From: Bacteroidales bacterium
Lineage (GTDB): Bacteria; Bacteroidota; Bacteroidia; Bacteroidales; Muribaculaceae
Length of the DNA: 37,567 bases
Direction of reading: 5' to 3'
Assembly: GCA_030536615.1 (NCBI GenBank)
Contig: JAUNPQ010000012.1
Location: 2,035-39,601 of the forward strand
Positions within the stretch are counted from its first letter, which is position 1; the number at the start of each line of letters is the position of its first letter. Below are positions 1 to 37,567 of this stretch, one piece after another. The position numbers and the translations under genes were made by a program. The notes below the pieces were generated by a model that worked only from the letters and a program-made list of their open reading frames with translations, ran no database searches and was not told where the DNA came from.

Positions 1-2
1 AT

Positions 3-722
3 GCGACTGTCCAGACTGCAACTGACAGCATTGCTGATATGTCAGACAAATATATCACCATGCAGCCCGGAGACCGTATCACAATTGTTGTGAAGAGCAA
101 AGACCCGGTGCTTGCTGATCTGTTCAATCTTCCTGTGGTTGGACATCGTGTGGGTTACACCCCCGGCATGGCGTCTACACAGAATCAGGACATGTCATGC
201 TACACCGTTGACCCTCAGGGCGATATTGATTTTCCTATTCTCGGTAAAGTCAGAGTTGAGGGGCTTACACGCAGTCAGGTGGCGGCTGTCATCAAAGACA
301 GGCTTATAAGCAATGACCTCATTAAAGACCCTGTTGTCACGGTTGACTATGCAAATCTTTATGTCTCTGTGTTGGGCGAGGTTACCAAACCCGGAAAATA
401 CATCATTGACAATGATAAGGTCACACTGTTGGATGCGATTGGCCTTGCAGGTGATCTGACCATTTACGGCAAGCGTACCGATGTTATTGTCATGCGTGAG
501 GTTGACGGGAAACCGACCTATTACAAAGTAGATCTCACATCAGCAAAAAAATTAAATGAATCACCCGTATACTATCTTAAACAAAAAGACGTTGTTTATG
601 TAGTGCCTAATGACACAAAAGCGCGTACATCAACTGTAAACGGCAATAACATTCGGTCCACATCATTCTGGATCTCGCTGGCATCGCTGTTGACAACGGT
701 TGCTGTACTGGTATTCAAGTGA
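3..722 (+). CDS. wza: Polysaccharide export protein, Wza-like (5' partial)
   Basis: This is an outer-membrane polysaccharide export protein of the Wza family, which forms the exit channel for capsule or exopolysaccharide. The reading frame stays open to the first bases of the window, so the true start and the lipoprotein signal lie upstream; the ATG at 39 is internal. The visible 239 residues hold a Poly_export (PF02563) segment beginning at YITMQPGDRI and ending near KDPVVTVDYANL. A SLBB-like domain (VSVLGEVTKPGKYII, then TLLDAIGLAGDL) follows. A hydrophobic C-terminal stretch (FWISLASLLTTVAVLVF) resembles the membrane helix of Wza-type proteins. The Wzc-like gene follows after about 50 nt, which is the usual wza-wzc order. 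Family assignment is firm; the exact polymer exported is inferred from the downstream locus. Confidence 0.9.
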   Translation, partial: ATVQTATDSIADMSDKYITMQPGDRITIVVKSKDPVLADLFNLPVVGHRVGYTPGMASTQNQDMSCYTVDPQGDIDFPILGKVRVEGLTRSQVAAVIKDRLISNDLIKDPVVTVDYANLYVSVLGEVTKPGKYIIDNDKVTLLDAIGLAGDLTIYGKRTDVIVMREVDGKPTYYKVDLTSAKKLNESPVYYLKQKDVVYVVPNDTKARTSTVNGNNIRSTSFWISLASLLTTVAVLVFK

Positions 723-774
723 TTATCTGAAAAATATTAACAACGTTATTTCCAACCTTAAAAACCGCGGACCA

Positions 775-3228
775 ATGGCCGTTTCAAAAACTATTGCCAA
801 ACCAAAGCCTGAAAGTTTGAAAATACAGGATATTCTTTCAATATGCCTGACAAAATGGAGGTGGTTTGCATTTTCATTGTTGTGTACGCTTGGCTTTGCC
901 GCATATTATATAGTGAAGACACCTCCTGTTTACACGCGCTATGCGTCTGTTCTGATAAAAGAGGATGGAAACGGAACGTCAACTTTCTCATCTGAGCTTG
1001 GCTCATTTGCCGATATGGGTATGTTCAGTGGCACCAGCAATGTTAACAATGAGCTGAACGCCATAAAAAGTCCGGCCAATATTGCTGAGGTTGTCAAGAA
1101 TCTTCAACTGAACACATCTTATAGGAAGATAGGCATGATGCGTACCCGGTCCCTGTATGGCAAAGATCTTCCTATAACCGTAAAAATCCCTTCCGCAACA
1201 GATATGGAGGGTGTATCAATGACTATTGAACTCAATAAGAATGGTCATTACACTGTGACAGATATGAGCAAAAGCGGTCCTGACATAAAGCCGGATCAGT
1301 TTGACAAGTCAAAAGAATACAAAGGTGTTGTGGGAGATAGTCTTGACACACAGATCGGTAAGATAATAGTTGAGAAAACCGATTTTTTTGCTAATGCTCC
1401 ATGCTTCAGGAAGAAAGACGAAGTCACTATAGGTGTGTATCGGTCACCGGTATACAGCGCCGTGGAGTCATGCCAGACCAAACTTAAGGCAGAGATCGGC
1501 GATGAGAAGACCTCAATCATTGACCTGACATATGAAGATGAGTCAATACAGCGTGCCGAGGACTTCTTGAATATGCTGATCAGTGTATACAATGAAAAAT
1601 GGCTTCGTGACAAAAACCAGATAGCTGTCGGTACATCCAACTTCATCAATGAGCGCCTCAATGTCATTGAACAGGAACTTGGCAATGTTGACAGCGATAT
1701 ATCCGACTATAAGAGCGAGCATCTAATCCCGGATCTGCGCGAGACATCCGCCATGTATATGGAAAAAGCCAATGAGGCCAACCGCCAGCTCCTTAGCCTC
1801 AGCAATGAGCTTTCTGTGGCAAAGTATATCAAAGACTTCATAAACAAGGAAGCCAACCGCTTTGAGCTTTTACCTGCAAACATCGGACTTGGAAATGCCA
1901 ATCTGGAGAAACAGATCACAGATTACAACCAGAAGATACTGCAGCGGAACAGCCTTGTGGCAAACAGCGGCGTCAACAATCCTCTTGTCACAGATTTAGA
2001 TCATTCACTTGCCGCCATGCGCGCTTCGGTGAAAACAGCTATTGACAATCAGATTGCCGCCATAAACACCCAGATGAACGTGTTCCGTGGCAGCGAACGT
2101 CAGAGCACTGCGCAGATAGCGTCAACGCCTAATCAGGCCAAGTACCTTCTCTCCGTGGAACGTCAGCAGAAGGTGAAAGAGTCTCTGTACCTTTTCCTGT
2201 TGCAGAAACGCGAGGAAAATGAACTTTCACAATCGTTTACGGCATCCAATACCCGCATAATAACTCCGCCCACCGGCAGAATGTCTGCTACAGCGCCGGT
2301 TAAGAAGAACGTATTGATCGTTGCCCTGCTGCTTGGCCTGTTTATCCCGCTTGGTATTATCATTCTCCGTGAGAATATGAACACAAAGGTACGTGGCCGC
2401 AAAGATCTTGAGAATATGGCCGTGCCCTTTGCCGGTGAAATACCCTCCAAAAAGGCTAAACGTAAAGGCATTCTGGGGCGCTTTAAGAAGACACCGTCCG
2501 CCGCAGAGACAAAGATTCTTGTCAAAAACAAAAACAGGAACATCATCAATGAGGCATTCAGGATTGTGCGTACAAACGTGGAATTCATGCTTGAGCAGAA
2601 TCCCTCAAGCAAGGTCATGATGCTTACCTCAATCAATCCCGGAAGCGGAAAATCATTTATTGCGGTCAATCTCGCTGCAAGCTATGCAATAAAGAACAAA
2701 CGCACTGTTCTTGTTGACCTTGACCTCCGCAAAGCATCGTTGAACCGTTATATAAAAACACCCGGTATCGGTATTTCCGATTATCTCAGCAACCGTGTCG
2801 AGGATTGGCATGATCTTATTACGCCCGTACCCGGATACAATGGTTTTGACTTCATACCTACTGGCACAATACCGCCTAACCCGTCAGAGCTAATATACAG
2901 CAATCGTCTGGAAGCGCTCCTGAAAACATTGCGCGAGGATTACGATATTGTGATATTGGATTGTCCGCCAATAGATATTGTGGCAGATACATCAATCATC
3001 AACAAGTGGGCCGACTTGACCCTGTTTGTTGTCCGTGCAGGCGTGCTTGAGCGTGAAATGCTTCCTGTTGTTGAAAGTATATACATTGAAAAGAAATACA
3101 ACAACATGTCAGTTATCCTTAACGGAACACCGGCATATGGCACTGAAGGCTACCGCCGGTTCGGGTATCATGTTGGCTATGGCTATGGCCACGGTTATGG
3201 CGGCTATACCGATGATGACGATGATTGA
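775..3228 (+). CDS. wzc: Wzc-type polysaccharide co-polymerase with BY-kinase domain
   Basis: An inner-membrane chain-length regulator fused to a bacterial tyrosine kinase (817 aa from the ATG at 775). A longer frame opens at 700 inside the export gene, but the residues before MAVSKTIAKP look unconserved. Order of parts: an N-terminal membrane helix (about residues 33-52), a periplasmic Wzz region with coiled-coil character (about 270-480), and a second membrane helix (VLIVALLLGLFIPLGIIIL). The cytoplasmic ATPase/kinase follows, with Walker A NPGSGKS (Lys626), Walker A' VLVDLDLRKAS and Walker B VILDCPPID. The C-terminus is a tyrosine/glycine-rich tail (YGTEGYRRFGYHVGYGYG) ending in five aspartates, the expected site of autophosphorylation. 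Family knowledge says cycles of phosphorylation, reversed by a phosphatase, control polymer length. The next gene encodes such a phosphatase. Confidence 0.93.
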   Translation: MAVSKTIAKPKPESLKIQDILSICLTKWRWFAFSLLCTLGFAAYYIVKTPPVYTRYASVLIKEDGNGTSTFSSELGSFADMGMFSGTSNVNNELNAIKSPANIAEVVKNLQLNTSYRKIGMMRTRSLYGKDLPITVKIPSATDMEGVSMTIELNKNGHYTVTDMSKSGPDIKPDQFDKSKEYKGVVGDSLDTQIGKIIVEKTDFFANAPCFRKKDEVTIGVYRSPVYSAVESCQTKLKAEIGDEKTSIIDLTYEDESIQRAEDFLNMLISVYNEKWLRDKNQIAVGTSNFINERLNVIEQELGNVDSDISDYKSEHLIPDLRETSAMYMEKANEANRQLLSLSNELSVAKYIKDFINKEANRFELLPANIGLGNANLEKQITDYNQKILQRNSLVANSGVNNPLVTDLDHSLAAMRASVKTAIDNQIAAINTQMNVFRGSERQSTAQIASTPNQAKYLLSVERQQKVKESLYLFLLQKREENELSQSFTASNTRIITPPTGRMSATAPVKKNVLIVALLLGLFIPLGIIILRENMNTKVRGRKDLENMAVPFAGEIPSKKAKRKGILGRFKKTPSAAETKILVKNKNRNIINEAFRIVRTNVEFMLEQNPSSKVMMLTSINPGSGKSFIAVNLAASYAIKNKRTVLVDLDLRKASLNRYIKTPGIGISDYLSNRVEDWHDLITPVPGYNGFDFIPTGTIPPNPSELIYSNRLEALLKTLREDYDIVILDCPPIDIVADTSIINKWADLTLFVVRAGVLEREMLPVVESIYIEKKYNNMSVILNGTPAYGTEGYRRFGYHVGYGYGHGYGGYTDDDDD

Positions 3229-3242
3229 TTGATTTCCTCCCT

Positions 3243-3968
3243 ATGTTCTTCCTTACAAAAAAATTCACTCTTGCCGACAGTGGCATCTTTGACGGACTGA
3301 CAGACTGGCATAGTCATGTACTGCCCGGCGTTGATGACGGTCTTAAGAACGCACAGGAGTCGTACGCGATTCTTGACCATTATGAGGAGCTGGGGGTGAG
3401 GGAGTTATGGCTGACGCCTCACATCATGGAGGATGTTCCCAATGATCCGGAAAGCCTGAAGCATAACTTCGAGGAGTTCAAAGGAGCCTATGCCGGTGGA
3501 ATACAGCTCAATCTTGCGGCTGAGAATATGATTGACAATCTGTTTGAAAGCCGTTTGAAAGAAAGAAATCTGTTGCCGTTGGGCGGTAAGGGAAAGTCTC
3601 TTCTGGTTGAGACATCGTACTATAATCCGCCAATGGGATTGCAGCGGGTTCTTGCACAGATAAAAATTGACGGTCTGACGCCTGTATTGGCACATCCCGA
3701 ACGGTATAGATATATGGCTATTCCTGATTATGAGCATCTTAAATCTACCGGTGTGCTTTTTCAGCTCAATATGCCATCGTTGATCGGAGCCTATGGCAAG
3801 ACTGCCAAAGAGAAAGCAGAGGAATTCATGAAGCGGGGCTGGTATGAGTTTGTGGGCTTTGACCTGCACTCATATTCATCGTTGAAACGCTATCTTGAAT
3901 GCAAACTTCCGGCCAAATTCATTGAGAAGATCAAATTGATCAATGAAGGCTCCAAGAACCTGATTTGA
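3243..3968 (+). CDS. PHP-family protein-tyrosine phosphatase, CpsB/YwqE-like
   Basis: A 241-residue PHP-domain phosphatase of the CpsB/YwqE type that would remove phosphate from the tyrosine tail of the upstream Wzc kinase. The metal-binding signatures are visible: DWHSHVLPGVDDG near the N-terminus (HxH plus downstream Asp), LTPH about 30 residues later, and AHPERY in the middle. The chosen start is the ATG at 3243; an in-frame TTG at 3225 would overlap the kinase stop but adds only six residues. The gene follows the kinase after 14 nt, so the two are probably co-transcribed. In Gram-negative Proteobacteria this role is usually taken by a low-molecular-weight phosphatase (Wzb); the PHP type is common in Firmicutes and Bacteroidetes. 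A histidinol-phosphatase role is a less likely alternative. Confidence 0.88.
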   Translation: MFFLTKKFTLADSGIFDGLTDWHSHVLPGVDDGLKNAQESYAILDHYEELGVRELWLTPHIMEDVPNDPESLKHNFEEFKGAYAGGIQLNLAAENMIDNLFESRLKERNLLPLGGKGKSLLVETSYYNPPMGLQRVLAQIKIDGLTPVLAHPERYRYMAIPDYEHLKSTGVLFQLNMPSLIGAYGKTAKEKAEEFMKRGWYEFVGFDLHSYSSLKRYLECKLPAKFIEKIKLINEGSKNLI

Positions 3969-3984
3969 AGATATAACTTTTCCG

Positions 3985-4012
3985 GCCCGATATATTTTCG
4001 GGCTTTGTTTTT
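3985..4012 (+). terminator. Rho-independent terminator after the wza-wzc-phosphatase module
   Basis: A hairpin with stem GCCCGA/TCGGGC (3985-3990 with 3998-4003) and a 7-nt loop lies 16 nt after the phosphatase stop. It is followed at once by a T-rich run (TTTGTTTTT). This separates the export/control genes from the biosynthetic operon. Confidence 0.8.
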
Positions 4013-4388
4013 GCTGTCATATGCCATTCTGCAGGCTTGCGACGTTTGCCGGTGATTCGGTCTGTTCCGTAATTCGTATGCTTTGATATTTCACTGCCAT
4101 GTGCCTTAAAAGGTGTTTAATAAATGTAAAAAACGCCTACAAGTGAGGTTAAATTATCAATTTTGTTCTGCTGCGCGTAAATCATTGAAAATCAACAAAT
4201 TACCCCCCCATTTTATTGCGCAAAAATACGCTCTAATTTTTGACAGTTAGCGGATTTATTTGTAACTTTGTGGCGAAAAAGCGTAGATTTACTTCAATAA
4301 GCAATGAATAACGTTCTTTTTCCCGTTGAATTGTGTGTAAATATAAGAAAACTGATAATCTAAATTAACCTATAAAAAATACAGATCA
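4013..4388 (+). other. Intergenic region and 5' leader of the biosynthetic operon
   Basis: With the terminator, this forms a 420-nt gene-free stretch between the phosphatase and wbpA. It is AT-rich, with no convincing small gene. From about 4100 it contains a C7 run (4203-4209) and a promoter at 4239-4270. Transcription from that promoter would leave an untranslated leader of about 110 nt before the ATG at 4389. No UpxY-type antiterminator gene, known riboswitch or invertible-promoter repeat is visible here. Confidence 0.6.
4239..4270 (+). promoter_or_regulatory. Bacteroidetes-type promoter for the polysaccharide operon
   Basis: A -33 box TTTG (4239-4242) lies 20 nt before TAACTTTG (4263-4270), which matches the Bacteroidetes -7 consensus TAnnTTTG exactly. 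The expected start of transcription is about 4277. It is the only good promoter seen on the plus strand between 3969 and 28177. Confidence 0.75.
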
Positions 4389-5702
4389 ATGAAAGAAGAG
4401 TTGTTGAAAAAAATTGCAGATCGTGAGATTGTAGCAGGTGTTGTGGGTCTCGGATATGTTGGTCTTCCTCTTGCTGTTGAAAAAGCCAAAGCCGGCTTCA
4501 AGACAATCGGTTTTGATGTTCAGGCAGAAAAGGTTGACCTTGTCAATCAAGGTCATAATTATATCGGGGATGTTGTTGACAACGATTTGAAACAACTTGT
4601 TGATGATGGGAAGCTTTCTGCAACCACTGATTTCAGCCGTCTCAGCGAGGTGGATTTCGTGGCAATCTGTGTGCCCACACCTCTTGATGCGCATCAGCAG
4701 CCCGATATCAACTACGTGGAATCATCGGCTCGTTCTGTTGCTAAATATCTTCACAAAGGTATGATGGTTGTTCTTGAGTCAACCACATATCCTGGCACAA
4801 CTGAGGAGCTTCTCAAACCCATTCTTGAGCAATCCGGACTGAAATGCGGTGAGGATTTTTATCTTGGTTTCTCCCCTGAGCGTGTTGACCCCGGAAACGC
4901 CATCTACAAGACAAAGAATACTCCCAAGGTTGTGGGCGGTCTTGGTGCCGATGCCAGTGAGGTGATTTCTGCCATGTACGAGGCCGTGCTGCAGAACCAG
5001 GTGTTCCGCGCATCATCGCCTGCTGTGGCTGAGATGACTAAAATACTTGAGAATACATACCGCAACATCAATATCGGTCTTATAAATGAACTCGCTATCC
5101 TCTGCAACAGGATGAACATAAACCTCTGGGAGGTTATCGAGGCTGCCAAGACAAAACCATTCGGATTCACGGCGTTCTATCCCGGTCCCGGACTTGGCGG
5201 TCACTGCATCCCTCTTGATCCGTATTATCTGAGTTGGAAAGCCCGTGAATATGGCTTCCACACATCAATGATCGAAGCATCGATGATGGTCAATGACCGT
5301 ATGCCCGAGTATTGTGTTGCACGTGCGGCTGACATTCTGAACCGTCGCTTCAAGAAATCACTCAACGGATCAAAAGTGCTTGTGCTTGGTGTGGCATACA
5401 AACAGGATATTGATGACTATCGTGAATCACCCGCTATAAGCGTGATTGAGAACCTGCGCAAGGAAGGTGCTGAGACAGTGTTCTTTGATCCCTATATTCC
5501 CAAATTCCGTCATCACGGCAAGACCTACGAGGGCGAGAAAGAGCTGACCGCCGAACTCATTGAGGGCGCAGATCTGGTGGTGATAACCGCATCGCACTCA
5601 AACGTTGACTATGATTTTGTGCAGAAACACGCAAAAGCCATTTTCGACACAAAGAATGTGACCAAGAACCTTCAGGACAAAGAGAACATAGAAGTTCTCT
5701 GA
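4389..5702 (+). CDS. wbpA: Nucleotide-sugar 6-dehydrogenase, WbpA-like (UDP-GlcNAc to UDP-GlcNAcA)
   Basis: A UDP-sugar dehydrogenase of the UDP-Glc/ManNAc DH family, 437 aa, a typical length. The N-terminal Rossmann fold has VGLGYVGLPLAVEKAKAG. The catalytic cysteine is Cys273 in GPGLGGHCIPLDP, preceded by the NTYRNINIGLINELA helix. The C-terminal UDP-binding domain carries LGVAYKQDIDDYRESPA. The adjoining WbpD- and WbpE-like genes, and WbpB and WbpI homologues later in the same operon, indicate that it oxidises C6 of UDP-GlcNAc to start the UDP-ManNAc(3NAc)A route. This is inference: the sequence alone does not separate it from UDP-GalNAc or TviB-type enzymes. It is clearly different from the second dehydrogenase at 20591, so this is not a recent duplication. 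It is the first gene after the promoter. Confidence 0.88.
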   Translation: MKEELLKKIADREIVAGVVGLGYVGLPLAVEKAKAGFKTIGFDVQAEKVDLVNQGHNYIGDVVDNDLKQLVDDGKLSATTDFSRLSEVDFVAICVPTPLDAHQQPDINYVESSARSVAKYLHKGMMVVLESTTYPGTTEELLKPILEQSGLKCGEDFYLGFSPERVDPGNAIYKTKNTPKVVGGLGADASEVISAMYEAVLQNQVFRASSPAVAEMTKILENTYRNINIGLINELAILCNRMNINLWEVIEAAKTKPFGFTAFYPGPGLGGHCIPLDPYYLSWKAREYGFHTSMIEASMMVNDRMPEYCVARAADILNRRFKKSLNGSKVLVLGVAYKQDIDDYRESPAISVIENLRKEGAETVFFDPYIPKFRHHGKTYEGEKELTAELIEGADLVVITASHSNVDYDFVQKHAKAIFDTKNVTKNLQDKENIEVL

Positions 5703-5709
5703 TAGCGTT

Positions 5710-6279
5710 ATGGACGAGAAAAAGAACTGGTTTGTTCATCCCTCAAGTTATGTGGATGACGATGTAACTGTGGGTGACGGCACAAAAATATGGCATTTCT
5801 GCCATGTGCAGAAAGGCGCGTCGCTTGGCAAAAACTGCTCTCTGGGCCAGAATGTCAACATCGGCAATAATGTGCGCATAGGCAACGGCGTCCGCATACA
5901 GAACAACGTATCCGTCTATGAAGGCGTGGAGATTGAGGACAATGTGTTCTGCGGCCCCTCATGCGTGTTCACCAATGTGACAACCCCGCGTGCCCATTTC
6001 CCGGTTCACGGCATATATGCACGGACACTGATAAAAGAAGGCGCTTCACTGGGAGCCAACTCAACTGTTGTCTGCGGACATACGGTTGGACGCAGCGCCT
6101 TGATAGCTGCCGGAGCGGTTGTGACACGCGATGTCAAGGACTATGCGCTTATGACCGGCGTCCCGGCCCGTCAGCTCGGTTGGGTGTGTGAATGTGGTAA
6201 GCGCCTCGGTGACACACTTGAGTGTGAATGCGGCCGCCGCTACCGCCTGAAAGAAAATGATATTTTGGAAAAAATCTAA
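5710..6279 (+). CDS. wbpD: UDP-sugar 3-N-acetyltransferase, WbpD-like left-handed beta-helix
   Basis: A 189-residue hexapeptide-repeat acetyltransferase. Imperfect repeats (GDGTKIW, GQNVNIGNNVRIGNGVRIQ) form a left-handed beta-helix through about residue 130. WbpD/WlbB enzymes transfer acetyl from acetyl-CoA to the 3-amino group of UDP-GlcNAc(3NH2)A. The C-terminus has a small cysteine cluster (CECGKRL, then CECGRRY) seen in this family, perhaps a zinc site. The gene starts 7 nt after wbpA and ends 4 nt before wbpE, so the three are tightly coupled. The neighbours support this role over other hexapeptide acetyltransferases. Confidence 0.87.
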   Translation: MDEKKNWFVHPSSYVDDDVTVGDGTKIWHFCHVQKGASLGKNCSLGQNVNIGNNVRIGNGVRIQNNVSVYEGVEIEDNVFCGPSCVFTNVTTPRAHFPVHGIYARTLIKEGASLGANSTVVCGHTVGRSALIAAGAVVTRDVKDYALMTGVPARQLGWVCECGKRLGDTLECECGRRYRLKENDILEKI

Positions 6280-6283
6280 GAAT

Positions 6284-7414
6284 ATGCAATTCAGAGATTT
6301 AAAAAAACAATACGAAGTTTTGAAAGAGGACATTGACAAAGCCATGCTTGACGTGGCAGCGTCAAGTGCATACATCAGCGGTCCTCAGGTAAAAGAACTT
6401 GAAAAAGAGCTTGCTGAATATGTTGGCGTGAAGCACTGCATAAGCTGTGCAAACGGTACGGATGCCCTCACACTTGCCCTCATGGCCTGGGGAGTTAAAC
6501 CCGGTGACGCTGTGTTTGTTCCGGATTTCACGTTCTTCTCATCGGCAGAAGTCGTTTCATTTGAAGGCGCTACTCCTGTTTTTGTTGATGTTGACGCTGA
6601 CACATTCAATATGGATCCCGAGGATCTTGAGCGCAAGATCGAGGAGACAATCAAAGCAGGCATTCTCACACCCAAGGCCATTATTACCGTTGACCTTTTC
6701 GGACTGCCGGCAAACTATCCGGCAATACGCGCCATCGCCGACAGACATGGACTTCCCATCCTTGAGGACAGCGCCCAGGGCTTTGGTGGAGCAATAGAGG
6801 GGCAGCGTGACTGCAGTTTCGGTGACATTGCAACCACATCATTCTTCCCGGCCAAACCGCTTGGGTGCTATGGCGATGGTGGTGCATGCTTCACTGACAA
6901 TGACGAGTGGGCTGCCCTGATGGATTCATACCGGGTACATGGCAAGGGTACATTCAAATATGACAATGTGCGCATTGGCATGAACTCACGCCTTGACACT
7001 CTTCAGGCAGCCATTCTGCAGGTGAAACTGAAAGCCTTTGCTGACTATGAACTTGTCGATGTGAACAAAGCCGCCGTTGAATACACCAAGCGTCTTGACG
7101 GCGTGGTCGAGACTCCGGTGATGCCCCACGGATTCTATTCAAGCTGGGCACCGTACACCATCAAACTCGCTGACAAGCAGCAACGTGACGGCCTGCAGGC
7201 TCACCTTAAGGAAGCCGGTATCCCGTCAATGGTGTATTACCCTATTCCCATGCATAAAGAGACTGCATATAAGGATATGAACGTGAAAGACAGCTCATGC
7301 CCCGTCGCAACACATTTGTGCGATGTGGTGCTGTCACTGCCCATGCATCCGTATATTACAGTGGAACAAATTGATGAAATCTGCAAAGAAGTCAAAAAAT
7401 ACCTCGGAAAATAA
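6284..7414 (+). CDS. wbpE: DegT/DnrJ PLP aminotransferase, WbpE-like
   Basis: A 376-residue sugar aminotransferase of the DegT/DnrJ/EryC1 family. In the Wbp pathway it converts the 3-keto sugar made by WbpB into UDP-GlcNAc(3NH2)A, with glutamate as amino donor and 2-oxoglutarate as by-product. Visible signatures are the substrate/PLP segment NGTDALTLALMA, the ILEDSAQGFGG stretch holding the PLP-ring aspartate, and the Schiff-base lysine in TTSFFPAKPLG (Lys191 from this start). A later NSRLDTLQAAIL helix is also conserved. The ATG at 6284 is preferred to an in-frame one at 6257, which overlaps wbpD. Its partner dehydrogenase, WbpB, is not adjacent but 20 kb downstream in the same operon. Confidence 0.92.
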   Translation: MQFRDLKKQYEVLKEDIDKAMLDVAASSAYISGPQVKELEKELAEYVGVKHCISCANGTDALTLALMAWGVKPGDAVFVPDFTFFSSAEVVSFEGATPVFVDVDADTFNMDPEDLERKIEETIKAGILTPKAIITVDLFGLPANYPAIRAIADRHGLPILEDSAQGFGGAIEGQRDCSFGDIATTSFFPAKPLGCYGDGGACFTDNDEWAALMDSYRVHGKGTFKYDNVRIGMNSRLDTLQAAILQVKLKAFADYELVDVNKAAVEYTKRLDGVVETPVMPHGFYSSWAPYTIKLADKQQRDGLQAHLKEAGIPSMVYYPIPMHKETAYKDMNVKDSSCPVATHLCDVVLSLPMHPYITVEQIDEICKEVKKYLGK

Positions 7415-8600
7415 CGACGGTACAACAATCTTGAAAAAGCGTCGTAGAAGACTCCCGTTCTTGTACGAGCCTGTTATTCCTGTTGACTACACCGAACACG
7501 GTGTAGAAACAGGAGCCAAGATTGATGAGCAAAAAATTGACATACCTGACGTTGAATATATATTCAACACAACAAAGCCGTTCAATCTGGAGCAGACCAA
7601 GGAATGGCTTTGGGCGCATGGCTATGAGTTTGCACCGACCACGGTGATTGTTGATACGGACGATGGCAATGCTCTGGCAAAATATCGCGACCGGCATCCC
7701 AATTTCTTTGTGTCCATAATGCCGCTCAACAAAGTGCGCCACCTCAACACATTGCTCAACAGGGCCAATGAGGAGCTTGCTGACGGCGGATATCTTTGGT
7801 GCCATTGTCGCACAGCCGTACTGAAGCGTGAGCTGATAATGCAGAGGTTCCCGCCGGTGTTGAACAAAGTGGTGTATTTCGGGCATTATTTCTGGCATCG
7901 CTTTTCCGCTAAGATGCCGGGGCTGAAGAAAATCTATTTTGGAATAACAAAAGGCAAAAACCGCACCTACAACCGTGTGGAAGTACTTGGCCGCATGTAT
8001 CGCGCCGGTTTTGAAGTTGTGGATGAAGAATTCCGTCTCGGAGAGTTCTTTGTGCTTGTACGTAAAGTGAAAGCACCGATATGGAACGACGAACCAACCT
8101 GCGGACCGCTTATAAAACTGCGCCGTGTGGGCAAAGGCGGCAAACTGATAGGAGTTTACAAATTCCGCACAATGTATTCCTATTCAGAATATCTTCAGCC
8201 ATACCTCTATCAGCGTAATAAACTGCAGGAAGGTGGCAAATTCGCCGATGACTACCGTGTGACGGCATGGGGAAAGACATTCCGGAAATTGTGGATAGAT
8301 GAACTGCCCATGATTATCAACATGCTTAAAGGCGATATGAAACTGGTAGGCGTACGTCCCCTCTCGCGACACTATTTCTCCCTGTACACGTCACAGATGC
8401 GGGAACTGCGCATAAAAGCCAAACCGGGTCTTCTTCCTCCTTTCTACTATGACAAGGAGTCACCAAAGACACTTGAGGAAGTGCAGGAATCCGAACGACG
8501 CTATCTTGAGGCATATCTGAAAAAACACTTTCTGACGGACTGGCGATATTTCTGGGGAACTTTCACCAATATCGTGTTCCGGGGCAAACGAAGTAAATAA
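7374..8600 (+). CDS. Initiating sugar-1-phosphate transferase (PGT) with atypical N-terminal domain
   Basis: The C-terminal 200 residues are a bacterial sugar transferase domain (PF02397). This monotopic phosphoglycosyl transferase places the first sugar phosphate on undecaprenyl phosphate. KFRTM, the catalytic Asp-Glu in IDELPMIINMLKGDM and VGVRPLSRHYF are present; the last replaces the more usual GPRPL. The usual N-terminal hydrophobic re-entrant helix directly before the domain is missing. Instead there are about 200 residues resembling part of a methyltransferase-like fold (NRANEELADGGYLW, then AGFEVVDEEFRLGEFFVLVRK), with a moderately hydrophobic segment VLNKVVYFGHYFW. Start choice is uncertain: ATG 7374 overlaps wbpE by 41 nt, while TTG 7431 starts MKKRRRRLPFL 16 nt after the wbpE stop and would give 389 aa. 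Confidence 0.85.
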   Translation: MKSAKKSKNTSENNDGTTILKKRRRRLPFLYEPVIPVDYTEHGVETGAKIDEQKIDIPDVEYIFNTTKPFNLEQTKEWLWAHGYEFAPTTVIVDTDDGNALAKYRDRHPNFFVSIMPLNKVRHLNTLLNRANEELADGGYLWCHCRTAVLKRELIMQRFPPVLNKVVYFGHYFWHRFSAKMPGLKKIYFGITKGKNRTYNRVEVLGRMYRAGFEVVDEEFRLGEFFVLVRKVKAPIWNDEPTCGPLIKLRRVGKGGKLIGVYKFRTMYSYSEYLQPYLYQRNKLQEGGKFADDYRVTAWGKTFRKLWIDELPMIINMLKGDMKLVGVRPLSRHYFSLYTSQMRELRIKAKPGLLPPFYYDKESPKTLEEVQESERRYLEAYLKKHFLTDWRYFWGTFTNIVFRGKRSK

Positions 8601-8645
8601 CACCCTTTAATTCAAAGACGAGATAAAGACAGCCGGCATATTCTG

Positions 8646-10026
8646 ATGAACACGTTTTTCAAGAACATCTCTATTTATGGTGTATTGCCATTGGTGGGAC
8701 GTTTTATAGGCTTCTTTCTGGTGCCTATATACGCGCGCGTGTTCAGTTCAGCAGAATATGGACAGATCCAGCTGGTCATAGCGCTTGTGAATTTTCTGGT
8801 GTATTTCATCTCGCTTGAATTCTATACATCTATCGGCAGATATTTCTATGACAGACCGGAGATGGACAGAAAACGCACCCTTGTGTCCACCGGCTTGTGG
8901 ATGACGGTGATGTCAGCCGCATTAGTGGTGATTCTATCTTGATGACACGGCATTGCGCGGTGTGCTCCTTGCCGGCGTGGCATGGCTGGGTCTTGACGGT
9001 ATATCGGCCTATCTGAACGTGATTCCGCGTTATACGGACAGAGCCAAGGCATACGTAATCATCAATGCGTGTGCCATCTTTGTGCGGGCTGCATCGACAA
9101 TTGTCTATGTCCTTGTCCTTGACACCGGAATTGCTGGTGTTCTTTATGGGCATATGACCGGCACAGTTCTTGCAATAGTCAGCAATATCATTCTGTCAAG
9201 AAGATATTTAGGCATCACATTCAGTGTCAAGGACTCCCGGCTCATATTCAATTATGCCATTCTCCTCATGCCGGGTGTGATCATAACCGCCTTGTGGGTG
9301 CCAACAATACGCAAAGCCATAGAAGACATATTTTCCGTGGCCATTGTGGGACAGTTCGCCATGGCGGCAAGCATAACATCGCTGGCTACAATGTTCAAGA
9401 GCGCGCTTATGAATGCATGGCGTCCGTTGCTTTTTGAGCGCAGGAATGATCCGGCTTTTTTTGGCGAAGTCCGCAGAAACAGCAGCACTGTGGCTTTTGT
9501 CATTTTGGCCTTGAGCTGTTTTCTGACGCTGTTCTCATATGAGATTTGCCTCATCATAGGCACAGAAGAGTTTGTACAGAGCATGGTGTTCATCCCGTTC
9601 CTGTGCATGGTGGGCTATCTTCAGGCAGTGACGCAGCTCCGTGGATTCGGCCCGCTGATCACAGACCATACCTATGTTGACTCACTTGTGGCACTGCTTT
9701 CATATGCAGTAGGCCTCGGATTTCTTATCAGTGCAGGGACACGGCTGGGCCTCTTCGGCATAGGCATAGCCATAGTGCTGTATGAGCTTGTATATTACGT
9801 TGTTCTGTACCGTTACACACTTGTGAAAATACGTGATTTTTGCACATCGCTCATCGCACGTTCCGAGTATTTTGTTCTGGCACTGTTCATTGTCTGCGGT
9901 GTTGTTGCCATGCTCCATGCGCCGCTTGCGGTGCGCATAGCCGTCGGGGGGGCATTGCTTGTGACACTGCTGCATGTCAATGCACGCCACTATCATATTC
10001 TGACCAAAATAAAAGTTAGCGCATGA
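8646..10026 (+). pseudogene. wzx: Wzx-type flippase, interrupted by a frameshift
   Basis: Two adjacent frames together make one polysaccharide flippase (MATE/PST superfamily) of about 455 residues. The first (8646-8942, 98 aa) begins MNTFFKNISIYGVLPLVGRF and covers the first membrane helices. It stops at TGA 8940-8942, immediately followed by a second in-frame TGA. The next frame is open from 8932, and its sequence LRGVLLAGVAWLGLDG continues the expected protein to 10026. Skipping one base near TCTTGATGAC would join the halves as VILS-DDTALRG. No ATG restarts the second half, only TTG at 8953. There is no homopolymer run, so this could be a real inactivating mutation or a sequencing or assembly error. 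A second, intact flippase follows with a 4-nt overlap. Confidence 0.8.
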
Positions 10027-11480
10027 GTACAGTTGCCGGTAAAAAAATAGCGCATAGCGTGAGCTGGGGAATGATAGAGACACTCTCTGTCTACATTGTG
10101 CGCTTCTTTATTGGAATCGTCATAGCGCGCTTGCTGACCCCGGGCGATTACGGCCTCATCGGCATGATCACAATCTTTCTCTCTGTCTCGGATGTGTTTG
10201 TGAATGCCGGTTTCGGTCAGGCCTACATACAGAAAAAGAACGCCGGACAAGTTGATGCCAACACTGTTTTCCTGATCAATTTCATATTGGGATGCACAGT
10301 CTATGCCGCATTCTGGTTTCTGGCGCCGGTGATAGCCGACTTCTTCAACCAGCCGATTCTAACCATTCTTGTCAGAGTGTTTTTTGTGATAATAATAATC
10401 AACTCTCTGAACGTAATCCAGCAGTCCATAATCCGCAAAGAGCTACAGTTCAAACGCCGTGCCATTCTCACGGTGATTTCGTCGGTGACATCGGGAGTGA
10501 TCGGCATTGTGTGCGCCTATAGCGGTCTTGGAGTGTGGAGTCTTGTGATACAGCAGATAAGCAGTAAGACAATATTGTGCATACTCCTTTACAGCACATC
10601 ACCGTGGCGCCTCACCTTCCGTTTCTCGTCAGAGTCGGCGCGCTCCATGTTCGGATATGGCGCATGGCTCCTCTTGTCCAACCTTATAGGCACTATCTTC
10701 AACCAGTTCTATCGTTTCTTTGTCGGTAAAGCATATTCCCCCGATAAACTTGGCCTATATGAGCGCGGCCATCAGTTCGAATCAATGATTGCCGACACAT
10801 TCAGCTGGGTTTTCGGGCAGGTATGTTTCCCGGTTATCGCCAAGATACAGGATGATATTGAGGAGGTCCGCAGAAAGATGAACGGATTTATCCGCTTTTC
10901 ATGTTTTGTGGTCTTCCCGTTGCTTGCAATCCTGTTTGTGGTTGCCAAACCGATGATTATCATTCTCCTTACCGAGAAATGGGTGGCATGTGTGCCATTG
11001 TTGCAATGCTTCTGCGTTGTGGGCCTGATGAGTCCTCTGTACACCTTTTTGAGCCCGTTGCTGCAAGGCTTGGGGCATTCCCGCTGGGATATGACCCTGA
11101 CGGCGTTTGTCTGTGCAGGAAGAATAATAAATGTATGTATATCATATAATTTCGGACTCCAATACATCATTTTGGGCGATTTTGCGGTTCTGCTTCTTGC
11201 TGTTGTAGCAGTGTCACTGTTGGTTAACAGAAAGATACATTACAATTATCTGACCACTGTATTCGGAATCAAATGGGTGATGATATCTACTTTGCTTGCA
11301 ACACTTGTCGGGTGGCTTCTGTCAGGAGTGATTGCCAATGTCTATCTCCAGTTGTTTGTTCCGGCTGTGGTGATGGGCATTGTATATCTGGCAGTGATAT
11401 ATGTCGCAGACAGAACATTGATATCCTCATTGGTTACAATGATTCTAAAAAAGAAAAAGAATGAAAACGCTGACCGTTAA
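10023..11480 (+). CDS. Lipopolysaccharide/O-unit flippase, WzxC/TuaB-like
   Basis: A 485-residue integral membrane protein of the polysaccharide transporter family. The N-terminus (KKIAHSVSWGMIETLSVYIV, then FFIGIVIARLLTPGDYGLIG) is characteristic of the WzxC/TuaB branch. Twelve to fourteen hydrophobic helices extend to about residue 475, and the end is lysine-rich (LKKKKNENADR). It would move lipid-linked repeat units or teichuronic-like chains across the inner membrane. The ATG overlaps the stop of the frameshifted flippase in an ATGA arrangement, which suggests translational coupling. If the upstream gene is truly broken, this is the only intact flippase in the operon. The two belong to different sub-branches and are not tandem copies. 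Confidence 0.88.
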   Translation: MSTVAGKKIAHSVSWGMIETLSVYIVRFFIGIVIARLLTPGDYGLIGMITIFLSVSDVFVNAGFGQAYIQKKNAGQVDANTVFLINFILGCTVYAAFWFLAPVIADFFNQPILTILVRVFFVIIIINSLNVIQQSIIRKELQFKRRAILTVISSVTSGVIGIVCAYSGLGVWSLVIQQISSKTILCILLYSTSPWRLTFRFSSESARSMFGYGAWLLLSNLIGTIFNQFYRFFVGKAYSPDKLGLYERGHQFESMIADTFSWVFGQVCFPVIAKIQDDIEEVRRKMNGFIRFSCFVVFPLLAILFVVAKPMIIILLTEKWVACVPLLQCFCVVGLMSPLYTFLSPLLQGLGHSRWDMTLTAFVCAGRIINVCISYNFGLQYIILGDFAVLLLAVVAVSLLVNRKIHYNYLTTVFGIKWVMISTLLATLVGWLLSGVIANVYLQLFVPAVVMGIVYLAVIYVADRTLISSLVTMILKKKKNENADR

Positions 11481-12792
11481 AATATCAGATAAATTTGTCC
11501 CTGAAAAGACATATGCCCTGAATGTTCTTCTGGGAGAGATTCTTGGGTTGGATTATGTCATCGAGCCACATGACAAGGAAGACACTGTCATATGCTTTGA
11601 TGACCGTTCAATCACCATCAAAGACGCTTTCTGGAGGAATTTTGATGACGGCACGGAATATATCAGTGCCGGTAGTCTGCCGAAGCCCAAGAAGATGGAG
11701 TCTGCGTATGCTCCGGAGAAAGATATGATAGTTTTGTATGGTGACGGGACAATCAATAATGCAGGTGACAAGGAGTTCATATGCAACAACGACATACTTG
11801 CCGGTGCGTTTTTCATGCTGACACGTTGGGAAGAGATTGCCGTCAAAGAGCGTGACGCCCACAATCGTTTTCAGGCAATAAGTTCGGTAGCATATAAAAA
11901 CGGATTCCTTGACCGTCCCGTGGTCAATGAGTACGCCGAGCTGTTGTGGAACATGCTGACGGCACTTGGCTATGCCGGAGAGCGGCGTCTGCAAGGCTAT
12001 GAACTGGTGCCCACGCATGACATTGATTGGCTTGAGTTCAGACATTTCCGACGCAAGTCTCTGAAAATGGCTGCATATCAGCTGTTGAAGAAAAGGGCTG
12101 TGCGGAAATCAGTGAAACTGTTGGGAGATGTTTTTGGCGCGGATCCTTATGACCAGTTCGGCTATTTTATGAGGCAGAGCGAAAAGAACGGACTGAAGTC
12201 ACATTTTTATTTCATGAGTGCCGCGCCTCATACTGATAGCTTTTCGGCTGACAATTATCTTGGACGACCTAAGTTCAGAAAAGTCCTGCAAAGTGTTGTC
12301 AGCAGAGGCCACAACGTTGGTTTTCATCCCGGATATTTCTCATACACAGACCCCGCGGAATGGTCCAGAGAGCATGACGCCCTCCGGAAAGTTGTAGGTA
12401 CAGAGATTGTTGAAGGACGTCAGCACTTCCTTATGTTTGAAAACCCGACTACACTCAGACAGTGGGATGAGAACGGCATGACTCTTGACAGCACCTTGAG
12501 CTATGCCGACCATGAAGGATTCAGATGCGGAACAGGATGCGTCTATACATTCTATGATGTCATGAGCCGTAAACCGCTCCGGCTCAAAGAGCGTCCGCTT
12601 GTGGTGATGGACTGCACAGTGAACGGCTACCGCAATCTCACAAAAGAAGAACTGCTCGCTACATTCAGACATTATACCGACTTGGGCAAAAAGTACCGGA
12701 TGCCCATAACCATACTTGTTCATAATTCATTTTTTTATGGCGTCAACCGGAAAGTATGGAAGGAATTATACCCAATAATACTATCAATGTAA
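11461..12792 (+). CDS. Polysaccharide deacetylase-like protein (NodB fold) with DUF7033-like N-terminus
   Basis: A 443-residue protein whose C-terminal half looks like a NodB-type carbohydrate esterase. Metal-binding motif 1 appears as VPTHDIDWL (about residue 183). Motif 2 appears as SRGHNVGFHPGYFSY, with the spaced histidines HxxxxH. A late VLVHNSFFYG stretch corresponds to the final NodB motif. The first 150 residues resemble the N-terminal domain (DUF7033-like) found before such deacetylases in polysaccharide loci; I recognise that association but not a function. No signal peptide is visible, so it probably acts on a cytoplasmic or lipid-linked substrate, perhaps removing an acetyl group from a repeat-unit sugar. 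The start overlaps the flippase by 20 nt and the Wzy gene begins 1 nt after its stop. Confidence 0.75.
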   Translation: MKTLTVKISDKFVPEKTYALNVLLGEILGLDYVIEPHDKEDTVICFDDRSITIKDAFWRNFDDGTEYISAGSLPKPKKMESAYAPEKDMIVLYGDGTINNAGDKEFICNNDILAGAFFMLTRWEEIAVKERDAHNRFQAISSVAYKNGFLDRPVVNEYAELLWNMLTALGYAGERRLQGYELVPTHDIDWLEFRHFRRKSLKMAAYQLLKKRAVRKSVKLLGDVFGADPYDQFGYFMRQSEKNGLKSHFYFMSAAPHTDSFSADNYLGRPKFRKVLQSVVSRGHNVGFHPGYFSYTDPAEWSREHDALRKVVGTEIVEGRQHFLMFENPTTLRQWDENGMTLDSTLSYADHEGFRCGTGCVYTFYDVMSRKPLRLKERPLVVMDCTVNGYRNLTKEELLATFRHYTDLGKKYRMPITILVHNSFFYGVNRKVWKELYPIILSM

Positions 12793-12793
12793 A

Positions 12794-14086
12794 ATGGCAA
12801 TACCGTTTCTATTCATATTGGTCCTATCGCTGATATACCTTATATACAAAAGGAATATCGGAGGACTGCTCTGCTTGCTCACCTTGTTTCCCGATGTGAT
12901 AGGCATGGTGCTCATACGTTCCGGCATAAGCGGTCTGGCCATGATAACAAAATATGGGCTGATGCTTGCGGTTGTATATCTTGCACGCGCCCAATTGGGT
13001 GAAAACGTGTCAAATATATGGCGCAGCCCCGTGTCAAAGCTATTCTATGCATTGATAGTTGTTATGTTCCTTCACAATGAGGTGCTGGTTGGCGGAGCAT
13101 CCGCACATGTTGAGATTGCCACCTTCCAGCTGAATATTGTGCTCAGAATACTGATACCGTGGATTCTGCTGATGTTGTGTGCGAATGACAAGAATACCAT
13201 CACACAGTATTGCAAGGCTGTGCCATGGTGGGGTCTGTTCTTCATGCTTGTATTTATATTCCTGATAGGCATAGCCAAGGAAAATTTTGACAATCGTATG
13301 TCAATGACTGAGGAAACCGGTATAAACAGTATTTCATTGTCACGCTATGCCGCCATGACATTCTGCGGAACACTTGTTTGTCTGGTTATGAAATGCTCAA
13401 AGACCATGAAATATGCTTATGCCGGCATCCTGATTATGTCTGCATTTGTGCTGCTTCTGGCATCACAGCGCGGGTCTGTTGTAGGCGTGGGACTTGCGGT
13501 TGTGGTAGCTCTTGGCTTTATAATGATAAAACGCAGGATGTTCGGTCAGTACATAGCAGTGTTATTCAGTATCGTCATTCTCGTATTTATTCTGTTGAGT
13601 TATTTTGACTTTCAGGTATTCAGCAGATTTGAGGAACTCAAAGACTATGAATCGATGTATCGCTATGCCGATTATGGAATAGCATGGAAAGCCTACTCCG
13701 AAAATGATTACATCTGGGGACTTGGCTCTATGGGCTACAGCGCATATACAAACGGATTCAGACAATATCCTCATAGCTTTATACTGGAGTTGATGAGTGA
13801 ATATGGTATAGTTGGTCTGATATTCGCGCTGACTGTCCTGATATACGGCATTAAACTGACAATCCGTGTGTTCAAGAGCAATACAAGCATCAACCCGATG
13901 ATGACCATTCCGATGATATGGCTGGCATTGTTGTGCTCGGCTTTGGTGAGCGCCGATTTCCTACATAATGCCCAGTTTTTCCTTGTGACAGGTATGCTTG
14001 TGCTGACTGCACAGAATGTAAATGCAAACGATGATGTAGAACTACTTGAAGATGAAACCGAGTCCGAAACAATTGAGACGAGATAA
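12794..14086 (+). CDS. wzy: O-antigen polymerase/ligase-family membrane protein, probable Wzy
   Basis: A 430-residue membrane protein with about ten to twelve hydrophobic helices and a large external loop between roughly residues 275 and 330. That loop carries FEELKDYESMYRYADYGIAW, YIWGLGSMGYSAYTNGF and YPHSFILELMSEYGIVGLI. The NxxH/HSxxLE-type loop and the LLASQRGSVVG segment are typical of the Wzy_C (PF04932) O-antigen polymerase/ligase family. In a locus that also has a PGT and a flippase, polymerase (Wzy) is more likely than ligase (WaaL), but sequence alone does not separate them. It polymerises lipid-linked repeats on the periplasmic face. The C-terminus (DDVELLEDETESETIETR) is acidic. 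The next gene overlaps it by 35 nt. Confidence 0.82.
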   Translation: MAIPFLFILVLSLIYLIYKRNIGGLLCLLTLFPDVIGMVLIRSGISGLAMITKYGLMLAVVYLARAQLGENVSNIWRSPVSKLFYALIVVMFLHNEVLVGGASAHVEIATFQLNIVLRILIPWILLMLCANDKNTITQYCKAVPWWGLFFMLVFIFLIGIAKENFDNRMSMTEETGINSISLSRYAAMTFCGTLVCLVMKCSKTMKYAYAGILIMSAFVLLLASQRGSVVGVGLAVVVALGFIMIKRRMFGQYIAVLFSIVILVFILLSYFDFQVFSRFEELKDYESMYRYADYGIAWKAYSENDYIWGLGSMGYSAYTNGFRQYPHSFILELMSEYGIVGLIFALTVLIYGIKLTIRVFKSNTSINPMMTIPMIWLALLCSALVSADFLHNAQFFLVTGMLVLTAQNVNANDDVELLEDETESETIETR

Positions 14087-15164
14087 GCTCTTGTATGTAA
14101 GCTGTCATGATGTTGAGAAGGATCCCGGAGTTGAGAAAAAGATTGTCGGGATGTGTGCCGCTGCCCGAGCAAACGGATTTGAGACTGAGCGGATCACTGA
14201 GGTGTGCAAAAGTCTGGATGCACGCAGACGCCTCGTTGATCGGGTGGCCGGAACAGATGCACGAATAATAATATTCAGGAGTTTTGGAGAGTGCGGCTTT
14301 GCTGTGCGGAGCCGCTTGAAAAAATTGCGCGCTGCCGGACATATCCTTATCTGCGACCAGCCGTCACCCATGACAACGATGTTCAATGAGATAAACCATT
14401 CTGGAGCATCATTTGCCAAGCGAATGTACAATTCAGTCATGGCCATATACACCGGCCCATGGGGATTCCGGCCTTATCACAGAGTTGTGGAGTATGCTCC
14501 GGAGTCATCTTTTTTCTCGTGGGGTAACAGGAAGCGATTGATGTTGTGCGGCAACGGTATAGACGTCAGCAGAGTGCCTGTCAGAAATTATGACGGAGGG
14601 ACCCCGGACGGTTCGCTGCGCATGGTCGGTGTGGCAAATACGGCAGTGCATCATGGATATGACCGTCTGATAAAAGCTATGGCCATATATAATGGCAAAC
14701 ATGACAAAAAAGCCTATTTCAATATTATAGGCGGAAATTCTGATTCTCCGGTCATAATATCTTTGAAAAAACTGGCTCATGATCTGGGGATGGATGATTA
14801 TGTTGAATTTTCCGGCTTCCGGGATCAGGATTTCATAAGCCATGCATATGACAGATCTGATCTGGCAATAGGATCTTTGGGTCTTTTCAGAAACAATCTT
14901 AATACATCCTCGATATTGAAGATCAGGGAGTATTGTCTGGCCGGGATACCATTTATGGCCGCCGGAGATGATCCTGATTTCATGACAGATATGTCGTTCA
15001 GAATTGTTGTGCCTAATGATGAGAGTATAGAACCCATAGCTTATGCCATTGAAGAGTTCACTCAGAGAAAGGACATGTTGACTCCCGGAGAAATACATGC
15101 ATATGCAGTTGAACATCTCTCGCTTGAGAATAAATTCAAACAGATAACGGAGGGCTTGTTATGA
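14052..15164 (+). CDS. Glycosyltransferase, GT-B fold, GT4-like
   Basis: A 370-residue cytoplasmic protein with a GT-B layout. The C-terminal donor-binding half shows MVGVANTAVHHGYDRLIKAM, YFNIIGG and YVEFSGFRDQDFISHAYDRS. The usual GT4 Ex7E motif is degenerate: in LNTSSILKIREYCLAGIPF only the second Glu is kept, and the first appears to be Thr. The N-terminal half (LLYVSCHDVEKDPGVEKKI) matches the acceptor domain of capsule transferases. ATG 14052 is chosen over TTG 14046; it overlaps wzy by 35 nt. Its stop overlaps the next gene as ATGA. The donor sugar cannot be read from the sequence. Confidence 0.78.
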   Translation: MKPSPKQLRRDKLLYVSCHDVEKDPGVEKKIVGMCAAARANGFETERITEVCKSLDARRRLVDRVAGTDARIIIFRSFGECGFAVRSRLKKLRAAGHILICDQPSPMTTMFNEINHSGASFAKRMYNSVMAIYTGPWGFRPYHRVVEYAPESSFFSWGNRKRLMLCGNGIDVSRVPVRNYDGGTPDGSLRMVGVANTAVHHGYDRLIKAMAIYNGKHDKKAYFNIIGGNSDSPVIISLKKLAHDLGMDDYVEFSGFRDQDFISHAYDRSDLAIGSLGLFRNNLNTSSILKIREYCLAGIPFMAAGDDPDFMTDMSFRIVVPNDESIEPIAYAIEEFTQRKDMLTPGEIHAYAVEHLSLENKFKQITEGLL

Positions 15165-16309
15165 AAGTGTTGATGATTGCACCTTATCCGGTGCCCGGAA
15201 CGCCTATAAGAGGTGGTGTGGAGACGGTCACTTATAACCTTATTGAAGGATTCAAGGCTTGTCCTGACGTGCATGTCCTTGTTCTGGTGATGTGTCATGA
15301 CAAAGATGCTGAACTGAAAGTTGCCGACAATATAACCGTGCGCTATCTTCATCAGGAGGGTGGCAGTCGCAAAGGCGAGCTTGCCGGCCACGGACGCAAA
15401 GTTATGGAAAGCATCATTGACGAGTGGCATCCGGATATCATACATATACAGGGTAACGGATCAAATTTCCTGCTTACGGACAGGAAGCGCAGGGATATCA
15501 CTGTCCTGACCCAGCATGGTATTATCTGGAATGAGATGAAACAGTCAAAGAATCCACGTGTAAAGGCCAATATGTTCATAGCCCATATGATTGAACGCCT
15601 CAAGCGTGGCAACGTTGGCAACTGGGTATTTATTTCCAGATATAATCAGGACCTTAACAGTCGGAAATTTTTGAACAAATTAACATATAGGCAGTTGTAT
15701 AACCCTGTCAATCCCGCATATTTCACCACAGCCTCCGCTTCGCGGAGCAAAGAGGGCTTTAAGCTCCTTTTCGTGGGACGTATCGTCCCACGAAAAGGGC
15801 TCAAAGCCCTTTTAGTGGGAATGGGGCAATCCGGCCTTAAAGACCGGATTGAACTCAATATTGTAGGCGGCTATGAGGATCCCGCATATGAGAATGAAAT
15901 AAAGGGGGCAGTTGCCGCATATGGTCTGGAAAACAATGTGATATTCCATGGCTGGCGTACAAGTCAGGAAATTATAGAGATGTACAAAGATATAGATGCT
16001 CTGGTGCTCCCTTCATATCAGGAGACATTGCCATGTGTGATTGCTGAGGCTATGGCACTTGGCAAGCCTGTGATCGCCACCAAGGTGGGCGGAATCCCGG
16101 AAATGGTTGATGATGGTGAAACCGGATTCCTCTATGACGCGGACAATACAACTGAGCTTGTCGAGGTGCTTCAGCGCTTCGGCTCACTTAGCGATGAAGA
16201 AATGGAGCGGATGAGGCGTAAGGCTGTGGAGAAAGCCCGTGATCTTTATGAGCCTGCTTCAGTTGCACGGAAGCACGTGGAATTCTATAAGGAAATATTG
16301 AAGAGTTGA
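15161..16309 (+). CDS. Glycosyltransferase family 4
   Basis: A 382-residue GT4 enzyme. It begins MKVLMIAPYPVPGTPIRGGVE, the glycine-rich acceptor loop typical of GT4. It has LLFVGRIVPRKGLKALL in the middle and a complete Ex7E motif in ETLPCVIAEAMALGKPVIAT. It transfers a sugar from an activated donor to the growing lipid-linked repeat with retention of configuration; the donor is unknown. Start and stop overlap both neighbours (4 nt upstream, 1 nt downstream). An oddity lies at the domain boundary: three consecutive inverted repeats (15733-15851) within the coding sequence, one with arms of about 30 bp. The frame stays open through them and the conserved motif is encoded by the largest one. 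Confidence 0.9.
   Translation: MKVLMIAPYPVPGTPIRGGVETVTYNLIEGFKACPDVHVLVLVMCHDKDAELKVADNITVRYLHQEGGSRKGELAGHGRKVMESIIDEWHPDIIHIQGNGSNFLLTDRKRRDITVLTQHGIIWNEMKQSKNPRVKANMFIAHMIERLKRGNVGNWVFISRYNQDLNSRKFLNKLTYRQLYNPVNPAYFTTASASRSKEGFKLLFVGRIVPRKGLKALLVGMGQSGLKDRIELNIVGGYEDPAYENEIKGAVAAYGLENNVIFHGWRTSQEIIEMYKDIDALVLPSYQETLPCVIAEAMALGKPVIATKVGGIPEMVDDGETGFLYDADNTTELVEVLQRFGSLSDEEMERMRRKAVEKARDLYEPASVARKHVEFYKEILKS
15733..15851. repeat. Three consecutive inverted repeats inside a glycosyltransferase gene
   Basis: Hairpin 1 pairs CTCCGC with GCGGAG (15733-15747, 3-nt loop). Hairpin 2 pairs 15750-15780 with 15784-15813 around a 3-nt loop (TAT); arms are about 30 bp with one mismatch, one bulge and a few wobble pairs, and the 13 bp next to the loop (TTTTCGTGGGACG) are perfect. 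Hairpin 3 pairs CAATCCGG with CCGGATTG (15827-15851, 9-nt loop). All lie in the GT4 coding sequence without breaking its frame. Confidence 0.85.
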
Positions 16310-17268
16310 TGGTCTCGTTTATAATAATAGGTAAAAACGAGGGTCAGAAACTCGTGAACTGTATAAAATCCGTAAAAGAATTTACGGATAAGGAGAAAGT
16401 AGGCAAATACGAAATAATCTATGTTGACAGCCAGTCAACTGATGATAGTGTTTCTTATGCCATAAATCAGGGAATAGAGAAAGTATTTGTCATAGACGGC
16501 AAATGCAATGCTGCCTTAGCTCGAAATATAGGCGCCAAAGATGCTGTGGGCGATTTCCTGTTTTTTCTTGACGGAGACATGGAGCTTCTGCCCGGATTCT
16601 GGAAAAAAATTGTGAATGAACGCGGCAAAATGATATATCCGGTTGTGTCAGGTATTGAGAATGACGTGCTCTATAACAACGACTGGGATTATATCATCTC
16701 ACGCTACCGGCGCAAGTTCAAACCGGGTAAGGACCGTTACACTTCCACATTGGGAGGACTTATGTGTATAAACCGCGGTCTTTGGCGTATAGTGGGAGGT
16801 TTTGATGCCAGACTCAATATGAATGAGGACCTTGACTATGGTGTATTGCTTGCAAACAAAGGTTTCAAACTTTGCCGAAAGCCCGAATTGTGGGTTAATC
16901 ACCATACGCGGTTTTACGGCTTGCGTGCCGAGTCTGAACATGGCATAAAATACACGGCAGTGTTTATACGCAAACATCTTTTCAATATCCCTGCGCAGAT
17001 GCACATGTTGCCGTCAACATATTCGTACTGGCTGCTGCCCGTCTGCATTGCTCTGGCCTTTTTTGTGCCATGGTGGATGCCGCTGGCATTCTATCTGGCC
17101 GTGGTGATATACCGCACGGCACGCGTCATACACAAGACGGATATCGGGGTCAATCCGTTCAAAGTGTTTATCATACGTCTGAAGAAAGATTTTAAGTTCT
17201 GGTGGTATTTCCTTACATACTGGCCCGGAAAGCCGGCAGTTGAATACTCAAGAAGAGATACAGAGTGA
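16309..17268 (+). CDS. Glycosyltransferase family 2 with C-terminal membrane segments
   Basis: A 319-residue GT-A fold transferase. VSFIIIGKNEGQ begins the nucleotide-binding domain, YVDSQSTDDS follows, and the metal-binding DxD motif is in FFLDGDMELL. GGFDARLNMNEDLDYGVLL is the acceptor-side ED motif typical of GT2. Two hydrophobic stretches near residues 245-275 (WLLPVCIALAFFVPWWMPLAFYL) suggest a membrane-attached C-terminus. The ATG at 16309 overlaps the preceding stop by one base (TGATG). It probably adds one sugar of the repeat unit at the cytoplasmic face, usually with inversion of configuration; the sugar is unknown. Confidence 0.9.
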   Translation: MVSFIIIGKNEGQKLVNCIKSVKEFTDKEKVGKYEIIYVDSQSTDDSVSYAINQGIEKVFVIDGKCNAALARNIGAKDAVGDFLFFLDGDMELLPGFWKKIVNERGKMIYPVVSGIENDVLYNNDWDYIISRYRRKFKPGKDRYTSTLGGLMCINRGLWRIVGGFDARLNMNEDLDYGVLLANKGFKLCRKPELWVNHHTRFYGLRAESEHGIKYTAVFIRKHLFNIPAQMHMLPSTYSYWLLPVCIALAFFVPWWMPLAFYLAVVIYRTARVIHKTDIGVNPFKVFIIRLKKDFKFWWYFLTYWPGKPAVEYSRRDTE

Positions 17269-17302
17269 CAGTGGTAAGATCATTTGGAATATATATTTTG
17301 CT

Positions 17303-18241
17303 ATGAAAATATTGATTGTCGGAAATTATAATAAAGGAAAGTTCAATGCGTTTGTCATTGAACAGGCTGAGGAACTGGCTCGCATGGGCGTTTCCGTTGA
17401 ATATTTTGGGATCAAAGGGAAAGGCATGAAAGGTTACCTGAAAAACAGGAAAGCCCTGATTGAAAAGATTGATGAATGCAATCCGGATCTGATACATGCC
17501 CATTACGGACTGTCCGGTCTGTTGGCCACATTGCAGCGGAAAAAGCCTGTTGTCATAACATTCCACAACGGCGAGACCTTGTCAACTCTCCCCAACATAC
17601 TTTCATCAATCGCGGCAAAGAGAAGCCGCTATGTGATTTATGTGGCTGAACATATCCGTAAACTCAGCTATCTCAAGGCAAAGAATTATTCCATAATTCC
17701 GTGTGGAGTCAACATAGAGGATCTGGAAATAACACCTTTTGACGAAGCCCGAAAAGAATTGGGCTTTGATGACAAAAAGAAATATATTCTCTTCGGAGGT
17801 GCTTTCAGCAATCTGCGCAAGAATTATCCATTGCTGAAACAGGCAGTGGAACTTCTGAAAGACCGTTATGACATTGAATGCATTGAGATGCGCGGAATGG
17901 ACCGGAGTCAGATAACAAAACTCATGTGTGCAGTTGACTGCTTCGCGTTGCCTACAAAAAGCGAAGGATCTCCTCAGGCACTGAAAGAGGCAATGGGATG
18001 CAATTGTCCTATTGTGGCAACTGATGTTGCCGACATAAAAACGTTATTAGGCAATGTCCCCGGTCATTATATATGCACCTTTGAACCGGAGAATGTAGCC
18101 GATAGGCTTGTACAGGCCTTTGAATACGGCAAGCGCACCGAAGGCCGCAAACGCATTCTGGAACTCGGGCTGACAAATGACAGGATCGCAGAGCGCATAT
18201 TGAAGATATATGAATCCATTCTGAACAACAGCAGGAAATGA
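17303..18241 (+). CDS. Glycosyltransferase family 4
   Basis: A 312-residue GT4-like enzyme, a little shorter than most of the family. MKILIVGNYNKGKFNAFV begins the acceptor domain and DLIHAHYGLSGL is the HAHyG motif often seen after the second strand. The donor domain has YILFGGAFSNLRKNYPLL and a complete Ex7E motif in KSEGSPQALKEAMGCNCPIVA. ATG 17303 is preferred; an earlier in-frame start at 17240 overlaps the GT2 gene and adds a poorly structured leader. The next gene begins 70 nt later, the second-longest gap within the operon, with no promoter visible in it. The donor sugar is unknown. Confidence 0.86.
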   Translation: MKILIVGNYNKGKFNAFVIEQAEELARMGVSVEYFGIKGKGMKGYLKNRKALIEKIDECNPDLIHAHYGLSGLLATLQRKKPVVITFHNGETLSTLPNILSSIAAKRSRYVIYVAEHIRKLSYLKAKNYSIIPCGVNIEDLEITPFDEARKELGFDDKKKYILFGGAFSNLRKNYPLLKQAVELLKDRYDIECIEMRGMDRSQITKLMCAVDCFALPTKSEGSPQALKEAMGCNCPIVATDVADIKTLLGNVPGHYICTFEPENVADRLVQAFEYGKRTEGRKRILELGLTNDRIAERILKIYESILNNSRK

Positions 18242-18311
18242 GATTGGCATAACCACGGAATTTCAAGAACAAAGTATATATCAATCCATACAACATACAG
18301 GTCTAATTCAT

Positions 18312-19403
18312 ATGAAGAAAGTATTGATCACATTGGGACATCCGGCACATTTTTATATCTATAAGAATGTGATTCCGCGACTGAAAGCTGACGGATATAG
18401 TGTAGAGATATTGATAAAAAAGAAAGATGTGTTGGAGGATTTGCTGAAAAATGCGCAGATCCCTTATCACAATATACTGAAAGAAGGACGTAAAGATTCA
18501 AAATTCGCCATGGCATGGGCAATGCTGAAAAGGACCTGGCGTATCGGCAAATTCTGCATGAAATATAAACCCGACATCATCACCGGAACAAGTGTCGAGA
18601 ACTCATATATCGGAAAACTGTTCCGCCGTCCGGTGATCAATGTAAATGAAGATGATGCGGCTGTGGTGCCTCTGTATGCCAAATTAGGCTATCCCTGGGC
18701 TACGGAGATACTGACACCTGTTGTCTGTGACAACGGCAAATGGAACGACAAGTCAACCAAATACGAAGGCTATCATGAACTTGCATATCTCCATCCAGAT
18801 AATTTTACGCCTGATAAAAAAATAGTAGAAAAATATTTTTCAGCCGATGAACCGTATTTTATAATCCGGTTCGCAAAACTGACTGCCCATCATGATAAAG
18901 GCGTGAAAGGTATCAATGCCGGGATTGCGACCCGCATCATAGAAATTCTCAAGCCGCATGGACGCGTGTTCATCACTTCCGAGCGTGCTCTTGAACCTTC
19001 TCTTGAGCAGTACCGGATAGCGATAAATCCATTGGACATGCACCATATAATGGCCTTTGCATCAATATATATAGGTGACAGCCAGACAATGGCGGCTGAA
19101 GCCGGAGTGCTGGGCGTTCCGTTTGTACGCTTCAATGACTTTGTGGGGCGCATCAGTTATCTTGCGGAACTTGAAGACAAGTATCAGCTTGGATATGGCG
19201 TACCCACCAACGAGGAGAACAAACTATATGAAGTGATTGAGAAACTCATGTCAATGGAAAACAGAAAAGAAGTTTTCAATGAGCGCAGAAACCTCATGCT
19301 CAAAGATAAGATTGATGTCGCTGAATTCCTTACGTGGTATATTGAGAACTATCCCGAGAGTAAAACTACAGAATATAAAGCTTCCGGAACAATAAAAAAT
19401 TGA
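18312..19403 (+). CDS. DUF354-family GT-B-like protein
   Basis: A 363-residue protein of the DUF354 family. It begins MKKVLITLGHPAHFYIYKN. Other visible marks are DIITGTSVENSYIGKLFRRP, FIIRFAKLTAHHDKG and the donor-side YIGDSQTMAAEAGVLGVP, which parallels the GDSQTMxxEA segment of this family. DUF354 proteins have a GT-B fold related to WecB/MurG and often sit next to WecB-like epimerases, as here (wecB begins 8 nt after its stop). A glycosyltransferase role, possibly for ManNAc or ManNAcA, is reasonable inference but not shown. There is no signal peptide or membrane segment. Confidence 0.82.
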   Translation: MKKVLITLGHPAHFYIYKNVIPRLKADGYSVEILIKKKDVLEDLLKNAQIPYHNILKEGRKDSKFAMAWAMLKRTWRIGKFCMKYKPDIITGTSVENSYIGKLFRRPVINVNEDDAAVVPLYAKLGYPWATEILTPVVCDNGKWNDKSTKYEGYHELAYLHPDNFTPDKKIVEKYFSADEPYFIIRFAKLTAHHDKGVKGINAGIATRIIEILKPHGRVFITSERALEPSLEQYRIAINPLDMHHIMAFASIYIGDSQTMAAEAGVLGVPFVRFNDFVGRISYLAELEDKYQLGYGVPTNEENKLYEVIEKLMSMENRKEVFNERRNLMLKDKIDVAEFLTWYIENYPESKTTEYKASGTIKN

Positions 19404-19411
19404 TCAGAAAA

Positions 19412-20563
19412 ATGAAAAAGATAATGTTGGTGTTTGGAACGAGGCCGGAAGCCATCAAAATGGCACCTCTGGTGAAAGAGTTCCAGAAACATCCTGAGGA
19501 TTTCCAGACAGTGGTCTGTGTGACCGGACAGCATCGTCAGATGCTGGATCAGGTACTGGATATATTCGAGATAAAACCGGATTATGATCTTGACATCATG
19601 AAGTCCGGTCAGGATCTTTATGACATCACATCGCGTGTGCTTCTGGGAATGAGAGACGTGTTGCGGGAATGTCACCCGGATGTTGTTCTTGTTCACGGGG
19701 ATACAACGACATCAACAGCCGCCGCGCTTGCAGCATTCTATCAGCAGATCCCTGTGGGGCATGTTGAAGCGGGCCTGCGCACTTATAACATATACAGTCC
19801 GTGGCCCGAGGAGATGAATCGTCAGCTCACAGGCAGGATAACGACATATCATTTTGCACCGACCCCTCTAAGCAAAGGAAATCTTTTGGCCGAGGGAATA
19901 GCAGAATCAAAGATTTTGGTTACAGGCAATACGGTGATTGACGCCCTCTATATGGTTGTCGATAAAATCAAGCAGTCCGCGGAGCTCGATGCAAGCCTCA
20001 GACATCTTATTTCTGAGGGCGGTTATGATGTTGACAGGCTTAAGGACGGCAGAAAACTTGTGCTGATCACCGGTCACAGGCGTGAGAATTTTGGCGATGG
20101 GTTTATGTCCATCTGTCGTGCCATCAAGACATTGGCTGAGAAATATCCGGATGTCGACTTTGTATACCCCATGCATCTCAATCCGAATGTGCGCAATCCT
20201 ATCCATGAGGTCTTTGGCGATATAACCGGCACAGACTCCAATATGTTCTTTATTGAGCCGCTTGAGTATATGTCATTCGTATATCTTATGGAAAAATCCG
20301 ATATAGTTCTTACAGACAGCGGAGGCATTCAGGAAGAGGCTCCCGGGTTGGGAAAACCTGTCCTTGTGATGCGTGACACCACAGAGCGGCCCGAAGCGCT
20401 TGAAGCTGGAACGGTTAAACTTGTGGGAACAGATTGTGAGAGAATAGTCAATGAGGTCTCAAGACTGATTGATGATGACACCCACTACAAGGAAATGTCA
20501 CAGGCCGTCAATCCGTATGGAGACGGAAAGGCCTGTGGCAGAATAGTTGAGAGTTTAAGATAA
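19412..20563 (+). CDS. wecB: UDP-GlcNAc 2-epimerase (non-hydrolysing)
   Basis: A 383-residue non-hydrolysing epimerase that interconverts UDP-GlcNAc and UDP-ManNAc. Visible family marks are LVFGTRPEAIKMAPL at the N-terminus, VVLVHGDTTTSTAAALAAFY, VGHVEAGLRT, the PEEMNRQLT segment, ITGHRRENFGDGF with its conserved His/Arg/Glu, and LTDSGGIQEEAPGLGKPVL. ATG 19412 is preferred to TTG 19400, which overlaps the preceding stop. The UDP-ManNAc dehydrogenase gene follows 27 nt later, so the pair makes UDP-ManNAcA. A second epimerase of the same superfamily at 23011 is distant in sequence and assigned to another step. Confidence 0.95.
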   Translation: MKKIMLVFGTRPEAIKMAPLVKEFQKHPEDFQTVVCVTGQHRQMLDQVLDIFEIKPDYDLDIMKSGQDLYDITSRVLLGMRDVLRECHPDVVLVHGDTTTSTAAALAAFYQQIPVGHVEAGLRTYNIYSPWPEEMNRQLTGRITTYHFAPTPLSKGNLLAEGIAESKILVTGNTVIDALYMVVDKIKQSAELDASLRHLISEGGYDVDRLKDGRKLVLITGHRRENFGDGFMSICRAIKTLAEKYPDVDFVYPMHLNPNVRNPIHEVFGDITGTDSNMFFIEPLEYMSFVYLMEKSDIVLTDSGGIQEEAPGLGKPVLVMRDTTERPEALEAGTVKLVGTDCERIVNEVSRLIDDDTHYKEMSQAVNPYGDGKACGRIVESLR

Positions 20564-20590
20564 TATAAAAACCGCAATAATATAATAGAT

Positions 20591-21799
20591 ATGAAAGCAT
20601 GTTTTATGGGTCTTGGCTACATTGGCCTGCCTACAGCGATTATTGCCGCAAAAGAAGGTGGCATAGAAATAGTTGGAGTAGATATCAATCCGTCAGTGGT
20701 TGAACAGACCAATGCCGGACATCTGCACATAATAGAACCCGGTGTGGAGGCAATGCTTCAGGAAGTGGTGAGCAACGGCAAACTCCATGCATCTGTAAAG
20801 CCCGAGGTCAGCGATGCCTATTTTATGGTTGTCCCTACGCCTTTCAAAGGTAATCATGAACCTGATGTCAGCTATGTGGAGGCTGCGACACGCGCGGTTA
20901 TTCCTTTGCTCAAAGAAGGGGATCTCTATGTCATAGAATCCACATCGCCGGTCGGAACAACAGAGATGATGGCTGAAATAATCTTTTCGGAACGTCCTGA
21001 ACTGAAAGGGAAAATTTACATTGCTTATTGCCCCGAGCGCGTTCTGCCCGGAAATGTCATATATGAACTGGTAAATAATGATCGCGTTATCGGTGGCCTT
21101 GATGAGGCATCGACAAAAAAGGCTCAGGAATTCTACAGCCGGTTTGTGAAAGGTACACTCCATTCAACAAACGCCCGTACGGCCGAGATGTGCAAACTCA
21201 CGGAGAATTCAAGCCGTGACGTGCAGATTGCTTTCGCCAATGAGTTGAGTCTGATATGTGATAAAGCCGGGATAAATGTCTGGGAATTGATAAATCTGGC
21301 AAACAAGCATCCGCGTGTAAACATCCTGCAGCCCGGATGCGGTGTGGGCGGTCATTGTATAGCGGTTGACCCGTACTTCATCACTGCTGATTTTCCGGCT
21401 GAGTCCAAAATCATTGCCACTGCGCGCGAGATAAACAATTACAAAGCTTTCTGGTGCGCCGAGAAGGTCAAGAACGCCATGCTTGAGTTTGAACTCAAAA
21501 ATAACCGCAAACCGGTTGTTGCCATGATGGGCCTTGCGTTCAAACCCAATATTGATGACCTGCGCGAGTCACCGGCCAAGAATATTGTTGCAAAAGTGAT
21601 GCAGGGCGCCAATAATGCTGATATCCTTGTTGTTGAGCCGTGTGTCAAGGAGCACAAAGTGTTCAAGCTCACAGACTATAAGGCGGCCTACGAGAAGGCT
21701 GACATCGTGGTTATGCTTACCGCTCATGACCAGTTCAAGACACTTCCGTATGACAATAACAAGGTGATTCTGGATTTCTGTGGTATTTACAAAAAGTAA
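20591..21799 (+). CDS. wecC: UDP-ManNAc 6-dehydrogenase, WecC-like
   Basis: A 402-residue UDP-sugar dehydrogenase. The Rossmann loop is MGLGYIGLPTAIIAAKEG, followed by VVPTPFK and STSPVGTTE. The catalytic cysteine is Cys256 in GCGVGGHCIAVDPYF. The C-terminal domain has MGLAFKPNIDDLRESPA. The GCGVGGHCIAVDP form and the 402-residue length fit WecC better than WbpA/TviB. It would convert the UDP-ManNAc made by the adjacent WecB to UDP-ManNAcA with two NAD+. After the stop there is an 81-nt gap with a strong hairpin before the FRG gene. Confidence 0.92.
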   Translation: MKACFMGLGYIGLPTAIIAAKEGGIEIVGVDINPSVVEQTNAGHLHIIEPGVEAMLQEVVSNGKLHASVKPEVSDAYFMVVPTPFKGNHEPDVSYVEAATRAVIPLLKEGDLYVIESTSPVGTTEMMAEIIFSERPELKGKIYIAYCPERVLPGNVIYELVNNDRVIGGLDEASTKKAQEFYSRFVKGTLHSTNARTAEMCKLTENSSRDVQIAFANELSLICDKAGINVWELINLANKHPRVNILQPGCGVGGHCIAVDPYFITADFPAESKIIATAREINNYKAFWCAEKVKNAMLEFELKNNRKPVVAMMGLAFKPNIDDLRESPAKNIVAKVMQGANNADILVVEPCVKEHKVFKLTDYKAAYEKADIVVMLTAHDQFKTLPYDNNKVILDFCGIYKK

Positions 21800-21836
21800 A
21801 TTCATACAGAGTATAAGTCACTGCATGTGAGTCCTA

Positions 21837-21866
21837 TTTGAACTGCCCTATAACGGGCAGTTCAAA
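21837..21866 (+). terminator. Perfect 12-bp hairpin between wecC and the FRG-domain gene
   Basis: TTTGAACTGCCC (21837-21848) pairs perfectly with GGGCAGTTCAAA (21855-21866) around TATAAC. There is no proper T-tract on the plus strand (ATAATTGT follows), so it may be a leaky terminator, an attenuator or an mRNA-processing/stability element. Its exact role is unknown. Confidence 0.45.
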
Positions 21867-21880
21867 ATAATTGTGAATGC

Positions 21881-23014
21881 ATGAGAGATCTGAGACCACC
21901 GTTCGTTTCATCAACGATAGCTACACATCTTGACGGCTTCGGTGTTGAGAAAGTGAAGAGCTTCAGGGACATTGCCGGTAATCCGCCGTTGCGGCTCAAC
22001 GGATTTGAGCATCTGCGCACGGAGATTGCCCGGCTGTCTGTGGCAAATCCCAACTCAATATTGTTTTACCGTGGACAGAATAAGGATTATTTGCGTGACA
22101 GGGTGTCTACAATCATGCCGTCAATTTACCGTAACGGCGCAGAACTTATTGATGACCGTAATCTGAAATTACGGTGGCGTGATCTGAAAATCAAGTCGCG
22201 GCTGTTATGCGAAGAGGTTGAAAAAAGAAAGATTGAAAATTATTCCATAATCAAATCAAGGAAACTTATCCAGTGGAGCATTCTCCAGCATTATGAGGCC
22301 GCAATGACGCCCTTGACTGATGTGACACAATCAATCCGTGTAGCCGCATCGTTCGCCACATTGAACAATGACTCAGACAGTGCCGTGATCTATGTGTTCG
22401 CGTTACCGTATTATCACAACCGCATATCACGTAATTCCGAGGAGGTCCTTACCAATATCCGCTTGTTGAGCCTATGTCCGTCAGAAGCCAAAAGACCGTA
22501 TTATCAGGAAGGGTTTCTGATAGGAGAGGAGGATATTGAGTTCGGTGGAAAAGTTCTGGAGTCGTATGATCTCAGACGTCGGATGATTGCCAAGTTTGAG
22601 ATCCCGAATACCCCTGAGATGTGGGGCGCTGATGAAACTCCGCTGACATATGAGAGGCTTTATCCTGAGGGAGATGTATTCACTGACATATGTCGGACCA
22701 TAAAAGATCAGGCTGCCGAGGAGTTGAGATTGTCAGACGTACCTTATACCGAGGAGGAGATATTTGAGGCAATGATATGGTGGAGAAAGATTGAAAATCT
22801 GCTGACAGAAAAGGTGGGACATGATGGCAGGACGCCGCTGTCAGAGATACTCAAGGCACTTGATAATCCACGGTTGTCACGGCGCATCGGACTGGCACAT
22901 AGATCAATCATGGCATTGATGCATCCCCGGCTCGCGGCACCGGCCCATTCCCAGGCATATCTTCTGGATATGCGTGGCACATACCAACAGCTAAAACAAA
23001 ATTTGAACAGATGA
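21881..23014 (+). CDS. FRG-domain protein
   Basis: A 377-residue soluble protein whose first 200 residues match the FRG domain (PF08867, named for its Phe-Arg-Gly motif). ILFYRGQNKDYL carries the YRG-type motif, IMPSIYRN follows, and ILQHYEAAMTPLTDVTQS then VAASFATLN corresponds to the usual QHYGxPTxLLDWT...AxxFA block. The remaining part (about residues 200-377) is mostly helical with no domain I recognise. FRG domains occur in many bacterial proteins, including some linked to phage defence; their biochemical activity is unsettled in my knowledge. It is not a known part of polysaccharide synthesis, yet its stop overlaps the wbpI start by 4 nt (ATGATAA), so it is translated with the pathway. 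Its base composition does not stand out from its neighbours. Confidence 0.72.
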   Translation: MRDLRPPFVSSTIATHLDGFGVEKVKSFRDIAGNPPLRLNGFEHLRTEIARLSVANPNSILFYRGQNKDYLRDRVSTIMPSIYRNGAELIDDRNLKLRWRDLKIKSRLLCEEVEKRKIENYSIIKSRKLIQWSILQHYEAAMTPLTDVTQSIRVAASFATLNNDSDSAVIYVFALPYYHNRISRNSEEVLTNIRLLSLCPSEAKRPYYQEGFLIGEEDIEFGGKVLESYDLRRRMIAKFEIPNTPEMWGADETPLTYERLYPEGDVFTDICRTIKDQAAEELRLSDVPYTEEEIFEAMIWWRKIENLLTEKVGHDGRTPLSEILKALDNPRLSRRIGLAHRSIMALMHPRLAAPAHSQAYLLDMRGTYQQLKQNLNR

Positions 23015-24153
23015 TAAAACTACTGACGGTGATCGGCGCCAGGCCACAGATCATAAAAGCCGCCGCCATTTCAAGGGAGATTGCCCTGAATTTTTCAGAT
23101 GAGGTCCGGGAAAAAATCCTGCATACAGGGCAACATTATGACAATAATATGTCGGCCGTGTTTTTCAGTGAGCTTGGGATTCCTGCTCCTGATTATAATC
23201 TCGGCGTAGGCTCGGGCTCACACGGGGTGCAGACTGCAAAAATGATTGAAGGCATTGAGAAAGTTTTTCAAGATGAGCATTTTGACGGGATTGTACTCTA
23301 TGGCGATACCAACTCTACGCTTGCCGGCGCTGTGGCGGCATCCAAACTCCATGTACCGATTTTCCATATTGAGGCCGGTCTGCGTTCATTCAACATGGCC
23401 ATGCCTGAGGAAGTAAACCGGATTGTCTGCGACCAACTGTCATCAATATTGTTCGCCCCCACACAGACGGCTTGCCAAAATCTGAAAGCTGAGGGTTTCG
23501 ATGCCTCCAAGGCCACGTTTGCCGACGGTTCCAAAAGAAAAGTTGTTAACAGCGGAGATGTGATGTATGACAACAGTCTGTATTTCTCGCAGATTTCAGC
23601 GCAGCATACGTCAATAATCGCAGACCTTGACCTGATCCCGGGCAATTTCATACTGTCAACCATTCATCGCAACAACAATACTGATGAACCGGAACGTCTG
23701 GAGGCCATTGTACGCGCACTCCTTGATATTGCTGAGGAGGCACAGAAGACGGTCGTGCTCCCGTTGCATCCCCGCACATCGAAGCTGTTGCCGCAGAATC
23801 TCAGCAGTGAGACATACCACAGGCTCATGCACAGCCCGTGGATAAAGGTCATACCACCGGTGTCATTTTTCGAGATAATAGAACTTGAAAAAAATGCCAT
23901 GTTGGTCATGACTGATAGTGGCGGTGTGCAGAAAGAGGCCTTTTTCTTTGCCAAACCATGTGTCATACTGCGCCCGGAAACAGAATGGGTTGAAATTGTT
24001 GAGAACAATGCCGGTGTGATTGCCGATGCTGATTATGACAGAATCAGGGCAGCCTATAATGAACTGTCCTCACGAAAAGTGACATTCCCGCCGTTGTTCG
24101 GTGACGGACATGCAGCCCGTAAGATCCTTGAAAACATCATAGGCTATAAATAA
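23011..24153 (+). CDS. wbpI: WbpI-like UDP-GlcNAc(3NAc)A 2-epimerase
   Basis: A 380-residue non-hydrolysing epimerase of the WecB superfamily, closest in pattern to WbpI. The N-terminus LTVIGARPQIIKAAAISREI replaces the GTRPE form of WecB. It also has LHTGQHYDNNMSAVFF, LGVGSGSHGVQTAKMIEGIE, FHIEAGLRSF and PEEVNRIVCDQLS. STIHRNNNTD stands at the GHRREN position and MTDSGGVQKEAFFF near the C-terminus. WbpI converts UDP-GlcNAc(3NAc)A to UDP-ManNAc(3NAc)A, the last step after WbpA, B, E and D, all encoded in this operon. A MnaA/WecB activity on UDP-GlcNAc is less likely because a canonical WecB is present at 19412. It overlaps the FRG gene by 4 nt and the oxidoreductase by 1 nt. Confidence 0.88.
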   Translation: MIKLLTVIGARPQIIKAAAISREIALNFSDEVREKILHTGQHYDNNMSAVFFSELGIPAPDYNLGVGSGSHGVQTAKMIEGIEKVFQDEHFDGIVLYGDTNSTLAGAVAASKLHVPIFHIEAGLRSFNMAMPEEVNRIVCDQLSSILFAPTQTACQNLKAEGFDASKATFADGSKRKVVNSGDVMYDNSLYFSQISAQHTSIIADLDLIPGNFILSTIHRNNNTDEPERLEAIVRALLDIAEEAQKTVVLPLHPRTSKLLPQNLSSETYHRLMHSPWIKVIPPVSFFEIIELEKNAMLVMTDSGGVQKEAFFFAKPCVILRPETEWVEIVENNAGVIADADYDRIRAAYNELSSRKVTFPPLFGDGHAARKILENIIGYK

Positions 24154-27100
24154 TGACGGAGATACTTACCGACACACTTCATAAGATAGCATACAGCACA
24201 GACGCAAGCATATACCGCGAAGTGCCGTATGGCGTGGCATATCCCCGCAATGGCGAGGATATTGTCGCTCTTCTGGATGCTGCCCGTCAGAAGGGCACGC
24301 ATCTGATTGGGCGCTGCGGCGGCACCTCGATAGCCGGTCAGGTTGTAGGGAGCGGCATAGTGGTTGATTTCAGCAGGCATATGAACCGCATCATTGAGAT
24401 TGATGCCGAAAGTCAGACTGCCACGGTTGAGCCGGGTGTGGTACGCGACGAGTTGAATATGGCATTGAAGCCTTACGGGCTGTTCTTCAGTCCGGAAACC
24501 TCAACAAGCAACCGTTGCTGCATTGGCGGAATGTTCGGCAATAACTCATGTGGCGCGCATTCACTTGTCTACGGCAGCACACGTCACCATGTTGTGGAGG
24601 CCAAAGGCATTCTGGCCGATGGCACAGCGGAACATTTCAGAACCTATACGGTCGCGGAACTGGAAAACCGCTTTGGAAAGGAGTTCTGGCAGAAAGCCGA
24701 AGCCGGCTCTTTGGCAGAAAGGATCTACGGCCTTCTGATAAGATTTGCACTCAATGATGATGTCACATCAGTGATAGACAGCAGTTTCCCTGACAAGACA
24801 TTGCGCCGGCGCAGCTGCGGTTATGCCATTGATGAAGTTATAGAACCGTTGCGTGACACCACAGTGCCGTTAGCGGACAGAACACTGAATCTTTGCCCGT
24901 TGCTGTCAGGGAGCGAGGGCACTCTGGCTCTTGTCACTCAGATAAAAGTGAGCCTTGATCCGTTGCCGCTCCCTGAATCCATGATGCTGTGTGTGCATTG
25001 TGACACATTGCAGAAGTGTTTTGCCGCCAATCTGGTTGCGTTGCGCCATTCACCGGAGGCCATAGAACTGATGGACAAGCCGGTGCTTGATCTGAGCCGT
25101 GACAATCTGGCACAGCAGCACAACCGGTTTTTCATAAACGGTGATCCGGCCGGAATACTTTGCGTGGAACTGCGTGCCGCAACCGCCGAGGAGCTTAAGG
25201 CGAAAGCGTCAGCAGCCGAGAAAGATCTGATTGGGTCCGGCCTGGTCTATCATGTGACGCATGTTGCAGGCAGCGACATGAGCCGTGTGTATGGCCTCAG
25301 AAAGGCCGGACTTGGGCTGCTTAGCGGCATGAAAGGCGATGCCAAGCCCATTGGCGTCATTGAGGATACGGCTGTCGCGCCAGAACGTCTCGGCGCTTTT
25401 ATAGCTGACCTTGACGCTATGCTTGCCGAATTGGGGCTGAGTTGCGTCTATTACGGCCATATAAGCACCGGCGAGCTGCATCTTCGCCCAATAATAAACA
25501 TCAAGGATGCCGCGGGTAAGCGCAATTTCCGTGAGGTTGCTCTGCGCACTGCCCGACTCGTGAAAAAACACAAGGGCAGCCTGAGCGGAGAGCACGGTGA
25601 CGGCCGCTTGCGCGGCGAGTTTATTCCATTGGTGTATGGTGACACAGCCTATGAGCTCATGCGGACAGTCAAGGGGACATTTGATCCGGAAGGTTTGCTC
25701 AACATAGGTAAAATCATTGATACTCCCCCCATGGATGCGTGTCTGCGTTTTGAACCGGGCCAGCAGTATGCTGTGGCCGGTGAACTGACAGGGGGCAAGA
25801 CATATTTCAACTGGCGTGCCGCTTTTGATGAATGCGACACCCCCGGGGCAAGCGGAGTGACATCGCAATGTCACGCTCTGATGTGTTCGGTTGAACAATG
25901 CAACGGAGCCGGTGACTGCCGCAAGTCAAACAGAGTGGGGGGCACACTTTGCCCGGCATTCAAGGTGAGCGGCGATGAGATGAACACAACGCGGGCCAGA
26001 GCAAATGTTATCCGCGAGATTCTTACACGTGGTTCGGCGTCCGAGGCTTTATCGGCGCAGGCCAAAGGCGGCGCGCTTACCGGCGATGAACTAAAATATA
26101 TGCTTGACTCATGTCTGGCATGCAAGGGATGCAGGAGCGAATGCCCGTCGAATGTGGACATGACAAAGTTGCGGGCAGAGTTGTTGCAGCAACGGTATGA
26201 CAAGACTGGAACGCCGCTGCGTATACGCATGGTGGCTTATATGTCTGTTTTCTCAAAACTTGGGATGATAGCTCCGTGGGCATATAATACGATGACAGGC
26301 TGGTCTGTGACCGCTGCAATGCTTAAGAAAGTGCTCGGATTTGCTTCACAGCGACGCATTCCGGGTCTGAGCCGACGTACCATGCGCGCCCTTGTGAAGC
26401 GTGAGATGCGCCGTAGTGAGGCACATACATTCAGAAACGGGAAAGTATATCTTTTTGCGGATGAGTTCACCAACTATCAAGAGGCCCGGCTGGGACTTGA
26501 TTTCGCACGGTTGCTGATGGCATTGGAATATGAGGTTGAAATTCCCCGGCATGTTGAAAGTGGCAGGGCTGCCATCTCAAAGGGCATTCTCAAATATGCG
26601 CGCAAGTGTGCCGAACGCAATGTGGAAATACTGTCGGGCATTGTTAGCAAAGAGACGCCTTTGGTGGGCATAGAGCCGTCATGCATCCTGTCGTTCCGCG
26701 ATGAATATCCTGACCTTGTGAGTGCTGATAATCGTGCCGAAGCCAAGCGCCTGGGTGCCGATTGCCTGCTCTTTGATGAATTCCTGCTGCGTGAGATTGA
26801 GGCGGGACGCATCACGGCTGAATCATTCAGCAATGCCTCCGCGCAGATCTGGCTGCATGGACACTGCCATCAGAAATCGCTTATCGGAGTGGATAAAACG
26901 GCTGAAGTTATGCGCCGTCTTCTCAACGCCAAGGTAAATGTGATTCCAAGCGGATGCTGCGGCATGGCAGGTTCTTTCGGGTATGAAAAAGCGCATTATG
27001 ATACATCAATGGCCATTGGCGAGATGGTGCTTTTCCCGGCGGTGCGCAAGGCAGCTGAGTCACACCCGGATGCCATAGTGGCGGCTCCCGGTACATCATG

Positions 27101-27179
27101 CCGGCATCACATAAAGGATGGAACGGGATTTACTGCCCGTCATCCGATTGAAATTTTATATGAATATCTGAAACCCTAA
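24153..27179 (+). CDS. FAD-binding and Fe-S oxidoreductase, YdiJ/GlcD-GlcF-like (possible 2-hydroxyglutarate dehydrogenase)
   Basis: A 1008-residue fusion of a GlcD-like FAD half and a GlcF-like iron-sulphur half, the layout and length of YdiJ-type D-2-hydroxyacid dehydrogenases. The FAD domain has PRNGEDIVALLDAAR, CGGTSIAGQVVG and IGGMFGNNSCGAHS. SGEHGDGRLRGEF (about residues 475-490) is the catalytic/FAD-linked block. The iron-sulphur part has EQCNGAGDCR, GTLCPAFK and a ferredoxin-type CLACKGCRSECPSNVDM cluster. The C-terminal CCG-like motifs are GHCHQKSL and SGCCGMAGSFGYE. There is no membrane segment; electrons may pass to quinone or another carrier. The ATG overlaps the wbpI stop by one base, and wbpB starts 14 nt after its stop. 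That position suggests oxidation of 2-hydroxyglutarate released by WbpB (inference). D-lactate or glycolate dehydrogenase are alternatives. Confidence 0.85.
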   Translation: MTEILTDTLHKIAYSTDASIYREVPYGVAYPRNGEDIVALLDAARQKGTHLIGRCGGTSIAGQVVGSGIVVDFSRHMNRIIEIDAESQTATVEPGVVRDELNMALKPYGLFFSPETSTSNRCCIGGMFGNNSCGAHSLVYGSTRHHVVEAKGILADGTAEHFRTYTVAELENRFGKEFWQKAEAGSLAERIYGLLIRFALNDDVTSVIDSSFPDKTLRRRSCGYAIDEVIEPLRDTTVPLADRTLNLCPLLSGSEGTLALVTQIKVSLDPLPLPESMMLCVHCDTLQKCFAANLVALRHSPEAIELMDKPVLDLSRDNLAQQHNRFFINGDPAGILCVELRAATAEELKAKASAAEKDLIGSGLVYHVTHVAGSDMSRVYGLRKAGLGLLSGMKGDAKPIGVIEDTAVAPERLGAFIADLDAMLAELGLSCVYYGHISTGELHLRPIINIKDAAGKRNFREVALRTARLVKKHKGSLSGEHGDGRLRGEFIPLVYGDTAYELMRTVKGTFDPEGLLNIGKIIDTPPMDACLRFEPGQQYAVAGELTGGKTYFNWRAAFDECDTPGASGVTSQCHALMCSVEQCNGAGDCRKSNRVGGTLCPAFKVSGDEMNTTRARANVIREILTRGSASEALSAQAKGGALTGDELKYMLDSCLACKGCRSECPSNVDMTKLRAELLQQRYDKTGTPLRIRMVAYMSVFSKLGMIAPWAYNTMTGWSVTAAMLKKVLGFASQRRIPGLSRRTMRALVKREMRRSEAHTFRNGKVYLFADEFTNYQEARLGLDFARLLMALEYEVEIPRHVESGRAAISKGILKYARKCAERNVEILSGIVSKETPLVGIEPSCILSFRDEYPDLVSADNRAEAKRLGADCLLFDEFLLREIEAGRITAESFSNASAQIWLHGHCHQKSLIGVDKTAEVMRRLLNAKVNVIPSGCCGMAGSFGYEKAHYDTSMAIGEMVLFPAVRKAAESHPDAIVAAPGTSCRHHIKDGTGFTARHPIEILYEYLKP

Positions 27180-27193
27180 TATACTTAATTGTT

Positions 27194-28177
27194 ATGGAAA
27201 AGAAAAATTTTGCATTGATCGGTGCCGCGGGTTACATTGCTCCCCGGCATATCAAGGCTATTGCCGACACCGGCAACGACCTTGTTGTGGCTTATGACAA
27301 ATTTGACAGTGTGGGACGTCTTGACAGCTCTTTCCCCGAATGTTCTTTCTTTACTGAAAACGAGCAGTTTGACCGTTTCTGTCAGCGTCAGCAGAAAACC
27401 GACAATCCTCTGCATTGGACATCCATATGCACCCCGAACTATACCCATGACCCTTTCATCCGCTATGGATTGCGTCTTGGCACTGATGTGATTTGTGAGA
27501 AACCCCTCACCCTCAATCCCCGCAATATCGACGAACTCATGGAGGTTGAGAAGGAAACAGGCCACAAGGCATATACCATCCTCCAACTCCGTCTGCATGA
27601 CTCAATTGTTGCCCTGAAGAAGAAAGTTGATGAAGGACCCAAAGACAAGATATATGATGTTGATCTGACCTATATCACATCGCGCGGCAAATGGTACTAT
27701 ACATCATGGAAAGGTGATGTGCACAAGAGCGGCGGTATAGCCACCAACATCGGTGTGCATTTCTATGACATGCTTCAGTGGATTTTCGGTCCTGTCAAGA
27801 AGAATATTGTTCATGTGATGAGCTTTGACCGTGTTGCCGGCTATCTTGAGTTTGAAAAGGCACGTGTGCGTTATTTCCTCAGCATCAACGCTGACTGTCT
27901 GCCTGCAAATGCTGTTCAGGGCGAGAAAAAGACTTATCGCACCATCAACATTGACGGTAATGAGTTTGAGTTCAGCGCCGGTTTCACTGAACTGCACACT
28001 GAAAGCTACAAGAAGATATTTGCCGGCGAAGGCTTCCGTATCAGCGAGGCCCGCAACTGCATACAGATTGTCAGCGATATACGCCACTCAACTCCTATCG
28101 GTCTTGTTGGTGACTATCATCCTCTGGCTAAATTGCCGCTCAGCGTTCATCCTTTCGGATGGGACGAGAAGCGTTAA
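27194..28177 (+). CDS. wbpB: WbpB-like UDP-GlcNAcA 3-dehydrogenase (Gfo/Idh/MocA family)
   Basis: A 327-residue Gfo/Idh/MocA oxidoreductase. The Rossmann fold starts NFALIGAAGYIAPRHIKAI, closely resembling WbpB/WlbA. Catalytic EKP is in VICEKPLTLNPRNIDEL, and LTYITSRGKWYYTSWKGD and KSGGIATNIGVHFYDM are the substrate-binding signatures. It oxidises C3 of UDP-GlcNAcA to the 3-keto sugar used by WbpE. Family knowledge: enzymes of this group hold NAD(H) tightly and regenerate NAD+ with 2-oxoglutarate, which itself comes from the WbpE transamination. It is the last gene of the operon, 14 nt after the FAD/Fe-S oxidoreductase and just before a strong terminator. It is separated by about 20 kb from wbpADE. 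Confidence 0.92.
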   Translation: MEKKNFALIGAAGYIAPRHIKAIADTGNDLVVAYDKFDSVGRLDSSFPECSFFTENEQFDRFCQRQQKTDNPLHWTSICTPNYTHDPFIRYGLRLGTDVICEKPLTLNPRNIDELMEVEKETGHKAYTILQLRLHDSIVALKKKVDEGPKDKIYDVDLTYITSRGKWYYTSWKGDVHKSGGIATNIGVHFYDMLQWIFGPVKKNIVHVMSFDRVAGYLEFEKARVRYFLSINADCLPANAVQGEKKTYRTINIDGNEFEFSAGFTELHTESYKKIFAGEGFRISEARNCIQIVSDIRHSTPIGLVGDYHPLAKLPLSVHPFGWDEKR

Positions 28178-28193
28178 GTTTACGTCTCAGAGC

Positions 28194-28226
28194 AAAAAAA
28201 GCTGCGCCTAAAAGCGCAGCTTTTTT
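28194..28226. terminator. Bidirectional terminator between wbpB and mutB
   Basis: Stem GCTGCGC/GCGCAGC (28201-28207 with 28214-28220, loop CTAAAA) is flanked by seven As on the left and six Ts on the right. It therefore works on both strands and ends both the polysaccharide operon and the convergent mutAB operon. Confidence 0.9.
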
Positions 28227-28250
28227 ATTGGGTAAAAGGATGCTTTATTC

Positions 28251-30392
28251 TCAGGCTTGTTCGCCGTTCAGAATTTCAAGCATCTTTATCGCTGACCATG
28301 GAATGCGTGTGCCCGGGCCAAAGATGGCTGCGACACCGGCCTTGTAAAGGAAGTCATAGTCCTGTGCGGGAATCACACCGCCGGCAGTAACAAGGATGTC
28401 CTCACGGCCAAGTTTCTTCAGCTCGGCAATAACCTGGGGTATAAGTGTCTTGTGTCCGGCAGCCAATGATGACACACCAAGGATGTGCACGTCATTTTCA
28501 ACAGCCTGACGGGCAGCTTCTGCCGGAGTCTGGAACAGCGGTCCCATGTCAACGTCAAAACCACAGTCGGCATAACCGGTAGCAACTACTTTCGCACCGC
28601 GGTCATGTCCGTCCTGACCCATCTTGGCAATCATTATACGCGGCTGACGGCCTTCGCGTTTTGCGAACTCAGCGCACATCTCCTGAGCTTTCTTGAAGTC
28701 AGGATCATTCTTTGTTTCGTTTGAATACACGCCTGAAATTGTTCTGATTATTGCTTTGTAACGGCCCACAACATCCTCGCAGGCATCTGAGATCTCGCCG
28801 AGTGTGGCACGGAGTCCTGCGGCTTTTACTGCCAGATCAAGCAGGTTGCCTTTCTTGGTGCGTACACATTCTGTGATGGCTGCAAGGGCCTCTTTGACTT
28901 TTGCTTCGTCGCGATGTGCTTTGACATCGTTGAGGCGTTCAATCTGCTCTTTACGCACTTCTGTATTGTCAATTTCAAGGATGTCAATGGGATCTTCGTG
29001 CTCAAGACGGTACTTGTTTATGCCGACAATTGTCTGACGTCCCGAGTCGATGCGTGCCTGAGTGCGTGCAGCAGCCTCTTCAATACGCAGTTTGGGCAGT
29101 CCGGTCTCGATAGCCTTTGCCATACCGCCGAGTTTTTCAATCTCCTGGATGTGCTCCCATGCACGGTGTGCGATTTCGTCAGTGAGGGCTTCAATATAGT
29201 ATGAGCCGCCCCAGGGATCAATCTGTTTGGTGACCAGAGTCTCCTCCTGAATGTAGATCTGGGTGTTACGGGCAATACGTGCCGAGAAATCAGTGGGAAG
29301 CGCTATTGCTTCATCGAGTGCATTGGTGTGCAGTGACTGAGTGTGTCCCAGTGCGGCGCCCATAGCTTCTATACATGTGCGGCCAACGTTGTTGAAAGGA
29401 TCCTGCTCGGTCAGTGACCATCCTGATGTCTGTGAGTGTGTGCGCAGGGCAAGTGATTTGGGGTTCTTGGGATTGAACTGTTTCACGATCTTGGCCCAGA
29501 GCATGCGTGCCGCACGCATCTTGGCCACCTCCATGAAGTAGTTCATGCCGATTGCCCAGAAGAATGACAGACGCGGAGCAAATGAGTCAATGTCCATGCC
29601 TGCGTTCACACCGGCGCGCAGGTATTCCAGACCGTCGGCAAGGGTATAGGCCAATTCGATGTCACATGTGGCACCGGCTTCCTGCATATGGTAGCCGGAG
29701 ATGGATATCGAGTTGAATTTTGGCATGTTCTGGGAGGTGTATTCAAAGATATCGGCTATGATACGCATTGAGAATTCCGGCGGATAGATATATGTGTTGC
29801 GCACCATGAATTCCTTGAGAATGTCATTCTGGATGGTTCCGGCCATTTCCTCAAGTTTGGCACCCTGCTCCAGACCGGCATTGATATAGAATGCAAGCAC
29901 AGGAAGAACGGCGCCGTTCATTGTCATGGAGACAGACATTTTGTTCAGAGGTATGCCGTCAAACAGAACTTTCATATCCTCTACTGAGCAGATTGACACT
30001 CCGGCTTTACCAACGTCACCGACCACACGCTCATGGTCTGCGTCGTATCCGCGGTGTGTGGCAAGGTCAAATGCCACAGAAAGACCTTTCTGTCCGGCGG
30101 CAAGATTGCGGCGGTAGAAGGCATTTGATTCTGCTGCGGTGGAGAATCCGGCGTATTGGCGGATGGTCCAGGGACGCAGAGGATACATGGCGCTGTACGG
30201 GCCACGCAGGAATGGGGGAAGTCCGGAAACGAAATCAAGATGCTCAAGACCTTCCAGATCCTCTTTCGTGTATATAGGTTTTACGGGGATGAGTTCAGGC
30301 GTGAGCCATTCCTCGCCTTTGAGGACGGGAGCGGCGTGTTTTTCGCCGAAACCGTCTTTTGTGATATCTATGGTTTTGAAATCAGGTTTCAT
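28251..30392 (-). CDS. mutB: Methylmalonyl-CoA mutase, large (catalytic) subunit
   Basis: A 713-residue adenosylcobalamin-dependent mutase subunit that interconverts succinyl-CoA and (R)-methylmalonyl-CoA. The TIM-barrel half contains [46 protein letters not shown] and [19 protein letters not shown]. The C-terminal B12-binding domain has the base-off signature in [10 protein letters not shown] (DxHxxG), with [11 protein letters not shown] further on. Length and architecture match the family. In Bacteroidales it leads to propionate production from succinate. It lies 9 nt after mutA, so the two are one operon transcribed away from the polysaccharide locus. No epimerase or MeaB-type chaperone gene is present in the window. 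Confidence 0.97.
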
Positions 30393-30401
30393 GATAGCAT
30401 T

Positions 30402-32249
30402 TTATTTTAGAAGACGGTTGTTGAAATCTTTGAGGGTATCAAGGACGTTGCAGCGAACATGGACAAAATCGTTTATGCCTATGGCCTTGAGGTCATCCAT
30501 GCATGCCGGTGAGCCGGCCACAACGAACTGTGCGCGTCCGTCAAGGTATTTGAATGCCTCGGGAGCAAGTGTGGCATATTCGTCATCGCTTGAGCAGAGC
30601 ACAATCACATCAGCTTCTTTTTCAAGGGCTGCGTCAATGCCTTCCTGTACGGTGTTGAACCCGAGGTTGTCAATGATCTCATAGCCTGCGCAACCAAAGA
30701 AGTTGGTTGAGAACTGTGCGCGTGCAAGGCGCATGGCCAGATTGCCGATGGTGAGCATAAACACTTTGGGACGTTTTGCGGCTGCCTCGGTGGCAAGACG
30801 CAGTTCCTCGAAGTCTGTGGCTGCACGTTTCATGAGCAGGCCGCCATTGTTGTCGGTGTTGCATGAGCATGAGCACTGGCCTTCTTTCCTGACAATCTTG
30901 CCGGCAGCCTTCTCGTTGATGTTGGGATACTGGTTCGTTCCCAGAAGAATCTCTTTACGACGGGCAACATCGGTGTGTCGTTTCTGGCAGCTCTCATTTA
31001 CAGCAGTCTGTACTTTGCCTTCGTTGACAAGCTTGAAGAAGCCGCCTTCATCAACAACGCTCAGGAAAAGTTTCCAGGCTTCCGTTGCTATGGATGCGGT
31101 GAGGGTCTCCACGTAATAGGAACCGCCGGCAGGGTCAACCACTTTGTCAAGATGACTTTCTTCTTTGAGCAGGAACTGCTGGTTGCGGGCAATACGCTCC
31201 GAGAATGCATCGGGTGTCTGATAGGGGACATCAAACGGAGTTGTGGTGATGGAGTCAACACCGGCCACTGCGGCTGAGAATGATTCGGTCTGACTGCGGA
31301 GCAGATTCACGTGAGCGTCATAGATAGTCTGGTTGAACTTTGATGTCTCAGCGTGGCAGAGCATCTTGGCGGCACATGAGCATGTGGGTTTGTATTGCTC
31401 AACAATCTGTGCCCAGAGCATGCGTGCAGCACGGAATTTGGCTATCTCCATGAAGAAGTTTGATGAAACTCCCATGTTGAATTTGATGCGGCATGCCACT
31501 TCTGTGGCGTCCATGCCGGCATCAGTGAGAAGTGTCATCCAGTCTGCGCCCCATGCCAGAGCATATCCCAGTTCCTGGAAAATATATGCACCACCGTTGC
31601 AGAACATGACGCTGTCCACTGAAAGGACGCGCAACCCTTTGACGGGCTTCACAACCTCAAGAAGCTGTTTGGCCTGCTCCACAACATTGTCGCTGACTTT
31701 TCCGGCACCATGGCGCAGAGCTTTGCGGAGCGGGTTGTAGTCAATGGAACCTTTGAATGATTCCAAAGCGTTGTTGTCGGTGAGATATTTTACCAATGCT
31801 GTCGCAAGATCAAGCGCTTTGTTGGGGCAGCAGCTGAAGTTTATTTCTATTTTGGAAATGTCAATGCCTTTCAGCAGGGTCTCAACGGTCTGATAGTCGG
31901 CGGTTTCCACTTTGAATCCAAGTGATGTTACACCTTTTGTGAGCACGTCAAGAGCTGTTTTGTTGGCTTCCTGTGCGTTGTCGGCGATGATCTCCTGGCG
32001 TGTCAGCCAGTCATTGTCGTTGCGTGTGCCACGAACATACGGGAATTCGCCGGGAAGTGAGTCTGTAGATTTCATGTCTTTTATGTCCTCTTGACGATAG
32101 ATGGGCTGGACATTGAAACCTTCATTTGTTCTCCACACCAATTTCTTGTTGAAATCAGCACCTTTCAGGTCTGTCTCAACTTTGGCTCGCCATTCATCAT
32201 AGCTTACCGGTGCAAATTGGTCGAACAGTTTTTCTTTTTTTTCTGCCAT
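30402..32249 (-). CDS. mutA: Methylmalonyl-CoA mutase, small subunit
   Basis: A 615-residue non-catalytic partner of the mutase. It begins with VSYDEWRAKVETDLKGADF, followed by VWRTNEGFNVQPIYRQED, typical of MutA. The barrel is recognisable through [17 protein letters not shown] and VVDPAGGSYYVETLT. The C-terminal B12-like domain (about residues 500-615) lacks the DxHxxG cobalamin motif, as expected for the small subunit. An oddity is a short cysteine-rich piece in the linker, GQCSCSCNTDNNGG, as well as PTCSCAAKMLCH in the barrel. It is the first gene of the mutAB operon, about 90 nt downstream of a consensus promoter start. Confidence 0.95.
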   Translation of the reverse strand: MAEKKEKLFDQFAPVSYDEWRAKVETDLKGADFNKKLVWRTNEGFNVQPIYRQEDIKDMKSTDSLPGEFPYVRGTRNDNDWLTRQEIIADNAQEANKTALDVLTKGVTSLGFKVETADYQTVETLLKGIDISKIEINFSCCPNKALDLATALVKYLTDNNALESFKGSIDYNPLRKALRHGAGKVSDNVVEQAKQLLEVVKPVKGLRVLSVDSVMFCNGGAYIFQELGYALAWGADWMTLLTDAGMDATEVACRIKFNMGVSSNFFMEIAKFRAARMLWAQIVEQYKPTCSCAAKMLCHAETSKFNQTIYDAHVNLLRSQTESFSAAVAGVDSITTTPFDVPYQTPDAFSERIARNQQFLLKEESHLDKVVDPAGGSYYVETLTASIATEAWKLFLSVVDEGGFFKLVNEGKVQTAVNESCQKRHTDVARRKEILLGTNQYPNINEKAAGKIVRKEGQCSCSCNTDNNGGLLMKRAATDFEELRLATEAAAKRPKVFMLTIGNLAMRLARAQFSTNFFGCAGYEIIDNLGFNTVQEGIDAALEKEADVIVLCSSDDEYATLAPEAFKYLDGRAQFVVAGSPACMDDLKAIGINDFVHVRCNVLDTLKDFNNRLLK

Positions 32250-32348
32250 AACTGGTCGATATTGATTATTTTGGTAAAAAATATGATTTGATGTCAGGTT
32301 AATTCCGGATTGGTGATAGTATAAGGCACCCTCCCCTGAATTTTGTTA

Positions 32349-32380
32349 CAAAATTACAAAAGAAAGTGTTCATGGCCAAA
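32349..32380 (-). promoter_or_regulatory. Bacteroidetes-type promoter for mutAB
   Basis: Read on the minus strand, TTTG (32377-32380) lies 20 nt before TAATTTTG (32349-32356), an exact TAnnTTTG match with ideal spacing. The transcription start would be near 32341, leaving a leader of about 90 nt before mutA. This is too short for a full cobalamin riboswitch. Confidence 0.7.
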
Positions 32381-32460
32381 TTTATACGCCTAAAATATGG
32401 TATAAACCGGTCAATGTTTTGTCAAAATGTAAACTATGTCTTTTTGTTAAAATATTTCAT

Positions 32461-32468
32461 TAACTTTG
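32461..32468 (+). promoter_or_regulatory. Possible -7 box for yigZ
   Basis: TAACTTTG matches the Bacteroidetes -7 consensus and would start transcription about 18 nt before the yigZ ATG. The -33 position lacks a clear TTTG at 19-21 nt; the nearest TTTG is only 14 nt upstream. It is therefore tentative. Confidence 0.4.
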
Positions 32469-32492
32469 TTGGCAAAATATAACAGAACCCAG

Positions 32493-33089
32493 ATGTCGGA
32501 TATTTTCTATACGGTTGCCGGACCCGCAGAAGGAAAGTTTACGGAGAAGATGAGTAAATTCCTTTCTTTCGTATTTCCGGTCTCGTCTGTTCAGGAGGCG
32601 CGTGACTGTATTGCCAGCGTCAGCAAACGGTATTACGATGCACGTCATGTATGCTGGGCCTATAAGATTGGGGTAGAGACGCCTTATTGCCTTTCATCTG
32701 ACAATGGAGAACCGTCCGGAACAGCCGGGAAGCCGATTCTGGGACAGATCAACTCATTTAATGTTACGGATATCGCTGTGATTGTGGTGCGGTATTTCGG
32801 TGGTATAAAGTTAGGCACTTCCGGCCTTATCTCGGCATATAGGGAGGCGGCCCGGATTGCTCTGGAGTCTGCGGATATCCGGGAATGTCATGTAATGGCT
32901 TCCATTAGGTTCACCTACCCTTACATGGCCATGAACAATGTCATGAAATTGATCAAACAGCCGGGGATAACCATTGTATCCCAGACTTTTGACAATTCAT
33001 GCGATGTTGAGATTTCTGTTAGAAAAGATGATTTTTCGCGTCTACAATCCCGTCTGGCGGATGTTGACGGCCTGACATTTGCCGAGTGA
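32493..33089 (+). CDS. yigZ: YigZ/IMPACT family protein (UPF0029)
   Basis: A 198-residue protein of the IMPACT/YigZ family. The N-terminal domain carries the signature SDNGEPSGTAGKPILG and VVRYFGGIKLGTSGLISAYR. The C-terminal part (about residues 130-198) is the ferredoxin-like UPF0029 domain. The eukaryotic relative IMPACT regulates GCN2; the bacterial function is poorly defined, perhaps related to translation or nucleic-acid binding. ATG 32493 is chosen over an upstream in-frame TTG at 32466 because the conserved sequence starts just after it. The gene is transcribed divergently from mutAB and converges on the Usp gene with a 20-nt gap, so it stands alone. Confidence 0.93.
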   Translation: MSDIFYTVAGPAEGKFTEKMSKFLSFVFPVSSVQEARDCIASVSKRYYDARHVCWAYKIGVETPYCLSSDNGEPSGTAGKPILGQINSFNVTDIAVIVVRYFGGIKLGTSGLISAYREAARIALESADIRECHVMASIRFTYPYMAMNNVMKLIKQPGITIVSQTFDNSCDVEISVRKDDFSRLQSRLADVDGLTFAE

Positions 33090-33109
33090 CAGTCTCCCTG
33101 ATGTGGAAG

Positions 33110-34225
33110 TTATACTCTTATGGTGAGCATGGGGAGGCCTGCACTCATAACAAGCCGTTGTGCCAGACCGGGGTTGAGCATCCGGCCGAGCAGCGTGCGT
33201 TTGCGGCGATATGGAATGACAATGAGGTCTATATTCTCATCTGCCATGAGTTTTTTCAGTCCGGAAAGTTCGCGGTCAACGGGTACGTTCCGATGGGCGA
33301 ATGATAAACGCGGATAATTTTTCGTGCAGTAGCGTTCAAGACGGTCTATGTCTCCGGCCGGTTGACGCTCAAAGGTGCGTTTTTTCCCTTCAACCTGAGT
33401 CAGTATGACTTTGGCATCCACATGCGGAAAGATACGGCTCATGGTGTCAAGCGCCAGTATATCTCCCTGATCAAGGTTGGTGAGGAACATCACGTTGCGC
33501 GGAAGATACTCCTTGTCGATATTGAATGTCTCTGGAATGCTAAGGAGTGTGACTCTGCATTTTTCAATGACTTCTGCTGTCACGCTACCTATCATTTCTG
33601 CGTTTTTGCGTTCGGTGCCCCTCGTACCCATGATTATCATGTAAGGGGGATTTACTTTGGCATATTCGTCTATGGCGTCCTCGGCAACCCCCTCAGTGAC
33701 TGTCGATGTGAATTTCACGGGAGGGACTGTACCGCTCTTTATCAGCTCACGTATGCGGGCACAGAAATGCGACATCTGTGTGTGTGCGCTCTGCTCAATC
33801 TGTCGGCGTGCCTCGGCCTCGGCGCTGATATCGAAAGTCAGAGCATCTGTAAGTTGCATGTTGCTCCCCAGATACGGGTCAATATAGCTGTGCAGAAGAA
33901 CAATCTCGCCTTTATGCCGTTGGGCAAGTCTGAACGCCACACATGTTGCTTTCAGGGAGTGGTCTGTGAAATCAACAGGCACAAGGAAGGAGTGGTAGGT
34001 CTGTTGTTTGTCTATGTCCCGTGAGCGGAAAATCTCTGTGTTCTCAATTATGCGCAACGCAAGTGGCAGATCTTCCTCGGGGATGCGGACACGCATGCCC
34101 GAGGACACCACTGGCTGTTCAAGATTCACGTTCTGAAGCACAACAGGAATGCCCTCGCTTTCAAGCAGGGATTTGAGTTCAACGGCACGCTCGCACGTAT
34201 GTATTGCAACAGTTATTAGTCTCAA
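33110..34225 (-). CDS. DUF2007 plus tandem universal stress protein (Usp) domains
   Basis: A 371-residue cytoplasmic protein with three parts. Residues 1-70 (TVAIHTCERAVELKSLLESE, then VSSGMRVRIPEEDLPLALRI) resemble DUF2007, a small putative signalling domain. Residues about 78-235 form a Usp domain (FLVPVDFTDHSLKATCVAF) whose nucleotide-binding pattern G-2x-G-9x-GS is intact in MGTRGTERKNAEMIGS. Residues about 240-371 form a second, more divergent Usp domain without that pattern. One site may thus bind ATP while the other is structural (inference). The gene lies 135 nt downstream of the small HTH gene, with no clear promoter in between, so they may be co-transcribed. Confidence 0.85.
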   Translation of the reverse strand: MRLITVAIHTCERAVELKSLLESEGIPVVLQNVNLEQPVVSSGMRVRIPEEDLPLALRIIENTEIFRSRDIDKQQTYHSFLVPVDFTDHSLKATCVAFRLAQRHKGEIVLLHSYIDPYLGSNMQLTDALTFDISAEAEARRQIEQSAHTQMSHFCARIRELIKSGTVPPVKFTSTVTEGVAEDAIDEYAKVNPPYMIIMGTRGTERKNAEMIGSVTAEVIEKCRVTLLSIPETFNIDKEYLPRNVMFLTNLDQGDILALDTMSRIFPHVDAKVILTQVEGKKRTFERQPAGDIDRLERYCTKNYPRLSFAHRNVPVDRELSGLKKLMADENIDLIVIPYRRKRTLLGRMLNPGLAQRLVMSAGLPMLTIRV

Positions 34226-34360
34226 TTTATATACTTGACTGTTTTATAGGTGTGATATACGTCCCACAGACCGTTGGGTGAGGATGTGATCAGAGTCGGG
34301 TCATAGGAAAAACGGTGGAGAGAGGAGAATGGATGATGTTTTTCTTTATGATCTGTTGTG

Positions 34361-34624
34361 TTATTCGGCTTTTTCGTCCTGCTCTTTGAGGATTTCAATA
34401 GCCATGTCATATATTGTGGGATCATCAAGAACAACGATGCCGCCGTTGGGACCGGGTTCAATGTGCACGCCCTGGTTTTTGCCGAAGTCGTAGTTGCTTC
34501 CTCCGAAATAGTTTCTGACAGTCTGCACCGTAACATTCAGTTTGTCTGCAATGCGGTGCATCGAACCATCCGGCAGACTGTCTTTGAGTTGGCGTAATTC
34601 GTTGAAAGTGATTGTCTTTGTCAT
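34361..34624 (-). CDS. Small helix-turn-helix DNA-binding protein
   Basis: An 87-residue protein with a helix-turn-helix in MHRIADKLNVTVQTVRNYFG (about residues 22-41), similar to the LacI or Xre recognition helix pair. The motif is followed by FGKNQGVHIEPGPNGGIVVL and an acidic C-terminus. Proteins like this are common, conserved single genes in Bacteroidales; I know no proven target. A promoter-like pair lies about 50 nt upstream. It may regulate itself or the downstream Usp gene. Confidence 0.8.
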   Translation of the reverse strand: MTKTITFNELRQLKDSLPDGSMHRIADKLNVTVQTVRNYFGGSNYDFGKNQGVHIEPGPNGGIVVLDDPTIYDMAIEILKEQDEKAE

Positions 34625-34679
34625 GATGATATGAGTTTTATAGTTGTACTTTACAGGTTAAATGTAGAATTTTCGACAA

Positions 34680-34711
34680 TAAAGTTATGATTACTTTTTT
34701 AATTGTGCAAA
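34680..34711 (-). promoter_or_regulatory. Promoter for the HTH gene
   Basis: On the minus strand TTTG (34708-34711) lies 20 nt before TAACTTTA (34680-34687). This matches TAnnTTTG at all specified positions except the last. The expected leader before the ATG at 34624 is about 50 nt. Confidence 0.55.
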
Positions 34712-34788
34712 CTTTTTTGAAAAAAACACAAAATTGTCAACTGATGCATTGCAGCGCTCGTCAATGCTGCATGGCAGTGTTTCTGGAA

Positions 34789-35568
34789 TCAGATACGTTC
34801 TGCATCAGCGGCATTGAGCCATGCGCGGCTGCTGTTGTTGATTTTTACTTCATACCACATAGAGACATTCGGGTCATCGGGTGTGGCAAGTGAGTCAATG
34901 ATCTCCACTCTCGCTCCGCCGGGAATGGGGACAACTTTGTCGGTTTTCCCTCCCGCAGTCGATGGCTGGGAGCGCAGATTTGAGACCGGCGCCGTTATTA
35001 CAGCATATGAATCATCATTCATGGCGTTTGCAGTCTGACAGGCTATGGCAAGTATATAGATGAAGACGGCCAGTGATACCAATGCTCCGAAGAATCCGGT
35101 CTTGCGGATCATGATCCTGTCTGTGAAAAGGTACAATGCCACGCATCCGCATGTTATCACAAACATTGCGAATGCCAGCCATGCCCATGTGTCAGGACTG
35201 AACCGGGACTTTATCCCTTCGTGGATGTTTGTCAGGAATGAACTGTCATCCTCAGGCGCGCCGACAATATTGCTTTTCACAAAATCACGGTTTATGCGTG
35301 CGTCCTCATTCGCGGGGTCCACTTTCAGGGCGCGTTCGTAGAATATTATCGCCTGTCCTATGTTCCCCAGACGGTAATACGTGTTCCCGATGTTGTAGTA
35401 GAGATTGGATGATGCTCCTTCAGTGTCAAGCGCTTTTCTATAGGAATCAAGTGCCTGTGGATAATTCTGTCGTGCGTATGCCGAGTCACCGGCACTTCCT
35501 GCCGATGCGGCATGCCCGACAATGGAGCATATCAATGCGGCGAATGCTATTATTATTGTTCTTTTCAT
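34789..35568 (-). CDS. batE: BatE: TPR and SH3-domain membrane protein of the Bat operon
   Basis: A 259-residue envelope protein. MKRTIIIAFAALICSIVGHA is a signal peptide. Residues about 24-100 hold TPR repeats (YYNIGNTYYRLGNIGQAII, ERALKVDPANEDARIN), two membrane helices follow (about 127-147 and 158-178), and a bacterial SH3-like domain (VSNLRSQPST... to the end) closes the protein. ATG 35568 is chosen because the longer upstream frame overlaps batD and has no signal-like start. The gene begins 4 nt after the batD stop. Bat proteins, first described in Bacteroides fragilis, are linked to aerotolerance and envelope stability; the molecular role of BatE is not settled. Confidence 0.9.
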   Translation of the reverse strand: MKRTIIIAFAALICSIVGHAASAGSAGDSAYARQNYPQALDSYRKALDTEGASSNLYYNIGNTYYRLGNIGQAIIFYERALKVDPANEDARINRDFVKSNIVGAPEDDSSFLTNIHEGIKSRFSPDTWAWLAFAMFVITCGCVALYLFTDRIMIRKTGFFGALVSLAVFIYILAIACQTANAMNDDSYAVITAPVSNLRSQPSTAGGKTDKVVPIPGGARVEIIDSLATPDDPNVSMWYEVKINNSSRAWLNAADAERI

Positions 35569-35572
35569 CGGG

Positions 35573-37417
35573 TTACTGTCTGTTCTTTCGTTTGAATGAT
35601 TCAAGTTGTCCAATGAGGCTTGAGGTCTCGTCATAGAGCTGTGATGAGTGTGAGTCACCGCCATCGGGAGTGAAACGGGCCATCTCGCAATCATCAAGTA
35701 CCTTGATGGTGCGGTCTATCAAGTCTTTGCCAAAACCGGCTTTGCCCATCTGGTCGCTTATGTTGTCGCGGGTGAGTGCGGATGCCGGGATGCGGAGTTT
35801 GTCGCTGATATAACCCCACAGGGCTGCCGCAAGCGCTTCATGATATTTCTCCGCGTTATGGGCGTTCAGATAGGTGCGTGCCGTTTTGAGACGTTTTGTG
35901 GCAACGCTGTTGGCGCGTGCCGTTCGCCGTCCAATCACATCGGCATTGAGCTTGAGGTAGCGGCGGTATACGATTACAGCTCCCGCAAGTCCGCAGATGA
36001 CGATGATGTAGCAGAGCACATACAGCAACGTGTGGAGCACGCGGTGATGCTCGGCTGTGAGTGTCTCGTTCTTCAACGGTTTGATGTAAAGGATGTCATC
36101 CATGTCCTTTTTCTCACTTGATCCGGTCATGGCCGCCGAAGGTGCTGCGGAACCTTTCAATATCTTGCGTTCTATGGCAGGGATGGTGACAGTGACATAC
36201 TTGCCTGTGGCGGGGTTGAAATATACGAATGGTGTTTCAGGCAGTTTCAAAACGCCCTCGTGCTGGGGAATAAAGGTGTATGTCGCAGTGAACTTACCGG
36301 TAAGATCGCTGCCGTTGAATTTTGTGTCGGTATCACTTTCGGGGTTGTATTCCTCAACGTTTGTTCCGAAGTCTATGTCGGGAATGGTAAGGTATTTTAT
36401 GTTTCCCGTACCGTTGACGGTCAGGGTGTATGTCGCAGCCTCGTTGGTGCGCAGCAGGCTCGGTTCAAGGGTGGCTTTTGCTGTGAAAGCGGTGCCCACG
36501 GCGCCGTTGAATCCTGCCGGCCGTGGTTCCGGGAGAGGCGATACGGTGACGTTTACTGAATTGGACAGGGTGGTTATGTTCTTGGAGATGGGTCTGCGGG
36601 TGGCGAAAAATCCGTTTGAGACAATCTCATAAGTCTGGAGCGTTACATCATAACGTCCTGAGTTTATGGTGAGCTTTCCTGCTTTCTGTGGATATAACAG
36701 GCATTTTTTTACGATGACCGTATAATAGTTGTCACCGCGGAAATGCACAAGGTGAGGCTGTTCGTTCACGGGCAGTTCCTCGCTCAGGAATCCGTCGAAA
36801 GAGGGGAGGGTTGTGGCGCGGAAACTGGTGATGTCATGTTTGGTGTATACCCTTATGGTGGCTATGACGGCTTCATTTTCATATACTTTGTCCTTTGACA
36901 TGGATACAGTTACAATGATGTCATTGGGCTTTATGTCCGGAGATGTGCCTGAGGACCCCTGATAATCGTCATATGCCGGTGCGGATTGTTGCTGCCGGCT
37001 GCTCCTGTCAGGAGGCAGAATGGTTATGCTGGCCCGTTTGGATGTGAGCGTTTTTCCGTTGTCATTTATGCTGAGTGAAGGAACCGTGACTGTCCCTGCT
37101 TTGTCGGCCCGGTATGTGAATGTGTAGTCGCGTTGCACAGATGACTGTGCCGTGCCGTTTATGAAGCTGTAACTCTCCATTGTTGATACGCCCGGTCCGA
37201 ACAGGAGGGTGCATCCTTTAAGTTGCGGCGCCTGTGCCTTTGAGATCTGGGCATTGGCGTTTGTGACACGGAAAGTGACGGTGAAGTTGTTGCCTTCAAC
37301 CACCTGGGCCGGTGCATGGACGCTGAATGATGCCCCCTGCGCGCTTGCTGTCAGGGAGCCGGCAAGTGTGATGAGGAATACCAGTAATGTCAGTCGTATG
37401 TTTGATGTCATCATCAT
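35573..37417 (-). CDS. batD: BatD: oxygen-tolerance protein
   Basis: A 614-residue protein with a signal peptide (LTLLVFLITLAGSLTASAQ). Repeated periplasmic immunoglobulin-like beta domains follow (FSVHAPAQVVEGNNFTVTFR and DIIVTVSMSKDKVYENEAVI are typical). A single membrane helix lies near residues 458-485 (LLYVLCYIIVICGLAGAVIV), and a cytoplasmic helical tail of about 120 residues ends the protein. This is the BatD (PF13584) layout. It is expected to act with BatA, BatB, BatC and BatE in the inner membrane. It lies 29 nt after the batC stop and 4 nt before batE. Three consecutive Met codons make the exact start uncertain by two residues. Confidence 0.92.
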   Translation of the reverse strand: MMMTSNIRLTLLVFLITLAGSLTASAQGASFSVHAPAQVVEGNNFTVTFRVTNANAQISKAQAPQLKGCTLLFGPGVSTMESYSFINGTAQSSVQRDYTFTYRADKAGTVTVPSLSINDNGKTLTSKRASITILPPDRSSRQQQSAPAYDDYQGSSGTSPDIKPNDIIVTVSMSKDKVYENEAVIATIRVYTKHDITSFRATTLPSFDGFLSEELPVNEQPHLVHFRGDNYYTVIVKKCLLYPQKAGKLTINSGRYDVTLQTYEIVSNGFFATRRPISKNITTLSNSVNVTVSPLPEPRPAGFNGAVGTAFTAKATLEPSLLRTNEAATYTLTVNGTGNIKYLTIPDIDFGTNVEEYNPESDTDTKFNGSDLTGKFTATYTFIPQHEGVLKLPETPFVYFNPATGKYVTVTIPAIERKILKGSAAPSAAMTGSSEKKDMDDILYIKPLKNETLTAEHHRVLHTLLYVLCYIIVICGLAGAVIVYRRYLKLNADVIGRRTARANSVATKRLKTARTYLNAHNAEKYHEALAAALWGYISDKLRIPASALTRDNISDQMGKAGFGKDLIDRTIKVLDDCEMARFTPDGGDSHSSQLYDETSSLIGQLESFKRKNRQ

Positions 37418-37446
37418 GGTTTTATCAAGTTATGTAGAACCTTGTC

Positions 37447-37567
37447 TTACCAGGGCTTGTCTGTGGTGCGGCTGCCTTGCTGCACGGGCTGTGCCTTGCG
37501 GCGGGTGGCGTTCTCCTTGTTCTGGACGGACTGGAGTATTTGTTGGTCGTTCTGGTTCTGTTTGGGC
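37447..37567 (-). CDS. batC: BatC, C-terminal end (partial)
   Basis: The last 39 codons of an open frame that runs off the window end. They read PKQNQNDQQILQSVQNKENA, then a basic stretch, and end in TTDKPW. The Q/N-rich segment with QQILQxVQNKE and the terminal Trp match the C-terminus of BatC, a TPR protein of the Bat operon. Its position directly upstream of batD fits the batABCDE order. The TPR domain itself lies outside the window. Confidence 0.75.
   Translation of the reverse strand, partial: PKQNQNDQQILQSVQNKENATRRKAQPVQQGSRTTDKPW

Follow-up and report, generated by a model that had tools for sequence, protein, structure and literature searches.

We analyzed a 37,567-nt stretch of contig JAUNPQ010000012.1 (hereafter the window) from a Bacteroidales bacterium of the Muribaculaceae (assembly GCA_030536615.1), in which a gene for an FAD/Fe-S oxidoreductase (gene D) lies between wbpI and wbpB (Table 1). 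The wbpI stop codon (TAA, 24151–24153) and the D start codon (ATG, from 24153) share one nucleotide within a TAATG, while the stop codon of D ends at 27179, leaving a 14-nt gap before the wbpB ATG at 27194. These ORF coordinates agree with a preliminary description of the window, which had placed a 1008-aa protein 1 nt into wbpI and 14 nt ahead of wbpB.

Table 1. Gene D and the wbp genes of the window
Gene	Product	Position (nt)	Strand	Basis and remarks
wbpA-like	UDP-sugar 6-dehydrogenase	4389-5702	+	Pfam; wbp name assigned in this analysis
wbpD-like	Hexapeptide N-acetyltransferase	5710-6279	+	Pfam; wbp name assigned in this analysis
wbpE-like	DegT aminotransferase	6257-7414	+	Pfam; wbp name assigned in this analysis
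wbpI-like	UDP-sugar 2-epimerase	23011-24153	+	Pfam, NCBIfam; overlaps D by 1 nt
D	YdiJ-like FAD/Fe-S oxidoreductase, proposed D-2-hydroxyglutarate dehydrogenase	24153-27179	+	1008 aa, ATG start; Pfam, NCBIfam
wbpB	Gfo/Idh, UDP-GlcNAcA 3-dehydrogenase, proposed D-2-hydroxyglutarate source	27194-28177	+	Pfam; nearest PDB entries 3oa2/3o9z

Pfam searches of D returned FAD_binding_4 (8e-36), FAD-oxidase_C (4e-42), and weak 4Fe-4S dicluster matches. The best NCBIfam model was NF049975, i.e., the YdiJ D-2-hydroxyglutarate (D-2-HG) dehydrogenase (562 bits, E = 1.8e-168, against 208 bits for GlpC and 164 bits for GlcD), with the GlpC models matching the C-terminal half of the protein; as an equivalog model, NF049975 carries a curated cut-off of 1350 bits, above the score of D. 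E. coli YdiJ could be aligned with D nearly end to end (405 bits, 29% identity), and both proteins combine FAD_binding_4, FAD-oxidase_C, and a Cys-rich Fe-S half, in this order, in a single chain. Cysteines C583, C589, C600, C654, C657, C660, C664, C905, C935, and C936 of D are also Cys in YdiJ. Judged by these comparisons, D is a remote relative of YdiJ, to be filed as YdiJ-like and not as a YdiJ equivalog.

WbpB as a candidate source of D-2-HG

By bit score, the window WbpB groups with the P. aeruginosa and T. thermophilus WbpB and not with the B. pertussis and C. violaceum WlbA: its best PDB matches were 3oa2 (“WbpB”, 367 bits) and 3o9z (“wbpB”, 302 bits), against 45 bits for 3q2k and 35 bits for 3q2i. 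We take 3oa2, 3o9z, 3q2k, and 3q2i to be the P. aeruginosa, T. thermophilus, B. pertussis, and C. violaceum enzymes, respectively, and the T. thermophilus WbpB belongs to the ping-pong class. The available part of PMC10622841 distinguishes two WbpB classes, i.e., ping-pong enzymes working with 2-oxoglutarate (P. aeruginosa) and sequential ones (B. pertussis and C. violaceum), and class membership suggests that the window WbpB is of the 2-oxoglutarate-using type and would release D-2-HG.

The preliminary description had proposed that D recycles the 2-hydroxyglutarate made by WbpB, provided that the enantiomer released is the one that the dehydrogenase accepts. In the part of PMC8651671 available, P. 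aeruginosa WbpB releases D-2-HG and is inhibited by it, which settles the enantiomer question as far as the closest characterised homologue goes; the D form matches the specificity of YdiJ, which the available part of PMC9504171 describes as strict for D-2-HG. Deletion of the P. aeruginosa D-2-HG dehydrogenase gene PA0317 clearly lowered O-antigen, for which the authors tentatively cite inhibition of WbpB by D-2-HG (PMC8651671, same part).

Since wbpA, wbpD, and wbpE homologues are also present (4389–7414), the UDP-ManNAc3NAcA pathway, as outlined in the available part of PMC10622841, looks complete in the window from its gene content. WecB/WecC-type genes at 19400–21799 suggest a second acidic sugar. 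WbpE-type aminotransferases yield 2-oxoglutarate from glutamate.

Linkage and co-occurrence of D with wbp genes

D and wbp genes were found in the same locus in 12 cases, with several gene orders. Beside wbpI-D-wbpB of the window, these comprised wbpI and D with a 4-nt overlap in a Prevotella sp. RUI435 MAG (L088), D-wbpB in a red-deer MAG (L090) and in L068/G245, wbpE-D-wbpD overlapping in turn in a rumen MAG (L092), D-wbpD (5 nt) in a reindeer MAG (L093), wbpI-wbpB-D in L065/G195, wbpD-wbpB-x-D in L063 and L064 (x being ~0.9 kb), and wbpD-D with wbpB elsewhere in L076/G224; the order wbpB-wbpE-x-wbpI-D also occurred among linked loci. In Bacteroides fluxus YIT 12057 (L174/L175) and L195/G711, wbpB-E-D-A lies upstream of gene D in a same-strand capsule locus, gene D being 6.4–14.5 kb beyond it and followed downstream by a DegT aminotransferase and a sugar transferase. 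Because it recurs in other loci, the arrangement is more than chance, and its varied gene orders speak for assembly on more than one occasion. L114 and L116, with only distant wbpA-like matches (33–34%), were not scored as linked.

Most D copies are not wbp-linked. The flanks examined held no wbp homologue for 74 of the 80 D loci (B. fluxus is among these 74, its linkage lying further out), and wbpB was a neighbor of D in 4/80. In the genomes searched, linkage was seen within the window's order only, and the phylum draw yielded no further genome with D and wbpB close together among the matches listed. Within 10 kb of each other, D-wbpB pairs numbered 5 against 0.75 expected; leaving out the window, there were 4 against 0.74 expected within 10 kb (P = 0.007) and 4 against 0.15 within 2 kb (P = 2e-5), orders of magnitude that assume uniform placement, genomes of 3.5 and 4.5 Mb, one copy each, and independence, with G183 and G079 belonging to one family. 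In a quick 68-row tree (with 35 rows taken from alignment A1, 32 from the 80 loci, and E. coli YdiJ added, G711 (L195) being outside; SH-aLRT as sole branch support and a single model throughout), the linked label needed 8 changes, gains not being separable from losses, and at least 6 of these changes were forced by starred branches. Shuffling the linked labels gave a mean of 10.3 changes, and 13 of 500 shuffles were as low as 8. The starred 20-row set holding the window was evenly split (10 linked, 10 not), and of two sister D copies in G195 only one sits in a wbp locus.

We ran the genome survey of D against wbpB proposed in the preliminary description. The D family was detected in 162 of 247 genomes of the window's order (E ≤ 1e-60) and in 144 of the 345 genomes drawn from its phylum (E ≤ 1e-100). 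In the order draw, 131 genomes had both genes, 19 wbpB only, 31 D only, and 66 neither (weak WbpB matches in G002 and G054 scored as absent, fragments as present), for an odds ratio of 14.6 without the window's genome. Retaining one genome per family (n = 120, omitting 8 of the 247 genomes that lack a family code, some codes being inferred from draw numbering), the corresponding counts were 66, 10, 14, and 30, with an odds ratio of 14 (13.9 without the window's genome). Seventeen families varying in wbpB were informative: 4 agreed, one being the window's own, 0 opposed, and 13 were ties. The association was also seen in the phylum draw (both 48, wbpB only 23, D only 96, neither 178; n = 345), where the odds ratio was 3.9 (3.8 without the window's genome). 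Co-occurrence may partly track lineage or genome size, effects that the one-per-family and within-family comparisons reduce but do not remove.

Within the window's own family (n = 198), D was found in 4 genomes, any WbpB match in 8, and a close WbpB (>600 bits) in 3; all 3/3 genomes with a close WbpB carried D, and the 5 more distant WbpBs occurred without it. The hypergeometric probability of 3e-6 counts the window's genome, which was selected because it carries both genes; once this genome is removed, 2/2 close WbpB genomes carried D against D in 3/197 overall (p = 1.6e-4, or p = 0.003 for any WbpB match). Among the first 13 D loci, 10/13 source genomes have WbpB, while D was absent, at the threshold used, from G101, G126, and G008, whose WbpBs rank second to fourth in closeness within the order draw. 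Overall, the association with wbpB beyond this locus on which the recycling proposal depends was found both as co-occurrence and as physical linkage.

The commonest clustered neighbor of D was HglS (PF07063), in 8 of the 80 loci. These include Bacteroidales, Flavobacteriaceae, Weeksellaceae, and Sphingobacteriaceae records; HglS lies within ~100 nt upstream of D in 4 of them, and 8 neighbors within 3 kb compare with 0.11 expected under the same chance assumptions of uniform placement and independence. HglS converts 2-oxoadipate to D-2-HG (PMC7286885, available part), and its neighborhood is an independent pointer, from gene context, to D-2-HG as the probable substrate of D. HglS had no match in the window's genome, nor did the eight HglS-linked loci show a match to the window's sugar genes. 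The remaining neighbor families occurred at 5 loci or fewer each; by eye, one looked like a transporter-type pump and another like a SusC-like receptor, the rest being unassigned; at L181, a D-isomer 2-hydroxyacid dehydrogenase lies two ORFs upstream of D. SerA was tried as a partner of D and rejected: with TIGR01327, none of the 247 order genomes scored above the family cut-off and the listed matches were short, and SerA co-occurrence was not counted because this model fails to split SerA from its kin in those genomes. The window's own genome has one SerA-like candidate (1.5e-56, below the family cut-off) and a weaker one.

These data bear on the best-surviving alternative, i.e., that D is a general D-2-HG dehydrogenase coping with SerA-type or promiscuous dehydrogenases, placed in a capsule locus by chance with wbpB as a bystander. 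D is often present without wbpB (the 31/247 order and 96/345 phylum genomes above), so that the family must also work elsewhere. Most of its copies are unlinked to wbp genes, and in the window's genome D is the sole strong copy alongside the sub-cut-off SerA-like protein. We nevertheless consider this alternative unlikely, given that linkage occurs in differing gene orders with coding overlaps, that G195 retains sister copies inside and outside a wbp locus, and that HglS was not found in the window's genome. Moreover, D tracks close WbpB in the window's family, where its presence in only 4/198 genomes indicates that it is not a housekeeping gene.

Active-site residues and substrate class of D

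The equivalents of Arg386, His434, His441, Glu475, and His476 of human D-2-HG dehydrogenase were present in 115 of the 115 aligned rows, window included, and D has the complete YdiJ pattern of active-site Arg/His/His/Glu/His plus the HxRP pocket Arg. The position of human Asn443 is taken by Arg445 in D and by Arg in YdiJ too, as it is in 11/11 wbp-linked rows, 8/8 HglS-linked rows, and 103/115 rows overall. In the human-type enzyme (6lpn), Thr390, Lys401, and Asn443 bind the C5 carboxylate; sequence alignment places L387, I403, and R445 of D at these positions, i.e., D departs from the human-type pocket. The Asn443 position is hydrophobic in GlcD and D-lactate dehydrogenases (PMC7801405), and a 940-aa paralogue in the window's own genome has Val there.

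D could instead be a D-lactate, glycolate, or other 2-hydroxyacid dehydrogenase with no tie to WbpB chemistry, since glycolate oxidase and D-lactate dehydrogenase were its best PDB sequence matches and D-lactate dehydrogenases ranked first in both Foldseek and VIA. The top rank of the YdiJ model in NCBIfam (562 bits against 208 and 164), the Arg shared with YdiJ where the paralogue has Val, and the recurrent neighbors HglS, a D-2-HG producer, and WbpB, an expected one, make this quite improbable. Fold comparison (Foldseek, VIA) was dropped as a means of telling D substrates apart, being without discriminating power. Least probable of all, and hardly credible given five 2-hydroxyacid/metal residues in 115/115 rows and eight HglS-linked loci without a match to the window's sugar genes, is that D acts on the sugar itself as a DprE1-like oxidase yielding an unusual capsule sugar.

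Proposed recycling of D-2-HG in the operon

Active-site residues, linkage, and co-occurrence give the by-product recycling envisaged in the preliminary description good support on comparative-genomic grounds, and we consider it likely that D is a YdiJ-like D-2-HG dehydrogenase serving WbpB in the operon. WbpB would oxidise UDP-GlcNAcA at C3 and have its bound NADH re-oxidised by 2-oxoglutarate, releasing D-2-HG, while WbpE would supply 2-oxoglutarate from glutamate. D would return D-2-HG to 2-oxoglutarate at its FAD/metal site, which would both remove an inhibitor of WbpB and close the 2-oxoglutarate loop with WbpE, and electrons would leave through the Cys-rich GlpC/LutA-like half to an acceptor such as quinone, ferredoxin, or flavodoxin. 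Overlap-based translational coupling and probable co-transcription may match the D sink to the WbpB source.

More tentatively, D-2-HG might act as a mobile electron carrier, in a relay running from the sugar C3-H through WbpB-NADH, 2-oxoglutarate/D-2-HG, and the FAD/Fe-S enzyme to the quinone pool and assembled more than once by recruitment of a YdiJ-like enzyme into wbp operons; this is possible, though we lean against it. If true, capsule-sugar synthesis would be a respiratory process, its rate set by membrane redox state. The window's own genome encodes cytochrome bd.

Coupling through D-2-HG is already in print for P. aeruginosa, so that the novelty of the idea is confined to its operonic form. 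P. aeruginosa has a short D2HGDH chain that lacks an Fe-S half and is encoded away from the wbp genes. There, WbpB turns 2-oxoglutarate into D-2-HG, the dehydrogenase (PA0317) reverses this, and loss of the dehydrogenase lowers a wbpB-dependent polysaccharide, according to the available part of PMC8651671, which gives gntR, ETF, serA, cdaR, lldP, and glcF as the commonest d2hgdh neighbors. That enzyme is FAD- and Zn-dependent (PMC12756731, in the part available), whereas D is YdiJ-like with an Fe-S half and lies inside the operon. In the literature searched, with subscription papers mostly outside, we found no report of an operonic link between a D-2-HG dehydrogenase and wbp genes.

E. coli and P. 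ananatis YdiJ (NF049975; PMC9504171, available part) resemble D in domain order, catalytic residues, Fe-S cysteines, and pocket Arg, yet D, at 29% identity, stays at 562 bits against the 1350 cut-off, and YdiJ is treated there alongside SerA and L-serine synthesis. The HglS route of lysine catabolism likewise pairs a D-2-HG producer with onward conversion of the product to 2-oxoglutarate (PMC7286885, available part), but the window's genome has no HglS match and the producer proposed here is WbpB. As a Bacteroidetes parallel, Porphyromonas gingivalis needs Wbp pathway genes for an anionic polysaccharide; its wbp homologues have scattered locus numbers, and hydroxyglutarate and FAD are not mentioned in the available main text of that paper (PMC4031482).

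The best-known roles of D-2-HG are those of an oncometabolite and of a serine-synthesis by-product. In the present operon, the making of a surface polysaccharide appears to have D-2-HG built in as an intermediate, and the putative recycling enzyme is encoded alongside. The large D family (162/247 order and 144/345 phylum genomes) would thereby gain a testable function; among the titles listed in the literature searched, there was no assay of it in Bacteroidota. If D serves WbpB in this way, the P. aeruginosa finding would be generalised, and capsule output is predicted to depend on how well D-2-HG is cleared. An experimental handle is offered by a sequenced, named species, Bacteroides fluxus (YIT 12057), which has D in a wbp-containing capsule locus.

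D relatives near HglS, and others with an altered pocket

In Bacteroidota other than the window's, relatives of D, the YdiJ-like FAD/Fe-S protein of the window and putative D-2-hydroxyglutarate (D-2-HG) dehydrogenase, are preceded by upstream genes for HglS (2-oxoadipate dioxygenase, PF07063; loci L099, L102, L108, L123, L147, L151, L152 and L162). HglS is a second D-2-HG producer linked to the D enzyme family.

Two pocket positions, 398 and 445 (window numbering), vary jointly in 10 D relatives, with Gln replacing Lys398 and Glu replacing Arg445 (L125, L133, L134, L142, L143, L144, L149, L150, L154 and L159). Because these residues differ together, the sequences suggest a different substrate for the 10 proteins, none of which (0/10) is encoded at the wbp-linked or HglS-linked loci.

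Additional and apparently divided wbp loci

Besides its intact wbpB-D pair, genome G195 carries a second locus, wbpE-wbpD-wbpB-wbpA, whose wbpB is broken by three stops within the match. Genome G224 encodes tandem wbpB genes (61% and 68–70% identity to the window wbpB), while its D gene adjoins wbpD (L076) ~0.94 Mb away. At L068, the order is sugar transferase-D-wbpB-export-export-wzc. This type of order looks split in two places in a Paludibacteraceae MAG, i.e., transferase-D at L095 and, elsewhere, a wbpB adjoining export genes (L176); wbpB also adjoins export genes at L177, in the genome of L094.

Coordinates of features in the window and in the additional wbp loci
Feature	Sequence	Position	Description
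FRG-domain protein (PF08867)	window	21881–23014	377 aa; between wecC and wbpI
Apparent methylmalonyl-CoA mutase	window	28251–32249	both subunits; by eye from translations
L067	G195, C1	1659442–1660362	second wbp locus, with broken wbpB
L075	G224, C1	731268–733260	tandem wbpB pair

Other genes around the window locus

The FRG-domain gene and wbpI share a 4-nt overlap, and no homologue of the FRG-domain protein was matched in any further locus against which the genes of the window were compared. Directly downstream of the window wbpB, the apparent mutase genes occupy the other strand and are transcribed towards wbpB.
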